In this document: positions 1 through 64,000 of the stretch, one piece after another
How the letters are laid out: each line of letters opens with the position of its first letter
Position numbering within the stretch: position 1 is the stretch's first letter
Position numbers and translations under genes: made by a program
Notes under the pieces: model-generated
What the model was told of the DNA's origin: nothing
The model's database searches: none
Seen by the model: only the letters and a program-made list of their open reading frames with translations
Origin: Muribaculaceae bacterium
GTDB lineage: Bacteria; Bacteroidota; Bacteroidia; Bacteroidales; Muribaculaceae
Direction: 5' to 3'
Assembly (NCBI GenBank): GCA_022510425.1
Contig: JAFLTO010000002.1
Location: 186,001 to 250,000, forward strand
DNA length: 64,000 nt

Positions 1-1347
1 TCATTCAATTATTGGGCGATGGATAACTGGAGTTCTTTCGAACAAGATATGGAATATAATTTCGACCCGGGGCAATATTCATCTTACGACGAGACAACCG
101 GCATATATTATAATGATATATATCAGGAACAAGTGATGGATATGAACAATAAAGGTTGGGAAGTGAAAGTGGACTATGAAAACCGTTTCACCGACTGGAT
201 GAAGTTTGAAACAGGTTATAACGGTAATTCTAACAAAGAGGACTCTCCTACCACAACCTATAAGGGCACCACAGTGAATGACATGGTTTTGAATCCTGAT
301 CTTTACAATCGTTTCATATATCGCAACGATATCAACGCATTCTATGCCACTTTAGGTGGAACAGTGAAAAAATTCAGTTATTCCGCAGGACTCAGGGCAG
401 AACAATGGACAGTTCATACAAAATCTCTCGGTTATGAAGAATCTCCTCAAAGTCAGGCATGGTACAAGAAAAACAATTTCGCTCTTTTCCCGTCGGTGTT
501 CCTTTCTCTATCCTTGCCATACGACAATGAAATGCAGATTAACTATACCCGTCGCCTTCAAAGGCCATGGGGCGGACAGTTGAACTCATTCCGTAATATT
601 TCCGACCCTACTAACATTTCTTATGGTAATCCGGAATTGCAACCTCAATATTCCAATTCTTTTGAACTGAATTATCTCAAGAGCTGGACCTGGCACATGA
701 TAAGTCTTTCTGCATATCTACGCACCACAAGCGGCATGACCAACCGTATCAGTTATCTCGAAGGAGATGTGATGTACTCCACCTGGGCCAATGTGGCAGA
801 CCAAACAAATTCCGGGTGTGAAATTGTGCTTAAAGATAATTTCTTCAGGATTATAGACCTCACAACCACTGTGAATCTTTATAACAATCATATCAGTGCT
901 TGGAATTATAACTTCCTAACCGAAAATGGAAATGTTATCCCTCTATCAGGCGACAAACAGAATAGTTTTGCCTGGAGTGTTCGAGCCATGTTGGGCGTCA
1001 AGATTCCTTGGTCAATGTCTTTCCAAGCTAACGGTGGCTACAATTCGAGAAGACTCACTGCCCAGGGTTCACGCGAAGGAGGCTGGAGCGTAGATATCGG
1101 TGTCAGGAAAAATTTCGGCAACTGGTCACTTTCAGTAAATTGCCGTGACTTGTTTGACTCCCGCAGATTCAAAAGCACAACCAACGGCCCAGGCTATTCT
1201 CAATATAGCGAAAGATGGAGAGGGGGAAGAACAGTAAGGTTCACACTCAAATATTCTTTCGGAAATATGGGTGGCAAAAACAATAAGAATGAAGGCGAAA
1301 TCATGGATGGATCAGGCTATGGCGGTGGCGGCGACATGGACATGTAA
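1..1347 (+). CDS. Outer-membrane beta-barrel protein, TonB-receptor-like (5' end missing)
   Basis: This is the C-terminal 448 residues of a larger outer-membrane protein; the reading frame is open to the first base of the window, so the start lies upstream. The sequence has alternating aromatic and polar strands, many Tyr, Asn and Trp residues, and motifs such as NPELQPQYSNSFELNY that are common in the C-terminal barrel of Bacteroidetes TonB-dependent-receptor-like proteins (OMP_b-brl_3 type). The last strand (VRFTLKYSFG) is followed by a Gly/Asn/Asp-rich tail ending GGGGDMDM, so the protein does not end on an aromatic residue as classic porins do. The substrate cannot be told. A hairpin terminator follows at 1399-1435. 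Confidence 0.85.
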   Translation, partial: SFNYWAMDNWSSFEQDMEYNFDPGQYSSYDETTGIYYNDIYQEQVMDMNNKGWEVKVDYENRFTDWMKFETGYNGNSNKEDSPTTTYKGTTVNDMVLNPDLYNRFIYRNDINAFYATLGGTVKKFSYSAGLRAEQWTVHTKSLGYEESPQSQAWYKKNNFALFPSVFLSLSLPYDNEMQINYTRRLQRPWGGQLNSFRNISDPTNISYGNPELQPQYSNSFELNYLKSWTWHMISLSAYLRTTSGMTNRISYLEGDVMYSTWANVADQTNSGCEIVLKDNFFRIIDLTTTVNLYNNHISAWNYNFLTENGNVIPLSGDKQNSFAWSVRAMLGVKIPWSMSFQANGGYNSRRLTAQGSREGGWSVDIGVRKNFGNWSLSVNCRDLFDSRRFKSTTNGPGYSQYSERWRGGRTVRFTLKYSFGNMGGKNNKNEGEIMDGSGYGGGGDMDM

Positions 1348-1398
1348 ATGAGTTCAAAGTTACAAGCTGAAAGCACAAGAAATTGAAATTATGAGATA

Positions 1399-1435
1399 AA
1401 AGGAGCTGAACCTATGTGTCAGCTCTTTTGTTTTA
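1399..1435 (+). terminator. Rho-independent terminator of the beta-barrel gene
   Basis: GAGCTGA (1403-1409) pairs with TCAGCTC (1419-1425) around a 9-base loop. A run of TTTTGTTTT follows. It lies about 50 bases after the stop codon of the upstream barrel gene. Confidence 0.75.
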
Positions 1436-1483
1436 TAATAAAAGAGATGATATAATTTGAATTTTATTCTAAATTATTTTGTT

Positions 1484-1831
1484 ATGATAGATAGAAAAAC
1501 ATTTGTAAAAGCTGTGGCAGACTTGGTTCAGGAATATATTGATAATTTCGACCGGTTTGACGATAATCCTCAAATCAGGGTTAATCCGGAACTTCTTTAT
1601 GTGGAAGCCATAGATGGCAGGGCAATGCTCGAAGGTATAGGTGATTCCGAAGAAGCCTTTGAAGATGCCGCCTATGCTCAGGGAGACGAAACGATGAGCG
1701 CCTCGGATTATCAAGAAAAAGAGGATCCCGATTTCTATCCTATCAAAGAATTGCTGAAACCAACAGGGCCGCACACATCTGCCCCCGACCTTGATAAGAT
1801 TGAAAAGATAGCCGACGAATATTTCAGTTAA
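1484..1831 (+). CDS. Small acidic hypothetical protein
   Basis: This is a 115-residue protein without signal peptide or membrane segment. It is rich in Asp and Glu and starts MIDRKTFVKAVADLV, which looks like an amphipathic helix. The ATG at 1484 is preferred over the in-frame TTG at 1457 because the extra nine residues are hydrophobic and unlike the rest. I do not recognise a named family; it resembles the short conserved hypothetical proteins of Bacteroidales. It stands alone between two terminators, so it is probably its own transcription unit, likely cytoplasmic. No function is proposed. Confidence 0.7.
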   Translation: MIDRKTFVKAVADLVQEYIDNFDRFDDNPQIRVNPELLYVEAIDGRAMLEGIGDSEEAFEDAAYAQGDETMSASDYQEKEDPDFYPIKELLKPTGPHTSAPDLDKIEKIADEYFS

Positions 1832-1849
1832 AATATAAAAGAACACAAG

Positions 1850-1877
1850 AGAGCCGTTTCAATGAAACGGCTCTTCT
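1850..1877. terminator. Bidirectional terminator between convergent genes
   Basis: The arms AGAGCCGTTTC (1850-1860) and GAAACGGCTCT (1864-1874) are perfectly complementary around a 3-base loop. The hairpin lies between the plus-strand hypothetical gene and the minus-strand small membrane protein gene, so it can serve both, although T-runs on either side are short. Confidence 0.75.
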
Positions 1878-1903
1878 TATGCTATTTTTATTATATTCTT
1901 TAT

Positions 1904-2182
1904 TTATGGCACAATCACTTGATAAGCTATATATTCACCTATAAAAGCCAATATCATCAAGCCTAAACACCATGCCGCTATAGTCTGGAGCGTTTTGCCC
2001 GCATATGGGTTGAACCTATGGATGTATAAACCTGCCAATTGGCAAAACACCATCATAAAGGCAAAGAATAAATCAATGAAACTCCACCATTGCTGCCGAA
2101 ATTGGAAAGTGAATATTATCACTATAACCACTATAAATAGGGCTATCCATGCAACCAATGTCGACTGTAAGGGATTTTTCAT
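1904..2182 (-). CDS. Small three-helix membrane protein
   Basis: The 92-residue protein is almost entirely hydrophobic, with three likely membrane helices at about residues 8-27, 34-54 and 66-90. Its ATG shares one base with the TAA stop of the upstream MFS transporter gene (the sequence TAATG on the minus strand), so the two are very likely translationally coupled. The pairing suggests an accessory or stabilising role for the transporter, but that is inference. No family is recognised with confidence. Confidence 0.75.
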   Translation of the reverse strand: MKNPLQSTLVAWIALFIVVIVIIFTFQFRQQWWSFIDLFFAFMMVFCQLAGLYIHRFNPYAGKTLQTIAAWCLGLMILAFIGEYIAYQVIVP

Positions 2183-3675
2183 TATTCTTCAACTGACACA
2201 ACCTCCGCTCCAAGAGCTTCTTCCATAGCTTCTTCACTCTTGATATTCGGGAGTTCAAGGCCATAATGGTTCTTAGCATCAAGAGCTTTTAGTGTCACCC
2301 CAAGGATGAGGGCCAATACCCCAAGACCTGCAAAAACAAGCATAGGAACCGTGTAGTTGTAATCTAAAGGATTTTCAACTCCCGGGTTGGTACCTGTCAA
2401 CACCGCACCGATAATCATAGGGAAGGCATAAAGCCCGATATTTTGAATCCAGAAAATAACTGCATAGGCTGATCCGAGCAATTTGTTGTCTACCAATTTC
2501 GGAACAGAAGGCCATAGAGATGCAGGCACCAAAGAGAAACTGATTCCAAGTAGTATAATCGCTCCATAAGCAATTACCTCGGATTGGGTAGCAGGTAATA
2601 ATAACGCGAAAGTGAGATGACAGATTATCATCAGTATCGCTCCAAATATAAGCATTGTTGCCCCTTTACCCTTCTTGTCAAGGTAATTACCCAAAACCGG
2701 TGTGACTGCAGCAGCCCCTAACGGGAACACGAAGAACACGAATCCGGCTTCCTGGGCTGTAACTCCAAGATTGCACTGGAGCATGTTGATGGCATATTTC
2801 TGGAACGGGAAAATAGCTGAATAATATAATACGCAAAGAAGCGATACAATCCAGAATACCTTTGACGAGAAGATATATTTCAAATCGGAAATCTTGAAAG
2901 GATCATCCTTTTCCTCTCCGCTTGTGCCCATCTCGGTCTCAAGTTTTTTATCCATAAACGCATAAACGATAAAGGAAATCAGACCGATCAAAAGAAGCAA
3001 CACTGAAAATGCTACCGAACGGGATACACTTATATTACCCCCAAGCGTAGCTATGAATGGTGAACCCAAAACCACAGCTGCCACACCTACACGTGCCAGG
3101 GCCATCTCAGTTCCCATTGCAAGAGCCATTTCTTTGCCTTGGAACCATTTCACGATACCTCGTGACACAGTGATACCTGCCATTTCACATCCGCACCCGA
3201 AAATCATGAATCCTATTGCTGAAAGTTTGGCTGATGCGGGCATCCCATCATAGAAGGGAGTGATATTCCACCATGTGTTAGGAAGATTCACAAAGTGGTC
3301 CATAAAATTATAAAGACCGCTGTTCTGGAATGCCTCAGTTAACGCATAGTAATTGATAAAACCACCGGCAAACATCACAGAACCGGATAAAATAGCTGTG
3401 AATCTCACACCCATCTTATCAAGAATGATACCGGCGAAAATCAGGAAGAATACGAATACATTCAGAAAGGTCTCAGAACCTGCGAAACGTCCGTAGGCAT
3501 CAGGATCCCATCCTTTTGTGCTCTGAAGATATTCTTGCAAGGGGGATAGGACATCTACAAAGATATAAGCAAAGAACATTGCCCCTGCAAGCAAAACAAG
3601 TGCTGTCCATCGCGCCCAGGCTTTGTCTCGCAACAATTCCGACGGGGTCGAGATGGCTGTTTTTTCGTTACTCAT
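2182..3675 (-). CDS. Major facilitator superfamily transporter
   Basis: This 497-residue protein has about 12 hydrophobic segments and the DKMGVR loop after the second or third helix that marks MFS carriers (G-x-x-x-D-R/K-x-G type). The architecture resembles the nitrate/nitrite or oxalate/formate branch of MFS proteins, but the substrate cannot be read from sequence. The hydrophilic N-terminus (about 20 residues) and a charged central loop near residues 245-265 are normal for the family. It is first in a two-gene unit with the coupled small membrane protein. A TAACTTTG -7 box lies about 40 bases upstream at 3716-3723. Confidence 0.85.
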   Translation of the reverse strand: MSNEKTAISTPSELLRDKAWARWTALVLLAGAMFFAYIFVDVLSPLQEYLQSTKGWDPDAYGRFAGSETFLNVFVFFLIFAGIILDKMGVRFTAILSGSVMFAGGFINYYALTEAFQNSGLYNFMDHFVNLPNTWWNITPFYDGMPASAKLSAIGFMIFGCGCEMAGITVSRGIVKWFQGKEMALAMGTEMALARVGVAAVVLGSPFIATLGGNISVSRSVAFSVLLLLIGLISFIVYAFMDKKLETEMGTSGEEKDDPFKISDLKYIFSSKVFWIVSLLCVLYYSAIFPFQKYAINMLQCNLGVTAQEAGFVFFVFPLGAAAVTPVLGNYLDKKGKGATMLIFGAILMIICHLTFALLLPATQSEVIAYGAIILLGISFSLVPASLWPSVPKLVDNKLLGSAYAVIFWIQNIGLYAFPMIIGAVLTGTNPGVENPLDYNYTVPMLVFAGLGVLALILGVTLKALDAKNHYGLELPNIKSEEAMEEALGAEVVSVEE

Positions 3676-3715
3676 GTCGTAATGTTAAGTCAGTTTGTAA
3701 TCGATATTAGTAATG

Positions 3716-3723
3716 CAAAGTTA
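3716..3723 (-). promoter_or_regulatory. Bacteroidetes -7 box for the MFS transporter
   Basis: On the minus strand the bases read TAACTTTG, an exact match to the Bacteroidetes TAnnTTTG -7 element, 41 bases upstream of the start codon. No clear -33 TTTG is visible. Confidence 0.6.
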
Positions 3724-3791
3724 ATAAAAATCCACTATTAATTAGAACGATATTCTATCTTCCTATATTTTAGCCAACAAAATTTTTTCAC

Positions 3792-3799
3792 TAACTTTG
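3792..3799 (+). promoter_or_regulatory. Bacteroidetes -7 box for efp
   Basis: TAACTTTG matches the TAnnTTTG consensus and lies 27 bases before the efp start codon, divergent from the MFS promoter. The -33 element is weak. Confidence 0.6.
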
Positions 3800-3825
3800 C
3801 AAAAATCTGAAAAATTTTAAGCGAT

Positions 3826-4392
3826 ATGATGAACGCTCAAGACATCAAGAACGGCACCTGCATACGATTGGATGGCCGTCTATATTTCTGTGTGGAATTC
3901 CTTCATGTGAAGCCCGGCAAAGGTAATACTTTCATGCGTACTAAATTGAAAGATGTGGTGGACGGAAGAGTAATCGAACGTCGTTTCAACATTGGTGAAA
4001 AACTTGAAGATGTACGCGTTGAACGTCGTCCTTATCAATACCTTTACGCTGACGGAGGAGATGATATCTTCATGAACAATGAAACCTTCGAACAAGTGCC
4101 TATCAATAAAGAACTTGTGACCGGAGCTGAATTCATGAAAGAAGGAGACACCGTGGAAGTTGTAAGCGATGCCTCAACAGATACCGTATTGTTTGCGGAA
4201 ATGCCGGTTAAGACTGTTCTCAAAGTGACTTACACAGAACCGGGTCTTAAAGGCGACACAGCAACCAATACACTCAAACCGGCCACAGTTGAAACAGGCG
4301 CTACTGTCAGAGTGCCTCTATTCATCAACGAAGGTGAACTTATCGAAGTAGATACTCGCACAGGCGACTACACAGGTAGAGTAAAAGCTTGA
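3826..4392 (+). CDS. efp: Translation elongation factor P
   Basis: EF-P relieves ribosomes stalled at consecutive prolines. The 188-residue length is normal for the family. The N-terminal KOW-like domain carries the tip loop KPGKG with Lys32 at the position that is modified in other bacteria; the OB domains follow, with the signature [13 protein letters not shown] near residues 143-155. Bacteroidales homologues also begin with a single residue before NAQDIK, which supports the ATG at 3826 over the one at 3829. The TGA stop overlaps the TTG start of the next gene, so efp and the glycosyltransferase are probably co-transcribed. Confidence 0.95.
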
Positions 4393-5387
4393 AACCTGCT
4401 TTCTCTATAATCGTGCCGGTTTATAACCGGCCTCAGGAAGTGGAGGAATTAGTCCGGAGTCTGGCCAAGCAATCCGACAAGGATTTCCAACTCATAATTG
4501 TGGAAGACGGTAGCACCGTGCCTTGTCAAGAACAGGTCTTGGAACTGCGAGACAAGCTAAACATAAAATATTTCCATAAATCCAACGAAGGCAGAAGTAT
4601 TGCAAGGAATTATGGTATGGAAAGAGCCGACGGAGATTTCTTTATCTTCGTCGACTCTGATTGTATATTGCCCCCCGATTATATTGAATCTCTAAAAAAG
4701 AGTCTGCAGGAAAATCCCTGCGACTGTTTCGGAGGTCCCGATACGGCCCACGAATCTTTCTCCGATGTGCAGAAAGCTATTAATTTTTCTATGACCTCTT
4801 TCTTCACAACCGGCGGTATTCGGGGAGGAAAGAAAAGTATGGAGAAATTCACCCCGAGAACATTCAATATGGGTTTCTCTAAAAATGTGTATAATAAAGT
4901 AGGAGGCTTCCGCGAAATGTTCAGTGAAGATATAGACATGAGCACGCGGATAAAAAATGCCGGATTTAAGACTGTGCTCTATCCGGATGTCAAAGTCTTT
5001 CATAAAAGAAGAGTGGATTTCAAGAAATTCTGGAAACAGGTGCATGTATTCGGCATGTCACGAATCACCCTGCAACTTCTCTACCCCGGCTCAATGAAAC
5101 TCGTGCATTGGCTGCCGGCCCTTTTTGTGATTTTCGGATTGGGGTTGGTGATTGCATCTTTCTTCAATTACTGGTTCTTGATACCATTGGTGGTGTATTT
5201 TGTTGTGCTACTCATTGCAGCTCTTGTGGATACCCGGAGTCCTAAAATCGCACTACTTGCCCTTCCGGCCTCTGCAATTCAATTAGGTGGCTATGGCACC
5301 GGTTTTATCCGTGCATATGTATGGAAAATCCTTCTGCGTCATGGAAGAGATGTAAACGACGAGATTCAGCGTCGTAAAGGGAAATAA
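4389..5387 (+). CDS. Family 2 glycosyltransferase, membrane anchored
   Basis: This is a 332-residue GT-A fold enzyme. It opens with [11 protein letters not shown], has VEDGS at about residue 39 and the metal-binding VDSD motif at about residues 88-91, followed by an ED-containing acceptor motif (FSEDIDMS). About three hydrophobic segments between residues 235 and 315 anchor it to the inner membrane. It probably transfers a sugar to a lipid or polysaccharide acceptor; donor and acceptor are unknown. The start is a TTG at 4389 overlapping the efp stop, chosen because the protein would otherwise lose the conserved first beta strand. Confidence 0.85.
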
Positions 5388-5389
5388 AC

Positions 5390-6124
5390 ATGAAGTCACA
5401 GAGAGCAGCTATGAACCAAGAATATCCTTTACCTGAAAAAATTGTCCGAACGGTTAAAGAGATGGACGAAGACCAGCAACCACGAGAAAAAGCCGAAAAA
5501 TATGGCGTGGGGGTTCTTTCCGTTCCCGAACTTTGGGCGATCATACTGCGCACAGGGACTCCGGGTTATCCCATTACGGAACTATGCCGGGATTTGATGC
5601 GCGACAATAACGGGTCTCTTCACAAACTGGAGAGAAGAACGAAACAGGAACTGTGCGAGATGCGGGGTATCGGGAATATGAAAGCCATACAGATCCTTTC
5701 AGTGATTGAACTTATCAAAAGATATTTCATGGAAGATATCCCTATAGAAGGGCCCATTCGTTCTTCTAATCAGATTTACGATCGGATGAGGCATAAAATC
5801 GGGAATATCGATCACGAGGAAATATGGATGCTGATACTCAACCGGCAAAACAAGGTAACAAAGGAATTCAAACTCACTTCCGGCACCGGCACATCTTCTG
5901 TTTTCGATTTAAAACAAGCAATAAAACTCGCTTTACTTGAAAACGCAGAAGGTATGATTCTTTGTCACAATCATCCTTCCGGAACACTAAAACCGAGTCC
6001 TCAGGATGATAAACTCACTTCTGAATTAAAAGAGGCTTGCAAATTCATGAACATACGATTCCTTGATCATGTGATTGTCACTGCCAACGGTCATTATAGC
6101 TATAATGATTCCTCACGACTGTAA
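5390..6124 (+). CDS. radC: RadC/JAB-domain protein
   Basis: This is a 244-residue RadC-family protein. The N-terminal part (residues 30-110) holds helix-hairpin-helix-like segments such as CEMRGIGNMKA. The C-terminal JAB/MPN metal-binding domain carries the HNHPSG motif followed by SPQDD, giving the H-x-H...D zinc ligands of an isopeptidase-type fold. The cellular role of RadC is unsettled despite its name. The gene starts two bases after the glycosyltransferase stop. A second ATG at 5411 (MNQEYPLP) is an equally reasonable start. It converges with the GH3 gene, with only 23 bases between. Confidence 0.88.
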   Translation: MKSQRAAMNQEYPLPEKIVRTVKEMDEDQQPREKAEKYGVGVLSVPELWAIILRTGTPGYPITELCRDLMRDNNGSLHKLERRTKQELCEMRGIGNMKAIQILSVIELIKRYFMEDIPIEGPIRSSNQIYDRMRHKIGNIDHEEIWMLILNRQNKVTKEFKLTSGTGTSSVFDLKQAIKLALLENAEGMILCHNHPSGTLKPSPQDDKLTSELKEACKFMNIRFLDHVIVTANGHYSYNDSSRL

Positions 6125-6147
6125 AAGTCTATGTCAATACAAACAGA

Positions 6148-7305
6148 TTATATCAAATTGAACAGGTATTTATAAAACAGAATACGTCTGCACCTGTCGT
6201 TTAAAATCTGCAAGTCAAATTGACCCGTTTTTACCTTGTCAAGCAAATTACGGTATTCCTTTTCCATATTTTCAGGAGAAAGTATAATATCTGCCCCGGC
6301 CTTCAATGCTTCTTCAGCAGAGAAACCTTTAGCCCCACCCATATCAAAAGCATCTGTCAAAACAAGTCCTTTAAAACCCATCTCATCCCTTAATAATGAA
6401 GTGAGTATATCCATAGAAACTGTGGCAGCATTCCCGTCAGGATCTAATGCCAATGATTGAATATGACCTGCCATAACACCTGTCAGGCCTACATTAATGT
6501 AATCTTTGAAGGGTTTTAAATCTATGGAATCAAGTGCCGTTATATCCCTTTTCACTCTCGCAACACCTTTATGAGTGTCTATAATCGTGCTCCCATGACC
6601 GGGAAAATGTTTAGCCACGCTTATCACTCCTCCCGACTCCAGACCTTTGGCGTATGCCACTCCGTAATCCGATACTATTTTAGGGTTATTGCCGAATGAT
6701 CTTTTCCCTATAACACCTCCATTGTAAGCAGTGATATCAACCACTGGTCCCAACACCATATTTATGCCCACTTCCCGGCATTCTTCAGCAATCCGGAGTC
6801 CATAGTCAAACAATTCTGTATCTTCCGAATCTTTACCGATATTTCCGTTCTTGGGATAAACGGGGGCATCTTCAAGCCGCATACCCAGGCCCCATTCTGC
6901 ATCTATCGCTATAAACAACGGTATTTTCGATTCATGACCAATATTGGCAAGTTCTTTGGCAGATGAAATTGTCCCTTTTAACAATACTATTCCGCCCACA
7001 TGATAATCTTCTATATATTTTTTATAGAGCTCTATAGTGGCAGGTTCTGTGTTTGCAAAGACTGATGGCATAAAACATTGCCCGGCTCTTTCCTCCAACG
7101 TGAGGGTAGTTAATAAAGAATCCGCCAACTCTTTACAAAGTCTCGTCCTGTCGTTCAGAATAACTATCTCTTCAGATGGATGGCTCTCTTCTTTTTCTTG
7201 TTTTTTTTGGCATGAACACAATATAAAACACAAAACGAGATATAACATTCCTTTGAATGTTATCTCCCGTTTGAGAAATTTTATGTTACAGAGTTCCAAA
7301 CTCAT
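6148..7305 (-). CDS. GH3 lipoprotein, NagZ-like beta-N-acetylhexosaminidase
   Basis: This is a 385-residue family 3 glycoside hydrolase with only the N-terminal TIM-barrel domain. KHFPGHG lies at residues 232-238, the Asp243/His245 pair of the NagZ catalytic loop follows, and the likely nucleophile is Asp318 in LTDAFDM. These point to removal of beta-GlcNAc, for instance from cell-wall fragments, rather than a general beta-glucosidase. A hydrophobic segment ends in a lipobox-like LCSC with Cys32, so it is probably a lipoprotein. The start could also be Met20 (7248). It follows the 5'-nucleotidase gene by 10 bases and is likely in the same operon. Confidence 0.85.
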   Translation of the reverse strand: MSLELCNIKFLKREITFKGMLYLVLCFILCSCQKKQEKEESHPSEEIVILNDRTRLCKELADSLLTTLTLEERAGQCFMPSVFANTEPATIELYKKYIEDYHVGGIVLLKGTISSAKELANIGHESKIPLFIAIDAEWGLGMRLEDAPVYPKNGNIGKDSEDTELFDYGLRIAEECREVGINMVLGPVVDITAYNGGVIGKRSFGNNPKIVSDYGVAYAKGLESGGVISVAKHFPGHGSTIIDTHKGVARVKRDITALDSIDLKPFKDYINVGLTGVMAGHIQSLALDPDGNAATVSMDILTSLLRDEMGFKGLVLTDAFDMGGAKGFSAEEALKAGADIILSPENMEKEYRNLLDKVKTGQFDLQILNDRCRRILFYKYLFNLI

Positions 7306-7315
7306 TTACATATTT

Positions 7316-8914
7316 TTAATTCTCGACAAAAGGGAGCGAGGGAGCTTCCTCCACAAATCGCCTACCTTGGTCGGGGGCTATTTTTAAACCTAATTTCTGT
7401 TGATTTTTTATCCACAACAAAATAGGAATTGAAACTTCTACATCATCTTCCCATATCTTCCTATGGTTGGCAAGGCTCACCAAGTCATCATTGCCCTCGG
7501 CCACATAATCGATCGTAGAAACTATATATTCACGTTCAGGGTCCATTTCTTTTCCATCTATGACAACTCGAATAAGATTCCCTGAATTGTCTGTCACTAC
7601 TCTGACATTTGAACTTATTGCCTCACCTCCTTTGGATGCGCTAATACGCATAGCCTCGATTATATCAGAGCCTTTCACTCCGATTATCACCATATGATTT
7701 GAAAATGGATAAGTGGATAATATCTGTCCTTCAGTTATCTCTCCAACAGGCATATGATGCCTGATTCCTCCAACGTTCATTATTGACATATTCACGTCAG
7801 GAATATTTATTCCCATAGATTGTAAAGAATCAGCTACAGACTTTGCGTATTGGAAACTTATATCAGCGGTGAGATTAGGCAAACCTCCTGTCCTGGATTT
7901 TTCAAGTTCATATTCAGAATAGCCTATCACCACATTATTGATGGAATCCACCGCTTCTCTGTAGGGTCGGATATGGTCAATCATTCTTTCATCCAATAAT
8001 TCAACCGGGAATCTGTCGGTCACAGGTATTAATTCATATTCCACCTGTTCTCCACCTGCAAGTGGCAATTGTCCAAGATCTATAGACAATTTTCCTATAT
8101 ATCTACCCTGCTTGCCGGTTTGAACAATTCTTACCGGTTTGCCATTTTTATTTTTGATCAACGAAGGAGTTTCTTCCGGAGTCTTAGGATCTATCAATGT
8201 ATGCGAGTGGCCTCCGATTATCAGATCGATGTCTGTGGATGCTTCGGCCAGATCTATATCTGACGTTTTTGAATTGCCTGTTATATAACCAATATGTGAA
8301 ATCACAGCCACCATATCGCATCCTTCTTCATTCTTGAGTTTGGAGGCAAGTTCGTTGGCCACGGGTATAACCTCCCGAAATTCTCCGGCGATATTCTTAT
8401 GTGCTATTATACTTGCAGGGTCTATATTGATACCGATAAATCCTAATTTCTTTCCATCGAATTCCTTAATCAAATAGGGCTTGAAAATCCCCTCAAGTTC
8501 GGTGCCTGTGAAATCATAGTTGGCCGATAAGGGTACTCCTTTTGTCCCGTTATAATACTTTGCTAAAGATTGCATACCGTTATCGAACTCATGGTTTCCT
8601 AAAACCCTAATATCGTAACCCATCATATCCATCAAGGGATATTCCACATCTCCTTTAAAATATTTGAAATAAGTTGTGCCTTGAACAACATCCCCCGCGT
8701 CTACCAGTATCACATTCTTTTCTGCATTTCTAACAGAATCGATTATGGCTTTCCTCTGAAGCACTCCACCGGTGCCGTCCGGAAGGGGATCTATAGTGGA
8801 ATGGGTATCATTGGTGTGAAGGATAACAAGCCTTTCACCCGACGTTACTCCACAAAAAGCCACTGCTCCCAAAATAGGGAGCAGTGACTTCTTAAAATTT
8901 ATTTTTATCATCAA
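7316..8914 (-). CDS. UshA-like periplasmic 5'-nucleotidase / metallophosphoesterase
   Basis: This is a 532-residue exported enzyme that hydrolyses nucleotides or related phosphate esters in the periplasm. A signal peptide covers about residues 1-26. The metal-binding motifs come in order: HTNDTHS (33-39), DAGD, GNHEFD, SHIGY and GGHSHT, followed by the C-terminal 5'-nucleotidase domain with the substrate-stacking region near FSNHMV. Met1 and Met2 (8911) are adjacent possible starts. It lies between gpmI and the GH3 gene on the same strand; 53 bases separate it from gpmI with no clear terminator, so a three-gene unit is likely. Confidence 0.9.
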   Translation of the reverse strand: MMIKINFKKSLLPILGAVAFCGVTSGERLVILHTNDTHSTIDPLPDGTGGVLQRKAIIDSVRNAEKNVILVDAGDVVQGTTYFKYFKGDVEYPLMDMMGYDIRVLGNHEFDNGMQSLAKYYNGTKGVPLSANYDFTGTELEGIFKPYLIKEFDGKKLGFIGINIDPASIIAHKNIAGEFREVIPVANELASKLKNEEGCDMVAVISHIGYITGNSKTSDIDLAEASTDIDLIIGGHSHTLIDPKTPEETPSLIKNKNGKPVRIVQTGKQGRYIGKLSIDLGQLPLAGGEQVEYELIPVTDRFPVELLDERMIDHIRPYREAVDSINNVVIGYSEYELEKSRTGGLPNLTADISFQYAKSVADSLQSMGINIPDVNMSIMNVGGIRHHMPVGEITEGQILSTYPFSNHMVIIGVKGSDIIEAMRISASKGGEAISSNVRVVTDNSGNLIRVVIDGKEMDPEREYIVSTIDYVAEGNDDLVSLANHRKIWEDDVEVSIPILLWIKNQQKLGLKIAPDQGRRFVEEAPSLPFVEN

Positions 8915-8967
8915 AAGTTTTCTTATGGTTCAATTTTTTAGAATTCCAAGCCAAAGAAGACCAAGGA

Positions 8968-10476
8968 TTAATCCTCTATAAGATTATGCCCGTCCATGTC
9001 AGCCGGTTGAGGCAATCCCATGATATGAAGGATAGAAGGAGCCACATCAGCTAATTTTCCGTTTTCCACCTTTGCATCCTTATTACCTATATAAATGAAT
9101 GGCACAGGATTTAAGGAGTGAGCTGTGTTAGGACTGCCATCTTGATTCACTACATAGTCAGCGTTGCCATGATCCGCGATAATGATAGACTGATATCCAT
9201 GTTTTTTTGCGGCTTCCACCACTTTTTCCACACATGAGTCGAGAGCTGCTACTGCCTTTTGCACTGCCTCATATACTCCTGTGTGGCCTACCATGTCGCC
9301 GTTAGCAAAATTCACTACAATGAAATCATATTTTTCAGAGTCAATCGCATCAACAAGTTTTTCAGTCACTTCCGGTGCGCTCATTTCGGGCTGCAAATCA
9401 TAAGTGGCAACCTTGGGAGAAGGCACCAATATTCTGTCTTCATTATCAAAAGGTTTCTCTCTGCCTCCATTGAAGAAGAATGTCACATGGGCATATTTCT
9501 CGGTTTCTGCTATATGGAGCTGCTTCTTTCCATTGTTGCTCAGATATTCCGACAATGTGTTGGGGACATCTGATTTTGCAAATAAGATATGCACACCCTT
9601 GAATGCATCATCATATGGGGTCATACAATAGTACTGCAGATCAGGTATCGGATTCATTCCGTCTTCCGAATGTTGAGTTAGAACGGTGGTAAGTTCTTTA
9701 GCTCGGTCGTTACGATAATTGAAGAAAATCACAACATGACCTGCACCTATTCTACCATCTACCTTGTCATTCACTATTGGTTTCATGAACTCGTCGGTGA
9801 TTCCTTCTGCATAATATTCTTCTACAGTTTCAATCACATCGTCGGAATGTTTCCCCTCTCCATATACCAGAAGATTGTAGGCTTCTTTCAGTCGTTCCCA
9901 CCTCTTGTCACGGTCCATGGCATAATATCTTCCTATCACAGAAGCAATCACACCCGCGCTCTTGTCACAATGGTCTTTTATTTCTTTAAGAAATCCGGCA
10001 CCGCTCTTAGGATCGGTGTCTCGGCCATCCATAAAGCAATGCACAAACACTCTATTGAGGTCATACGTCTTGGCAGTGTCACACAATGCATAAAGATGGT
10101 CTAAACTTGAATGGACACCACCGGCCGATGCAAGACCCATGAAATGGATAGGCACATTATGTTGTTTAGCGTATTCGAAAGCTGACTTCACCTCCGGGTT
10201 CTTTGCGAAACTACCGTCGGCTATGGCTCTATTTATCTTTACAAGATCCTGATAAACCACACGTCCGGCTCCTATATTAAGGTGTCCTACTTCTGAATTA
10301 CCCATCTGACCATCCGGTAAACCTACATTCTCTCCGCTTGCTTGAAGCTGAGAGTGGGGATATTCTTCCATGAGTTTATCCATATAGGGAGTCGGGGTAT
10401 TGTAAATTGCATCCTCCTTGCCATGGCTGCCAATGCCATAGCCATCCAATATTATTAATAATGCTTTCTGTGACAT
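8968..10476 (-). CDS. gpmI: 2,3-bisphosphoglycerate-independent phosphoglycerate mutase
   Basis: This glycolytic enzyme converts 3-phosphoglycerate to 2-phosphoglycerate. The 502-residue length is typical. The first metal-binding motif ILDGYGIG is at about residues 8-15 and the phosphoserine motif [14 protein letters not shown] at about 59-72, with Ser61 as the likely catalytic serine. GRDTDP and the C-terminal metal-binding NADHGN-type signature ([10 protein letters not shown]) are present. An exact TATATTTG -7 box lies just upstream at 10494-10501, and the rplS terminator isolates it from rplS. Confidence 0.95.
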
Positions 10477-10493
10477 AGTGTTATTTATTTATG

Positions 10494-10501
10494 CAAATAT
10501 A
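10494..10501 (-). promoter_or_regulatory. -7 box for gpmI
   Basis: The minus strand reads TATATTTG, an exact TAnnTTTG match, 18 bases from the start codon, giving a very short leader. Confidence 0.6.
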
Positions 10502-10540
10502 ACAAATTTCAGCATAAAAAGATTGAACAGTTAATCCAAA

Positions 10541-10565
10541 AAAAATCCCGTTCCTGAGAACGGGC
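10541..10565 (-). terminator. Terminator of rplS
   Basis: CCCGTTC (10547-10553) and GAACGGG (10558-10564) form a 7-bp stem with a 4-base loop. On the minus strand the hairpin is followed by a run of eight T residues, and it lies about 31 bases past the rplS stop. Confidence 0.85.
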
Positions 10566-10595
10566 CTTTTTTATCTTTTAATCGGTGTGTTGTTT

Positions 10596-10964
10596 TTATG
10601 CCTCTTCGGTCTTCTTTACGCGACGTTCTTTGATACGTGCTTTCTTACCTGTGAGTTTACGTAAGTAATATAATTTGGCACGACGCACTTTACCATATTT
10701 TGTTACAGTCACTGATTCGATAAAGGGAGAATCCATAGGGAAAATTCTTTCTACACCTACACCGTCAGAAATCTTTCTTACTGTAAATCTTTTCTTGTCC
10801 TGGCTGCCGCTGATACGAATCACTACACCGCGGTATTGCTGGATTCTTTCTTTGTTACCTTCTTTGATTCGGTATGCTACATTCACTGTGTCGCCCGGTC
10901 CGAAATCATCGATTTGCTTCTTAGGAGTTGCAAATGCTTCCTCTACTACTTTAATTAAGTCCAT
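10596..10964 (-). CDS. rplS: Ribosomal protein bL19
   Basis: bL19 sits at the interface of the 30S and 50S subunits. The protein is 122 residues from the ATG at 10964, with the family signatures [15 protein letters not shown] and RAKLYYLR followed by a basic C-terminus. An in-frame ATG further upstream (11030) would add 22 residues ([10 protein letters not shown]) that are foreign to the family and lies only about 11 bases past the promoter -7 box, so it is rejected. A TAATTTTG -7 box is at 11041-11048, leaving a leader of about 70 bases that can fold. It is flanked by its own terminator. Confidence 0.95.
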
Positions 10965-11040
10965 TTTTATGTATAATATTTGTGATGTCGGCAATTTAAC
11001 AAGCATCACTAATCTTGCCAGAGATTGCACAACTTGGGTG

Positions 11041-11048
11041 CAAAATTA
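11041..11048 (-). promoter_or_regulatory. -7 box for rplS
   Basis: The minus strand reads TAATTTTG, matching TAnnTTTG. It supports the rplS start at 10964 rather than the earlier in-frame ATG. Confidence 0.6.
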
Positions 11049-11065
11049 CAAAAAAAAGTTTATTC

Positions 11066-12091
11066 TCACAATAATTCTGAGATATCCAAACCTAAGTTGA
11101 GCAAAATTGTGCTGGCTCCTTTATGTGGCATTGCGAAAGCAACACCCGCTGAAAAGGATTTTACTTTGAAGCCGGCACCTATTGAAAAACCCGACAGGAA
11201 ATGGCGTTGATAAGCCGCCATATCACTGGCAGTCTTATAGTTGTAACCTAAATTGATATAAAATCTTTCAGAGGGGGTATATTCTATCCCAAAAACTAAA
11301 TGACGGAACAAATTCCTGAAAAAACCTGCATCGGTCAATTCCGTCTCTTGTCCATCTTCGTGCACATAATATGGCAATCTCCATTTGGTGAGATGCCATG
11401 CCGTGATTGAGAATGAAAATGATTCCTTAAAACCTTTGGAAATACCAAATTGCACGTCAAAGGGCATTCGGTCGTAACGGTCTTCAAACCTTTTTAATTG
11501 ACCACCCATATTCTTGAGCACAAGGCCAAGTGAAAGATCGTGGTATTCGTCATAATAGCATAGACCTAAGTCGGCTGCCATAGCAAATGCCGAATATTGT
11601 TCATAGGCGCTATACACCATCTTTACGTTTATCCCACCACGAAGTCGGTAAGTGAAATCATGGGAATATGTGGCCTCTGCCACTATATCCTGGGCAGTAA
11701 AAGTGCCTGTATATGTGCCGTCATAATCATAACCCTGGAAATTCCCATAATTAAGATATCGAATACCGGCAGCCCAAGCTCCCCTTTCCCCAGCAGCCAT
11801 TCCATATCTTACACTCGCAAAATTAGAACTTCCGTAATAGTGCATATATCCCACCTTTAGTTCCTTATCATTCTCAGGACCTATCAAGGCCGGATTCTGA
11901 GCCGCAAGGTCTACATCTGAACGAATACTCGAGACATTTGCACCACCCATACCCATTACATAACTGGAACTGGGTATCTCTAAAAAGTCGTATGCCCTAT
12001 TTCCTCCCTGTGCCTTTGACAACATAGGAACCGTGACACAAAGCAATATGCACCAATATTTTAATGACTTCACAAAGCCTGATTTCTTCAT
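11066..12091 (-). CDS. porQ: PorQ-like type IX secretion system outer-membrane protein
   Basis: This is a 341-residue beta-barrel protein with a signal peptide (about residues 1-27, ending SKAQ). The start of the mature part, YDFLEIPSSSYVMGMGGANVS, is split here as YDFLEIPSSSYV and MGMGGANVS; it is the hallmark of the PorV/PorQ family, and the length and NPAL motif fit PorQ. In Porphyromonas gingivalis PorQ takes part in attaching type IX cargo to the surface. It implies that the organism has a type IX system, though no other por gene is in this window. It has no obvious operon partner. Confidence 0.8.
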   Translation of the reverse strand: MKKSGFVKSLKYWCILLCVTVPMLSKAQGGNRAYDFLEIPSSSYVMGMGGANVSSIRSDVDLAAQNPALIGPENDKELKVGYMHYYGSSNFASVRYGMAAGERGAWAAGIRYLNYGNFQGYDYDGTYTGTFTAQDIVAEATYSHDFTYRLRGGINVKMVYSAYEQYSAFAMAADLGLCYYDEYHDLSLGLVLKNMGGQLKRFEDRYDRMPFDVQFGISKGFKESFSFSITAWHLTKWRLPYYVHEDGQETELTDAGFFRNLFRHLVFGIEYTPSERFYINLGYNYKTASDMAAYQRHFLSGFSIGAGFKVKSFSAGVAFAMPHKGASTILLNLGLDISELL

Positions 12092-12246
12092 AGTTTTTGC
12101 GGAATTACATTCATTCCCTAATCCTTAAACGGAGATTATCATATTCTATTGCATTGCCTCCTTCCTTAGTCCCTGTGCCTTATCTCTCATCCAACTCTTA
12201 ATAAATGCAAAACATTTATAAATATATTAATCATATATCTCTAATT

Positions 12247-12278
12247 TTTGGTAAGTTCCGTTTCATAAAATATATTTG
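12247..12278 (+). promoter_or_regulatory. Full Bacteroidetes promoter for the TonB-C gene
   Basis: TTTG (12247-12250) and TATATTTG (12271-12278) are separated by 20 bases, matching the -33/-7 consensus and spacing. It places transcription start near 12285 and rules out an in-frame ATG at 12280-region upstream codons as the true start. Confidence 0.7.
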
Positions 12279-12323
12279 CATAGAAAAAAGGAGCAATCCT
12301 TTAGAAAAAGAGGAATTATATAC

Positions 12324-12767
12324 ATGAAGATCCATGCTTTGTCGTTGATCGCATTTACTGCAATAGCCATCGCGACATCACAAAATACATTTTCTCAGAC
12401 CTGTAAAGTAAGATCTGTTACCTCTGCAAACGGATGCACTGTTTACACAGAGGTTTATGAATATGATTATGTAGACCAGAAGCCGGAATTTCCGGGCGGA
12501 AGAGGCTCCATGATAAATTTCATTAATGCCACAAGAAAATATCCTTCCGAAGCATATGAAAATGGAATCGAAGGTAGAGTGACATGTGCTTTTGTTGTGA
12601 ATCCAGATGGTAAGGTTAGCCATGTGCAAGTGCTTCGCGGAGTGGAAACAAGTTTAAACGAAGAGGCTATAAGGATAGTTTCCGCAATGCCCGACTGGTC
12701 GCCGGGGAAGATTGAGGAACAAGCAGTTCCCACACGTGTGGTCTGTTGCATACCTTTCAGAAAATAA
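12324..12767 (+). CDS. Exported protein with TonB C-terminal domain
   Basis: This is a 147-residue protein with an N-terminal signal peptide (MKIHALSLIAFTAIA, likely cut after about residue 25) and a TonB C-terminal fold at about residues 55-145: FPGG, a YP motif, GRVTCAFVVNPDGKV and a final P-x-R-V strand. It lacks the proline-rich linker and membrane anchor of true TonB, so it may be a periplasmic TonB-C-type protein and not an energy transducer. The ATG at 12324 is chosen because a consensus promoter overlaps the earlier in-frame ATG. It is monocistronic, with a terminator at 12774-12791. Confidence 0.8.
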   Translation: MKIHALSLIAFTAIAIATSQNTFSQTCKVRSVTSANGCTVYTEVYEYDYVDQKPEFPGGRGSMINFINATRKYPSEAYENGIEGRVTCAFVVNPDGKVSHVQVLRGVETSLNEEAIRIVSAMPDWSPGKIEEQAVPTRVVCCIPFRK

Positions 12768-12773
12768 AAATAA

Positions 12774-12791
12774 AGCCCCGAATTCGGGGCT
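12774..12791. terminator. Bidirectional terminator
   Basis: AGCCCCGAATTCGGGGCT is a perfect 18-base palindrome between two convergent genes. T-rich tracts flank it on both strands, the better one on the minus strand (TTTATTTTTATTTT). Confidence 0.85.
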
Positions 12792-12814
12792 ATATTATTT
12801 TCCGGATAGGATAT

Positions 12815-13369
12815 TTATTTCTTTTTGCTATTTATATATTCGGCCAAAGCCTTGGCATCAGAACCACCAACCACATATTGTCTTCCATCTTTCAACTTAA
12901 TGAGAACCGTGTTGTCTGGTTTTCCATAATAGGCAAAGTAATCTCCAATCTTCTCGTCATTGTATTTGCCCCAACGACCGAAGGATTTAATGGGAGAACT
13001 TCCGAAAGCTTTCTTATTGGGGTTCTTTGAAACTTGATAAGGTTCTGCAGATGCGATTTCCGACATCTTTATTCTTCTTGATTTCAACGGTCGGCGAATT
13101 CTAACTTCATCATCATCGGCATATACATCGATAGGAGTGTAAAACAAAGTGCAGATCCACCAGAAGAACAAGATTCCGATTATAATCCAGAACCACCACC
13201 AGCCACCCCAGTTCCAGGTGCCATTGTCAACGTAATTGCTTTGATAATTGTAGTCACCCCAGCCCCAATCAGGCCAAAAACAGAAGAAACATAAAACGCA
13301 AATCAGTATAAACCATATAATGGCGGTGCCTGAATAATCGTCGCTGTTGTAAGATATTCTTTGTCTCAT
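12815..13369 (-). CDS. Membrane-anchored bacterial PH-domain-like protein
   Basis: The 184-residue protein has two hydrophobic segments at about residues 16-32 and 58-78 joined by a short loop that is extraordinarily rich in Trp, Gly, Tyr and Asn. The C-terminal 100 residues are predicted to form a PH-like beta fold (YADDDEVRIRRPLKSRRIKM, then NTVLIKLKDGRQYVVGG and a final helix AKALAEYIN). This arrangement matches the bacterial PH domain families found after two membrane helices. The role is unknown. It may be read from the prmC unit, 90 bases away, but no promoter is obvious. Confidence 0.65.
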   Translation of the reverse strand: MRQRISYNSDDYSGTAIIWFILICVLCFFCFWPDWGWGDYNYQSNYVDNGTWNWGGWWWFWIIIGILFFWWICTLFYTPIDVYADDDEVRIRRPLKSRRIKMSEIASAEPYQVSKNPNKKAFGSSPIKSFGRWGKYNDEKIGDYFAYYGKPDNTVLIKLKDGRQYVVGGSDAKALAEYINSKKK

Positions 13370-13459
13370 AGTCGTAAGTTTTTAATAAAGTGTTTAATTT
13401 TAATAATTAGTTTTATACATTATTAACACCAGAACTTCGCTAATGGTTTACGAATCAAA

Positions 13460-14296
13460 TTACTTTCTACAGGAGATAAAACGTTGTTTTGCGGATGTGT
13501 CTTTAAGAACGGAAATGTCTGAGAATCCTTTCTCAGCCAACATAACCTTCAAGGAATCAACTGTTAGGGGATTGATTTCCAAATAAAGGTTGCCACCCTC
13601 CACAAGGGAAGACTCGGCAATATCCGCTATACGATTGTAAAACTCCAAGGGATTTTCATCCCTCACAAAAAGAGCCTCATGTGGTTCGTAATCCAAAACA
13701 TTCTTTTCCATAGTGAGAGCTTCCTTGTCCATTATATAAGGAGGATTAGAGACTATGATATCGAAGGTTTCGGAGGGGGTCCATTGAAATATATCCTCTT
13801 GCTTCAGTTTTATCTTAGTGTGAAGAATGTCTGAATTTTCTTTTGCCACTTCTATTGCCACCGGGGAAATATCTACTGCAGTGACGTTAGAGAAAGGCAG
13901 ATTACGCGCAAGTGCTATTGCTATGCAGCCACTCCCGGCACAAAGATCCAGCACCCTGAGATCTTCTCTGTTTTTATTTTCATCTATAATGATATCCACC
14001 AATTCATCGGTTTCAGGCCTGGGAATCAATACTCCGGGTTTTATTTTGAAATCCATCCCATGAAAACGGGCCTCACCGATGATGTACTGTATAGGTTCAT
14101 GTTTTATCAAGCGTGCAAGAATCTCATCTATTTTCCCCTTGATATATGGTGACAATTCATCATCCTGATGTATCAGCATATCTGTGAGTGACCACCCCTT
14201 TAGATAATGGAAAATGAGCCGGATTATAGCATCCGACTCACCAGGGTCAAAAATTGGATAAAGTGTCTTATGTAACTTCTTTAGTGTTTCTTTCAT
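13460..14296 (-). CDS. prmC: Peptide chain release factor N5-glutamine methyltransferase
   Basis: PrmC methylates the Gln of the GGQ motif in RF1 and RF2, which speeds peptide release. It is 278 residues, the usual size. The N-terminal helical substrate-binding domain is followed by IPRPETDELV (about 91-100), the SAM-binding DLCAGSGCIAIALA (117-130) and the substrate Gln-binding NPPY motif (184-187). Its start overlaps the stop of the DUF4136 lipoprotein gene by four bases (ATGA), so it is translationally coupled to an envelope protein gene of unrelated function. Confidence 0.93.
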   Translation of the reverse strand: MKETLKKLHKTLYPIFDPGESDAIIRLIFHYLKGWSLTDMLIHQDDELSPYIKGKIDEILARLIKHEPIQYIIGEARFHGMDFKIKPGVLIPRPETDELVDIIIDENKNREDLRVLDLCAGSGCIAIALARNLPFSNVTAVDISPVAIEVAKENSDILHTKIKLKQEDIFQWTPSETFDIIVSNPPYIMDKEALTMEKNVLDYEPHEALFVRDENPLEFYNRIADIAESSLVEGGNLYLEINPLTVDSLKVMLAEKGFSDISVLKDTSAKQRFISCRK

Positions 14297-14958
14297 TTCT
14301 TTTGGTTTCTGTACTGAGGCAACAATGGAACAGGATATTTCTCAAAGAGCGTCTGTACCGCTTGAGCTATACCGGTGAGATTACGGAATTGGGAGTCGCC
14401 GTTTTCAAGTATAGTGGCAACAGATGAAGAGAAGAGAGCCAATTTATCCGCCATATCCACGATATCCATTGTAAGGACACCTTCTTTATAAATGCCTGTT
14501 ACAACCTGAGCATTGGGATTCCAATAATAAGAACGCGGCATCATGAACCATGGGGCAAAACCTGGACCTGGGCCCGGACCGGGGCCACCATAAGGGAACC
14601 AGTTCATTGGTGGAGGTCCTATCGGACCCGGAGGAGGTGCCAATGAAGAAATCGGTTCTGTATACACTTCGTTCTTAACGGTCAAACCGATATTAATCAC
14701 GATCGGAGAGTTGGGATCCTCCACATAACCTCTTTCCACCATCTGCTCCCTTATTGCTGCAGCGATGTTATAATAGGTCACCAATTCCATACCCGGAGGC
14801 AACTTCCCCTCGCCCGGTGTAATTATTCGGAATGTGTGGAAATCTGCAAGATTCGCATTATTATAGACTTCTGAATTCACGAGCGAAAAGGTGCTACAGG
14901 AAGTCAGGCCCATAAGTATGAGAACCGTCATTGCCAATAAACTTTTCCTTAATTTCAT
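14293..14958 (-). CDS. DUF4136-type lipoprotein
   Basis: This is a 221-residue lipoprotein; the signal peptide ends in the lipobox LTSC with Cys21. The N-terminal part (DFHTFRIITP) and C-terminal part (VLTMDIVDMADKLALF) match the DUF4136 family of envelope lipoproteins. A low-complexity Pro/Gly stretch with repeated PGPGPG and PPPG lies at about residues 107-138 and splits the domain. The stop overlaps prmC by four bases. The function is unknown; it is probably outer-membrane or periplasmic. Confidence 0.75.
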   Translation of the reverse strand: MKLRKSLLAMTVLILMGLTSCSTFSLVNSEVYNNANLADFHTFRIITPGEGKLPPGMELVTYYNIAAAIREQMVERGYVEDPNSPIVINIGLTVKNEVYTEPISSLAPPPGPIGPPPMNWFPYGGPGPGPGPGFAPWFMMPRSYYWNPNAQVVTGIYKEGVLTMDIVDMADKLALFSSSVATILENGDSQFRNLTGIAQAVQTLFEKYPVPLLPQYRNQKK

Positions 14959-15005
14959 GATTGATTATTTTTTCATGATAAAACCTTGATAAATTTATAA
15001 CAAAT

Positions 15006-15026
15006 TTTAAAGTTTAAAGTTTAAAA
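15006..15026. repeat. Short TTTAAAG tandem repeat
   Basis: Two exact TTTAAAG units and one degenerate unit precede a string of AGAAAGT/GGAAAGT variants up to about 15050. The reverse complement resembles the intergenic repeat at 53679-53714. It sits in the 208-base divergent region between the DUF4136 and rhomboid genes. Confidence 0.6.
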
Positions 15027-15126
15027 TAGAAAGTAGAAAGTGGAAAGTTTCGTATTGAAGTTTTTAAAGTCTGCCCACTATTTCGGGACTGAAAAGCAGC
15101 TGTTGGAAGTATTGGAGATAAATTTG

Positions 15127-15134
15127 TAACTTTG
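15127..15134 (+). promoter_or_regulatory. -7 box for the rhomboid gene
   Basis: TAACTTTG is an exact TAnnTTTG match 32 bases before the start codon. A TTG at 15103-15105 is spaced 21 bases upstream and could be the -33 element. Confidence 0.6.
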
Positions 15135-15166
15135 CAACTACTCTATAGAAGAATACATATATTAGA

Positions 15167-15934
15167 ATGTTTAGAAACGGTTTTAGAGGTTTTGTGTCGC
15201 AAATGCCACCTGTGACTAAAAACCTTATCTTGATAAATGTGATAGTGTGGGCCGTGGAGGCTATTTTCCCACGATTTGGCAATACCATAATCAGAGTGTT
15301 AGGACTACACTATGTGGGTGCGTCTCAATTCAATCCTATCCAGATATTCACATATATGTTCGTGCATGCCTCCACTAATCCTTGGCATTTGCTCTTCAAT
15401 ATGTTCTCACTCTGGATGTTCGGTTCAATACTTGAAAGAGTCTGGGGTTCTAAAAGATATATCTTCTTTTATTTTGTGTGCGGAATAGGAGCTGCCTTTG
15501 TTCAGGAAATTGTGTGGGCATGCACCTGGATGCATGAGTATATCGACGGAATTGCAGGATTAAATGGACTCACTTATTCCCATATGAAAGAAATTGTGGA
15601 TCAGGCATTGAGTCAAAACGAGGCAGGTTTCATGAACGCTATCACAGCATTCAAAAACAATTTCGTTACTATCGGAGCCTCAGGAGCTGTGTATGGTCTA
15701 CTTTTGGGCTATGCATTCGTATTCCCTAATCAACCTCTATACCTCTTCTTCATCCCCTATCCCATTAAAGCAAAATATATGATGATAGGCTACGGTTTGA
15801 TTGAATTCTTCCTTGGTTTCAATGCCAACGATTCAGTGGCACACTTTGCTCACCTTGGGGGTATGCTCTTTGGTATCATCATACTCCTATATTGGAAGAA
15901 GAAAGGCACTCTGAGAGGCGGCTCATTTTATTGA
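15167..15934 (+). CDS. Rhomboid-family intramembrane serine protease
   Basis: The 255-residue membrane protein has six or more helices. The catalytic Ser172 is in GASGAVYG and the catalytic His229 in AHLGG; the HLLFNMF motif (74-80) supplies the conserved Asn78. Rhomboids cut membrane-anchored substrates within the bilayer. An unusually long hydrophilic stretch (about residues 120-165) separates the third and fourth helices. It begins a plus-strand run with the EEP-family gene 19 bases downstream. The substrate is unknown. Confidence 0.9.
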   Translation: MFRNGFRGFVSQMPPVTKNLILINVIVWAVEAIFPRFGNTIIRVLGLHYVGASQFNPIQIFTYMFVHASTNPWHLLFNMFSLWMFGSILERVWGSKRYIFFYFVCGIGAAFVQEIVWACTWMHEYIDGIAGLNGLTYSHMKEIVDQALSQNEAGFMNAITAFKNNFVTIGASGAVYGLLLGYAFVFPNQPLYLFFIPYPIKAKYMMIGYGLIEFFLGFNANDSVAHFAHLGGMLFGIIILLYWKKKGTLRGGSFY

Positions 15935-15953
15935 ATGGGGAAAATCTACCGAT

Positions 15954-17063
15954 ATGCTGGCCATCAAGATATTGAGTCCTTTCTTTTTCATGGCGATGAG
16001 AATCGTCTCAATTATCGTGTATCTCGCCACTATAATTGCAGCTTTCGGTGGACGTATAAACCCTGAGTATCTAACATTCCCGTCTCTCTTATGTCTGGCT
16101 CTGCCCTATCTTGCCATTCTTTCAATTGTATTGATAATATTTTGGGCTATATTCCGTAAAATCTTTTTTTGTGGTCTCGGCATTGCAACCATTGTGATCT
16201 GCTTGACCCCTCTCAGCGATTCTTTTCCGTTGGGGAGCTCCAGAAATCCTGATGGCAAAGGTCAGTTATTCAAGATTATTTCATGGAATGTGATCCACAC
16301 TCAAGATCTTAGAATCCCTGATTTTCCCGGTAATAGAGCTGTGAACTATATGATTGAATCGGGTGCGGATGTGATATGCCTGACAGAACTAAGATATTTC
16401 GATCCGCATGAAATGCCTAATTTCACCAAGAGTTTAAAGGATTCTCTTTTCACCGCATATCCTTATCATGCCGGCAAAAACGGATTAGATATAAAAATTC
16501 TTTCCAAATACCCTGTGGAAAGACTTGATCGGACAAGGATTGACGAGGGTGGTAATTGCAGGTTTGATTTATTTAAAATCCGATTTCCCGACAATGAATT
16601 GTTGGTAGCCATGGTTCACCTTTATTCCTTCGGGCTCTCGGAAGAAGAAAGGAATGTAGTCACTGAAATCAATTCAGTTCAGACTGCAAAAGAAAGTATG
16701 AGAGAATTTAAAGGTTCTATAAGACAAAAACTGCGTAACGCTTTCAGGAAAAGAGCTGAAGATGCTCGTGAATTGAGGAGTGTCATCGATGAAATACCTT
16801 CGGACATTCCTTTGATTGTGTGTGGTGATTTCAATGACGTGCCTGCTTCATGGACCTACAATATGATCCGTGGTGACGATCTTAGGGATGCTTACGCCGA
16901 AACAAATTTCGGACCTGCCATCACATATAATCTCCATGCGTTTTATTTCCATATCGACCAGATGCTCTACAGAGGCCCATTAGAAGCTATAAGTCTCGAT
17001 ATCGGGAAAATAAACTCCTCAGATCATTATCCCTTGACGGGAACCTTCCAATTCCAACAATAA
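15954..17063 (+). CDS. Membrane-anchored endonuclease/exonuclease/phosphatase-family protein
   Basis: The 369-residue protein has three N-terminal membrane helices (about 8-31, 43-66 and 68-86) followed by an EEP domain. The motifs are ISWNV, the metal-ligand Glu in CLTELRYF, GDFNDVP and the final SDHYPL. The fold cleaves phosphodiesters or phosphoesters; the substrate may be nucleic acid, a phospholipid or an inositol phosphate. The active site probably faces the periplasm if the helices are three in number, but topology was not determined. It lies between rhomboid and the M3 peptidase, likely in one operon. Confidence 0.8.
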   Translation: MLAIKILSPFFFMAMRIVSIIVYLATIIAAFGGRINPEYLTFPSLLCLALPYLAILSIVLIIFWAIFRKIFFCGLGIATIVICLTPLSDSFPLGSSRNPDGKGQLFKIISWNVIHTQDLRIPDFPGNRAVNYMIESGADVICLTELRYFDPHEMPNFTKSLKDSLFTAYPYHAGKNGLDIKILSKYPVERLDRTRIDEGGNCRFDLFKIRFPDNELLVAMVHLYSFGLSEEERNVVTEINSVQTAKESMREFKGSIRQKLRNAFRKRAEDARELRSVIDEIPSDIPLIVCGDFNDVPASWTYNMIRGDDLRDAYAETNFGPAITYNLHAFYFHIDQMLYRGPLEAISLDIGKINSSDHYPLTGTFQFQQ

Positions 17064-17093
17064 TAACAATTACAATAACAACACTACATTAAT

Positions 17094-19199
17094 ATGAAAC
17101 TCTTAAAGTTGGCTTTGGCAACAGCATGTTGCCTTACCTTTACACAAAACATTATGGCAGAAGAACACCAAAATCCGTTCCTCACCCCTTACACCAATCA
17201 GTATCAGATACCACCTTTCGATCAGATTCAGGTGAGTGACTTCATACCCGCTATCAAAGCCGGTATAGACCAGCAAAAACAGAATATATGGGCTATTACC
17301 GTGAATCGTGCGGTGCCCGATTTCGACAATACCATCCTGCCCCTTGAAAATCTTTCACCAATCCTTGACAGAGTGGCTCAGGTTTTCTATCATTACGACG
17401 GCGCACTCTCTACAGATGAGTTCGCACAAATGGCAGAACAGGCTATCCCTTTGCTCAATGAGGCTTCTAATCAAGTGAATCTTGACGAACAACTTTTCAA
17501 CAAGATCAAGGCAGTTTACGATAGAAGAAACGAACTTGGACTGAATCCGGTGCAGAAAAGAGTTGTGGAAAAATATTACCGTGAATTTGCAGAACAAGGA
17601 GCGGCACTTCCGGAAGATAAAAAGAAGGAGCTAATCAAAGTGAATGATGAACTTTCAAAACTTTTCATTCAATATAACAAGAACCTATTGAACGCTACAA
17701 ATAATTTCTTTGTAACTGTATATGATCCTGCTGACCTCGCCGGTCTGCCTGAATCATCAATAGCTATGGCAGCTGAAGAGGCAAAAGCAAAAGGTCTTGA
17801 CGGTCTTTGGGTGTTCACACTTCATGCTCCCAGCCGCCTGCCGGTGCTACAATATGCCCAAAACAGAGGACTCCGTGAAGCCATTTACAAAGGTTACACA
17901 AATTTGGCCTCTTATGGAGATAACAATAATTATCCTGTAATCGAACAGATTGTGAAACTACGTGCCAAAAAGGCAAAAATCATGGGATTCGACAATTTTG
18001 CTCAAATGATGACATCAAGAGTAATGGCCGGTACACCCGAAGCTGCGACCAACCTTCTGCTTCAAGTGTTTGAACCGGCTGTGAAAAGAAGCCATGAAGA
18101 AGTTGCCGACATGCAGGCTATAGTTGATGCAGAAGGAGGGAATTTCAAAATCGCTCCATGGGATTATTATTATTATGCTGAAAAAGTTAAGAAACAGAAA
18201 TATGATCTTGACGAAAATGAAGTGAGGCCATATTTCTCCCTTGAAAATGTGCTCAACGGCCTTTTCACCGCAGCTGAAAGACTTTATGGAATAAAGATGG
18301 TGGAAATCCCTGACGCTCCGAAATGGATGGATGAAGTGACAGTGTATGACGTGCAAGATGCCAAAACCGGAGAACATGTGGCTATATTCATGACTGACTA
18401 TTTCCCGAGAGCATCAAAACGGCAGGGAGCCTGGATGGAACAAATGCAAAGTTCCGGTCTTTATGAGAATGGCAACAGACGGCCTATAGTTTATAATATC
18501 GGGAATTTCACTCGCCCTGCAGGTGATACACCTGCGCTCCTTACCATAGATGAAGTGGAAACGACATTCCATGAATTCGGCCATGCTCTGCAATCAATGT
18601 TGTCGCAGGCTCCATATCGTTCAATCGCAGGCACGAATGTGGACAGAGATTACGTGGAACTCTGCTCTCAATTCAACGAGCACTGGGCATTCGCACCCGA
18701 ACTTCTTAAGGTGTATGCAAAACATTATAAGACCGGAGAAACCATTCCTGATGATTTGATCGAGAAACTTAACAATTCCTCGAAATTCAACCAAGGGTTT
18801 GTTGCTACAGAATTGGCTGGAGCAGCTTTGCTTGACCTTGAATGGGGGCAGACTGACGGCGAAAATATCAATGTACCCGAATTTGAAGTGTCTGTGGCTG
18901 AAAAAATCGGAATGCCGGAAGAAATCACCTACCGTTATAGGTCTCCTTATTTCAAACATATTTTCGGTGATGACGGTTATGCTTCAGGTTATTACACTTA
19001 TCTTTGGAGCCAGGTGCTTGAGGCAGATGCCTTTGAACTTTTTGAACAAAACGGAATTTTCGATCCTGAGACGGCAGCTAAATTCAAGGCTACAATCCTT
19101 GAAACAGGTGACACTGAAGACCCGATGGTGCTATTCGAACGTTTTCGTGGTCACAAACCCGATGCCCATGCTCTTTTAAGACTCCGTGGGTTTGAATAA
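17094..19199 (+). CDS. M3-family metallopeptidase (Dcp-type), exported
   Basis: This is a 701-residue zinc peptidase of the peptidyl-dipeptidase Dcp/oligopeptidase A family, the usual length. The active site is HEFGH, with His493, Glu494 and His497, in TTFHEFGHALQSML; the downstream Glu ligand lies in the SQFNEHW region. A signal peptide (about residues 1-22, ending NIMA) indicates a periplasmic enzyme that degrades short peptides. It is 30 bases after the EEP gene, and its end overlaps the ribD start. Confidence 0.9.
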   Translation: MKLLKLALATACCLTFTQNIMAEEHQNPFLTPYTNQYQIPPFDQIQVSDFIPAIKAGIDQQKQNIWAITVNRAVPDFDNTILPLENLSPILDRVAQVFYHYDGALSTDEFAQMAEQAIPLLNEASNQVNLDEQLFNKIKAVYDRRNELGLNPVQKRVVEKYYREFAEQGAALPEDKKKELIKVNDELSKLFIQYNKNLLNATNNFFVTVYDPADLAGLPESSIAMAAEEAKAKGLDGLWVFTLHAPSRLPVLQYAQNRGLREAIYKGYTNLASYGDNNNYPVIEQIVKLRAKKAKIMGFDNFAQMMTSRVMAGTPEAATNLLLQVFEPAVKRSHEEVADMQAIVDAEGGNFKIAPWDYYYYAEKVKKQKYDLDENEVRPYFSLENVLNGLFTAAERLYGIKMVEIPDAPKWMDEVTVYDVQDAKTGEHVAIFMTDYFPRASKRQGAWMEQMQSSGLYENGNRRPIVYNIGNFTRPAGDTPALLTIDEVETTFHEFGHALQSMLSQAPYRSIAGTNVDRDYVELCSQFNEHWAFAPELLKVYAKHYKTGETIPDDLIEKLNNSSKFNQGFVATELAGAALLDLEWGQTDGENINVPEFEVSVAEKIGMPEEITYRYRSPYFKHIFGDDGYASGYYTYLWSQVLEADAFELFEQNGIFDPETAAKFKATILETGDTEDPMVLFERFRGHKPDAHALLRLRGFE

Positions 19200-20130
19200 A
19201 GATGAATTATATATGCGACGAGCCCTTCAACTTGCCCGAAACGGCGAGGGAAGGGTCTCGCCCAATCCTATGGTGGGTGCTGTGATAGTTCATGGCGATC
19301 GTATCATAGGAGAAGGATATCATGCTAACTACGGTGGACCCCATGCAGAAGTCAATGCAATCAATTCTGTAAAAAAAGAGGACCTACCGCTGTTGAAGGA
19401 ATCAACAATTTATGTCACTCTTGAGCCCTGCGCTCATCATGGCAAAACACCGCCTTGTGCCAACCTGATCGTCAACACTGGTATTCCCCAAGTAGTGATC
19501 GGCAGCCTTGATCCCAATCCCTTGGTATCAGGTAAAGGGGTAAGCATCCTTGAAGATGCCGGTATAAGTGTCAATACCGGTGTTTTGGAAGAGGAATGCA
19601 AGGAGTTGAATCATAAATTCATGAAAGCTCACACCGGAGAGCTTCCTTGGATCACTCTTAAATGGGCACAAAGTAGCGATGGATTTTTAGCCGGAGTGAA
19701 GGATTCAGGTGAGCCATGCCCGGTAAAATTCTCATCTCCCGTGTCATCAGTTTGGATGCATAGAAAAAGAGCCGGATTTGATGCTATTATGGTCGGGAGC
19801 AATACTCAAAAAATTGACAATCCTCAATTGAATGTGAGATTCTGGGGAGGGAACTCTCCAAAAAAATATATTGCACATGACATAAAAAATCTTCGGGATT
19901 TTTTGATGAATCTACGAAAGGAAGGAATAACAAGTATTTTGGTGGAAGGAGGTGCTTCTCTTCTTAAAAGCTTTTTAGATGAAGGATTATTCGATGAAAT
20001 AAGGATTGAGACCTCACCTTTAAAACTTCGAAAGGGCGTAAAATCACCTGAAATACCAATAAATCTGCAGATGTCGGAAACAGAAATTTGTGGCCAAAAT
20101 TTAATAACGACTTTAAGAAAAAGCCGTTAA
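19186..20130 (+). CDS. ribD: Riboflavin biosynthesis deaminase/reductase, short reductase domain
   Basis: RibD carries out two steps of riboflavin synthesis. The deaminase domain (residues 1-145) is intact: the HAE motif with His53 and Glu55, and the zinc Cys82 and Cys91 in PCAHHGKTPPC. The reductase domain has TLKWAQSSDGF, DNPQLNVR and ILVEGGASLL, but about 35-40 residues usual between the last two motifs are missing, giving 314 instead of about 350-370 residues. The frame is open throughout. The start is GTG at 19186 or TTG at 19192, both inside the end of the peptidase gene; upstream coupling is likely. Confidence 0.85.
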   Translation: MGLNKDELYMRRALQLARNGEGRVSPNPMVGAVIVHGDRIIGEGYHANYGGPHAEVNAINSVKKEDLPLLKESTIYVTLEPCAHHGKTPPCANLIVNTGIPQVVIGSLDPNPLVSGKGVSILEDAGISVNTGVLEEECKELNHKFMKAHTGELPWITLKWAQSSDGFLAGVKDSGEPCPVKFSSPVSSVWMHRKRAGFDAIMVGSNTQKIDNPQLNVRFWGGNSPKKYIAHDIKNLRDFLMNLRKEGITSILVEGGASLLKSFLDEGLFDEIRIETSPLKLRKGVKSPEIPINLQMSETEICGQNLITTLRKSR

Positions 20131-20199
20131 AAAGCTATAAAATTTTTACACTTTTATAAAATACTGAGGTGCAAGTCAACAAATTTAAACAAGAAATAC

Positions 20200-20207
20200 T
20201 AAATTTG
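20200..20207 (+). promoter_or_regulatory. -7 box for the DUF6242-uppS-bamA cluster
   Basis: TAAATTTG is an exact TAnnTTTG match 60 bases upstream of the DUF6242 start codon and begins a run of closely packed plus-strand envelope genes. Confidence 0.6.
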
Positions 20208-20267
20208 CAGTTTGTAAATATATAAACTAACCATTCGTACGCCTTCAAGGCTACAGGGAAACTAAGC

Positions 20268-21791
20268 ATGTCTTCGATTAAATTAAAACAACTTATATTT
20301 CTTACACTGTTGGGTGTTCTTTTTGTTGCTGCCGTTTCATGTAATTCCAAATCAAACGATGATGAATCTGAAATAGCGGTAACACCCGCTCTTGTTGCTG
20401 TAAAACAGTTCTATCTGAAAGCCAACGACAGTGTGCTTCATAATTTGGATTCAGTAGCTTTTTCCATTGATTTGAATACAGGGGTGATATTCAATGCTGA
20501 CTCTCTTCCGAAAGGTACAGACGTGACTCGACTTATTGCCTCCATAACATTCGCCAACACTATGACAAAGGCTGAACTATCTTTTTTAAAAGATAACGAG
20601 GAAGAAGTCACAGTGAATTATTTGACTAATCCGGAAGACAGCATAGACTTTACCTATCCGGTGAAACTGGATGTCACTGCCCAAGACGGTGTGAACTCTT
20701 TCACCTATCAAATAAAAGTTAATATACACACTCAGGAGCCTGATACATTAATTTGGGATAAAGTTGCCACTTCAATTCTACCCTCAAGATTTTCCAATCC
20801 GGTGTCTCAGAAGACTGTGTATAGAAAAGATACAGCTTATTCTCTCATTGAAGAATACAATGGTGAATATACATTGTCGAGTTGCAACGACCTTTTTAGA
20901 GGAGAATGGTCAAAATCCGCTATAGACTTTTATTTTGTTCCTGATATTGAAAGCTTCAGCGCAACTCCACAATCATTCTGGATATTGTCAGACAACGGAG
21001 GCCTCTATTCCTCACTTGAAGGAGAAAGCTGGACAGCCACCGGAGAGACATGGTTATCTATTACCGGAGGATATGAGGATTCAATATTGGGCATCAAATC
21101 TTCAGATTCGGGATTAATGCATACAATATATCCTCAAACTCAGGATTTTATCGAGACTCCTGTAGAGGATGGTTTCCCTGTGTATAATGCATCCTCGCTT
21201 GGTGTGACAAATACTGAATGGGATCCTCAACCTTTTGCCATTATGGCTGGCGGGATGACTCAAGAAGGGTTGCCAACATCTGCAGTATGGGCATACGACG
21301 GGTCAGACTGGGCTATTATAAATGAAAATGTTCTCCCGGCCGTAGAAAAACCGATGATGGCAAGATATATAGTGTATCGAGACACTCCCTATGTTTTCAC
21401 GAAGAGAGAAATGGATGTTTGGCTCCTTTTCGGAGGTATGAAAGAAAACGGAGAGATGAACCGGGAAGTCTATATGACTTATGACAATGGCGTGAATTGG
21501 AGTCTGGCTCCGGAATTAATGCAATTGCCGGAGTCCCTTCCTTCTATTGCAGGTGCTGATGTAATTGTAGCGGGTTATGAGCTCACTGCTGATTTGTCTG
21601 AAGCCTGGTTACCTTCCAAAACAACAAGAACTTCTCCTTTGACAAGAACAAGCTATACAATCGACGGATATGATATAACTTGGGTTTGTCCGTATATGTA
21701 TATTTTCGGTGGATATCTTGATGACCAATCTCTTTCAACAGTTATATGGAGAGGGGTTTTGGCCAGACTTGAATTCACCCCGAATTTATAA
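20268..21791 (+). CDS. DUF6242-type lipoprotein
   Basis: This is a 507-residue lipoprotein with lipobox AVSC (Cys25). The N-terminal third (about 40-155) looks like a beta-sandwich; the rest shows repeated YxxxDGxxW/WxxxxExW patterns such as YDGSDWAI, YDNGVNWSL and LEGESWTA, consistent with a beta-propeller built of BNR/kelch-like blades. In Bacteroidales this family sits next to DUF6089, uppS and bamA, as here, suggesting a role in envelope assembly, but no function is established. The final residues run up to the DUF6089 gene start. Confidence 0.7.
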   Translation: MSSIKLKQLIFLTLLGVLFVAAVSCNSKSNDDESEIAVTPALVAVKQFYLKANDSVLHNLDSVAFSIDLNTGVIFNADSLPKGTDVTRLIASITFANTMTKAELSFLKDNEEEVTVNYLTNPEDSIDFTYPVKLDVTAQDGVNSFTYQIKVNIHTQEPDTLIWDKVATSILPSRFSNPVSQKTVYRKDTAYSLIEEYNGEYTLSSCNDLFRGEWSKSAIDFYFVPDIESFSATPQSFWILSDNGGLYSSLEGESWTATGETWLSITGGYEDSILGIKSSDSGLMHTIYPQTQDFIETPVEDGFPVYNASSLGVTNTEWDPQPFAIMAGGMTQEGLPTSAVWAYDGSDWAIINENVLPAVEKPMMARYIVYRDTPYVFTKREMDVWLLFGGMKENGEMNREVYMTYDNGVNWSLAPELMQLPESLPSIAGADVIVAGYELTADLSEAWLPSKTTRTSPLTRTSYTIDGYDITWVCPYMYIFGGYLDDQSLSTVIWRGVLARLEFTPNL

Positions 21792-21795
21792 AGAT

Positions 21796-22485
21796 TTGAA
21801 AAGAATAGTCCTCATATCAATAGCCACTATCTATATCCTGACTGAAACTTTTAGTATCAGAGCTCAGGAGGACTATAGATTTGATTTCGGGGGTGGCGTT
21901 GGTATGACCGGTTATCTTGGTGATGCAAATACCTCTACTCTTTTTCAACACCCGTCTTGGGATGTGGAAGTGCTTTTTAGATACATCGCTACCACAAGAT
22001 GGAATTTTAAAACTAATTTCTATGTTGGTGGGCTTGCCGGAGACTCTTCAAATATGACTAACGTTTTCCCACAGGAAGAAACATATAAGTTCTCCACAAT
22101 TTTCTATGAACTTTCCGAACTCGCGGAGTTTCATTTCTTCAGTTATGGTATTGGGGAAACTTATCAGCATCTGAAAAGATGGACCCCTTACATAGCGGGA
22201 GGCCTGGGTCTGACAGCCTGGAGTGTACAGGGTCATGCAGGGGCCGCTTTCACCATCCCTTTTGGGATAGGGTTTAAATATAAACCATCGAAAAGACTTA
22301 ATTTAGGGCTTGAGTTTCTGATGAAGAAAACTTTCACAGATAAACTCGATGGCCCCGACCTTCAGGATCCTTTAGGAATAAAGAGTTCCTTTATGAAGAA
22401 TACCGACTGGTATTCCACACTCACTTTCACGGTGAGTTACGAATTTAGCAAACGTTGTGCAACCTGCAATTATAAAGAGAGATAA
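21796..22485 (+). CDS. DUF6089-type outer-membrane beta-barrel protein
   Basis: The protein is 229 residues from a TTG start at 21796, chosen because it directly precedes a signal peptide (KRIVLISIATIYILTETFSI, cut near RAQ). An ATG at 21709 in the same frame would place 29 non-signal residues inside the upstream gene. The mature part begins with FDFGGGVGMTGYLGDAN and has eight or so amphipathic strands, typical of small Bacteroidetes barrel proteins. Its fixed place between DUF6242 and uppS-bamA suggests outer-membrane biogenesis; this is inference. Confidence 0.75.
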   Translation: MKRIVLISIATIYILTETFSIRAQEDYRFDFGGGVGMTGYLGDANTSTLFQHPSWDVEVLFRYIATTRWNFKTNFYVGGLAGDSSNMTNVFPQEETYKFSTIFYELSELAEFHFFSYGIGETYQHLKRWTPYIAGGLGLTAWSVQGHAGAAFTIPFGIGFKYKPSKRLNLGLEFLMKKTFTDKLDGPDLQDPLGIKSSFMKNTDWYSTLTFTVSYEFSKRCATCNYKER

Positions 22486-22487
22486 CC

Positions 22488-23249
22488 ATGGCCTCACTCG
22501 AAGAAAAGATTTCACAATTAGACAAGAACCGTATCCCGGTGCATGTGGCAATGATTATGGACGGCAATGGCAGATGGGCCAAAAGCCGTGGTTTCATTCG
22601 TAGTGACGGACACGCTGAAGGTGTCTCTACGGTGCATCGAGTCACCAAATTTTCTTCCGATATCGGCATCAAATATCTTACATTATACGCCTTTTCTACT
22701 GAAAATTGGAACAGGCCCAAGGAAGAGGTTGACACACTTATGTTTCTAATTGGGTGGGCAATAGAAAGAGAACTCCCGGAACTTCTGGAAAATAATGTGA
22801 GGATACATCTTCTCGGTGATATTGAAAGAATACCTGACGAAGCCCGGGAAAGGCTTTTTTATGCCAGAAATGCCACCGCTCATTGTACAGGATTGCAATT
22901 GAACATGTGTCTGAGTTATTCTTCTCGTTGGGAGATAACGGATGCTGCACGCAAACTTGCACTTTTGGCAGCAGAAGGTAAATTAAATCCACAAGATATT
23001 ACGGAAAAATCAATTTCTGACAATTTGACCACTTCCGGCATTCCGGATCCTGACCTCTTGATAAGAACCGGGGGAGAATATAGAATATCAAATTATTTGC
23101 TCTGGCAGATCGCTTACAGTGAATTATATTTCACTCCCGCGCTCTGGCCTGATTTTTCCGATGAAGATTATGTTGATGCCCTTTTGGATTTCCAGTCCCG
23201 CGAAAGAAGATTCGGAAAAACCAGTGATCAAGTGCAACAAAACCACTAA
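22488..23249 (+). CDS. uppS: Isoprenyl transferase (undecaprenyl diphosphate synthase)
   Basis: It makes the C55 lipid carrier for peptidoglycan and other envelope polysaccharides from isopentenyl diphosphate. It has 253 residues with the family signature MIMDGNGRWA, catalytic Asp25, the FSTENWNRP substrate loop and the C-terminal RTGGE/ISNYLLWQ motif. It starts two bases after the DUF6089 stop and is followed 11 bases later by bamA, a strongly conserved Bacteroidales arrangement that links lipid carrier supply with outer-membrane assembly. Confidence 0.95.
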   Translation: MASLEEKISQLDKNRIPVHVAMIMDGNGRWAKSRGFIRSDGHAEGVSTVHRVTKFSSDIGIKYLTLYAFSTENWNRPKEEVDTLMFLIGWAIERELPELLENNVRIHLLGDIERIPDEARERLFYARNATAHCTGLQLNMCLSYSSRWEITDAARKLALLAAEGKLNPQDITEKSISDNLTTSGIPDPDLLIRTGGEYRISNYLLWQIAYSELYFTPALWPDFSDEDYVDALLDFQSRERRFGKTSDQVQQNH

Positions 23250-23260
23250 CTCTTAACTGA

Positions 23261-25915
23261 ATGAATTGTAGCTACAAGATATCGGTTTTAATTTTTGCTG
23301 TTCTCGCTTCTATTGGTGTTTATGCGCAAGAGCCCCCAATGGCAGTAGATACTATCTATAATCCCGATATTATATATTCTCCCATTCCAAAAGTTTATGA
23401 AATTGCCGGCATAAAGGTAGAGGGAATCAATCACGTGGATGATTACATTGTGATTGCCAACTCAGGTCTCTCTATTGGTGAAAGAGTGGAAGTGCCCGGA
23501 GCAATACTTACGGCTGCCACTAAAAGATTATGGCGTCAAGGTCTATATTCGAGTGTAAAAATCTCAGCTGAAAAAATTGCGGGTGATAAAATCTGGCTTG
23601 TAATCAATCTTAAGCAACAACCTCGTCTCACAGAATTGAGATTCGAGGGGGTAAAAGGTGGTGAAAAGAAAGATATACAGGAAAGACTCGGGATGATTTC
23701 CGGGCAACAGATCACTCCCAATATCGTGGCACGGGCAACCCAGATCATTAAAGATTATTACGCCAACAAGGGCTTTAAGAATGCTGATGTACAGATTAAT
23801 CAGGTCAACGACCTTTCTAAAGAAAATCAAGTTTTCCTGGATGTAAGAGTCAATAAGAACGGAAAAGTTAAAGTACATAAAATCTATATTTCCGGCAACG
23901 AAGTGCTTTCTGACAGTAAGGTGAAAAGAGCAATGAAGAAAACAAATGAAAAAAATGATTTGCTTAAGCTTTTCAGTCAGAAAAAATTCGTAGACCAAGA
24001 CTATAAAGACGATAAAAATAGAATTATAGAAAAATACAATTCTTTAGGTTATCGTGATGCACGCATAGTAAGTGACAGTGTGGTGAAATACGATGACAAC
24101 ACTGTTGATGTATTCATTGAAGTAGAGGAAGGAAACAAATACTATATCAGCGATATAAATTGGGTTGGCAACACGGTTTATTCCACTGATGTACTTAATA
24201 ATATTTTAGGCATATACCCCGGTGATGTATATAACCAGCCCTTGCTTGAAAAACGATTGAGAACTGATGACGATGCAGTAAGCAACTATTACCTTGACAA
24301 TGGATATTTGTTCTTCGAATTGGTGCCTATTGAAGAAAATATCAAAGGGGATAGCATAGCCCTCCAAATGAGAGTAATGGAGGGTCCGCAGGCCACTATC
24401 AACAAGGTTATCATCAATGGTAACGACCAATTGTTTGAGAAGGTGGTGAGAAGAGAACTGAGGGTAAGACCGGGTGACTTATTCTCGAAAAGCGACCTGA
24501 TGCGTTCCGCACGTGAAATCGCTACTACCGGTCATTTCAATCCCGAAAATATGGATATACGGCCCGAACCGAATGAAAATGACGGAACTGTAGATATCCT
24601 TTTCAACCTTGAGTCAAAAGCTAATGACAAAGTGCAACTCTCATTCGGCTGGGGACAAACCGGTGTGACAGGACAAGTTTCCTTGTCGTTCTCAAATTTC
24701 TCTATCAAGAATCTTTTCAATCCGGGCTCCTACCGCGGCATTATTCCTCGTGGTGACGGCCAAACATTCTCTATTTCGGCACAGACCAATGCGAAATACT
24801 ATCAAAGCTATTCAATCTCCTTCTTTGATCCTTGGTTTGGAGGTAAGCGTCCGAATGCTCTTTCATTTAGTGTAGACTATAGCCGTTCCACCGGTATCAA
24901 CTCAAGTTATTATAATAACTCTTGGTATAATTCCGGTTATTACAATTCCTTATACTACGGCGGTTCTTACAATTACAACAACACAGGTTATTATTACCAG
25001 AATGCCTACGACCCCAACAAGGTGCTCCAAATGGCAGGTGTCATGCTCGGTTTCGGTACACGACTTTCATGGCCTGATGACTATTTCCAGTTCCAGGCAA
25101 CCTTGTCTTATCGTTGGTATTACCTCAAAAACTGGGAATACCTGTATTATATGAACAATGGTGTTTCCAACTCTTTGATGCTCGGATTGTCTTTGTCGAG
25201 AACAAGTATCGACCAACCTATCTACCCCCGTAGAGGATCTTCGTTCAGCCTTGATGTCACCTTGACTCCACCGGCTTCTCTTTTCAGCGGTAAGAAGGAT
25301 TGGAAGACTTTGGCTGAACTTTCTGCCAGAACGAATACAAACACGGAACAAAGGGAAGCGGCGGCCAAAGAAATGTATAAGTGGATTGAATATTGGAAAG
25401 TCAAATTCAAGAGCCGCACTTACACTCCTCTCACAGATCCTGAAGGATCATGGACACTTGTGCTCATGACCCGAGCTGACTTCGGATTATTAGGATCTTG
25501 GAATAAATATTTCAAGACTCCGTTTGAAACCTTCTATTTCGGTGGAGACGGTATGTCAGGAAGTTACACATATGCAACGGAGACTATCGCCATGCGTGGA
25601 TATGAAAACGGTCAATTCACTCCTTGGGGATATGAAGGCTATGCTTATGGAAGATTCGGCATGGAGCTGCATTTCCCTTTCATGCTTCAACCCAGCACCA
25701 CGATTTATGCTATTGCTTTCGCTGAAGCAGGTAACTGTTGGACTTCCGTAAAAGATTTTTCTCCATTCAATCTTAAAAGAAGCGCCGGAGTAGGTGTCAG
25801 ACTTTACCTCTCTATGCTGGGTATGCTCGGTATTGACTGGGGTTATGGCTTCGACAAAGTATGGGGCACCCGAGGCGGTAGTCAGATCCACTTCGTGCTT
25901 GGCCAGGAATTCTAA
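23261..25915 (+). CDS. bamA: Outer-membrane assembly factor BamA
   Basis: BamA folds and inserts beta-barrel proteins into the outer membrane. The 884-residue protein has a signal peptide (ending VYAQ, about residue 22), five POTRA domains to about residue 460 and a C-terminal 16-strand barrel, with a GFGTRLSWP strand and the final FVLGQEF ending in an aromatic residue as the Bam signal needs. A Tyr/Asn/Ser-rich insertion covers about residues 545-587 in an early barrel loop. It sits between uppS and two ompH genes, the standard chaperone neighbours. Confidence 0.95.
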   Translation: MNCSYKISVLIFAVLASIGVYAQEPPMAVDTIYNPDIIYSPIPKVYEIAGIKVEGINHVDDYIVIANSGLSIGERVEVPGAILTAATKRLWRQGLYSSVKISAEKIAGDKIWLVINLKQQPRLTELRFEGVKGGEKKDIQERLGMISGQQITPNIVARATQIIKDYYANKGFKNADVQINQVNDLSKENQVFLDVRVNKNGKVKVHKIYISGNEVLSDSKVKRAMKKTNEKNDLLKLFSQKKFVDQDYKDDKNRIIEKYNSLGYRDARIVSDSVVKYDDNTVDVFIEVEEGNKYYISDINWVGNTVYSTDVLNNILGIYPGDVYNQPLLEKRLRTDDDAVSNYYLDNGYLFFELVPIEENIKGDSIALQMRVMEGPQATINKVIINGNDQLFEKVVRRELRVRPGDLFSKSDLMRSAREIATTGHFNPENMDIRPEPNENDGTVDILFNLESKANDKVQLSFGWGQTGVTGQVSLSFSNFSIKNLFNPGSYRGIIPRGDGQTFSISAQTNAKYYQSYSISFFDPWFGGKRPNALSFSVDYSRSTGINSSYYNNSWYNSGYYNSLYYGGSYNYNNTGYYYQNAYDPNKVLQMAGVMLGFGTRLSWPDDYFQFQATLSYRWYYLKNWEYLYYMNNGVSNSLMLGLSLSRTSIDQPIYPRRGSSFSLDVTLTPPASLFSGKKDWKTLAELSARTNTNTEQREAAAKEMYKWIEYWKVKFKSRTYTPLTDPEGSWTLVLMTRADFGLLGSWNKYFKTPFETFYFGGDGMSGSYTYATETIAMRGYENGQFTPWGYEGYAYGRFGMELHFPFMLQPSTTIYAIAFAEAGNCWTSVKDFSPFNLKRSAGVGVRLYLSMLGMLGIDWGYGFDKVWGTRGGSQIHFVLGQEF

Positions 25916-25973
25916 TAAATAAACCTTTTCCCACGTTATTAGTCTATAGATATAAAATTAAAAGACTAACATT

Positions 25974-26489
25974 ATGAGAAAATCAATATTGGCTCTATTA
26001 TTTGTTGCCTGCTCTATGTGTATGGCATCTGCGCAGAAGTTTGCTTTAATAGATATGGAGTATATCCTCAAGAATATTCCCAGTTATGAAATGGCCAACG
26101 AACAGTTGAATCAAGTTTCTCAGCGTTGGGAGAAAGAAGTAAATGAACTTTCTAAAGAAGCTGAGGCCATGTATAAAAACTATCAGAACGAAATGGTGTT
26201 CCTCACAGATGATCAAAAAAAGAAAAAAGAGGAAGAAATCGTTCTCAAAGAAAAAGAGGTAACAGAAACTCGTTATAAATATTTTGGTCCGGAAGGAGAG
26301 TTATATAAAAAGCGTCAAAGCCTAATGAAACCTATTCAGGAAGATGTCTATAATGCAGTAAAGGCAGTAGCTGAAGAACGAGGTTATCAGACTATTTTTG
26401 ACAGAGCTTCCTCTCAAAGTATTGTTTTTGCTTCTCCCAAGATAGATGTAAGCAATGAAGTGCTCGCAAAATTGGGCTATTCCAAATAA
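25974..26489 (+). CDS. OmpH/Skp-family periplasmic chaperone (first copy)
   Basis: The 171-residue Skp-like protein would hold unfolded outer-membrane proteins on their way to BamA. A signal peptide ends at SAQK (about residue 21), followed by a beta core (FALIDMEYILKNIPSY) and a long coiled coil rich in Glu and Lys (about 45-115) before the closing helix. It lies 58 bases after bamA; the leader contains TTAGTCT (25939-25945) and AGACTAA (25963-25969), which can pair just before the start codon. Confidence 0.9.
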   Translation: MRKSILALLFVACSMCMASAQKFALIDMEYILKNIPSYEMANEQLNQVSQRWEKEVNELSKEAEAMYKNYQNEMVFLTDDQKKKKEEEIVLKEKEVTETRYKYFGPEGELYKKRQSLMKPIQEDVYNAVKAVAEERGYQTIFDRASSQSIVFASPKIDVSNEVLAKLGYSK

Positions 26490-26494
26490 TTAAG

Positions 26495-26502
26495 TATTTT
26501 TG
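26495..26502 (+). promoter_or_regulatory. Probable internal promoter for the second ompH and murI
   Basis: TATTTTTG matches TAnnTTTG and a TTGG at 26472-26475 lies 19 bases upstream, inside the end of the first ompH gene. It could give separate expression of the second ompH, murI and the TPR gene. Confidence 0.5.
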
Positions 26503-26608
26503 CACTATAATTTGTGTTTTTATTGTTTCAGGTTTTTATTGCTTAAAAGCTAATTAAAAACAATAAAAACTACAACGACAATAACAAAACTAAAACAAAC
26601 CATCTAAA

Positions 26609-27115
26609 ATGATTAAGAAATTTTTATTGCTTGCAGCCTTGGTTCTCCCGATGTTTGCATTCGCACAAGAACTTAAAATCGGTATCGTAGATATTGAAGA
26701 AATTGTTCAAAAGCATCCTGATTACGCTGATTCTCAAGCAAAATATGTAGAATCTGCCAAACAATATGAAGATACCTACATGAATCTTCAAGAGGAGATG
26801 AAAAGACTTTACGATGAATATAACGCTTTGGGAGAAGACACTCCTCAGACCATAAGGGAAAGAAAGGCTAAAAATCTACAGGAACAACAGGTTAAGATAG
26901 GTCAATTTGAGCAAACTATCGAGCAAGACCTTGCAAGAGTGCAACAAGAATTGTTGGCTCCGATATATCAAAAAGTTCAAAATGCCATTCAATCTATCGG
27001 CCAGGAAGAAGGGTTCTCTCTTATCCAGCCTAAGATGAATCAGTTTATCCTTTACTATGCAAGTCCTGTTCAGGACATCACTCCACAGGTGAAAGCTAAA
27101 TTGGGAATTAATTGA
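26609..27115 (+). CDS. OmpH/Skp-family periplasmic chaperone (second copy)
   Basis: The 168-residue paralogue of the preceding gene has a signal peptide ending FAFAQE (about residue 20), the strand LKIGIVDIEEIVQKHPDY and a coiled coil (about 45-110) rich in Gln and Glu. It differs enough from the first copy that a recent duplication is unlikely. A 119-base gap with a likely promoter separates the two. Its TGA stop overlaps the TTG start of murI. Confidence 0.9.
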   Translation: MIKKFLLLAALVLPMFAFAQELKIGIVDIEEIVQKHPDYADSQAKYVESAKQYEDTYMNLQEEMKRLYDEYNALGEDTPQTIRERKAKNLQEQQVKIGQFEQTIEQDLARVQQELLAPIYQKVQNAIQSIGQEEGFSLIQPKMNQFILYYASPVQDITPQVKAKLGIN

Positions 27116-27930
27116 AAATAGGTGTTTTCGATTCCGGTTATGGCGGACTTACTATTCTTAAAGAAATAAGAAAACGCCTTCCGCAATACGATTATCTTTA
27201 TCTCGGCGATAATGCCCGGAATCCTTACGGATCCCGTTCGTTTGAGATAGTTTACGAATTTACATTACAGGCAGTGAAGGCACTCTTCGAAAGGGGGTGC
27301 CATCTTGTTATTTTAGCCTGCAACACTGCTTCGGCAAAGGCACTGCGATCCATCCAACAAAACGACCTGCCTACCATCGACCATTCAAAAAGGGTGCTTG
27401 GTGTAATTAGGCCTACTGTTGAGGTTTTGCCGGATATCACTCGTTCAAATCATGTGGGGCTGCTTGCCACTCCCGGCACCGTTAAAAGCCATTCTTATTC
27501 TTTGGAATTACAGAAATTAGCTCCGCAAATAAAGATAACGGAACATGCCTGCCCGATGTGGGTTCCTATCGTTGAAAACAACGAGATTGATTCTCCCGGT
27601 GCAGACTATTTCATTGAAAAGGAAATCAAGAAACTATTAGATACTGATCACCATATCGATACTATTGTTTTAGGGTGCACACATTATCCCTTGCTTGAAC
27701 ACCGTATAAGAAAGTTCCTCCCTGAAAATATCAAGATTCTTTGCCAAGGACAAATAGTGGCGGAAAGCCTTGAAGATTATCTTCTTAGGCATCCTGAGAT
27801 TGAATCAAAATTATCAAAAAAAAGGTCTGTGAAATATTTAACAACTGAACACACTGAGAAATTTGATTCTCTTGCCTCTCTGTTTTTAGGTAAAGATATT
27901 AATTCACAAACTATAGATTTAAATGCATGA
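27112..27930 (+). CDS. murI: Glutamate racemase
   Basis: MurI makes the D-glutamate needed for peptidoglycan. The 272-residue protein has FDSGYGG (Asp7), the catalytic CNTAS (Cys70) and LGCTHYPLL (Cys189), all present. The start is a TTG at 27112 that overlaps the stop of the upstream ompH gene; no later start keeps the first beta strand. The last four bases overlap the TPR gene (ATGA). The linkage of murI with OmpH and BamA is usual in Bacteroidales. Confidence 0.95.
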   Translation: MKIGVFDSGYGGLTILKEIRKRLPQYDYLYLGDNARNPYGSRSFEIVYEFTLQAVKALFERGCHLVILACNTASAKALRSIQQNDLPTIDHSKRVLGVIRPTVEVLPDITRSNHVGLLATPGTVKSHSYSLELQKLAPQIKITEHACPMWVPIVENNEIDSPGADYFIEKEIKKLLDTDHHIDTIVLGCTHYPLLEHRIRKFLPENIKILCQGQIVAESLEDYLLRHPEIESKLSKKRSVKYLTTEHTEKFDSLASLFLGKDINSQTIDLNA

Positions 27931-28256
27931 TTGACGAATCTCAAGAATCCATTGACCCGTTCAGGGAATATTTGGCAAATAAAAAAGATGATGATTTCCC
28001 TCCATTGGAGGCAATCAAATTAATGCCCCCCTCCCAAGCTATACTTATATTGGATGATTATATAAAATGTAATCCCGGCGATGATGAAGCATTGACGATC
28101 CGGGGATTAAAACACTGGAGCCTCAATCATCGCAAGGAAGCAATAAACGATTATCTGACTGCACTTAAAATTAACCCTAATAGCCGAGCCAAAATGGCTC
28201 TTCAATTAGCGAATTCCGTTCTTGATTACTACAACAAGGATCTTCTCAATCCATGA
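27927..28256 (+). CDS. Small TPR-like protein
   Basis: The 109-residue cytoplasmic protein has one recognisable tetratricopeptide unit at about residues 55-90 (EALTIRGLKHWSLNHRKEAI, then DYLTALKINPNS). It overlaps murI by four bases and ends the cluster. A single TPR pair suggests a small scaffold; the partner is unknown. No signal peptide or membrane helix is present. Confidence 0.75.
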   Translation: MIDESQESIDPFREYLANKKDDDFPPLEAIKLMPPSQAILILDDYIKCNPGDDEALTIRGLKHWSLNHRKEAINDYLTALKINPNSRAKMALQLANSVLDYYNKDLLNP

Positions 28257-28280
28257 TCCTTATTCCCCTTTCCCCCATCG

Positions 28281-28637
28281 TCAGTGTGTTTCCCAGGGAA
28301 ACAACATTTTCCGCTCAGGTGCTTGCACAGCTGCGTTAAATGAGTCTTGTCTGGGTGCATCATAAAGATCTTGTTTTATAAAGCTATAATTCCTCACTTT
28401 CCTTGCATAAAGCATAAGTGGGCGCTCATCTCCCCATCCTTGATTGAAATTACGTATATGAATCATCACAAGCCCATGAATATCCTTCATGGCAAGTCTT
28501 ATTTGGCTTAGCAAGTCAGCCATGTTTGAAACTTTCTCCGATACAAAATTATAGATAGTGTGCCCATTGCGTGTTACCCTTGCAAAAATCTTGTCTCCGA
28601 AAGAAATTGATTTTGTCTTGTTCATAATTTTATGCAT
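28281..28637 (-). CDS. Conserved hypothetical protein of Bacteroidales type
   Basis: This is a 118-residue protein, or 114 if the ATG at 28625 (MNKTKSISFG) is used. It has alternating short strands and a helix (ADLLSQIRLAMKDIHGLVMI), then HIRNFNQGW. I recall similar small proteins being common in Bacteroidales, where they carry a conserved R-N-x-x-x-G-W motif, but no function is known to me. An exact TAACTTTG -7 box at 28674-28681 supports its expression. It converges with the TPR gene with 24 bases between. Confidence 0.65.
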   Translation of the reverse strand: MHKIMNKTKSISFGDKIFARVTRNGHTIYNFVSEKVSNMADLLSQIRLAMKDIHGLVMIHIRNFNQGWGDERPLMLYARKVRNYSFIKQDLYDAPRQDSFNAAVQAPERKMLFPWETH

Positions 28638-28673
28638 TTAAGAAGTTACAGATATGTTATTTTCTTTTTAAGG

Positions 28674-28681
28674 CAAAGTTA
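28674..28681 (-). promoter_or_regulatory. -7 box for the 28281 hypothetical gene
   Basis: The minus strand reads TAACTTTG, an exact match, 36 bases before the first ATG. Confidence 0.55.
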
Positions 28682-28776
28682 AACGGACACACTGCCAACT
28701 TTATGCAGTATAAAATTAAAAATCATTAAATCATTAAGAAGAACTTATTTTTTTTTCAAGAGAGGATAAAATCAAG

Positions 28777-28784
28777 TAAATTTG
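28777..28784 (+). promoter_or_regulatory. -7 box for tRNA-Leu
   Basis: TAAATTTG, an exact TAnnTTTG match, lies 25 bases before the mature tRNA 5' end. Confidence 0.6.
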
Positions 28785-28809
28785 CACGTCGAAACACACA
28801 CCAAACGTT

Positions 28810-28894
28810 GCAGGAATGGTGGAATGGTAGACACGAAGGACTTAAAATCCTTTGGCCTTTACCGGCTGTGCGGGTTCGAGTCCCGCTTCCTGTA
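28810..28894 (+). tRNA. tRNA-Leu (anticodon TAA)
   Basis: The 85-base cloverleaf has acceptor arms GCAGGAA and TTCCTGT (with a G-U end pair), anticodon stem AAGGA/TCCTT around loop CTTAAAA giving anticodon TAA, a long variable arm with GCC/GGC typical of class II tRNAs, and a T arm GCGGG/CCCGC with loop TTCGAGT. The 3' CCA is not encoded. It reads UUA, and UUG by wobble. A strong terminator follows. Confidence 0.95.
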
Positions 28895-28936
28895 CAAAAA
28901 ATGGCTGGCAATTGAGAAATTGCCAGCCATTTTTAT
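28895..28936. terminator. Strong terminator after tRNA-Leu
   Basis: A perfect 13-bp stem pairs 28901-28913 (ATGGCTGGCAATT) with 28918-28930 around a GAGA loop. An A-run precedes and a T-run follows, so it can also end the convergent pectinesterase transcript. Confidence 0.9.
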
Positions 28937-28970
28937 TTTAGCGCTTTTTTATGGAAAGAGAGTATTCGAT

Positions 28971-31910
28971 TTATCTGTTCATAATTTTGGAGGTTTGTTG
29001 ACTTCCATTGGCATAAGTGTCAACTTTCAACAATATTCCTTTAAAAGTTGGTTCCACCTGCACACCTTGAAGATTAAAATATGAGGTATTAACAATCTCA
29101 ACATTCGACACTTCAAGTTCTTCGACTGATGATAGACCGGCCACTCCGGCTTCTTCACCAAGACCACCCATAGAGTTGGCTGAACGGATTGTAAAATTAC
29201 CGGTGAGGTTAACATTACTTAAAGGATAAGAAGTCTCTTTAGTAATGGTCACAAGCTTACCATTGCAGAAGATTGCATATGCTGAGGCTCCTTCTACAGG
29301 TGTCCAAGTTATAGCCTTTGAATCATAACTTGCTTCCGGAGCAGCTACTTGAGTTGCCAATTCACGTGGATTCCAATTCGGAAATACTTTCTCTATTGCA
29401 TATTTAGCAGCCTGCTCAGCAGTGAGAATGGTCTCCATTTCATTTTTGTTGGCATCTTTTGTGAATTCAATCACCTTAGATGCAGGAGAAACCACATTGC
29501 CGTCCATATCCATGGTATTGTATTCAACAAACTCCTTAGCTACCACATTCATTCCTCCGGCTGTCCAACGATTCGTATTCATCTTGTCGTCGTTCACCTT
29601 GGTGTTGATATATGCACATCTTGGTTCTCCTTGCCATGCACGACCCAGATTGTATTTCTCCGCATAATTCATGATCGTACAATTACTGAACACATAACCA
29701 TACTCCTTACCGGCAGCTGTAGCTGGAGCTGTGATTGTACATTCTCCCTTTCCATTGGCATTCCTCATCTCTACCTGGATAATACTGTTTTCCATAAACA
29801 TTGTTCCTCCGCCACAGAAGAAGTCTACAGTACCGGCCACCTTAGAGCCATCAAAATAGTAAAGGCCATCGTTATTATTGCTATAGTAGGTGTCTTGATA
29901 AGAAAGCATCGCCACATTCTTACAAATGGTCTTAGAACCTTTGTCTTGAAGCACCACAGCACGACCTGCGCTTCCGGCTGCATAGTAATCAAGAGCGTTC
30001 TGAATTGTCATATCCTGGATATAAAGCCCGTTGCTTTGGTTCAGGAAGGTAGCAGTTGTACCGATTCCTTCATTTTGAACGTTTGGAGCATTAACTATCA
30101 ATGTACCCTCCATACTTTGACCTATCAAAGATATGTTCTGACCTGAAATCTTTGTCAAAGCAGTCTCATCCATGTCATATACTCCGTCGGGAATAAATAT
30201 ATAAGCACGTGGTGAATTAGCCTTTGCGTTCGCCGCATTTGCAGCCTCGATAGCATCGAAGAGACTCCATACGTCTCCCGGTTTCACAAAGTACCAATCT
30301 CCCTCCTTACTATATGACACTTCAGCATTATTGTATATTGTCACATTATGGAGATATATTTCACCCCCTTCAGCATTCAGATTCAATGTGATGTATCCCG
30401 GTTCACCTTCATAGTCAAAGCTGGATAAAGTGCCGTCTGCAGATGCTTTGCCATCAAATGAATCACAAACTTTATTTCCTGCAGCGTCTGTAACATCAAT
30501 AGTGGTAGCACCGCCATATTGGCAAAGAGTCAGAGCTATAGTGGCTTTAGGCCCAACTAATAGATTGATCTTGTCTCCATGTTTGAATGCCCAGCCATGT
30601 TGTTTGTCATGCCAATAACCTACTCCTTCATCAATCACAAATGCTTCATGATCCTCCGGGTAGAAAATTTCTGAAGCTAAATCGAATGAATATTTTCTTG
30701 AAGGACTGGCCACTTCTATCTCTGTCTGCAATGCATATAGTTTCATATCGCCGGTCACTATATCACTTGTCTTCGCCTTAGCACTTGCCAAAGAATTGAC
30801 AAACCAACCCCTAACCTTGAATCCGTCTTTTGCGATACCTGTGGTATAGTCTATATCAAATTGCCCGATCGGAGTGTCTTTCTCCACTTTCTGAGTACCC
30901 ATCGACGAGCCGTCGGTGTTGATATAAGTAACAGTAAAATAAGGTTTTCTAATGAATTTCGCCACATAATTAATCGCCTCATCTTTAAGAGTCACCGGAA
31001 TTGTAACTTCACAACGGGTGTCATCTCCGGAATAAGTAATATTTCCAATATTTCCGGATGCAGCAGTTACTTCTGTAATAGGATTACTTGAGGAAATCAT
31101 AGGATCATAAGAGAAAACCTCGATTGTAGCTACATAGTTCTCACCATCCGGTTCAAAAATATCGTCTGCCAAATATGTTTCACCGTTAGCTTTGAATGAT
31201 TGAAGCACAGGAATTTCTCTTTCTTCTCCTGAAAGTGTACCTTCAAAAGAGACATTGGAGAAACCTACATGCTTACCATTGTCGAGTGAATACAAACCGA
31301 TTGCAAGCCCGCATGAACCCGGTTCAACTTTGATTTTGGAAGGATCGATTTCAGCTCTCCATTCCAGCATTGAAGGACTGGCATTATCACGATACGGCTG
31401 GATATCAGTATCTAAAATAACCTGTGAGCCGTCAGGATTGATCCATGAGATATCCAATTTTCCACCGTCTGTGCCATAACGTGTAGTCTTGAATGAAACT
31501 TTTGTTGGAGTGAAAGCAAGACCGAAACGAGGTTGGATAGTAAACTTGATGGTGTTCTCTTCATTTGGAGAGGTCACTTTGCCATTCGGGTTAAACCATA
31601 GTTGATTATTACCCTTGTTGTCTTTCCCCACATGGCCGTCATTCTCTCCGTCAGGAACGAGGTCAGAGCCCCAGGTCACTTTGCTTGTCAAGAAGTAATT
31701 CTCCTCCACAAAAGTCGCTTTAAGATTATCAACTCCCTGATCCAATAAGAATAGTGCAGAAGCCGGTGCTTTGTCAAGAGAAAGGAGCCCTCCTTCCTCT
31801 GCCGCTGGCTGTGAGGCAATTGCGGTCTCGCTCGACATCGAACTCAAAGCCATCCCACCACAGAGTGCCACAAAAGCACCCATCAATGAAAATTTAGTAA
31901 AGCCTTTCAT
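28971..31910 (-). CDS. Large exported pectinesterase-like protein
   Basis: The 979-residue protein has a signal peptide (about 1-33), beta-rich N-terminal modules, a Listeria-Bacteroides-type repeat near residues 325-395, and a pectinesterase beta-helix at about residues 545-830. The active-site motifs SYQDTYYS (about 670), VDFFCGGG (about 697) and LGRAW (about 752) keep the acid, nucleophile and Arg of CE8 enzymes. It would remove methyl esters from homogalacturonan. The C-terminus ends in a short type IX-like tail (FNLQGVQVEPTFKG). It is the last gene of the minus-strand PUL but sits behind a hairpin, so it may be separately expressed. Confidence 0.82.
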   Translation of the reverse strand: MKGFTKFSLMGAFVALCGGMALSSMSSETAIASQPAAEEGGLLSLDKAPASALFLLDQGVDNLKATFVEENYFLTSKVTWGSDLVPDGENDGHVGKDNKGNNQLWFNPNGKVTSPNEENTIKFTIQPRFGLAFTPTKVSFKTTRYGTDGGKLDISWINPDGSQVILDTDIQPYRDNASPSMLEWRAEIDPSKIKVEPGSCGLAIGLYSLDNGKHVGFSNVSFEGTLSGEEREIPVLQSFKANGETYLADDIFEPDGENYVATIEVFSYDPMISSSNPITEVTAASGNIGNITYSGDDTRCEVTIPVTLKDEAINYVAKFIRKPYFTVTYINTDGSSMGTQKVEKDTPIGQFDIDYTTGIAKDGFKVRGWFVNSLASAKAKTSDIVTGDMKLYALQTEIEVASPSRKYSFDLASEIFYPEDHEAFVIDEGVGYWHDKQHGWAFKHGDKINLLVGPKATIALTLCQYGGATTIDVTDAAGNKVCDSFDGKASADGTLSSFDYEGEPGYITLNLNAEGGEIYLHNVTIYNNAEVSYSKEGDWYFVKPGDVWSLFDAIEAANAANAKANSPRAYIFIPDGVYDMDETALTKISGQNISLIGQSMEGTLIVNAPNVQNEGIGTTATFLNQSNGLYIQDMTIQNALDYYAAGSAGRAVVLQDKGSKTICKNVAMLSYQDTYYSNNNDGLYYFDGSKVAGTVDFFCGGGTMFMENSIIQVEMRNANGKGECTITAPATAAGKEYGYVFSNCTIMNYAEKYNLGRAWQGEPRCAYINTKVNDDKMNTNRWTAGGMNVVAKEFVEYNTMDMDGNVVSPASKVIEFTKDANKNEMETILTAEQAAKYAIEKVFPNWNPRELATQVAAPEASYDSKAITWTPVEGASAYAIFCNGKLVTITKETSYPLSNVNLTGNFTIRSANSMGGLGEEAGVAGLSSVEELEVSNVEIVNTSYFNLQGVQVEPTFKGILLKVDTYANGSQQTSKIMNR

Positions 31911-31977
31911 GTGTTTTGTGTTAGTTTGAAAATATTAATTTTTTAAAGTTATAAAAAAATTTTTATTACTACAAAAT

Positions 31978-32013
31978 AAGAATCTGCGGCTCATTTCTAA
32001 ACCACAGATTCTT
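31978..32013 (-). terminator. Hairpin between GH32-like gene and pectinesterase
   Basis: AAGAATCTG (31978-31986) pairs with CAGATTCTT (32005-32013), with partial extension inward. It lies 20 bases after the GH32-like stop; on the minus strand TTATTTTG follows. It may attenuate reading into the pectinesterase gene. Confidence 0.6.
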
Positions 32014-32033
32014 AACCTAAAAATACATAAAGT

Positions 32034-34415
32034 TTATTTCACTGTGAATTTATGTGAACCTATCACATAGATTCCTCTTGGAAGTCCGGCAATGGCTTCC
32101 GTCGATTTCACATTACGTTTCACCAAAAGTCCGTTCATATTATAGACATTCACATATTCCGGAAGGTCAGCGATTATTCCATCAACACCTGCATCCGGAT
32201 CCTCCACATCACTTCCCGGATTGTCATTCCCTTCTGAATAAGCTGAGTCAAGCACCCAAGCATTTAGGCTATTTACCTTGACAGTCCCTCCATCAGAGAA
32301 TACCTCTACTCCATCAGCATCCGAATCTGTTGGATATAGTCTTACTGAAGTGGCATATTTATTGTTTACAAAAACATCCAAAATAGATCCGTCAAGATAC
32401 ACATCAAGTATAAACTCGCTTCCTTTTTCTATCACTTCCGGCAAAGTGGCACTATAACGTCCGTTGAAACTGTTTTGGTCATTTACCTTGCGGTTAAGTT
32501 TTGTGACGTTAATCTCAAGCTTATTATTTACCGGTGTGTAAGTTACCGATGCATATCCCTTGGCACCTTTCAACAGATTGAAACCGAAAGGCACATCACC
32601 CACTGTAAATACACCTCTTACTTCAACTTGTCTTCCGCTCACTTTCTCAATGGTTTTAACTCCATCAAGTGCCAAATTCTCTGTTGAATAACCGGTTCCT
32701 CTTAATTCTTCAAGACCCGAATAAGGTTTCTGAATTAAATTACCCTCTTCATTCAGAGATAATTCTCTGGGGAAGGAATAGAGGTGCGCCCAGCCGAGAT
32801 TACAGTTGTCTATGGTCGGCAGTTTATCCGGTACGATCCCCAGCATAATTGTCTTGCCATCTTTCTGATATATTGTGGGAGAAAGAAGTCCATAACCTTG
32901 ACCATTCACCAATTCAAGGTCAAGTGGTTTTTCCGTTGAAGGTTTGAAGGTTCCGTCTTCATTGATATCTCCTATCCAATAGAGAGTATGCACACCTTTA
33001 GATGTGTTTTGTGGCGTCACTGTAAAAAGCCATTTACCATCTGCAAGTTTTGTTATATTGGGCATTTCCCAGAAAGTACCGTCTTCTTCTTTGGAATTTC
33101 CTGCAAAGAAAATACTTCCATCGTTACTCCACGTCTTTGTTGCCTTATTATATCTGTGAAGCGTTGTGGCACCGATACCATCCTTTGCCGTCCCTACTAT
33201 TATATAAGCATTGTCTCCATTTCTAAAGAAATAAGGATCACGGAAGTCATCTGAAAGTCCCACCGGTTTACCATTGATTATCACGCCCTGCTTTTCCCAG
33301 TCTATCAATGTTTCATCCGTCGGTTTAGCCTGTACAATATAAGCTCGGGCATAATCAACTCCGGTATAGATGATATTTGGCACTCCACCTGTTATCTCTT
33401 CGTCAGTGAATACGGCACCACTCCAGACTCCCTTGTGGTCGTAATCCTCTCCCGGAGCAAGGGCAATTTTTTCTTCAGTCCAATCATAAAGATTTTCACT
33501 TGTTATATGGCCCCAGTGCAACCGGCTCATATATGGTCCGTTGGCATTCTTCTGGAAGAATACATGATATTTCCCGTCGGAATAAGTCATACCATGACTT
33601 TCGTTGGTCCAATTAGCTCCAGGCATTCCGTGATATTTCGGACGTAGAAGATCTTTTTCAAATCTAGACTCCGGAATAGTGAGGTCCGCCATGTTTTCCG
33701 GTGTGGCATTCAACTCTGCTTCTGAAAGCACTCCGTTATAAACGTTTACTTCATCTATAAGCCCGTTGAAAGTCTTTATACCGAAAGGTGAAGTTGATGA
33801 ATCGGCTGTTTTACCAACCGTTAATTTTGAAGATCCATTACCAAGAGGTCCAAGACTTTTCCCTTGTCCCACCTGTTCCCCATTGCGATAAAGCGTGATG
33901 GTTCCCGCTTCAGGATCATTCACGGCAGCAAGGAAACTCCAATCGTAACAAGGAACTTTATCAGAAGCTTCTACAGAAGCCAACCACCCTCCTGCATAGC
34001 AATCGAAGGAATAATTGCCATCCTTGTCAATCGCGAATTCCCAACCGGTCTTTGCACTGTGGTTGATTGTACCGGCGATTGTTATCTTTTCCGTAGAAGG
34101 TTGATCTTCGAGCACTATAGGATAAGTTTCAGGAGCTATCCATAAAGAGAAGGAAGATGCTCCGGTAGGATTGAAATCTGCTACCTCTCCCTCAATAAAA
34201 GTGGAATAACCATCGAATCTAAGGGCATCACCCACCGCACCCGGTATATTTTCAGGACTATGATATCCTCTCACAGTGAGTTTGTTACCACTTATCTCTT
34301 CTGTCACTCTTTTGAAAGAGTCAGTAGTGTTTAAAGAAATATTTGTCACTAAATCCGCAGCAAATAGAGGCGAAGCTGCAATAAATGACATTAGGATAGG
34401 CAAAGTTTTTCTCAT
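32034..34415 (-). CDS. LamG-GH32-like exported enzyme with altered nucleophile motif
   Basis: The 793-residue protein has a signal peptide (ending LFAA, residue 20), a LamG/concanavalin-like module (about 60-235), a five-bladed GH32-type propeller (about 258-560), a GH32 C-terminal beta-sandwich (to about 735) and a tail resembling a type IX sorting domain (VNVYNMNGLLV...LPRGIYVI). The fructosidase motifs RDP (Asp393) and WE (Glu450) are kept, but the usual WMNDPNG reads WTNESHG, with Glu272 in place of the nucleophile Asp. It lies in a fructan-type PUL, so a fructan or related sugar is the likely ligand, but normal hydrolysis is not assured. Confidence 0.8.
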   Translation of the reverse strand: MRKTLPILMSFIAASPLFAADLVTNISLNTTDSFKRVTEEISGNKLTVRGYHSPENIPGAVGDALRFDGYSTFIEGEVADFNPTGASSFSLWIAPETYPIVLEDQPSTEKITIAGTINHSAKTGWEFAIDKDGNYSFDCYAGGWLASVEASDKVPCYDWSFLAAVNDPEAGTITLYRNGEQVGQGKSLGPLGNGSSKLTVGKTADSSTSPFGIKTFNGLIDEVNVYNGVLSEAELNATPENMADLTIPESRFEKDLLRPKYHGMPGANWTNESHGMTYSDGKYHVFFQKNANGPYMSRLHWGHITSENLYDWTEEKIALAPGEDYDHKGVWSGAVFTDEEITGGVPNIIYTGVDYARAYIVQAKPTDETLIDWEKQGVIINGKPVGLSDDFRDPYFFRNGDNAYIIVGTAKDGIGATTLHRYNKATKTWSNDGSIFFAGNSKEEDGTFWEMPNITKLADGKWLFTVTPQNTSKGVHTLYWIGDINEDGTFKPSTEKPLDLELVNGQGYGLLSPTIYQKDGKTIMLGIVPDKLPTIDNCNLGWAHLYSFPRELSLNEEGNLIQKPYSGLEELRGTGYSTENLALDGVKTIEKVSGRQVEVRGVFTVGDVPFGFNLLKGAKGYASVTYTPVNNKLEINVTKLNRKVNDQNSFNGRYSATLPEVIEKGSEFILDVYLDGSILDVFVNNKYATSVRLYPTDSDADGVEVFSDGGTVKVNSLNAWVLDSAYSEGNDNPGSDVEDPDAGVDGIIADLPEYVNVYNMNGLLVKRNVKSTEAIAGLPRGIYVIGSHKFTVK

Positions 34416-34435
34416 ATTAAAATTTTTGAATTAGG

Positions 34436-34466
34436 TATCAAGGAGGGAAGCAATCCCTCCCTGATA
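34436..34466 (-). other. Intercistronic RNA hairpin after the DUF4960 gene
   Basis: GGAGGGA and TCCCTCC form a 7-bp stem, extended by TATCA/TGATA past one mismatch, in the gap between the DUF4960 and GH32-like genes. No T-run follows, so it looks like an mRNA-stabilising or processing hairpin, not a terminator. Confidence 0.65.
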
Positions 34467-34473
34467 GAAACGT

Positions 34474-35961
34474 TTATTGTAGGAATTCAATTATGTTGGA
34501 AGTAAGTTTTTCCACATTTCCTTGATAAGGATTTGCACCGGAGTTCTGATTGAACTCATATGCTGAAAAACCATTAGCAACTACTGTGCCATGTTCGGTA
34601 TTTTTATTGAACACTACGAGTCCTGCAACACAATGGTCACGAACATGACCCCAGGTGGCCAGCACCAATGAATTTGTGACAGTTTCAAAATGAAGGATCA
34701 CATTGTTCATACCGCCATTTCCATAAAGGTTACAATCCCACATTGTGTTATGGTCTTCACGTAAACCGGGTCCTTCCAATGGAATACTTGCATATGGATA
34801 ATCATTTACCTGTTCAAGTGTGATGCCTTGGAAAATAGCGTGATCCGTTCTATCATAGAACTCCTGATCTCCTCCGTCCTTAAAGTCCCATCCAAGGTAT
34901 GGATTGATTGTCCAGATGTCGTCTCCTGTGCCACCTTCCCCACTGCTAAAAATTGTAGGACCCATATCGGCCGGCACAACATTTAGAGGCACTGTAAGCT
35001 GAGTGGCCATCTTGGCGAGGTAAAGATTACCTCCGTTGGCACCAAAGGCTCTAAGGAGATCGAGAGTTTCCTGGGATACTAGGTTGGCAGGAAGGTTTTC
35101 CCATCCGGGCTCGAGACCAATTCGGTCTACCATGATCATAATCATTCCATATTCATCGAAATCTATTTCACCAAGCTCACTTACACTGATGAAATCGCCT
35201 TTGTCTTTATCAACATAATTGTCGCTAAACCATGCAGCAGCAGCCAGTTCGTCATCATCCGGAAGATCGGCCGGGGAGTCTGCAAGAAGTAGGAATCCGG
35301 CTCTAACTTCCATCTCCGGGAGAGCTGTGTTAACAACTACTCCACCGGAATAATAAGACTCATCATAAACCACCTTTGCACGGAACTTTAGATCTACCCC
35401 TGTTTTCTGGCCTGTTAGAGTTCCACCATTAGGATATTCACTGATAGGGAATACCGTGCCTGCGTCTTCACCATCAAGACCTACCCATACTCCGGAAATT
35501 CCGCTAACTGCCGGAAGACTCCATGCGAATGTCACGTTTCTCTTTTCCAGATTTGTCACTGTAAAAGACGTAAGTTCTGCGAGCTGTTCGTAAGGCACTG
35601 TTGCAATTACGGATTGCCCTTCTGAAACATATCCATCTTTATATCTTACTTTCACTGTGTAAAGATATTCATCTTCCATCGGTTGTCCGTAAACTTTATA
35701 AGAAGTTGTTCCGGCGTCAAGGCTGACTTCATTATTGTTGTTCACTTTAACTGTCAATCCTTCTATTTCCAAAGAAGAATTAGGAAGGTTCCATGTTAGT
35801 GTAACCACACGGTTGTCTACCGTAGCAGTGAGATTGGTCACTGTTGGAAGGTTAGGGAGTTCCGGAGCTTCTACCTTGATATCCGTACAGGCTCCAAACC
35901 ATCCCGTCATGGCTATTGCCATGGCTGAAAGACTGTATTTTATATAATTTTTCATATTCAA
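34474..35961 (-). CDS. DUF4960 surface glycan-binding lipoprotein (minus-strand PUL)
   Basis: This is a 495-residue lipoprotein, with Cys25 after a WFGA lipobox-like end. Two fibronectin-like domains (about 38-122 and 128-212) precede a C-terminal DUF4960 domain (about 218-495) with repeated Trp, Tyr and DHNxxWD motifs. As I recall, the same family is the levan-binding protein next to SusCD in the Bacteroides thetaiotaomicron levan locus, so it is the SusE-position glycan-binding protein here. It follows susD by 23 bases and precedes a strong hairpin. It would catch polysaccharide at the cell surface. Confidence 0.82.
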   Translation of the reverse strand: MNMKNYIKYSLSAMAIAMTGWFGACTDIKVEAPELPNLPTVTNLTATVDNRVVTLTWNLPNSSLEIEGLTVKVNNNNEVSLDAGTTSYKVYGQPMEDEYLYTVKVRYKDGYVSEGQSVIATVPYEQLAELTSFTVTNLEKRNVTFAWSLPAVSGISGVWVGLDGEDAGTVFPISEYPNGGTLTGQKTGVDLKFRAKVVYDESYYSGGVVVNTALPEMEVRAGFLLLADSPADLPDDDELAAAAWFSDNYVDKDKGDFISVSELGEIDFDEYGMIMIMVDRIGLEPGWENLPANLVSQETLDLLRAFGANGGNLYLAKMATQLTVPLNVVPADMGPTIFSSGEGGTGDDIWTINPYLGWDFKDGGDQEFYDRTDHAIFQGITLEQVNDYPYASIPLEGPGLREDHNTMWDCNLYGNGGMNNVILHFETVTNSLVLATWGHVRDHCVAGLVVFNKNTEHGTVVANGFSAYEFNQNSGANPYQGNVEKLTSNIIEFLQ

Positions 35962-35984
35962 TCTATTTATAAGATAAGAAGGAA

Positions 35985-37715
35985 TTAATTGGTGTAAAGA
36001 CCGTTGGAGTTATCCACTTGTGCCAATGGAATCGGGAAATAATAATCATTAGCCTTCAAGGAAGCACCATTATAATATTCTTGGAAATTTGATTCGTATT
36101 GATAATACTGGTTAACAATTTCCTCAGCCTGACCCCAGCGAAGGAGATCGAACCAACGGAGACCTTCGAGAGCAAATTCAAGACGACGTTCATAACGTAC
36201 GGCTTGGCGGGCATTCTGTTGGTTCCATCCTGTCATAGGATATTGAGCCACTTTGTAATCTACAATCGACGGATTGAGGTCGATGGGAGCATAGTTTGGA
36301 TCTATGGAATTGGATGCTCTTTGACGCACCTGATTCACCAAAGTGATGGCACCGTTGAGGTCTTTGTTCTGCTCTATCATTGCTTCCGCTTTCATCAGAA
36401 GGATATCTGAATAACGAATAATCATATAATTGAGAGTGTTGGCACCCCAGGGAACGATACCTACTGTCACTGCAGGATTATCAGGAGAAGGATAAGGTTT
36501 CTTACCGGAGAACTGACCGTAAATGTCATATGCTCTACACCAGTTTTCATTATACATATAAGAACGCCAGTACATGCCTATACGACCGAAAGTAAGATCA
36601 AGACGCGGGTCGGTATTACCTTTGTAAATCGGGAAAGTTTCCTCAACGCCATCAAGACGACCGATTACTTCATTGCCTGTGTAACCATTGAGGTAAGGGA
36701 GCCCGTCGGCATCAGTCCTGAATGCATTGGCAAGGTCTTGAGATCCAAGATAGAAGTCATCGCCGTTGCCATAAAGGTTACCTTCACTCCATGTACAGTT
36801 AAGACAGTTGTTGAAGTTAAACATGTTGGGAGAATTAGCTGATGAGAAGTGTACTGCCATCACTGATTCCACGCCATCATTCATTTGTGGGTCGGAAATT
36901 TGCTGGAATTTGTCGAAAAGGCCATATTTGCCACTGTTAATTACATAGTCGCAATATTGCTCAGCTTCTGCCCATACTTCCTGCACATTGTTGGTGAATT
37001 CTGTAGTGGCTGTGAAAAGATCCACTCTTGCCAATAGGCCGGCTGCCACATATTTGTTGAAACGACCTACCTGCGGTTGAGTTTCCGGCAGCACATCATA
37101 TGCATTACGAAGATCCTGACGGATAAGAGATGCCACTTCCTGGCGAGTCTTGTTTCCGGCCGGCACTTCAGAAGCATTCATTGTTTCGTCGATATATGGG
37201 AATTTTTTGAAAAGACGGAGCATATCGAAATAATAGTAGGCTCTCAGAGTTTTCATCTCAGCGATATAACTTTCTTTGGTAGCTTCATCTATCTGTCCGG
37301 CTCCCGCAATTGTTTGGATTGCTGTGTTGCAACGGCTGATAGAGAAATAGTTGTTGAGCCATTTAAAGTTGATCACTGCATTATCGCTTTGAACGTTACC
37401 TATTTCAAGCTGATGCATATAGCCTTCCATATTCACGTCACCACCACCTTTGAGGGCATCGTCGGAACGGAGATCTATCACCCAATTGTTGATTGGACCG
37501 GCAAATGATTCATTGTTGCCGAAATAGTGGTTCATGAGAGTTGCGTATGCTGAAGTCATGAGGTCCACAGCCTGTTCTTCACCAATCTGGTCGGCGAAAA
37601 GCACTCCCTGAGGTTTAAGGTCGAGCATGTCACCGCAAGATACGGCACCAAATCCCGTGAGGGCAATGGCAATTGCGCCGAAACTCTTGGTTATGTAATT
37701 ATATTTAGATTTCAT
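35985..37715 (-). CDS. SusD/RagB-family nutrient-binding lipoprotein (minus-strand PUL)
   Basis: This is a 576-residue SusD homologue; the lipobox AVSC places the lipidated Cys at residue 27. It has the N-terminal DMLDLKPQG typical of SusD, the TPR-rich helical body (SRCNTAIQTI, MKTLRAYYYFDMLRLF) and the C-terminal SusD signature (ERRLEFALEGLRWFDLLRWG). It forms the lid on the SusC transporter. It lies 31 bases after susC and 23 before the DUF4960 gene. Confidence 0.93.
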   Translation of the reverse strand: MKSKYNYITKSFGAIAIALTGFGAVSCGDMLDLKPQGVLFADQIGEEQAVDLMTSAYATLMNHYFGNNESFAGPINNWVIDLRSDDALKGGGDVNMEGYMHQLEIGNVQSDNAVINFKWLNNYFSISRCNTAIQTIAGAGQIDEATKESYIAEMKTLRAYYYFDMLRLFKKFPYIDETMNASEVPAGNKTRQEVASLIRQDLRNAYDVLPETQPQVGRFNKYVAAGLLARVDLFTATTEFTNNVQEVWAEAEQYCDYVINSGKYGLFDKFQQISDPQMNDGVESVMAVHFSSANSPNMFNFNNCLNCTWSEGNLYGNGDDFYLGSQDLANAFRTDADGLPYLNGYTGNEVIGRLDGVEETFPIYKGNTDPRLDLTFGRIGMYWRSYMYNENWCRAYDIYGQFSGKKPYPSPDNPAVTVGIVPWGANTLNYMIIRYSDILLMKAEAMIEQNKDLNGAITLVNQVRQRASNSIDPNYAPIDLNPSIVDYKVAQYPMTGWNQQNARQAVRYERRLEFALEGLRWFDLLRWGQAEEIVNQYYQYESNFQEYYNGASLKANDYYFPIPLAQVDNSNGLYTN

Positions 37716-37746
37716 ATTTATTCTATATTATAATGAGTTTTTATGA

Positions 37747-40700
37747 TTAGAATGTCACGTTAAGACCAAGTGTGAAAGAACGCGGACGCGGATATGAACC
37801 ACTGTCGAAAATCTGTCCCCAGTTACCGGGCAGAAGTTCCGGATCAAGGCCTTTATATTTTGTAGCTGTAAATACATTTTCCACCTGGAAGAACACATTC
37901 ATACTCTGGGCCCATTTTTCAAGACACTTGTTAGGCAAAGCATAAGAGAGCTTAAGGTATTTCATTTTGAAATAGCTGCCGTTTTCTACAGCCCAAGAAG
38001 AGAATCTTGTCTGGTTGTTGTTGTCAACAGTTCTTAGGAGTGGTATATCTGTATTTCTGTTATCAGGGGTCCAGGCTTTGTCAAGAAGATCTGCAGCTCT
38101 GTTGCTCAAGCCATTGTTTGTGCTCATAAGATAAAGGATTCTCTTCATATCATTATAGATATCTTGACCGAAGTCACCGGCGAAGAACATGTCAAGAGTA
38201 AAACCTTTGTAACGGAATGCGAGGTTAAGACCCAAGGAAAGGTCCGGATTCGGGTCACCGATGATGCAACGGTCGTCATCATTTATCACACCGTTCCCGT
38301 CGAGATCACGGAATTTGAGTAGACCTACGCCGGCACCAGGTTGAGTTGCATGATTGGCCACTTCCTGTTCATTCTGGAAGATACCGTCACATACATAACC
38401 CCAATATACACCCATAGGTTGTCCCGGTATCAATCGTATGTCACCACCGAGGAAATTGTCAGACTTGTTCAGGTAGAGAAGTTTGTTCTTATATTGAGAA
38501 AGGTTGATATTGGCAGTCCAGGAGAAATCGTTGTAGATCGGAGAAGTGTATCCGAAGGTCAATTCCCAACCGATGTTTCTCATAGAACCCGTATTCATCC
38601 ACATAGTTGCGCTTTCACCGGCTACGTTAAGCACCGGAGGAGTAGTAAGCATGTCGCGAGTTTTCTTGATGAAGAAGTCACCGGAAAGGTTGATTGAGCC
38701 ACCGAGGAATGAAAGGTCAACACCTATATTGTTTTGAGTTGTTGTTTCCCAAGTAAGGTCCGGATTACCTGTATATGCCTTAGTGATACCGGCTGTGGAA
38801 CCGTTGCCTGAACCGGCCATGTCGTAAGAACCATTGGCTGTACCATAATTGTAAGTAGTGAATGCCGGGTAAAGGTCAGGAATGTTGGCGTTACCATTCT
38901 GTCCCCATGAATATCTCACTTTAAAATCGGCAAGAACATCATTTTCGGGGAACCAAGGTTCAGCACTTGGACGCCATGCTAAAGAGAATGCAGGGAATGT
39001 GCCGCCTTTATGTCCTTTGGCGAAGCGTGAGTTTTCATCATGACGGATTGTGAATGATGCTAAGTAACGGTCGTCGAAATTATAGTCTACCTTACCGAAT
39101 ACCGAGAACACACTCCAGGCACTCTTGCCGCCGCCTGCTGCCCATACTGTAGTTCCTGCACCCACCTGCATGAATTGTTCATCCTGTGAAATGTATCCCT
39201 GACGGGTAGCATCCATGGTCTTGTTGGTGTATTGTATGAATTCAGTACCTAAAAGGGCGGTGAGATGGTGAACATCTTTGAATGTCTTGTTATAGTTTGC
39301 GGTATTTGACCATGTCCAGGTGTCTCCCTGTCCATATGCATTGGAAGCATAGGTCTGGTCATTTTCGTTCATGGTGCGTGTAAGGTCACGGCTAAAGAAC
39401 TGAACATGTTCTATACCGAGGTTAGTCTTCAAGGTGAGCCCTTCAATAGGATGAACTTCCAAGAACGCATTTCCGAAAATACGCCAAGAAGTGCTATTGT
39501 CGTCACGGTCATTGTCGAGCATCCACAACGGATTCTGGTAGTCAACACCGACAAGAGTCATAGGGTTAGCCCATCTTCCGTCAAGACCTTTTACAGGAAG
39601 AGCAGGAAGCATTTCAAGAGCGAGGACACCGGCACCTCTGTCACCACCCATACCCGGAACACGGTCTTTCCAGTAAGATACCATAAGGTTTTCCCCTATG
39701 GTGATGTATTTGTTGAAATCAAAACGTGAGTTTACACGTGCAGAATATCTTTTATAATCTGTGTTCTTAACGTTACCTTGCTGGTCGATAAGGTTCATGG
39801 AGAAGAGCACGGAGCTTTTTTCAGTGTTGTTAGTGACTGTTGCAGTGAGGTTGTTGGTCCATGCGGTTCTGTAAATTTCATCTTGCCAATTGGTGTTAGC
39901 AACCGGGAAGTTAGGTTCACCGTTCACATATTGTTGCAATTGTGGAGTTGCACCATAGCCATAGATGCTGCCGAGACGGTCGTTGCCCGGAGGTGTAAGA
40001 CCTGAATTGCTTTGGGCAAGCCACCATGCGCGGCCCCAACTTTCTGTATCCAGAAGATTATACTTTCTGGCGATAGTCTGTGCAGATACAGAATAATTCA
40101 AAGAAACATTCAGACGGTCGCCTTTACCATGTTTGGTTGTAATAATAACTACACCGTTAGCCGCACGTGAACCGTAGATAGAAGCGGAAGCGGCATCCTT
40201 CAATACCTGGAGGGTTTCGATATCGCTCGGGTTGATACCGTTCAAACCTTCAGATGTTGGCACGCCATCTATAATATAAAGTGGATCATTGCTTGAATTG
40301 GCGGTTGACATACCACGAACCCTTATTGAACCACCACCACCCGGCTTGGTGTCAGGCACAATGTTAACGCCGGGAAGTTTCCCTGCCATTGAGTTCAATA
40401 CGTTACCGGTGTTCTGACTCATAGGTTCCTTCATATCCATCACTGATACAGCACCGGTCAAGTCAGCCTTACGGATCGTTTGATAACCGATCACCACCAC
40501 TTCATCCAAAAGTTCGGAATCCTCGTCCATGTAAATCATCATTTGCGGCTCTGCTTTGAGCACCTGAGTCTGGAATCCGATATATGAAACTGTTAATGTG
40601 GCACCCTCCGGCACCATTAATGTAAACATACCGTCGATGTCTGTGGCTGTACCCTTATGGGTTTCCTCACACATCACGGTAGCCCCGATCAGGGGTTCAT

Positions 40701-40803
40701 CGTCGGCTCGCGACACCACCGTTCCTTGAACGGTGATATCCTGAGCTTGCGCCCACAGTCCTGTCATGACTGCTAAAGCTACGCTTAGGATCGATTTTTT
40801 CAT
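37747..40803 (-). CDS. SusC/RagA-family TonB-dependent transporter (minus-strand PUL)
   Basis: The 1018-residue outer-membrane transporter has a signal peptide ending AQAQ (residue 21), a carboxypeptidase-regulatory-like domain (about 22-105), the DEVVVIGY TonB-box region, the plug (GSRAANGVVIITT) and a 22-strand barrel ending LGLNVTF. It imports oligosaccharides with the adjacent SusD. It is transcribed divergently from the regulator at 40988 and shares an intergenic region with it. It resembles the plus-strand SusC in layout, but the barrels have diverged well beyond a recent copy. Confidence 0.93.
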   Translation of the reverse strand: MKKSILSVALAVMTGLWAQAQDITVQGTVVSRADDEPLIGATVMCEETHKGTATDIDGMFTLMVPEGATLTVSYIGFQTQVLKAEPQMMIYMDEDSELLDEVVVIGYQTIRKADLTGAVSVMDMKEPMSQNTGNVLNSMAGKLPGVNIVPDTKPGGGGSIRVRGMSTANSSNDPLYIIDGVPTSEGLNGINPSDIETLQVLKDAASASIYGSRAANGVVIITTKHGKGDRLNVSLNYSVSAQTIARKYNLLDTESWGRAWWLAQSNSGLTPPGNDRLGSIYGYGATPQLQQYVNGEPNFPVANTNWQDEIYRTAWTNNLTATVTNNTEKSSVLFSMNLIDQQGNVKNTDYKRYSARVNSRFDFNKYITIGENLMVSYWKDRVPGMGGDRGAGVLALEMLPALPVKGLDGRWANPMTLVGVDYQNPLWMLDNDRDDNSTSWRIFGNAFLEVHPIEGLTLKTNLGIEHVQFFSRDLTRTMNENDQTYASNAYGQGDTWTWSNTANYNKTFKDVHHLTALLGTEFIQYTNKTMDATRQGYISQDEQFMQVGAGTTVWAAGGGKSAWSVFSVFGKVDYNFDDRYLASFTIRHDENSRFAKGHKGGTFPAFSLAWRPSAEPWFPENDVLADFKVRYSWGQNGNANIPDLYPAFTTYNYGTANGSYDMAGSGNGSTAGITKAYTGNPDLTWETTTQNNIGVDLSFLGGSINLSGDFFIKKTRDMLTTPPVLNVAGESATMWMNTGSMRNIGWELTFGYTSPIYNDFSWTANINLSQYKNKLLYLNKSDNFLGGDIRLIPGQPMGVYWGYVCDGIFQNEQEVANHATQPGAGVGLLKFRDLDGNGVINDDDRCIIGDPNPDLSLGLNLAFRYKGFTLDMFFAGDFGQDIYNDMKRILYLMSTNNGLSNRAADLLDKAWTPDNRNTDIPLLRTVDNNNQTRFSSWAVENGSYFKMKYLKLSYALPNKCLEKWAQSMNVFFQVENVFTATKYKGLDPELLPGNWGQIFDSGSYPRPRSFTLGLNVTF

Positions 40804-40837
40804 GTTATAATTTTGTTTGGTTAGAAAATTCTTGCCG

Positions 40838-40845
40838 CAAAATTA
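40838..40845 (-). promoter_or_regulatory. -7 box for the minus-strand susC
   Basis: The minus strand reads TAATTTTG (TAnnTTTG match), 35 bases before the susC start, directly downstream of the putative regulator site at 40863-40900. Confidence 0.6.
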
Positions 40846-40862
40846 AAAACCTTAATATTTTT

Positions 40863-40900
40863 GATTTATAACTTATGTTGATAAGAATATAAGAAATGTG
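40863..40900. promoter_or_regulatory. Putative regulator site in front of the minus-strand susC
   Basis: ATAACTTATGTTG (40868-40880) and ATAAGAAATGTG (40889-40900) are direct repeats starting 21 bases apart. The first is close to half of the palindrome in front of the other susC (ATAACAAATGTTG). A 21-base period places both on the same face of DNA, as AraC-type proteins use. The site is upstream of the -7 box of susC. Confidence 0.5.
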
Positions 40901-40936
40901 CATGTAGGATTTTTTATGCTTTTTGTCGCGATTTTT

Positions 40937-40966
40937 ATTGTTAATTCATCAATATCAGTAAATTTG
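40937..40966 (+). promoter_or_regulatory. Promoter of the PUL regulator
   Basis: TTG (40938-40940) and TAAATTTG (40959-40966) have an 18-base spacing. It places transcription start about 15 bases before the ATG at 40988 and rules out the in-frame start at 40898. Confidence 0.6.
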
Positions 40967-40987
40967 CATTGCTATAATTTTTGTTGC

Positions 40988-42496
40988 ATGAAACGGTTGT
41001 TATCTATCGCATTTGTTATATTAGCCATAATAATGGCTTCCTGTGGGGATAAAAATGAGCCTAAATTCCGTATCGGCGTGTCACAATGCAGTTCTGATGA
41101 ATGGCGGGATAAAATGAATCACGAAATGCGTAGAGAGATGCTTTTCCATGATGATTCTATAATGGAAATTATTTCAGCCGACGACAATAATGAAAAACAG
41201 ATCGCTGATATCCAAAGTTTCATCGACCGAGGATTCGACCTTATTATAGTGGCTCCTAACGAAGCTAAAGCTCTGACACCAATTGTAAAAAAAGCTTATG
41301 ATGCAGGTATTCCGATTATTATTTTCGACCGCCGGATTACTGATGACTCCTACACCTCTTATATAGATCTTGATAATAAAGGAATAGGTTACGCAGCAGC
41401 ACAATATGCCAGCTCTTTGTTCCCACCTAATTCTGTATCTAAAGTTTTGGAAATAACAGGACTGGCGGGTTCCACACCAGCTCAGGAACGACATGGAGGG
41501 TTTATGGAAGGCATAGACTCTTTCTCAAATTTAAAATTGGCAGCAAGCGTTGATGGGGCTTGGGACAGGGAAAAAGCTTATGTGCTTACCGATTCTTTAT
41601 TGAGACTGTATCCGGATATCAAGTTGATTTATGCTCATTCTGATAATATGGCAATTGGCGTGTCTGATCTTTTAAAAGAAAAGGGCAGACAAGATATCAA
41701 GATTTTAGGAACCGATGCCTCGCCCGGACAAGGCATAGAGGCTGTCAGAGATGGCATTATTGATGCCACTTTTATTTATCCCACAGAAGGGCACAGGATT
41801 ATTAAAACAGCTTTTGCTATTCTCGAAGGTGAGCCATTTGAAAAAGTTGTTTACATTCCTTCTTTGTCTTCTGTCGACAAGTCTAATGCTGAAATTTTAT
41901 TACGCCAAGTCGAACTATTGAAAGATGCAACCAACAAAGTGCTCCTTCTTGATGAAATCAACGATCAGCAGGAAACACGTTATAAAAATCTCACACGATT
42001 CTCCAATACTATTTTAGTCTTGGCTATTGTCTTGGCCCTGATTCTTTTCCTCTTTATTCTCCTTCTGATAAGAAACAGAAAACTTCAAAAAGAACTTGAG
42101 GAGCAAAATAAAACTTTAATAGAGGAACGCGACCGTCAGTTAAAGCTTTACCACCAACTTGATGAAGTTTTGGTTAAAGAAGATGATTTTTACAGCCGAT
42201 TTATCAATATAATTAAAACGCAATTTGCCGACACCTCTATGTCGACAGATACTATTGCTCAGCAACTTAGTTTAGGACCTGCACAACTCACAAGAAAAAT
42301 AAAATCGCTAACTCATTTCACACCTGTAGAAATTCTTAGAAACTACAGGCTCGAACAAGCCCGACAATTATTGCTATCCTCCGACAAAACTATTAATGAA
42401 ATTACATCTGAAGTCGGTTTTTCTTCCCCTGCATATCTAACTAAATGTTTCCGTGAACACTTTGGCATGACTCCAACCGACCTCAGAAACTCCTGA
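40988..42496 (+). CDS. Transmembrane one-component regulator: sugar-binding protein fused to AraC-type HTH
   Basis: The 502-residue protein starts with a signal-like helix ending MASC (Cys19, possibly a lipobox). Residues 27-320 are a periplasmic-binding-protein fold of the ribose/LacI type (FRIGVSQCSSDEW, DLIIVAPNEA, GIPIIIFDRR, YAHSDNMAIG, ILGTDASPGQG). One membrane helix (339-361) and a coiled coil (362-395) lead to an AraC-type DNA-binding domain (405-500: STDTIAQQLSLGPAQLTRKI...EVGFSSPAYLTKCFREHFG). There is no histidine kinase or receiver, unlike the hybrid two-component sensors that control most PULs, including the fructose-sensing one of the B. thetaiotaomicron levan locus. It likely senses a fructan-derived sugar and controls both flanking PULs. 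The ATG at 40988 is set by its promoter. Confidence 0.88.
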   Translation: MKRLLSIAFVILAIIMASCGDKNEPKFRIGVSQCSSDEWRDKMNHEMRREMLFHDDSIMEIISADDNNEKQIADIQSFIDRGFDLIIVAPNEAKALTPIVKKAYDAGIPIIIFDRRITDDSYTSYIDLDNKGIGYAAAQYASSLFPPNSVSKVLEITGLAGSTPAQERHGGFMEGIDSFSNLKLAASVDGAWDREKAYVLTDSLLRLYPDIKLIYAHSDNMAIGVSDLLKEKGRQDIKILGTDASPGQGIEAVRDGIIDATFIYPTEGHRIIKTAFAILEGEPFEKVVYIPSLSSVDKSNAEILLRQVELLKDATNKVLLLDEINDQQETRYKNLTRFSNTILVLAIVLALILFLFILLLIRNRKLQKELEEQNKTLIEERDRQLKLYHQLDEVLVKEDDFYSRFINIIKTQFADTSMSTDTIAQQLSLGPAQLTRKIKSLTHFTPVEILRNYRLEQARQLLLSSDKTINEITSEVGFSSPAYLTKCFREHFGMTPTDLRNS

Positions 42497-42512
42497 ACCG
42501 GCCATTAAATTC

Positions 42513-42526
42513 ATAACTTTTGTTAT
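42513..42526. repeat. Small inverted repeat ATAAC-TTTT-GTTAT
   Basis: Perfect 5-bp arms with a 4-base centre lie 17 bases after the regulator stop, and have the same ATAAC/GTTAT ends as the larger palindrome at 42561-42592. It could be an extra, weaker regulator site. Confidence 0.4.
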
Positions 42527-42560
42527 AAAATTTCCCATTTCTTGCTTATAAATATTTTTT

Positions 42561-42592
42561 GATATAACAAATGTTGCAACATTTGTTATATC
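42561..42592. promoter_or_regulatory. Perfect 32-bp palindrome, putative regulator operator
   Basis: GATATAACAAATGTTG (42561-42576) is followed at once by its exact reverse complement (42577-42592). The 7-mer TGTTGCA occurs at 42572 and again at 42593, 21 bases on, and TGTCGCA at 42600. A third degenerate half-site, CAACAAATATTATATC, is at 42623-42638 (13 of 16 bases match the right half). All lie upstream of the plus-strand susC. No T-run follows, so it is not a terminator. Confidence 0.6.
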
Positions 42593-42657
42593 TGTTGCAT
42601 GTCGCATTTTTTATATCTCTTTCAACAAATATTATATCTAACCTTTTATTTATGGGC

Positions 42658-42665
42658 TAATTTCG
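42658..42665 (+). promoter_or_regulatory. Probable -7 box of the plus-strand susC
   Basis: TAATTTCG has one mismatch to TAnnTTTG, 32 bases before the start codon. A weak match fits a promoter that needs an activator. Confidence 0.45.
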
Positions 42666-42697
42666 CACCATAAAATTTTCAACATAAACACATACAC

Positions 42698-45600
42698 ATG
42701 AAAAAATCAATTTTTAGCTTGTTGGTTCTCCTTATGGCTACCTTGACAATGAGGGCCGAAGACATCCTTGTCGAAGGCACCGTTGTTTCGGCTGAAGATG
42801 GGGAACCCCTAATCGGAGCGACCATCTTGTCGCTCGAAACAAAGAAAGGAACCGCCACTGATATCGACGGTAATTTCCAGATTCAGGTTCCGGCTAACAG
42901 TAAAATCAAAGTATCTTATATCGGGTACAAGGATTTCGAAGGAGTAGTTTCCCCTCACATGGAAATAACTCTACATGAAAATTCCGAAGTGCTTGATGAG
43001 GTTGTGGTTGTCGGTTACTCTACTCAAAGAAAAGCTGACCTCACCGGTTCGGTATCTGTGGTTAATACCAAAGATTTTGAAACTGCATCTACCACCGACC
43101 CAATGCAGGCACTCCAAGGTAAAGTGCCGGGTATGACCATTACTCCAAACAACGGTGGTTCTCCTGTTTCTGCAGGAACAGTCAGAATCCGCGGTATTGG
43201 TTCTTTCAATGCCGACCAATCTCCTCTATTCGTAATAGACGGTGTGCCTACGACAACCAACCTCAACACTCTTAATATGAACGATATCGAGAGTATGCAG
43301 GTGTTGAAGGATGCCGCATCAGCCTCAATCTACGGTTCACGTGCTGCCAATGGTGTGATCATCATCACTACTAAGCAAGGTAAGAAAGGAGGCGACAGCA
43401 AAATTAAAGTTGACTTCTCAGCAAGCTGGACTGCTCAATTTTACACCAAATCCCAAAAAATGAGTCTTCTTGACACTCCGGGATATGCAACTGCTATGGC
43501 ACAGGCTGCCCTTAACGATGGTATGGATCCGGTGGCTTATGCTGCAAACTACGGATTGAACCTCAATGCTTCAGCCGGTATTCCTATCTCTGTCTACAAT
43601 CCTTTGACCGGACAATATGTGGGATATACTGTTAATGGTCTATATGACGGTTATATTAACTCACGCCGGACTATGCGTTGCAGCAATACTGACTGGCTCG
43701 ATGAAATCACTCGTACAGGTTTTCTTCAGAGCTACGACCTCTCCTTGTCAAGAGCAAGTGAAAACAGCCGTTCTCTCTTTTCAGTGGGATACAAGAAAAA
43801 TGCGGGTATTATCAAGGATACCGATTTCCAAAGTCTTGCAGTACGTATGAACAACGCATATGATATCTTCAAATGGCTTACAGTAGGTGAAAACGCTACG
43901 GTGACTTATTCAAACCAGGTGGACTGCGCGCCGATGGAAAATGCCCTCAAGATGTCTCCTACAGTTCCGGTATATGAAGAAGACGGTGTAACTTTTGGTG
44001 GTCCTGTAGGTGGCATGAGCGACCGTCAGAATCCTATGCGTGAAATAGCATTCAATAAAGACAACCGCCTCAAGATTTGGCGTATATTCGGTAACGGGTA
44101 TATCGATATCAAACCTTTCAAGGGTTTCACTTTCCGTTCAAACTTCGGTCTTGACTATGAAGCCGGTTTCATTCACAGCTACAATTATACATTCCATAGC
44201 GATATCGTAAACAACGACACAAATTCTACCACTCTTTCTCAATCAAACGATACTAAATGGACTTGGACAAATACCATCAACTATGATTTCAATATCAAAG
44301 AACAAAATGAATTCCATGTTCTCGCTGGTATAGAATTCTTCCGTCAGACCTATGTTGGCTTCTCCGGTGTAAACCAAGGTTTCGATATCGAAACTCCTGA
44401 ATACATGTGGCCCGATGCTTCAACCGGTCTTGAATATTCTACTGGTAACGAATCTAAATATTCTCTTCTCTCTTTCTTCGGCAAGATCGATTATAGCTGG
44501 AGAAACCTTATACTCGCTTCTTTCACTATCCGTCGTGACGGTTCTTCAAGATTCGGACGTAATTACAAATACGGTACTTTCCCCGCAGCAACTCTCGGTT
44601 ATCGTCTTAGCGAAAACATTGATAAACCTTGGCTCAACGATCTTAAGATCCGTGCATCTTGGGGTAAGACGGGTAACCAGGCCATTGCCAACAATGCTTA
44701 CCAGGCTCTTTACGTTGCAGACTATGGCAGTGACCGGGTCACTTCTACCGCTTATGATATTTTCTTGCAACAATCAGGCATCTTCCCTTCAGGTTATCGT
44801 GCCATTCAATCTGAAAACCCGAATTTGAAGTGGGAATCCACAATCCAATGGAACTTAGGTGTTGACTATGGTTTCCTAAATAACCGTCTCACAGGTTCTG
44901 TCGACGCTTATATCAAGGATGTGAAAGACATGCTTATCAACCCGGCTTATCTTGCTGCAATGGGTGAAGGCGGTGCAGCTTGGGCAAATGGTCCTTCTTT
45001 GAGAAACTGGGGTATGGAATTCCTCGTGGGTTGGAAAGATTATGTTGAATCTTGCGGTCTCTCCTATAGCATTCAATGGAACGGGGACTTCTTCCGCAAC
45101 CGTGTCACCTATCTTCCTTCTTCCACTACCGGCTCTTACGTACACACAACTTCTCAAAACTTGGTTGAGGCACGCAAACCTTATGGTTCAATAGTTGGAT
45201 ATGTTGTAGATGGTCTTTTCCAAAACAAAGAGGAAGTGCTCGCTTCCGGTCAAGACAATGCACGTGTGGGTGGTCTTAAATATGTCGACCTGAACGGTGA
45301 TGGAAGAATCAATGCGGATGACCAGACTTGGATATACAGTCCGGTGCCCGATTTCAGCATGGGTCTTAACGTTAATCTTTCATGGAACAACTTTGATTTC
45401 CAAATGTTCTGGCAAGGAGTATTCGGTCAGGATGTCTATAACAACCAGAAATTCCAGACCGACTTCTGGAGTATTACAGATGCCGGTTCAAACAAGGGTG
45501 ACCGTTTGCTTAATGCATGGACTCCTGCCAACACTTCTTCCTTAATACCGGCTCTTACCACCAATAATACTGCTGACGAAGGCAGGGCTTCAACCTACTA

Positions 45601-45826
45601 TGTAGAAAACGGTTCTTACTTCAAACTCCGTACTCTCCAGTTAGGTTATAATCTTCCGGAAAAGATTCTTGGTAAAACTGCAATCTCTAGTGTTAGATTC
45701 TATGTTTCCGGAAACAATATCTGCACTATTAAGAGCAAATCTCTTACTTGTTCTGATCCTGAAAACCCCAACTGGGCTTATCCTTTGTCAACATCAGTTT
45801 CCTTCGGTGTGCAGCTCGGTTTCTAA
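42698..45826 (+). CDS. SusC/RagA-family TonB-dependent transporter (plus-strand PUL)
   Basis: The 1042-residue transporter has a signal peptide ending MRAE, a carboxypeptidase-regulatory-like domain (about 22-105), the DEVVVVGY TonB-box region, a plug with GSRAANGVIIITT and a barrel ending VSFGVQLGF. It would import fructan oligosaccharides with the adjacent SusD. It is the first gene of a four-gene operon that mirrors the minus-strand PUL. The promoter region holds a 32-bp palindrome. Confidence 0.93.
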   Translation: MKKSIFSLLVLLMATLTMRAEDILVEGTVVSAEDGEPLIGATILSLETKKGTATDIDGNFQIQVPANSKIKVSYIGYKDFEGVVSPHMEITLHENSEVLDEVVVVGYSTQRKADLTGSVSVVNTKDFETASTTDPMQALQGKVPGMTITPNNGGSPVSAGTVRIRGIGSFNADQSPLFVIDGVPTTTNLNTLNMNDIESMQVLKDAASASIYGSRAANGVIIITTKQGKKGGDSKIKVDFSASWTAQFYTKSQKMSLLDTPGYATAMAQAALNDGMDPVAYAANYGLNLNASAGIPISVYNPLTGQYVGYTVNGLYDGYINSRRTMRCSNTDWLDEITRTGFLQSYDLSLSRASENSRSLFSVGYKKNAGIIKDTDFQSLAVRMNNAYDIFKWLTVGENATVTYSNQVDCAPMENALKMSPTVPVYEEDGVTFGGPVGGMSDRQNPMREIAFNKDNRLKIWRIFGNGYIDIKPFKGFTFRSNFGLDYEAGFIHSYNYTFHSDIVNNDTNSTTLSQSNDTKWTWTNTINYDFNIKEQNEFHVLAGIEFFRQTYVGFSGVNQGFDIETPEYMWPDASTGLEYSTGNESKYSLLSFFGKIDYSWRNLILASFTIRRDGSSRFGRNYKYGTFPAATLGYRLSENIDKPWLNDLKIRASWGKTGNQAIANNAYQALYVADYGSDRVTSTAYDIFLQQSGIFPSGYRAIQSENPNLKWESTIQWNLGVDYGFLNNRLTGSVDAYIKDVKDMLINPAYLAAMGEGGAAWANGPSLRNWGMEFLVGWKDYVESCGLSYSIQWNGDFFRNRVTYLPSSTTGSYVHTTSQNLVEARKPYGSIVGYVVDGLFQNKEEVLASGQDNARVGGLKYVDLNGDGRINADDQTWIYSPVPDFSMGLNVNLSWNNFDFQMFWQGVFGQDVYNNQKFQTDFWSITDAGSNKGDRLLNAWTPANTSSLIPALTTNNTADEGRASTYYVENGSYFKLRTLQLGYNLPEKILGKTAISSVRFYVSGNNICTIKSKSLTCSDPENPNWAYPLSTSVSFGVQLGF

Positions 45827-45859
45827 TTAATTCAGCTAACAATCTAAATACACAGAAAA

Positions 45860-47596
45860 ATGAAACTCAAGAATATACTTGGATTATCAATGATGGCGAT
45901 ACTCGCCACTTCATGCAATGATTTTATCGACATGACCCCAACTGGAGTAATCGACGGAGACTATGTTTACTCTCAACCAGAAGAAATGGTGACAGCGGCT
46001 TACGCAATGTTGGGTGACTGTTGGTATACATATCCTTTCAACCTCATGCCTTACGGTGATTTCTCTTCCGACGACTGCTATAAAGGTGGTTCCGGCACTA
46101 CCGACACAGGTTATCATCCAATGGAAATCTGGAGCACTTTGACATCCACACCGGGAGAACTCGATGAACTCTGGTATCGTCTGTTTTGTGCGATTTCCCG
46201 TTGCAACCGTGCATTGGTATCCCTCGACCAATATGGTGAAAGCGTCCTCGGTGCTGAAACTGCTGAAAGAAGAAAAGCTGAGGTACATTTCCTCAGAGGC
46301 CACTTCTATTATAAACTTCTCACTATGTTCCGTAAAATTCCATGGGTAGATGAAGAAATTTTCGCTAATCAGCTCGAAGAGTCTACAAGAAATGATGAGT
46401 TTACCTATGAAGAACTTTTCAACAAAGTGATAAATGAATTCCTGATTGCCTACAATGGTCTACAAAACACAAGTGTTGACGGTGGAGGAAGAACCAACAA
46501 GATCGCGGCTGCCGCTTACCTTGCAAAATGTTACCTCACTCTCGCTTGGGGCGACGGTTATGAAGCTACCAACGGTGTGAACCATATTAACCAGGCTTAC
46601 ATGCAGAAGGTGATCGAATACACCTCCGATGTCATGAACTCACAATATGGTTATCTTGAAGATTTCGGAGACATTTTCCTTCCCGAATACAAGAATTCAA
46701 AGGAGTCAATATTTGCTGTGCAGACTTCTGACAGAAGCGAAGACAACACTCAGTTCGGTCGTGCTAACTGGAGCAATATGCTCAATGGTTGTTGGGGTAT
46801 GTGGAGCTGCGGTTGGGATTTCCATAAGCCATCCCAGAATCTTGTAAATGCTTTCAAGACAGAAGGCGGCCTCCCGATGTTTGACCATTATAACGACAAT
46901 ATCTCTTATCCGGTGAAAGGTGTGGCTTCAGCACAGAAATATGATCCTCGTCTATTCCACACTGTCGGTATGCCTTCCTGGCCTTACAAGTATGAAGAGG
47001 AATTTACTATGACAAAAGATAATTCCCGCACTCCCAATACTTATGGATACTATACTTCTCTAAAGGATGTTCCACAACGTTCTCATGGTGAAACATATGA
47101 TGGAAGTTGGCAGGCTTTTGCAATGAATGATTATGTGATCCGCTACACTGATGTGATGCTTATGCGTGCAGAGGCTCTCGTGGAAACAGGAGCTCTTTCT
47201 GAAGCTCTCAATATCATTAACGATATCAGAAAACGTGCACAAAATTCTATCGACAAGCATATCCCTTACGCAAAGGATTATTGTGAAATAGCTCAATATC
47301 CTATTGGGTATTTCGCAAGCAAGGAAATTGGCAGACAATGTGTTCAATGGGAACGTCGTCTTGAAATGGCTATGGAAAACGACCGTTTCTTCTCTCTCCG
47401 CAGATGGGGTATTGCTTCTCAAACTCTCAACGGTTATTTCGAAAAGGAACAGACTGTTTCTTATGAAGGTCAAAGTTATGCTGAGTATCTTAGAGACGCT
47501 CACTTCACAGCCGGAAAGAACGAGTTCTATCCTGTGCCTTACAACCAGCTTTATTATGTGCCGGGTCTTTACTCCCAAAACGAAGGTTACAATTAA
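45860..47596 (+). CDS. SusD/RagB-family nutrient-binding lipoprotein (plus-strand PUL)
   Basis: The 578-residue SusD homologue has the lipobox ATSC (lipidated Cys19) and FIDMTPTGV at the mature N-terminus. The helical body (RRKAEVHFLRGHFYYKLL) and C-terminal signature (WERRLEMAMENDRFFSLRRWG) are intact. It starts 33 bases after susC. Partner of the preceding transporter and lid over its pore. Confidence 0.93.
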   Translation: MKLKNILGLSMMAILATSCNDFIDMTPTGVIDGDYVYSQPEEMVTAAYAMLGDCWYTYPFNLMPYGDFSSDDCYKGGSGTTDTGYHPMEIWSTLTSTPGELDELWYRLFCAISRCNRALVSLDQYGESVLGAETAERRKAEVHFLRGHFYYKLLTMFRKIPWVDEEIFANQLEESTRNDEFTYEELFNKVINEFLIAYNGLQNTSVDGGGRTNKIAAAAYLAKCYLTLAWGDGYEATNGVNHINQAYMQKVIEYTSDVMNSQYGYLEDFGDIFLPEYKNSKESIFAVQTSDRSEDNTQFGRANWSNMLNGCWGMWSCGWDFHKPSQNLVNAFKTEGGLPMFDHYNDNISYPVKGVASAQKYDPRLFHTVGMPSWPYKYEEEFTMTKDNSRTPNTYGYYTSLKDVPQRSHGETYDGSWQAFAMNDYVIRYTDVMLMRAEALVETGALSEALNIINDIRKRAQNSIDKHIPYAKDYCEIAQYPIGYFASKEIGRQCVQWERRLEMAMENDRFFSLRRWGIASQTLNGYFEKEQTVSYEGQSYAEYLRDAHFTAGKNEFYPVPYNQLYYVPGLYSQNEGYN

Positions 47597-47620
47597 TTAC
47601 AAGCATAATACCATAGTAAT

Positions 47621-49123
47621 ATGAAAACTTCAAAATATATACTTTATCCGTTGGCAGCTTTGCTTTTCACAGCATGCCAGGACAAAAATATAGAGGTGGT
47701 AGATCCTATTCTATCTCCCGTAGAGGCTACAAGTATCAACGGCCAATTAATTGGAGACGATTATGTGTGGACTTGGCCGCAACTCGGCGAAAAGAGCATG
47801 CAGGTTCAAGTGAAAAACGATAACATCTTGATTTCCACTGAAGTCGTGAAGGGTACAAGTTACACTCATTCTCAGATTGAAACCAATATTCCATACACCT
47901 ATATCTTCAAAGTGACCGATGGACAAAATTATTCAAAGGGTGTGGTGCTTTACTATACTCGACCGGGAGCATCCAGAATTTCCGGTGTGACTATGGCACA
48001 GGTTGACAATCCTGATGGCTCATACGACGCTGTTGTTTCTTGGAATCCGGCTTCAGACGCAGACAACATCCTGCTCACCGCAACATCAGGGGATCGAAAG
48101 GTTACGGAAACTTTGGCTGCAACAACAGCTGAATACAGAATTTCAAATGTGAAAGACGGCGAAGAATGGAATGTTACGTTGACTGCTAAAAATGCCAATG
48201 GCGCTTCATTGCCATCTACATCATCCCTCTTGATTGGAAAGACAGCTATAGGTTTCCTCAGTGTTTATCCAACTCCTGAAGAACTCATTGCTAACGGTGA
48301 TGATGACGAGGCTTGTGCCTGGTTATGGCTTCAGTCTGAATATCCTTCATCAAAATATATCTATTTCGGTGATATCAATTCAGCAGAAGATCTTGATCCT
48401 TACAGAGTATTGTTCTGGTTAAGAGACCTTGAGGATGTGGGTGAAGATGTAGTATTTACTATGCCTGAAGTTGTGGAAGCTGCCACTCCGTCAATCAAAG
48501 AATGGTACACCAACGGTGGTAGTCTCTTGCTTTGGAGCCATGCAACTGTTTACGTGGGTGCGATTGGCCGCTTGGATATGGAATTACTGAAAAACAACGA
48601 CAGAAGCATAGGTGCCGGTATAGGTGGCTGGAATGGAGACACTTGGGCTATGGCAGTGGAACTTCATCCCGGTAGTAACTTTAAAAAGGATGCTTCTTCT
48701 CATCCTATTTTCCGCGGTCTCGATTATGAAACCACCGACCGTACAAAACTCATCAAGTTCAAAGGCCCGGGGTGGACTGAAGACCACAACTGTCTCTTCT
48801 TTAATCTTCCTTCCGTGCTCACGGGAATCGGGAATCAAGAGGAAGCATGCTACAATGAAATCGTGAACACCTATGGTATAATTCCTTTGGGTACTTGGGA
48901 TTCACAGATTGATTGGGTATCACAGCTTAATGTTTGGGAAGCACAACAAGGCAACACTGAGTTCAAGGGGACTATACTTTGCATAGGCAACGGGGGGTGT
49001 GAGTTCTCAATGAAGAATGAGGACGGCTCTAAGGATATCTCCGCTTATCCAAAGAATAACATCTATCAGTCTAATGTTCTCACTTTGGCCAAGAATTCTC
49101 TCGAATATCTAAAAACCAGGTAA
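47621..49123 (+). CDS. DUF4960 surface glycan-binding lipoprotein (plus-strand PUL)
   Basis: The 500-residue lipoprotein has lipobox FTAC (Cys19), fibronectin-like domains (about 30-110 and 115-205) and a C-terminal DUF4960 domain (about 208-500) with several Trp and the GPGWTEDHN motif that matches GPGLREDHN in the minus-strand counterpart. It is the SusE-position glycan-binding protein and points to a fructan such as levan as the substrate. It starts 24 bases after susD; a strong hairpin follows before the GH32 gene. Confidence 0.82.
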   Translation: MKTSKYILYPLAALLFTACQDKNIEVVDPILSPVEATSINGQLIGDDYVWTWPQLGEKSMQVQVKNDNILISTEVVKGTSYTHSQIETNIPYTYIFKVTDGQNYSKGVVLYYTRPGASRISGVTMAQVDNPDGSYDAVVSWNPASDADNILLTATSGDRKVTETLAATTAEYRISNVKDGEEWNVTLTAKNANGASLPSTSSLLIGKTAIGFLSVYPTPEELIANGDDDEACAWLWLQSEYPSSKYIYFGDINSAEDLDPYRVLFWLRDLEDVGEDVVFTMPEVVEAATPSIKEWYTNGGSLLLWSHATVYVGAIGRLDMELLKNNDRSIGAGIGGWNGDTWAMAVELHPGSNFKKDASSHPIFRGLDYETTDRTKLIKFKGPGWTEDHNCLFFNLPSVLTGIGNQEEACYNEIVNTYGIIPLGTWDSQIDWVSQLNVWEAQQGNTEFKGTILCIGNGGCEFSMKNEDGSKDISAYPKNNIYQSNVLTLAKNSLEYLKTR

Positions 49124-49138
49124 AATAATCTTTTTTCT

Positions 49139-49168
49139 CTTCCGTCGGGATGTGAATTTCGACGGAAG
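49139..49168 (+). other. Intercistronic RNA hairpin after the DUF4960 gene
   Basis: CTTCCGTCG (49139-49147) and CGACGGAAG (49160-49168) form a perfect 9-bp stem in the gap before the GH32 gene. No T-run follows. It is in the same relative position as the hairpin at 34436-34466. Confidence 0.7.
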
Positions 49169-49192
49169 CCCAAAATTAAAATTTTTGATGCT

Positions 49193-50710
49193 ATGAAATT
49201 TAATAAATCTATTTTGTTTGCAGGGGCTCTCCTTCTCGCAGCCTCCTGTAGTGATGACAAGTTCTCTGATGTGATTCCATTGCCAGACAATACTGAGGAA
49301 TCTGATAATGGCGAGGACAATTCTCCGGTGATAGGCGCTCGCGACGAACAGTATCGTCCTCAGATACATTTTACACCTGCCGCAAACTGGATGAATGATC
49401 CTAACGGAATGGTGTATGCTGACGGTGTCTGGCATCTCTATTATCAATACAATCCTCGAGGAAACGATTGGGGCAATATGAGCTGGGGACACGCAGTTTC
49501 TACCGACCTTATTCATTGGCAGGAGAAAGCCGTGGCTATGACACCGAATCAATATGGCGATATCTTCTCGGGAAGTGCGATTTATGATAAAGACAATGTG
49601 GCAGGATTCGGTAATGGCGCCATATTGGCTTTCTACACTGCAAGTGGAGAACATCAGCAGCAATGTCTTGCCTACAGTCTTGACGGAGGTGTGACTTACA
49701 CCCAATATGAGGGTAATCCTATTATACCCAACACTGATATGCCCGACTTCCGTGATCCGAAGGTATTCTATCACGCTGAATCCGGTAAATATATAATGGC
49801 TCTTGCAAAGGGATGGGATTGTTCTATCGATTTCTGGGCCTCTTCCAATCTGAAAAATTGGACCAAACTTTCTGAATTCCGCACCCAAAATGGTAGAATG
49901 AATAAAGGCCAATGGGAATGTCCCGATTTAATCAAAGTGCCTTATAACGGAGGTGAAAAATGGGTCTTGATTGTTAGCCTTAATCCTGGTGGCCCCACGG
50001 GTGGATCTGGTACTTCTTATTTCGTTGGTGATTTTGACGGAACAAATTTCGTAGCCGATGATCTCGAATATCCTCTTTGGCTTGATTCAGGTTCTGATAA
50101 TTATGCAGGTGTCACTTGGAGTAACACTCCCGATGGCAGAAATATCTATATCGGTTGGATGAACAACTGGAATTACGCCGGTAATGTACCATGCAACCCA
50201 TGGCGTTCCGCTATGACATTACCTCGCAAACTTGAACTCGTTGATATGAACGGCTCACCGGTTCTATCTTCTTCAGTTGTAAAGGAAATTGACGGAATAG
50301 CCGGTGATTGGACCCAAGCTGTCAATGGAATATGTGAAGGTGGAGATGCCTATGAGATGGTAGTTAATCTTCAACCTTCTGAAAAATCCACTTTTACAGT
50401 AGGCAATGGCAAAGGTGAATTTATAACAGTCAATGTAAATCCCGGAGCTCAAAATATCGTGATAAGCAGGAATTCATCATCGGGTGCCACTTCCTTCAAC
50501 GGTTCCTTCTCATTACCCGGTATTTCAGCCCCCTATGATATAAATGAAGAAAAACTGGAATTACATTTTTATGTGGATAACTCTTCTGTGGAATTGTTGA
50601 GTGCAGATGGTAAAACAGCTATTACTTGTCTGGTATTCCCGACTGAAGTCTACGATAGAATTTCCGGTGTTGATGAAATTTCATATCGCCGCCTTTCCTC
50701 TATTTGGTAA
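49193..50710 (+). CDS. GH32 fructan hydrolase lipoprotein
   Basis: The 505-residue lipoprotein (lipobox AASC, Cys19) has an acidic linker (21-45), a GH32 propeller with all catalytic motifs, and a C-terminal beta-sandwich. The nucleophile Asp69 is in WMNDPNG, the stabiliser Asp188 in FRDPK and the acid/base Glu242 in WECPD. The single-domain layout fits an exo-levanase, exo-inulinase or sucrase-type fructosidase; specificity cannot be decided from sequence. A lipoprotein Asp/Glu-rich linker suggests surface or periplasmic location. It ends the plus-strand PUL. Confidence 0.92.
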   Translation: MKFNKSILFAGALLLAASCSDDKFSDVIPLPDNTEESDNGEDNSPVIGARDEQYRPQIHFTPAANWMNDPNGMVYADGVWHLYYQYNPRGNDWGNMSWGHAVSTDLIHWQEKAVAMTPNQYGDIFSGSAIYDKDNVAGFGNGAILAFYTASGEHQQQCLAYSLDGGVTYTQYEGNPIIPNTDMPDFRDPKVFYHAESGKYIMALAKGWDCSIDFWASSNLKNWTKLSEFRTQNGRMNKGQWECPDLIKVPYNGGEKWVLIVSLNPGGPTGGSGTSYFVGDFDGTNFVADDLEYPLWLDSGSDNYAGVTWSNTPDGRNIYIGWMNNWNYAGNVPCNPWRSAMTLPRKLELVDMNGSPVLSSSVVKEIDGIAGDWTQAVNGICEGGDAYEMVVNLQPSEKSTFTVGNGKGEFITVNVNPGAQNIVISRNSSSGATSFNGSFSLPGISAPYDINEEKLELHFYVDNSSVELLSADGKTAITCLVFPTEVYDRISGVDEISYRRLSSIW

Positions 50711-50755
50711 ACTTATACACATTTCTCACTTCAGTGATAATTATTTATGTGATAA

Positions 50756-50790
50756 AAGGCTCCCAAAGATTCAATTCTTAAGGGAGCCTT
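50756..50790 (+). terminator. Terminator of the plus-strand PUL
   Basis: AAGGCTCCC (50756-50764) pairs with GGGAGCCTT (50782-50790), with some further pairing inside the loop. It lies 45 bases after the GH32 stop; the T-run after it is weak. The remaining bases to the nuo promoter show nothing else. Confidence 0.7.
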
Positions 50791-50890
50791 CTTAAAGGTT
50801 TCCAAGTTTTACCGGAGCCTTAAACTCCTAATTCTACCGGGCAACACCAATAAAAATTTCAACTTAATTTTATCTTTTGAAAAAAAAAGT

Positions 50891-50898
50891 TAACTTTG
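50891..50898 (+). promoter_or_regulatory. -7 box of the nuo-atp operon
   Basis: TAACTTTG is an exact TAnnTTTG match, giving a leader of about 65 bases that holds overlapping inverted repeats (50911-50930). No other match of this strength is seen between the genes down to 64000. Confidence 0.65.
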
Positions 50899-50970
50899 CA
50901 AGGTATTGTTGCCTACAAGTAGGCTCCTACCATGAAACTATAAGACTAACTAACTAACATTTAGATTTTT

Positions 50971-51342
50971 ATGAATCTATTGCTGGAGATTGGCAATGGT
51001 CCGCTTTCAATTACAGCCATCCTTACCGGTTTAGGATTGGTGTTTGCGGCGCTTTTAATCGCGAGACTTATTTCTCCTCGCTCTTTCTCTGTTTGGAAAG
51101 CCGAACCTTATGAATGCGGTGTGCCAACGCGTGGCGAATCTATGATCCAATTCAAAGCCGGATACTACATCTTCGCCATTCTTTTCCTTATTTTCGATGT
51201 TGAAACTGTATTCCTATATCCCTGGTCGGTCGTGATGAAAGGACTTGGACCACAAGGTCTACTTTGTATCGGCATATTTATGTTTATACTTATTTTAGGC
51301 CTGGCTTATGCCTGGAGGAAAGGAGCGTTGAAATGGACGTGA
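50971..51342 (+). CDS. nuoA: NADH-quinone oxidoreductase subunit A
   Basis: NuoA is a small membrane subunit of complex I near the quinone site. The 123-residue protein has three helices and the conserved EPYECG loop (about 45-50), in which the quinone-site Cys lies, and IFDVE (about 74-78) in the second helix. It is first in the operon. Its last 10 bases overlap nuoB. Confidence 0.93.
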
Positions 51343-51944
51343 AAATTAAAAGCATGAAGCATGAAGACTTCAAAGACAATGAATATATCGATAAGCTTGT
51401 CGAGGAGTTGAATGCTACAGGAGCCAGCGTTATGGTGGGTAAATTTGACCAGTTAATCAACTGGGGTCTGTCTAACTCTCTTTGGCCACTTTGTTTCGGT
51501 ACAAGTTGCTGCGCAATAGAATTTATGAGCCTGGGTGCCGCTCGCTACGATATGGCACGTTTCGGTTTCGAGGTTGCTCGTAATTCCCCTCGACAGGCCG
51601 ACTATATTATGGTGCAAGGCACTATCGTACATAAAATGGCTCCGGTGCTTCGACGTCTTTATGAACAGCTTGCCGAACCCAAATATGTCATCGCTTGTGG
51701 CGGTTGTGCTGTCTCAGGAGGTCCTTTCAAAAATTCTTATTGCGTCGTTACAGGAGTTGACCAGATCTTACCTGTCGACGTTTTCATTCCAGGATGCCCG
51801 CCTCGTCCCGAAGCTATGTTCTACGGTCTTATGCAGTTACAAAGAAAAATTAAAGTCCAGAAATTCTTCGGAGGAGTTAACCGTAAAGAAAAAATACAAG
51901 AATTCTTCAAAGAACATCCTGAAAACGAAGGCCGTATGGGTTAA
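51333..51944 (+). CDS. nuoB: NADH-quinone oxidoreductase subunit B
   Basis: NuoB holds the terminal 4Fe-4S cluster N2 that passes electrons to quinone. From the ATG at 51333 it has 203 residues, with cluster ligands in CFGTSCC (Cys59, Cys60), CGGC (Cys125) and CPPRPE (Cys155). The in-frame ATG at 51264 would add 23 unrelated residues from within nuoA and is rejected. It overlaps nuoA and is followed 10 bases later by nuoCD. Confidence 0.93.
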
Positions 51945-51954
51945 ACATTAAACC

Positions 51955-53601
51955 ATGGGAAACATCATGAGCGATATAAAAAATAAAATACTTGAGATAT
52001 ATCCTGATGCCCAATTTTCCGAGGGCGAAACACTTCTCGTCACTGTTGCCCAAGAGAAGGATTGGTATCCGTTTGCCAAAGCTTTAAAAGAAACGCCGGG
52101 TCTCGAATTCGATGTACTCACCGCTGTGGTGGGTATGGATTGGGTAGAAAGCCTCGGTGTAGTTTATTATCTCACATCTACTTCAAGAAATTGGGAGGTT
52201 ATTTCGGTTAAGGTTTCTGTTTCCGACCGTAAAGACCCGATGATTCATAGTGTAACTGACCTTTGGAAAGTGGCCAACTTCCAAGAAAGGGAAGTATACG
52301 ATTTTTATGGAATAAAATTCATCAACCATCCCGACATGCGTCGGTTCTTCCTGCGTAATGATTGGAAAGGTCATCCCCTTCGTAAGGATTATGATGCGAA
52401 TCCGGAATTGAATCCAATCCCAAAGGATGACGAAAAAAACGAAGACGATACTGTAAGTTACGTAGAAGATAAAGACGGCAAGGTCAAAAAAGTGCCGGGA
52501 AAGGTGTTCGAAGAAGATGAATATGTAGTTAATATCGGCCCACAACACCCGTCGACACACGGAGTTATGCGTTTCCGTGCCTCTGTTGATGGTGAGACCG
52601 TAAAGAAGGTCGATGTAGTTTCCGGATATATTCACCGCGGAATCGAAAAACTCAGCGAGAATCTCACTTATCCGCAGATTCTTCATTTCACAGACAGAAT
52701 GGACTATATGTCGGCTCATCAGAACCGCCATTGTCTCTGTATGTGCATTGAAAAGGCTATGGGGGTGGAAGTACCGAGAAGAGCACAAGTAATCCGTACT
52801 ATGATGGATGAGCTCATGCGTATCTCCAGCCACCTTCTTTCTTTCGGATGTACCGCTATGGACCTTGGTGCTACGACAGCATTCTTCTACGGTTTCCGTG
52901 AACGTGAAATGGTGCTCGACATCTTCGAGAAAACATGCGGGGCACGTATGTCAATGAACTATAATGTAATCGGAGGTGTGATTGCAGACCTTCATCCCGA
53001 TTTTCAAAAAGATGTAAAGGAATTGATCCGCATAATGCCCGATAGGTTGAAAGAATATCATAAAGTATTCAGTAACAATCTTATAGCAAAGAACCGTCTA
53101 AAGAATGTGGGACATCTCTCAAAAGAAGATGCCATCAACTACGCTATCACAGGCCCCAGCGGCAGAGGGTCAAACTGGAGTTGTGACTGTCGTAAGAAAC
53201 ATCCATACGCTGTTTATGCCGAACTGGATTTCGAAGAAGTGCTCGAAACCGGTTGCGACTCTTACGCCAGATATATGGTCAGAATGAAAGAAATCGAACA
53301 AAGTTGTAAGATTCTGGCTCAATTGGTCGACAATATACCTGAAGGAGAGATTCGTGCTCAGATACCGAAGATTATCAAACTGCCTGCCGGCAACTGGTAT
53401 CAACAGGTGGAAGCAAGCCGAGGTACATTCGGTGTATATATCGAGTCCACAGGCGACAAGACTCCTTTCCGTGTACACTTCCAGAGCCCTTGCTTCAACC
53501 TTGTAGGTGTCATGAACCTGACTTGTACCGGTTATATGATTGCCGACCTTATTACTATCGGAGCAGCTCTCGATTTTGTAATACCCGATATCGACAGATA
53601 A
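51955..53601 (+). CDS. nuoCD: Fused NADH-quinone oxidoreductase subunits C and D
   Basis: The 548-residue protein joins the NuoC (30 kDa) domain, about residues 5-150 with NFQEREVYDFYGI and HPLRKDY, to the NuoD (49 kDa) domain from about residue 185 with IGPQHPSTHGVMRF, GYIHRGIEK and the closing VIPDIDR. Between them is an acidic linker (DDEKNEDD). NuoD forms part of the quinone chamber. The start could also be Met5 (51967). The nuoE, nuoF and nuoG genes that usually follow in proteobacteria are absent; nuoH comes next after a repeat-rich 120-base gap. Confidence 0.93.
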   Translation: MGNIMSDIKNKILEIYPDAQFSEGETLLVTVAQEKDWYPFAKALKETPGLEFDVLTAVVGMDWVESLGVVYYLTSTSRNWEVISVKVSVSDRKDPMIHSVTDLWKVANFQEREVYDFYGIKFINHPDMRRFFLRNDWKGHPLRKDYDANPELNPIPKDDEKNEDDTVSYVEDKDGKVKKVPGKVFEEDEYVVNIGPQHPSTHGVMRFRASVDGETVKKVDVVSGYIHRGIEKLSENLTYPQILHFTDRMDYMSAHQNRHCLCMCIEKAMGVEVPRRAQVIRTMMDELMRISSHLLSFGCTAMDLGATTAFFYGFREREMVLDIFEKTCGARMSMNYNVIGGVIADLHPDFQKDVKELIRIMPDRLKEYHKVFSNNLIAKNRLKNVGHLSKEDAINYAITGPSGRGSNWSCDCRKKHPYAVYAELDFEEVLETGCDSYARYMVRMKEIEQSCKILAQLVDNIPEGEIRAQIPKIIKLPAGNWYQQVEASRGTFGVYIESTGDKTPFRVHFQSPCFNLVGVMNLTCTGYMIADLITIGAALDFVIPDIDR

Positions 53602-53686
53602 ATAAAAGTGAAAAAGTTATTGTTCAGAAAGTATTTTATGAGAGAAAAGTGATGAGAGTGACATTCTATTTTATTGATACTTTCCA

Positions 53687-53714
53687 CTTTAAACTTTAAA
53701 CTTTAAACTTTAAA
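53687..53714 (+). repeat. Four tandem CTTTAAA repeats
   Basis: Four exact copies of CTTTAAA lie in the 120-base gap between nuoCD and nuoH, preceded by TACTTTCCA. The reverse complement of this block resembles the repeat near 15006-15050, and a degenerate relative is at 61029-61062 between atpA and atpG. Confidence 0.75.
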
Positions 53715-53721
53715 AACAGAT

Positions 53722-56362
<2,641 letters not shown>

Positions 56363-56438
56363 ATTGTCTGTTTTAAAGTTTTTATCGATGTTATTGTTTA
56401 TCAAAACGTTAATATCATCCACAACTGAGAACTAACTA

Positions 56439-56672
56439 ATGAAACTTGAAATAATATCACCGAGCGAGATTGCTTATAGTGGAGAGGTGGATTCCGTCAC
56501 TCTTCCCGGTGTGTCCGGTAAATTCACGGTGCTCAAAAATCACGCATCTTTGATTTCTGTGCTAAAACCCGGTGAGGTAAAATTCTCAAACGGGGGCCTC
56601 GAAACCAAAGTGGATATCAAGGGTGGACTCGCTGATATAGATATGAACAAGATTTCTGTATGCGTTTATTGA
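56439..56672 (+). CDS. atpC: F1 ATP synthase subunit epsilon, short form
   Basis: The 77-residue protein has only the N-terminal beta-sandwich (MKLEIISPSEIAYSGEVDSV, LPGVSGKFTVLKNHA). The C-terminal two-helix regulatory domain of E. coli-type epsilon is absent. Bacteroidetes epsilon subunits are generally short. It is 76 bases after atpD and overlaps atpB by 13 bases. Confidence 0.9.
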   Translation: MKLEIISPSEIAYSGEVDSVTLPGVSGKFTVLKNHASLISVLKPGEVKFSNGGLETKVDIKGGLADIDMNKISVCVY

Positions 56673-57991
56673 GGTATAAAATATTTGTTTTGATAGCATT
56701 GGTGGCTTCTTTGATGCCAATGCATTCCTATGCTTCTTCCGACAGTGAAGACGGACAGGTCAATGTGAAAGAAATTATTTTCCATCACCTGGGCGACGGT
56801 TATGGATGGGAAGTACCTTTCAGTCATGTCTATCGTATTCCTCTCCCGGTTATAGTCAGAGCTGAAGACGGCACATGGATAAGCTTCTCTTCACATAAAC
56901 TACAGGAATATGTTAGAATCACCAATGAGAAAACCGGTGAGGAGGAATTGGTTGCCGAACCAAGAATAGTAACTATTGAAAAAAATGGCAAAACCTATCA
57001 ATTTATCCTTGCTCATGTAAGTAAACACAAGAATAAAGTAGTTCAAATTTTCCCTCTTTCTCCTGAAGAGGAAGCTCGAGTAAAAGCAGAAGCTAAGAAT
57101 AATCCGCAAATACAGGGAGACGTTGACAAAGCTGAAGCTATTATCGGTGGATACGCAGGATTTAATGAAGTTTACTACCGTGAATACAAACCTCACGATA
57201 TTTCTATAACAAAAAACGTGCTCGCGCTTCTTATAGCTGCCGTAATCGTAACTGCTATGGTGATGTCGGTCGTTTGGTTCTATGCACGAAAAGGTATGAA
57301 AGCACCTCGAAAAGGTGTAGGATTCATGGAGATGCTTATTGATTTTATTTACACAGGGGTAATAAAATCTACTTTGCACGACCGAGCACGTAAATATGCC
57401 CCTTTCCTACTCACTTGCTTCTTCTTTATACTTGTGATGAATTTAGTAGGGTTGATCGTGATTTTCCCCGGTGGTGCAAACCTAACAGGTAATATTGCAA
57501 TTACATTGGTGTTGGCAGTGCTTGTGTTCATCATTACTAACGTGATGGGTTCCAAACATTATTGGAAGGAAATTTTCTGGCCTGATGTACCTCTTTTCCT
57601 CAAGTTCCCGATTCCAATCATGCAATTCATTGAAATCTTCGGCATCTTTACAAAACCGGCTGCATTATGTGTTCGTCTATTCGCCAATATGATGGGTGGC
57701 CATATGATTGTCATTACTTTGACTTTACTGATTTTCATTTTCGCAGCGTTTGGTGCAATTGCCGCAGGAGGCTCAGTATTTATTTCTGTTCTCTTCTCTA
57801 TATTTATGCTTTGCCTCGATGTATTGGTGAGTTTCATCCAGGCATATGTGTTCACTCTCCTTGCCACAATCTTTATCTCTATGAGTACAGACAAAGGTCA
57901 TGGACACGAAGCTCACAAGGCGGAAAATGAAAACCATGAACTGGAATCTCAAATATCAGAAACCTCTGACGTAAAAGTAGAAACAACTTAA
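56660..57991 (+). CDS. atpB: Fo ATP synthase subunit a with long N-terminal extension
   Basis: Subunit a forms the proton half-channels. The 443-residue protein has a signal peptide (ending SYAS, about residue 25), a hydrophilic extension to about residue 180, then five or six membrane helices with the essential Arg in LCVRLFANMMGGH. The C-terminus is His-rich (DKGHGHEAHKAEN). Bacteroidetes subunit a usually has an N-terminal extension; this one seems longer than most (inference from memory). The start at 56660 lies inside atpC. There is no separate atpI-like gene. Confidence 0.9.
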   Translation: MRLLRYKIFVLIALVASLMPMHSYASSDSEDGQVNVKEIIFHHLGDGYGWEVPFSHVYRIPLPVIVRAEDGTWISFSSHKLQEYVRITNEKTGEEELVAEPRIVTIEKNGKTYQFILAHVSKHKNKVVQIFPLSPEEEARVKAEAKNNPQIQGDVDKAEAIIGGYAGFNEVYYREYKPHDISITKNVLALLIAAVIVTAMVMSVVWFYARKGMKAPRKGVGFMEMLIDFIYTGVIKSTLHDRARKYAPFLLTCFFFILVMNLVGLIVIFPGGANLTGNIAITLVLAVLVFIITNVMGSKHYWKEIFWPDVPLFLKFPIPIMQFIEIFGIFTKPAALCVRLFANMMGGHMIVITLTLLIFIFAAFGAIAAGGSVFISVLFSIFMLCLDVLVSFIQAYVFTLLATIFISMSTDKGHGHEAHKAENENHELESQISETSDVKVETT

Positions 57992-58055
57992 ACATCACAT
58001 AAAATAGCTAATACAGCTAAAAACAACAATAAGGATAAAAACAATAACAACTTAA

Positions 58056-58313
<258 letters not shown>

Positions 58314-58417
58314 TCTTACGTTTTTCATATTAGAGACTTTAATCTATAAACTAATAGACTTATAAGTTTCTGTATTACTAAACTACAAAGCCTAATTCAA
58401 CATTTAAACCAAACAAC

Positions 58418-58912
58418 ATGGAACTATTCACTCCTGATTTCGGGTTAATTTTCTGGATGTTCATATCCTTCATCATTCTCTTTGTGGTGCTTGCCATATG
58501 GGGATGGCCCGTGATTCTTAAAAATATGGACCAAAGGGCCGACACAATCGATAAGGGAGTGGAATATGCCCGTGAAGCAAAGGAACAGCTCGACAATGCG
58601 AAAGCCGCCGCTCAAAAATATATGGACGAGGCCCAGCAGCAACAGGCTGAAATGTTGAGAGAAGCTGCAAGAATGAAAACACAGCTTATTGAAGAAGCAA
58701 GAAAAGAAGCTTCCGATGAAGCCAAGAAGGTGATGGATGCTGCACGTGTATCTATCGAACAACAACGTAAAGAGGCTGAACTCCAATTTCGTAATGAGGT
58801 GAGTAAGTTCTCTCTCGACATTGCCGAAAAAATGGTGAGAGGTAATCTTTCCGATGATAAGAGTCACCACGCTTTGGTGGATAAAATGCTTGACGAAATA
58901 CAGAGCAACTGA
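58418..58912 (+). CDS. atpF: Fo ATP synthase subunit b
   Basis: The 164-residue peripheral stalk protein has one N-terminal helix (GLIFWMFISFIILFVVLAIW) and a long Ala/Lys/Glu/Gln coiled coil (about 35-145). It lies 104 bases after atpE and shares one base with atpH (TGATG). Confidence 0.94.
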   Translation: MELFTPDFGLIFWMFISFIILFVVLAIWGWPVILKNMDQRADTIDKGVEYAREAKEQLDNAKAAAQKYMDEAQQQQAEMLREAARMKTQLIEEARKEASDEAKKVMDAARVSIEQQRKEAELQFRNEVSKFSLDIAEKMVRGNLSDDKSHHALVDKMLDEIQSN

Positions 58913-59448
58913 TGGACAACGGGCTTATACCACGCAGATACGCTAAGGCGCTTTATAAATTTGCCTTGGAAAAAGGTGAGACTAAAAGAATTTATGACCT
59001 CTCAAAACAGGTGATTGAATCTTTTAGGGAAAATCCTGATTTGCAAAAGGTGCTTTCTAATCCTTTTATCAGCGACGCCGATAAAGAAAATTTACTCCTC
59101 TCGGCCGCCGGTGAGAAAGACGAGATTTTTGATCAGTTTGTTAAACTTATAATCTCCCAGAAAAGGGTGGAGTTTGCACAAGCCATGATGTTGGCCTATC
59201 GTGATATTTATCGTAAGGAAAATCATATTTCCCAGGCTAAGATCACCACAGCTTCAAAACTTGACGAATCAAGGATGAAAAAGCTCAGACAACTCGTCAC
59301 TGATGCTTTTAAAGATTCTCAGCTCGAATTTTCGGAAGCAGTGGATCCCTCGTTGATCGGAGGGTTTGTCATAGATGTGGATTCTGTCAGAATGGACGCA
59401 TCTTTGAGCCATGAACTTGAACAACTACGTCAAACACTTTTAAGTTAA
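58912..59448 (+). CDS. atpH: F1 ATP synthase subunit delta
   Basis: The 178-residue protein caps the stator. It has the N-terminal RRYAKALYKFALE motif, the six-helix bundle and the C-terminal signature DPSLIGGFVIDVDSVRMDASL. Start and atpF stop overlap by one base. atpA starts eight bases after its stop. Confidence 0.93.
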   Translation: MDNGLIPRRYAKALYKFALEKGETKRIYDLSKQVIESFRENPDLQKVLSNPFISDADKENLLLSAAGEKDEIFDQFVKLIISQKRVEFAQAMMLAYRDIYRKENHISQAKITTASKLDESRMKKLRQLVTDAFKDSQLEFSEAVDPSLIGGFVIDVDSVRMDASLSHELEQLRQTLLS

Positions 59449-59456
59449 GATAAGTG

Positions 59457-61028
59457 ATGCTAAATCCCAGTGAAATATCTGATATATTAAAGAAACAACT
59501 TGAGAACGTTTCCTCGAAAGCTAAATTCGAGGAAAAAGGCACCGTGCTTGAAGTGGGTGACGGTGTTGCCCATGTATATGGGCTCGAAAACGTTCGTTCC
59601 AATGAACTCGTGGAGTTTGAAAACGGCGTGAAAGGGGTGGCTCTCAACCTTGAGGAAAGCAACGTGGGCGTTGTGTTGCTCAATAATGTTAACGATGTCA
59701 CTGAAAACATGTCGGTGAAACGAACCGGGGAAATCGCCTCAATCCCTGTTGGTGAAGGGCTACTTGGGCGTGTTATTAATATCCTTGGCGAACCTATCGA
59801 CGGTAAAGGACCCATCGAAGGTAAACTTATAAATATGCCTCTCGAAAGAAAGGCGCCGGGAGTTATTTTCCGTCAACCCGTTAACCAACCTCTGCAAACA
59901 GGTATAAAAGCTGTCGACGCTATGATCCCAATCGGCCGCGGACAACGTGAGCTTATCATCGGCGACCGCCAGATCGGTAAAACTGCGATAGCAATTGATA
60001 CTATAATCAACCAACGTCAAAATTATCTTGACGGTAAACCTGTGTATTGTATCTATGTGGCTATCGGACAGAAAGGTTCCACCATCGCATCTTTGGTTCA
60101 TACACTTGAGAAATATGGGGCTATGGAATACACTGTAGTAGTGGCAGCAAGTGCTTCAGATTCCGCTTCTATGAGATATTACAGCCCGTTTGCCGGCGTT
60201 GCTATCGGTGAATATTTCCGTGACACGGGCAGGGATGCCCTGATTGTTTACGACGACCTATCTAAGCAGGCGGTTGCTTATCGTGAAATTTCTCTTATCC
60301 TTAAACGTCCTTCAGGTCGTGAAGCATATCCCGGTGATATTTTCTATCTCCATTCACGTCTTCTTGAACGTGCGGCTAAAATAATCGACAATCAAGAAGT
60401 GGCTTCAAATATGAACGACCTCCCGGAGGTGCTTAAGCCTATAGTGAAAGGTGGCGGTTCGCTAACTGCTCTTCCAATCATCGAAACACAAGCGGGCGAC
60501 GTGTCAGCTTATATTCCAACTAACGTTATCTCAATCACCGACGGCCAGATCTTCCTTGAGACAAGTCTGTTTAACCAAGGTATCCGTCCCGCGATCAACG
60601 TTGGTATATCAGTTTCCCGTGTGGGTGGTAACGCACAGATCAAGGCGATGAAAAAAGTGGCCGGTACTCTTAAAATTGCACAGGCTCAGTTCCGCGAACT
60701 TGAGGCATTCACCAAATTCGGTGGAGATATCGACCCTGTTACTGCTAAGGTAATTGACCGTGGTCGTAAGAACCAACAGCTTCTTATCCAACCTCAATAT
60801 CAGCCATGGCCCGTAGAAAACGAAATCGCTGTAATATATTGTGGGGTTAACGGCCTTCTCGAAAATGTGCCTCTTGATAAAGTGAAGGAATTCGAAGGCT
60901 TGTTTATACAATTGCTTAAGGCTAAACATCCCGAGGTGCTCGAAACTTTGAAAAAAGGCATCCTTAATGATGAAGTAGAGCAGAAACTTAAAGAGAGTGC
61001 TGCTGAAATCTCTGCAAGATATAAGTAA
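59457..61028 (+). CDS. atpA: F1 ATP synthase subunit alpha
   Basis: Subunit alpha has 523 residues from the ATG at 59457 (a GTG at 59454 just before would add one Met). It has [14 protein letters not shown] near the N-terminus, the P-loop GDRQIGKTA (about 167-175), the DDLSKQA and [21 protein letters not shown] regions, and [13 protein letters not shown]. It is the non-catalytic nucleotide-binding partner of beta. Confidence 0.96.
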
Positions 61029-61062
61029 GTTTAAACTATAATCTTTGAACTTCAAACTTTAT
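61029..61062 (+). repeat. Degenerate CTTTAAA-like block
   Basis: The atpA-atpG gap holds TTTAAACT, ATCTTTGAACTTC and AAACTTTATT, a decayed relative of the repeat at 53687-53714. Confidence 0.4.
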
Positions 61063-61065
61063 TAA

Positions 61066-61956
61066 ATGGCTACGCTCAAAGCGTTAAGATTAAGAATTGG
61101 TTCAGTTTCCTCCAGTGAGAAGATCACCGGGGCTATGAAGATGATATCTTCCGCTAAGGTCCATAAAAATGAAATGGAGCTCAAGCGCCTACTGCCTTTC
61201 CGGCAACAGGTAGACTCCATTATGGCTCACCTGCTTGCCACAGGCCTGGAGTTTGATTCCCCTCTTATAACAAAGAGAGATGTTAAAAAAGCCTCCATCG
61301 TGGTGTTTGGTAGCGACGACGGTCTTTGCGGTGCCTATAATATTAATATTTTCAAATATCTGCTTACTCAGTTGAGAATGATACGTGAACAACATGCTAA
61401 TGTTGAAATCACTGTTATTCCTGTGGGTAAAAAAATTGCCAATGCTGCCAAGAAATTGGATCTGCCTTGGGTAAAAATTGAACACCCCGGAGAAGGTGTG
61501 GATTCTAAAATGCCGGCCGAAACGGTCAACGATTTCACAAACGGACTAAAAGAAAAATTCCAAGATGGAACTTATGATTTAGTCCAGACTGTGTATATGC
61601 GTTTCATTTCTATGAGCAAACAGAGACCACAAACCGAAACTCTTTTCCCGGTAAGTCCTGTTGTAAAATCTGAAGGATTGCAAGATAAGAAAGATGATAA
61701 TAAGTTCTATCTTTTTGAACCAGATCCCGACAGTATCTTCAATGAGGTGCTTCCTATGTTTGTGCTTTCCACCATGCAGGAAATCACCATAGAAAATCGT
61801 GCTTCTGAACAGGCCGCCAGAGTGATGGCCATGCAAAGTGCTAACGATAACGCAAAGAAACTTCTTGAAGAATTGCAACTTGAATATAACAAACTCCGTC
61901 AGCAGGCAATCACCACTGAATTGCTTGATATTCTCGGCGGCCAAACTGAAAGATAA
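61066..61956 (+). CDS. atpG: F1 ATP synthase subunit gamma
   Basis: The 296-residue central rotor has the long N-terminal helix (MATLKALRLRIGSV...ITGAMKMISSAK), the GSDDGLCGAYN motif (in place of SDRGLCGGLN) and the C-terminal helix (EITIENRASEQAARVMAM, NKLRQQAITTELLDI). It is last of the atp genes and is followed, after a 59-base gap with palindrome ATAGCTTT-T-AAAGCTAT at 61964-61980, by nuoI. Confidence 0.95.
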   Translation: MATLKALRLRIGSVSSSEKITGAMKMISSAKVHKNEMELKRLLPFRQQVDSIMAHLLATGLEFDSPLITKRDVKKASIVVFGSDDGLCGAYNINIFKYLLTQLRMIREQHANVEITVIPVGKKIANAAKKLDLPWVKIEHPGEGVDSKMPAETVNDFTNGLKEKFQDGTYDLVQTVYMRFISMSKQRPQTETLFPVSPVVKSEGLQDKKDDNKFYLFEPDPDSIFNEVLPMFVLSTMQEITIENRASEQAARVMAMQSANDNAKKLLEELQLEYNKLRQQAITTELLDILGGQTER

Positions 61957-62015
61957 AATAATAATAGCTTTTAAAGCTATAAAAACAATAACAACAATAA
62001 CAACCAAACCAATTA

Positions 62016-62756
62016 ATGGGTAGCATAAAGGAATATTTCACGGAAGCCGCCAAAGGTCTTAAAAGCCTTGTAGACGGAATGGTGGTGACCGGAAAAGAAC
62101 TCGTGACTCCAAAAATCACTGAGCAGTACCCCGAAAATCGTGCCACATTGCAGATTGCTGACAGGTTTAGGGCTGAGCTGACACTGATTTATGACAAGGA
62201 AGGTAGACACAAATGTATCGGTTGTGGTATTTGCCAGATGAACTGTCCTAACGGCACCATACAGCTTACCACTAAAATGGTTGACCTTCCGGATGGCAAA
62301 AAGAAAAGAAAACTTGATAAATATATGTACGACCTGGGTAGCTGCACTTTCTGTATGCTTTGTGTCACGACATGCCCCCAGGATGCTCTGGAGTTTTCTA
62401 ACGATTTCGAACAAGCCACTTTCACGAGAAACTCTTTGGTGAAACAGTTGAATTATCGTCCTGAACCTAAAGACGAGCCGGCAACTCCTCCAAAACCGGC
62501 TATTGATCCGGAAAAATTGGCTAAGATTAAAGCTGAGGCTCTTGCCAAGGCAGCTAAGATAAAAGCCGAAAGAGAAGCCGCAGCTGCTGCAGGAGCTTCT
62601 GCTGATACTTCTAATTCCGTTGAAAAACAAAAACCTGATTCTTCATCAACTCCAACTCCTTCTGCTGAAGACAAAAAGAGTCTCGGAGACAATCAGGATA
62701 AACAACCTCCTACAAATAATCTCGGAGAGACCCCTCAGTCGGAGGACAAAAACTAA
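62016..62756 (+). CDS. nuoI: NADH-quinone oxidoreductase subunit I with C-terminal extension
   Basis: NuoI carries two 4Fe-4S clusters (N6a, N6b). The ligands are CIGCGICQMNC (Cys67, 70, 73, 77) and CTFCMLCVTTC (Cys110, 113, 116, 120). The usual domain ends at about residue 148. A further 99 residues are Ala, Lys, Pro, Ser and Glu rich (KAEALAKAAKIKAEREAAAA, then Pro/Ser/Gln) and likely form a helix plus disordered tail. Total 246 residues, compared with about 160-180 in most bacteria. It follows atpG in the same direction. Confidence 0.92.
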   Translation: MGSIKEYFTEAAKGLKSLVDGMVVTGKELVTPKITEQYPENRATLQIADRFRAELTLIYDKEGRHKCIGCGICQMNCPNGTIQLTTKMVDLPDGKKKRKLDKYMYDLGSCTFCMLCVTTCPQDALEFSNDFEQATFTRNSLVKQLNYRPEPKDEPATPPKPAIDPEKLAKIKAEALAKAAKIKAEREAAAAAGASADTSNSVEKQKPDSSSTPTPSAEDKKSLGDNQDKQPPTNNLGETPQSEDKN

Positions 62757-62816
62757 CCCATTCCATCAACCACTGACAGGTTGAACTAACCAGAGAAAAA
62801 CAACTAACTTAACATA

Positions 62817-63347
62817 ATGGATTCTGTAGGTAATATAGTTCTATATTTTTGCGTCGCAATTTGCCTTTTAATTTTTTCTATTAAGGCTGTCACCGCAAAA
62901 AAGATACTTAGAGCAGCCACTTATCTCTTGTTTGTGCTTCTGGGCACTGCTATTTTCTATTTTCAGATGGGATATCAGTTCCTCGGTGCAGTGCAAATCG
63001 CCGTTTATGCCGGAGGTATTATGGTGCTGTTTGTTTTCGCAATTTTGCTTACAAATAAGCCCAACGAGCAAGACGCAGCTGGTAAGAGACATCGTAAACT
63101 ATGGGGATTCCTCGTCGCGGCTGCATCTCTTATTCTATTAATTTTCGCAATTTTCTACATGCCGTTGATCCACGGTCTTTCTTTGGAACAATGTCTGGCT
63201 GCAAGCAACACTATTACGATGCATGATATTGGTGTGGCTTTCACCGGTGGCGAAAGATTCCAATATCTCCTTCCTTTTGAAGCTATAAGTGTGCTTCTCT
63301 TGGCATGTATAATAGGCGGTGTCACTATCGCTCGTAAAGAAGTTTAA
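62817..63347 (+). CDS. nuoJ: NADH-quinone oxidoreductase subunit J
   Basis: The 176-residue membrane subunit has five helices, with the AVQIAVYAGGIMVLFVFAI signature (about 58-77) that holds the pi-bulge helix next to the proton channel. It lies 60 bases after nuoI and 5 bases before nuoK. Confidence 0.92.
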   Translation: MDSVGNIVLYFCVAICLLIFSIKAVTAKKILRAATYLLFVLLGTAIFYFQMGYQFLGAVQIAVYAGGIMVLFVFAILLTNKPNEQDAAGKRHRKLWGFLVAAASLILLIFAIFYMPLIHGLSLEQCLAASNTITMHDIGVAFTGGERFQYLLPFEAISVLLLACIIGGVTIARKEV

Positions 63348-63352
63348 GCATT

Positions 63353-63664
63353 ATGGATTTAAGTATGTTATGGTATCTGGTGCCCAGCGTTATTATGTTC
63401 GTATGCGGCATCTATGGTTTTATGACGAGAAAAAACCTTATAGCAATATTGATATCTCTTGAGCTGATGCTCAACAGCGCTGACTTGAATTTCGTGATCT
63501 TCAATCGTTACCTTTTCCCGGGCAGCATGGAAGGTATGATCTTCACTCTTTTCGCTGTGGCACTTGCAGCTGCTGAAACAGCTATTGCTATCGCAATTAT
63601 TATAAATATCTATCGTGCGGTGGGCAACACCGACATCAATGAAGTTAAACAAATGAGATTTTAA
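63353..63664 (+). CDS. nuoK: NADH-quinone oxidoreductase subunit K
   Basis: The 103-residue membrane subunit has three helices. The conserved Glu in ISLELMLNSADLNFV (about residue 38) and the Glu in AAAETAIAIAI (about 72) are the proton-channel acids. It ends 3 bases before nuoL. Confidence 0.94.
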   Translation: MDLSMLWYLVPSVIMFVCGIYGFMTRKNLIAILISLELMLNSADLNFVIFNRYLFPGSMEGMIFTLFAVALAAAETAIAIAIIINIYRAVGNTDINEVKQMRF

Positions 63665-63667
63665 GAT

Positions 63668-64000
63668 ATGGAGGCAACTATTCCTATTCTAATCCTTGCG
63701 TTTCCTCTTTTCACATTCCTGCTTTTAGGTTTGTTGGGAATGAAGATGTCGCATAAGGTGGCAGGATTTATTGGCATAGCTATGTTGGGTACCACTGCAG
63801 TGCTTGCCTATATAGTGGCCTGCACTTATTATTTCAGCGGTGACCCGGCATTTATTTTTGAGGGTGTGCGGCAGCAATATCAAGTGTTTGATGTCACTTG
63901 GCTTGCATTTACTCAAACATTGGTAGTGAAACTCGGTTTCCTTTTGGATCCTATATCTGCGTTGATGCTGGTGGTGATCACGACAATTTCATTCATGGTT
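63668..64000 (+). CDS. nuoL: NADH-quinone oxidoreductase subunit L (3' end beyond window)
   Basis: The first 111 codons of a proton-pumping antiporter-like subunit are seen, starting at the ATG at 63668. The protein has an N-terminal helix (IPILILAFPLFTFLLLGLLG) and the NuoL-typical LGFLLDPISALMLVVITTIS. It continues past the window end, so nuoM and nuoN probably follow. Confidence 0.9.
   Translation, partial: MEATIPILILAFPLFTFLLLGLLGMKMSHKVAGFIGIAMLGTTAVLAYIVACTYYFSGDPAFIFEGVRQQYQVFDVTWLAFTQTLVVKLGFLLDPISALMLVVITTISFMV

Follow-up and report, generated by a model that had tools for sequence, protein, structure and literature searches.

The window analysed here, a stretch of 64,000 nucleotides of DNA from a Muribaculaceae bacterium (genome G000), carries two SusC-SusD-DUF4960-GH32 loci, one running leftward and one rightward, with the gene of a compact regulator between them. 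The leftward locus, on the minus strand, comprises genes for SusC (37747..40803), SusD (35985..37715), a DUF4960 protein (34474..35961) and a GH32 protein with a laminin-G-like domain (32034..34415), and at its end lies a 979-aa protein with a pectinesterase domain (28971-31910, minus strand). The rightward locus, on the plus strand, has SusC (42698..45826), SusD (45860..47596), a DUF4960 protein (47621..49123) and GH32 (49193..50710). The two sets of four were assigned by Pfam and bear out the fructan PUL setting proposed in an earlier note on this DNA, made from the sequence without database searches; judged by gene content, "fructan PUL" is a fair label for both loci. Pfam scans of 25 window ORFs revealed no neighbouring kinase or receiver gene; in all, the window has 89 frames of 100 aa or more, and many of these overlap.

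The regulator gene (40988..42496, plus strand, as are all the parts given below) encodes a protein of 502 aa in which a sensor is followed by a membrane helix, a short coil and an AraC-type HTH, an arrangement that the earlier note had read from the letters and that the ORF and Pfam results confirm. The signal sequence extends to Cys19 (40988..41044) in a lipobox-like M-A-S-C. The sugar-binding sensor (aa 25-325; 41060..41962) gave a Peripla_BP_4 match at residues 35-282 (E 1.8e-47), and the membrane helix (aa 343-361; 42014..42070; Kyte-Doolittle mean 3.67 over 19 residues) is the most hydrophobic 19-residue segment from sensor to HTH. A linker (aa 362-398; 42071..42181) then leads to the DNA-binding domain (aa 399-502; 42182..42493), which was delimited by Pfam and by alignment with hybrid two-component systems (HTCSs). 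Its HTH_18 match at residues 423-501 (E 1.3e-22) scores 80.3 bits against a curated cut-off of 33.6, which makes it an AraC/XylS-family DNA-binding domain. The 37 residues between helix and DNA-binding domain come close to the spacing of about 45 residues, after a helix at 339-361, that had been put forward earlier. The further claim that a phosphorelay has no room here also held up, in that Pfam detected no HisKA, HATPase_c or Response_reg at E<=0.001 and again at E<=0.01; the more permissive scan added only a sub-cut-off match to DUF6377 (323-430, E 0.001).

By sequence, the nearest solved structure to the sensor is 2x7x ("sensor protein", E 1.4e-78), which we take to be the periplasmic part of BT1754. 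The homology to 2x7x is as expected of a fructose sensor of the BT1754 kind, fructose binding being only predicted. Residues R115, R168, D219 and D243 are invariant across the 14 uncut compact forms described below, which fits a retained sugar site, but the N of an N-D motif is replaced by S218 in the window protein and its orthologue in G372. Homology thus suggests fructose or a close sugar as the ligand. Among the HTCSs of B. thetaiotaomicron, BT1754 is described as the only one whose sensor belongs to COG1879 (PMC3878776) and as sensing fructose (PMC5061871, PMC11501099). The two proteins, which we compared only through 2x7x, are alike in their 2x7x-like sensor, in spanning the membrane, in their AraC-type HTH and in belonging to a fructan locus, but BT1754, as an HTCS, has a kinase and a receiver ahead of its HTH and the window protein has neither. 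We also observed that all 14 compact forms, as well as the nine aligned HTCSs, carry the signal-sequence cysteine; membrane regulators bearing this sensor may carry an additional N-terminal lipid anchor.

Relationship to full-length HTCSs

HTCSs are taken to signal by phosphorelay. They are given as among the commonest regulators of glycan loci in Bacteroides (PMC11501099). The compact regulator has the sensor and helix of an HTCS on its N-terminal side and the AraC-type HTH at its C-terminus, and it is missing the histidine kinase (HisKA plus HATPase_c) and the CheY-like receiver. When the window protein and its two orthologues are aligned with nine HTCSs, all three show a single clean gap, at which the coil preceding DHp leads directly to the beginning of the AraC domain. 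The alignment partner of the linker is the HTCS coil that leads into the DHp helix of the kinase, and the putative excision junction falls at about aa 393-399 (42164..42184), where some 400 residues of kinase and receiver are absent relative to the HTCSs. In two sister full-length HTCSs, the distance from the FFTNVSHD motif to the HTH is 410 and 416 residues.

Phylogenetic analyses gave a consistent picture. In a sensor tree of 58 rows the window protein was grouped with its counterparts in G372 and G302 (100/100), within a clade of Muribaculaceae HTCSs (100/100), and the neighbours of this group were the HTCSs of two genomes of the same genus, G287 and G228 (98/94). The same two HTCSs were again neighbours of the window protein (SH-aLRT 96) in an HTH-only tree, a quick tree of 67 rows and only 110 columns and hence weak. 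DUF4960 genes adjoin both sister HTCSs, and GH32 also adjoins that of G287. Because the sensor and HTH trees agree on these HTCS neighbours, both ends of the protein most likely derive from one HTCS. If, instead, a sugar-binding sensor had been joined to an unrelated AraC regulator, the final domain layout would be identical, but with neighbours shared between the two trees and a linker that aligns with the HTCS coil, we consider such a fusion very improbable. The compact regulator is best read as a fructan-locus HTCS minus a kinase-receiver core of about 400 residues; this apparent descent, and the recurrence of the same shortening elsewhere, had escaped the earlier note. A complete HTCS is also encoded in the window's own genome, on contig C5: it is 910 aa long, and Pfam matched Peripla_BP_4, HisKA, HATPase_c, Response_reg and HTH_18 in it. 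The window protein and this HTCS are 45% identical across query residues 6-412, 46% identical in the HTH and 52% identical in the sensor. A separate observation from the sensor tree is that an HTCS of G806 (L067/L091, family f59) is nested in the Muribaculaceae clade, suggesting gene transfer between families.

Could the shortened gene simply be decaying? Intact orthologues of about equal size were found in two other Muribaculaceae genomes, G372 (88% identity) and G302 (65%). Between G000 and G372 dN/dS was 0.042 overall and 0.010 in the HTH, which is the best-conserved part of the protein; the values are rough, as dS was high (1.66), and in comparisons with G302 dS was saturated in nearly all cases. 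The gene thus appears to be kept by purifying selection, intact in three species. Given the intact orthologues and the selection, we rejected a pseudogene and an assembly artefact as readings; with such orthologues an assembly accident is unlikely. A functionless HTCS remnant on its way to loss has some precedent, since a second compact copy in G533 with an in-frame stop and an HTH-only fragment in G734 indicate that decay occurs in the family. Nevertheless, intact frames at these identities, a low dN/dS even at high dS, conserved operator sites and the recurrence of the layout in other families leave the remnant reading strongly disfavoured, the least probable of those we considered. From its sequence, the compact regulator is real, conserved and most likely functional.

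Recurrence of compact and reduced forms

Genome surveys in Bacteroidota, akin to the domain-architecture search that the earlier note had envisaged, yielded 14 uncut sensor-helix-HTH_18 forms. Peripla_BP_4 and HTH_18 were matched in 14 of 14, HisKA, HATPase_c or Response_reg in none (Pfam, E<=0.01), and a hydrophobic segment lies between sensor and HTH in every one. Linker length varies between 30 and 92 residues, and the G533, G776 and G632 linkers are rich in proline and, on visual inspection, unlike a coil. SusC is present at 12 of the 14 loci, GH32 at nine, and either or both at 13, the sole exception being that of G734 (counts from BLAST against the window's own PUL proteins, over the window or up to 21.5 kb per locus). 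Genomes with a compact form were counted in surveys that overlap: at least 3 of 397 genomes in the family survey (three candidates scored per genome, among the matches listed), 3 of 111 in the genus survey (at E<=1e-100, which distant forms would escape), 7 of 71 in family f29 (one truncated at a contig end), at least 6 of 393 in the order survey and at least 2 of 395 in the phylum survey (three candidates scored per genome in each of the last two).

Several shorter frames were considered as compact forms and rejected. Those of G422 (561 aa) and G413 (629 aa) are HTCSs truncated at a contig end, that of G397 (557 aa) belongs to an HTCS interrupted by a frame change, and a 316-aa sensor frame in G115 stops near the end of its contig. 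The order and phylum surveys also gave frames of 310-407 aa with the sensor alone. The G863 protein is truncated at a contig end just past the junction and was excluded from the 14. Of six frames of 624-713 aa (L156 and L158 to L162), the four run through Pfam (L156, L158, L161 and L162) proved to be SpoIIE or kinase proteins: the same sensor precedes a SpoIIE phosphatase domain in L156 (G745) and L158 (G477), and is borne by plain sensor kinases in L161 and L162.

To what extent are the compact forms related to one another? Our searches gave 113 distinct sensor rows, 79 of which are at least 880 aa long, all 79 with kinase and receiver matches. A quick tree of 86 rows (20 HTCS rows and 7 short or cut rows omitted), 15 of them compact including G863, needs 8 changes for the character "compact", 7 of them forced by starred branches. 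The careful tree of 58 rows, from which a further 28 had been removed, including the compact G665, G856 and G1054 (long branches) and G863 (cut), has 11 compact rows and needs 5 changes, all forced. A single compact clade was rejected on the sensor tree (p-AU 3.2e-7, 11 rows), as were a union of the Muribaculaceae and g214 compact forms (p 0.0003) and a union of the five compact forms in the G776/G632/G533/G871/G872 branch (p 2e-49), and the HTH alone likewise rejected a single compact clade (p 0.008); these p-values are weakened because the groups were named after a first tree. Related bacteria thus appear to have made the same HTCS shortening independently several times.

Forms that are only partly reduced were also found. 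In G745, two proteins (L155:1022-3229, 736 aa, and L157:1239-3437, 733 aa) have HisKA, a receiver and the HTH without HATPase_c, and in the sensor tree they are sisters of the compact forms in the G776/G632/G533/G871/G872 branch. They have the look of half-way forms, in whatever order the domains may have been lost, and would be either kinase-dead or phosphorylated by another kinase. Two fragments deserve mention in their own right. The second compact copy in G533 (L154:3926-5482), with its in-frame stop between sensor and HTH, adjoins SusC/SusD and GH32. In G734, a 156-aa frame (L163:8700-9167) has the HTH end found in that genome's compact regulator, about 17 kb off, with neither sensor nor helix, and lies just upstream of another SusC; it is perhaps a remnant of duplication or recombination.

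Whether a compact form needs a full-length HTCS can be judged from the company that it keeps. In 10 of the 15 genomes with a compact form (G000 and 14 searched genomes, 6 of the 14 less than 90% complete) the matches listed (E to about 4e-17) include no full-length HTCS that has this sensor, and six of these ten are at least 90% complete (G734, G863, G856, G871, G665 and G1054; a further sensor frame in G856 is 679 aa long). The compact form can therefore probably act alone. In the other five, G000, G372, G302, G776 and G632, both a compact form and a full HTCS of the same kind are present, and there the compact form may have an auxiliary role. The compact protein might, for instance, pair with the C5 HTCS by way of the similar sensor and coil, as an auxiliary or dominant-negative partner that modulates or inhibits the HTCS or binds at the same sites, an idea in keeping with this co-occurrence, with sensors that are 52% identical and with an inherited coil. 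Against it are the ten genomes in which no such partner was listed, the absence of the candidate operator near the C5 HTCS and the strong conservation of the HTH between G000 and G372, and we regard a partner role as unlikely, albeit the least unlikely of the alternatives.

Candidate operators and a model for signalling

If the compact regulator acts on the flanking loci, where might it bind? A candidate operator (TGCATGTmGsATTTTTTAT) occurs before the regulator gene (40899..40917, plus strand), within the intergenic region that separates this gene from the divergent left susC, and before the right susC (42596..42614, plus strand). Since the pattern was derived from these two sites, both were bound to be recovered; what counts as evidence is that the pattern is conserved and that it is absent from other places. 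With up to three mismatches, the two sites are the only ones in the window, although 3 of 100 shuffles of the window also gave two. With up to two mismatches allowed, a slightly looser pattern matched the 2.93-Mb assembly at just two positions, one on either side of the regulator gene; at the same stringency a reversed control pattern had no match in the assembly, and no site was found near the C5 HTCS. The sites are kept in G372 and partly in G302, in which the second PUL is inverted. At the loci of the other compact lineages no confident match was found at up to two mismatches (L149, L154 and L166, the last being the locus of a reduced form, gave single, chance-like ones), so that the operator claim is limited to the Muribaculaceae lineage.

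Promoter elements were called as TAnnTTyG boxes, after the -7 box consensus of promoters. A -7-like box of the regulator gene (TAAATTTG; 40959..40966, plus strand) begins 60 nt past the operator start and that of the right susC (TAATTTCG; 42658..42665, plus strand) 62 nt past it. The distance is 60-63 nt in five of six promoters and 50 nt in the sixth; a TAnnTTyG box is also found upstream of the operator site in three of the six promoter stretches. As the left site matches the right one in orientation and distance (to the regulator gene and susC, respectively), the regulator is likely to activate its own gene. That it also controls the divergent left susC is speculative; a -7-like box for this susC is present in G000 and G372, with none in the G302 stretch examined. 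Scans for other signals gave 7 sigma-70 sites, against 6.9 in shuffles, and 6 terminator-like sites, against 1.3, all of them within the coding frame. The right promoter also has three 20-nt direct repeats (42574..42639, plus strand), which start at 42574, 42599 and 42620, at spacings of 25 and 21 nt. The second of them overlaps the candidate operator, and the first is overlapped by a perfect 32-bp palindrome (42561..42592). A repeat finder detected two direct repeats and an imperfect palindrome in the right promoter of G372, and no repeat pair near a spacing of 21-25 nt in the left promoters of the three species. The palindrome is 88% kept in G372 and could bind something other than the compact regulator.

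We propose, with a probability of roughly two in three, that the compact regulator is a one-component transmembrane activator of fructan use that arose from an HTCS by in-frame loss of the kinase (DHp and ATPase) and receiver, and a one-component membrane regulator, as had been suggested earlier, is indeed the best reading of the sequence. The parts that the sequence supports are the layout, the absence of a detectable kinase or receiver, the descent, purifying selection, the GH32/SusCD context and the conserved candidate operator. In the proposed sequence of events, binding of periplasmic fructose, or of a closely similar sugar, would close the sensor, whose motion would be passed by the membrane helix and the inherited coil directly to a dimer of AraC domains, with no phosphate involved. 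The dimer would then bind the candidate operator, which lies some 60 nt before the -7 box, and recruit polymerase to the regulator's own gene, to the right-hand susC and perhaps to the divergent left susC. Coiled-coil dimerisation, as originally suggested, is plausible in the window's lineage, in which the linker aligns with the HTCS coil, but is not general: with proline-rich linkers and lengths of 30-92 residues, the compact forms cannot all depend on a rigid coil. It may be enough that the geometry of the dimer is fixed on the outer side of the membrane. The idea that PUL DNA is held at the membrane fits the layout, although this would not be special to the compact form, as the nine aligned HTCSs have a helix and the same C-terminal HTH.

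The variable linkers also bear on regulated proteolysis, in which the ligand would trigger cleavage near the membrane and the AraC domain would be freed into the cytoplasm. Linkers of 30-92 residues, some of them unstructured-looking, would be compatible with release of the domain no less than with tethering. However, the linker of the window protein continues the HTCS coil and is not a loop, HTCSs are described as single membrane-spanning polypeptides (PMC3878776), and the only peptidase among the 25 Pfam-scanned ORFs of the window is a Peptidase_M3 (17094-19199), more than 20 kb off, although the last of these is a weak point. We judge release by cleavage to be improbable, somewhat more so than the partner role, and favour an AraC domain that stays tethered. 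A broader and more tentative proposal, to which we would give slightly less than even odds, is that the phosphorelay of sugar-sensing HTCSs is dispensable: closure of the binding domain would gate the AraC dimer through one helix, and HTCSs of fructan loci would have been stripped down repeatedly, partly via ATPase-less forms.

How does this protein compare with known membrane-held regulators? ToxR and CadC, which the earlier note took as models, have an N-terminal cytoplasmic winged HTH and a C-terminal periplasmic part. The likeness to them stands for the way of working, a DNA-binding domain held at the membrane without a phosphorelay, but not for family membership, as the window protein has its sensor at the N-terminus and an HTH_18 domain, another HTH class, at the C-terminus, which reverses the order. 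SusR of B. thetaiotaomicron is closer in general plan, being described as a membrane-spanning activator that senses on the periplasmic side and binds DNA on the cytoplasmic side, as the window protein would do; the DNA-binding domain of SusR is, however, said to have no significant similarity to other known ones (PMC3878776), and by this description the AraC-type domain of the window protein sets it apart. A survey of 50,302 transmembrane transcription regulators (TTRs) reports that Bacteroidota are rich in them, that most are not hybrids with two-component domains, and that TTRs may have evolved from two-component systems, naming gonococcal Rsp (PMC10269533). Like TTRs, the compact regulator has a membrane helix and a DNA-binding domain on one polypeptide and, as in the non-hybrid ones, no two-component core domain, so we infer that it acts on transcription from the membrane. 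Rsp of Neisseria gonorrhoeae is similar in that the membrane receptor part of a two-component pair is fused to the DNA-binding part, but it involves other families and is a single case. The searched text of that survey contains no mention of AraC, HTH_18 or periplasmic binding and describes neither this layout nor descent from HTCSs (PMC10269533), and our literature search, largely of papers available without subscription, found no description of a kinase-less HTCS or of such a layout. Membrane-held one-component regulators are thus already known, and their origin from two-component systems has been suggested before; what is new is the apparent repeated collapse of an HTCS family into a one-component form, with partly reduced relatives.

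Repeated loss of the kinase core is of more interest than the single gene in the window, and, if true, would mean that, within one family, two-component signalling has repeatedly been turned into one-component signalling in nature. Natural relatives without a relay allow a direct test of whether the signal requires the relay to cross the membrane or whether the relay only tunes the response; if it is not required, small sensor-helix-HTH proteins would be simple, swappable sugar sensors. Five regulators with a propeller (Reg_prop) sensor (L170, L171, L172, L173 and L175; a sixth locus from the propeller search, L174, is of another kind) resemble the compact forms in having an AraC-type HTH without kinase or receiver, and differ in having a propeller, the sensor usual among HTCSs, rather than a sugar-binding protein and in their length of 811-885 aa. 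All five have HTH_18 and no kinase or receiver by Pfam and, by eye, a hydrophobic segment ahead of the HTH, so that the design extends more widely than fructan loci.
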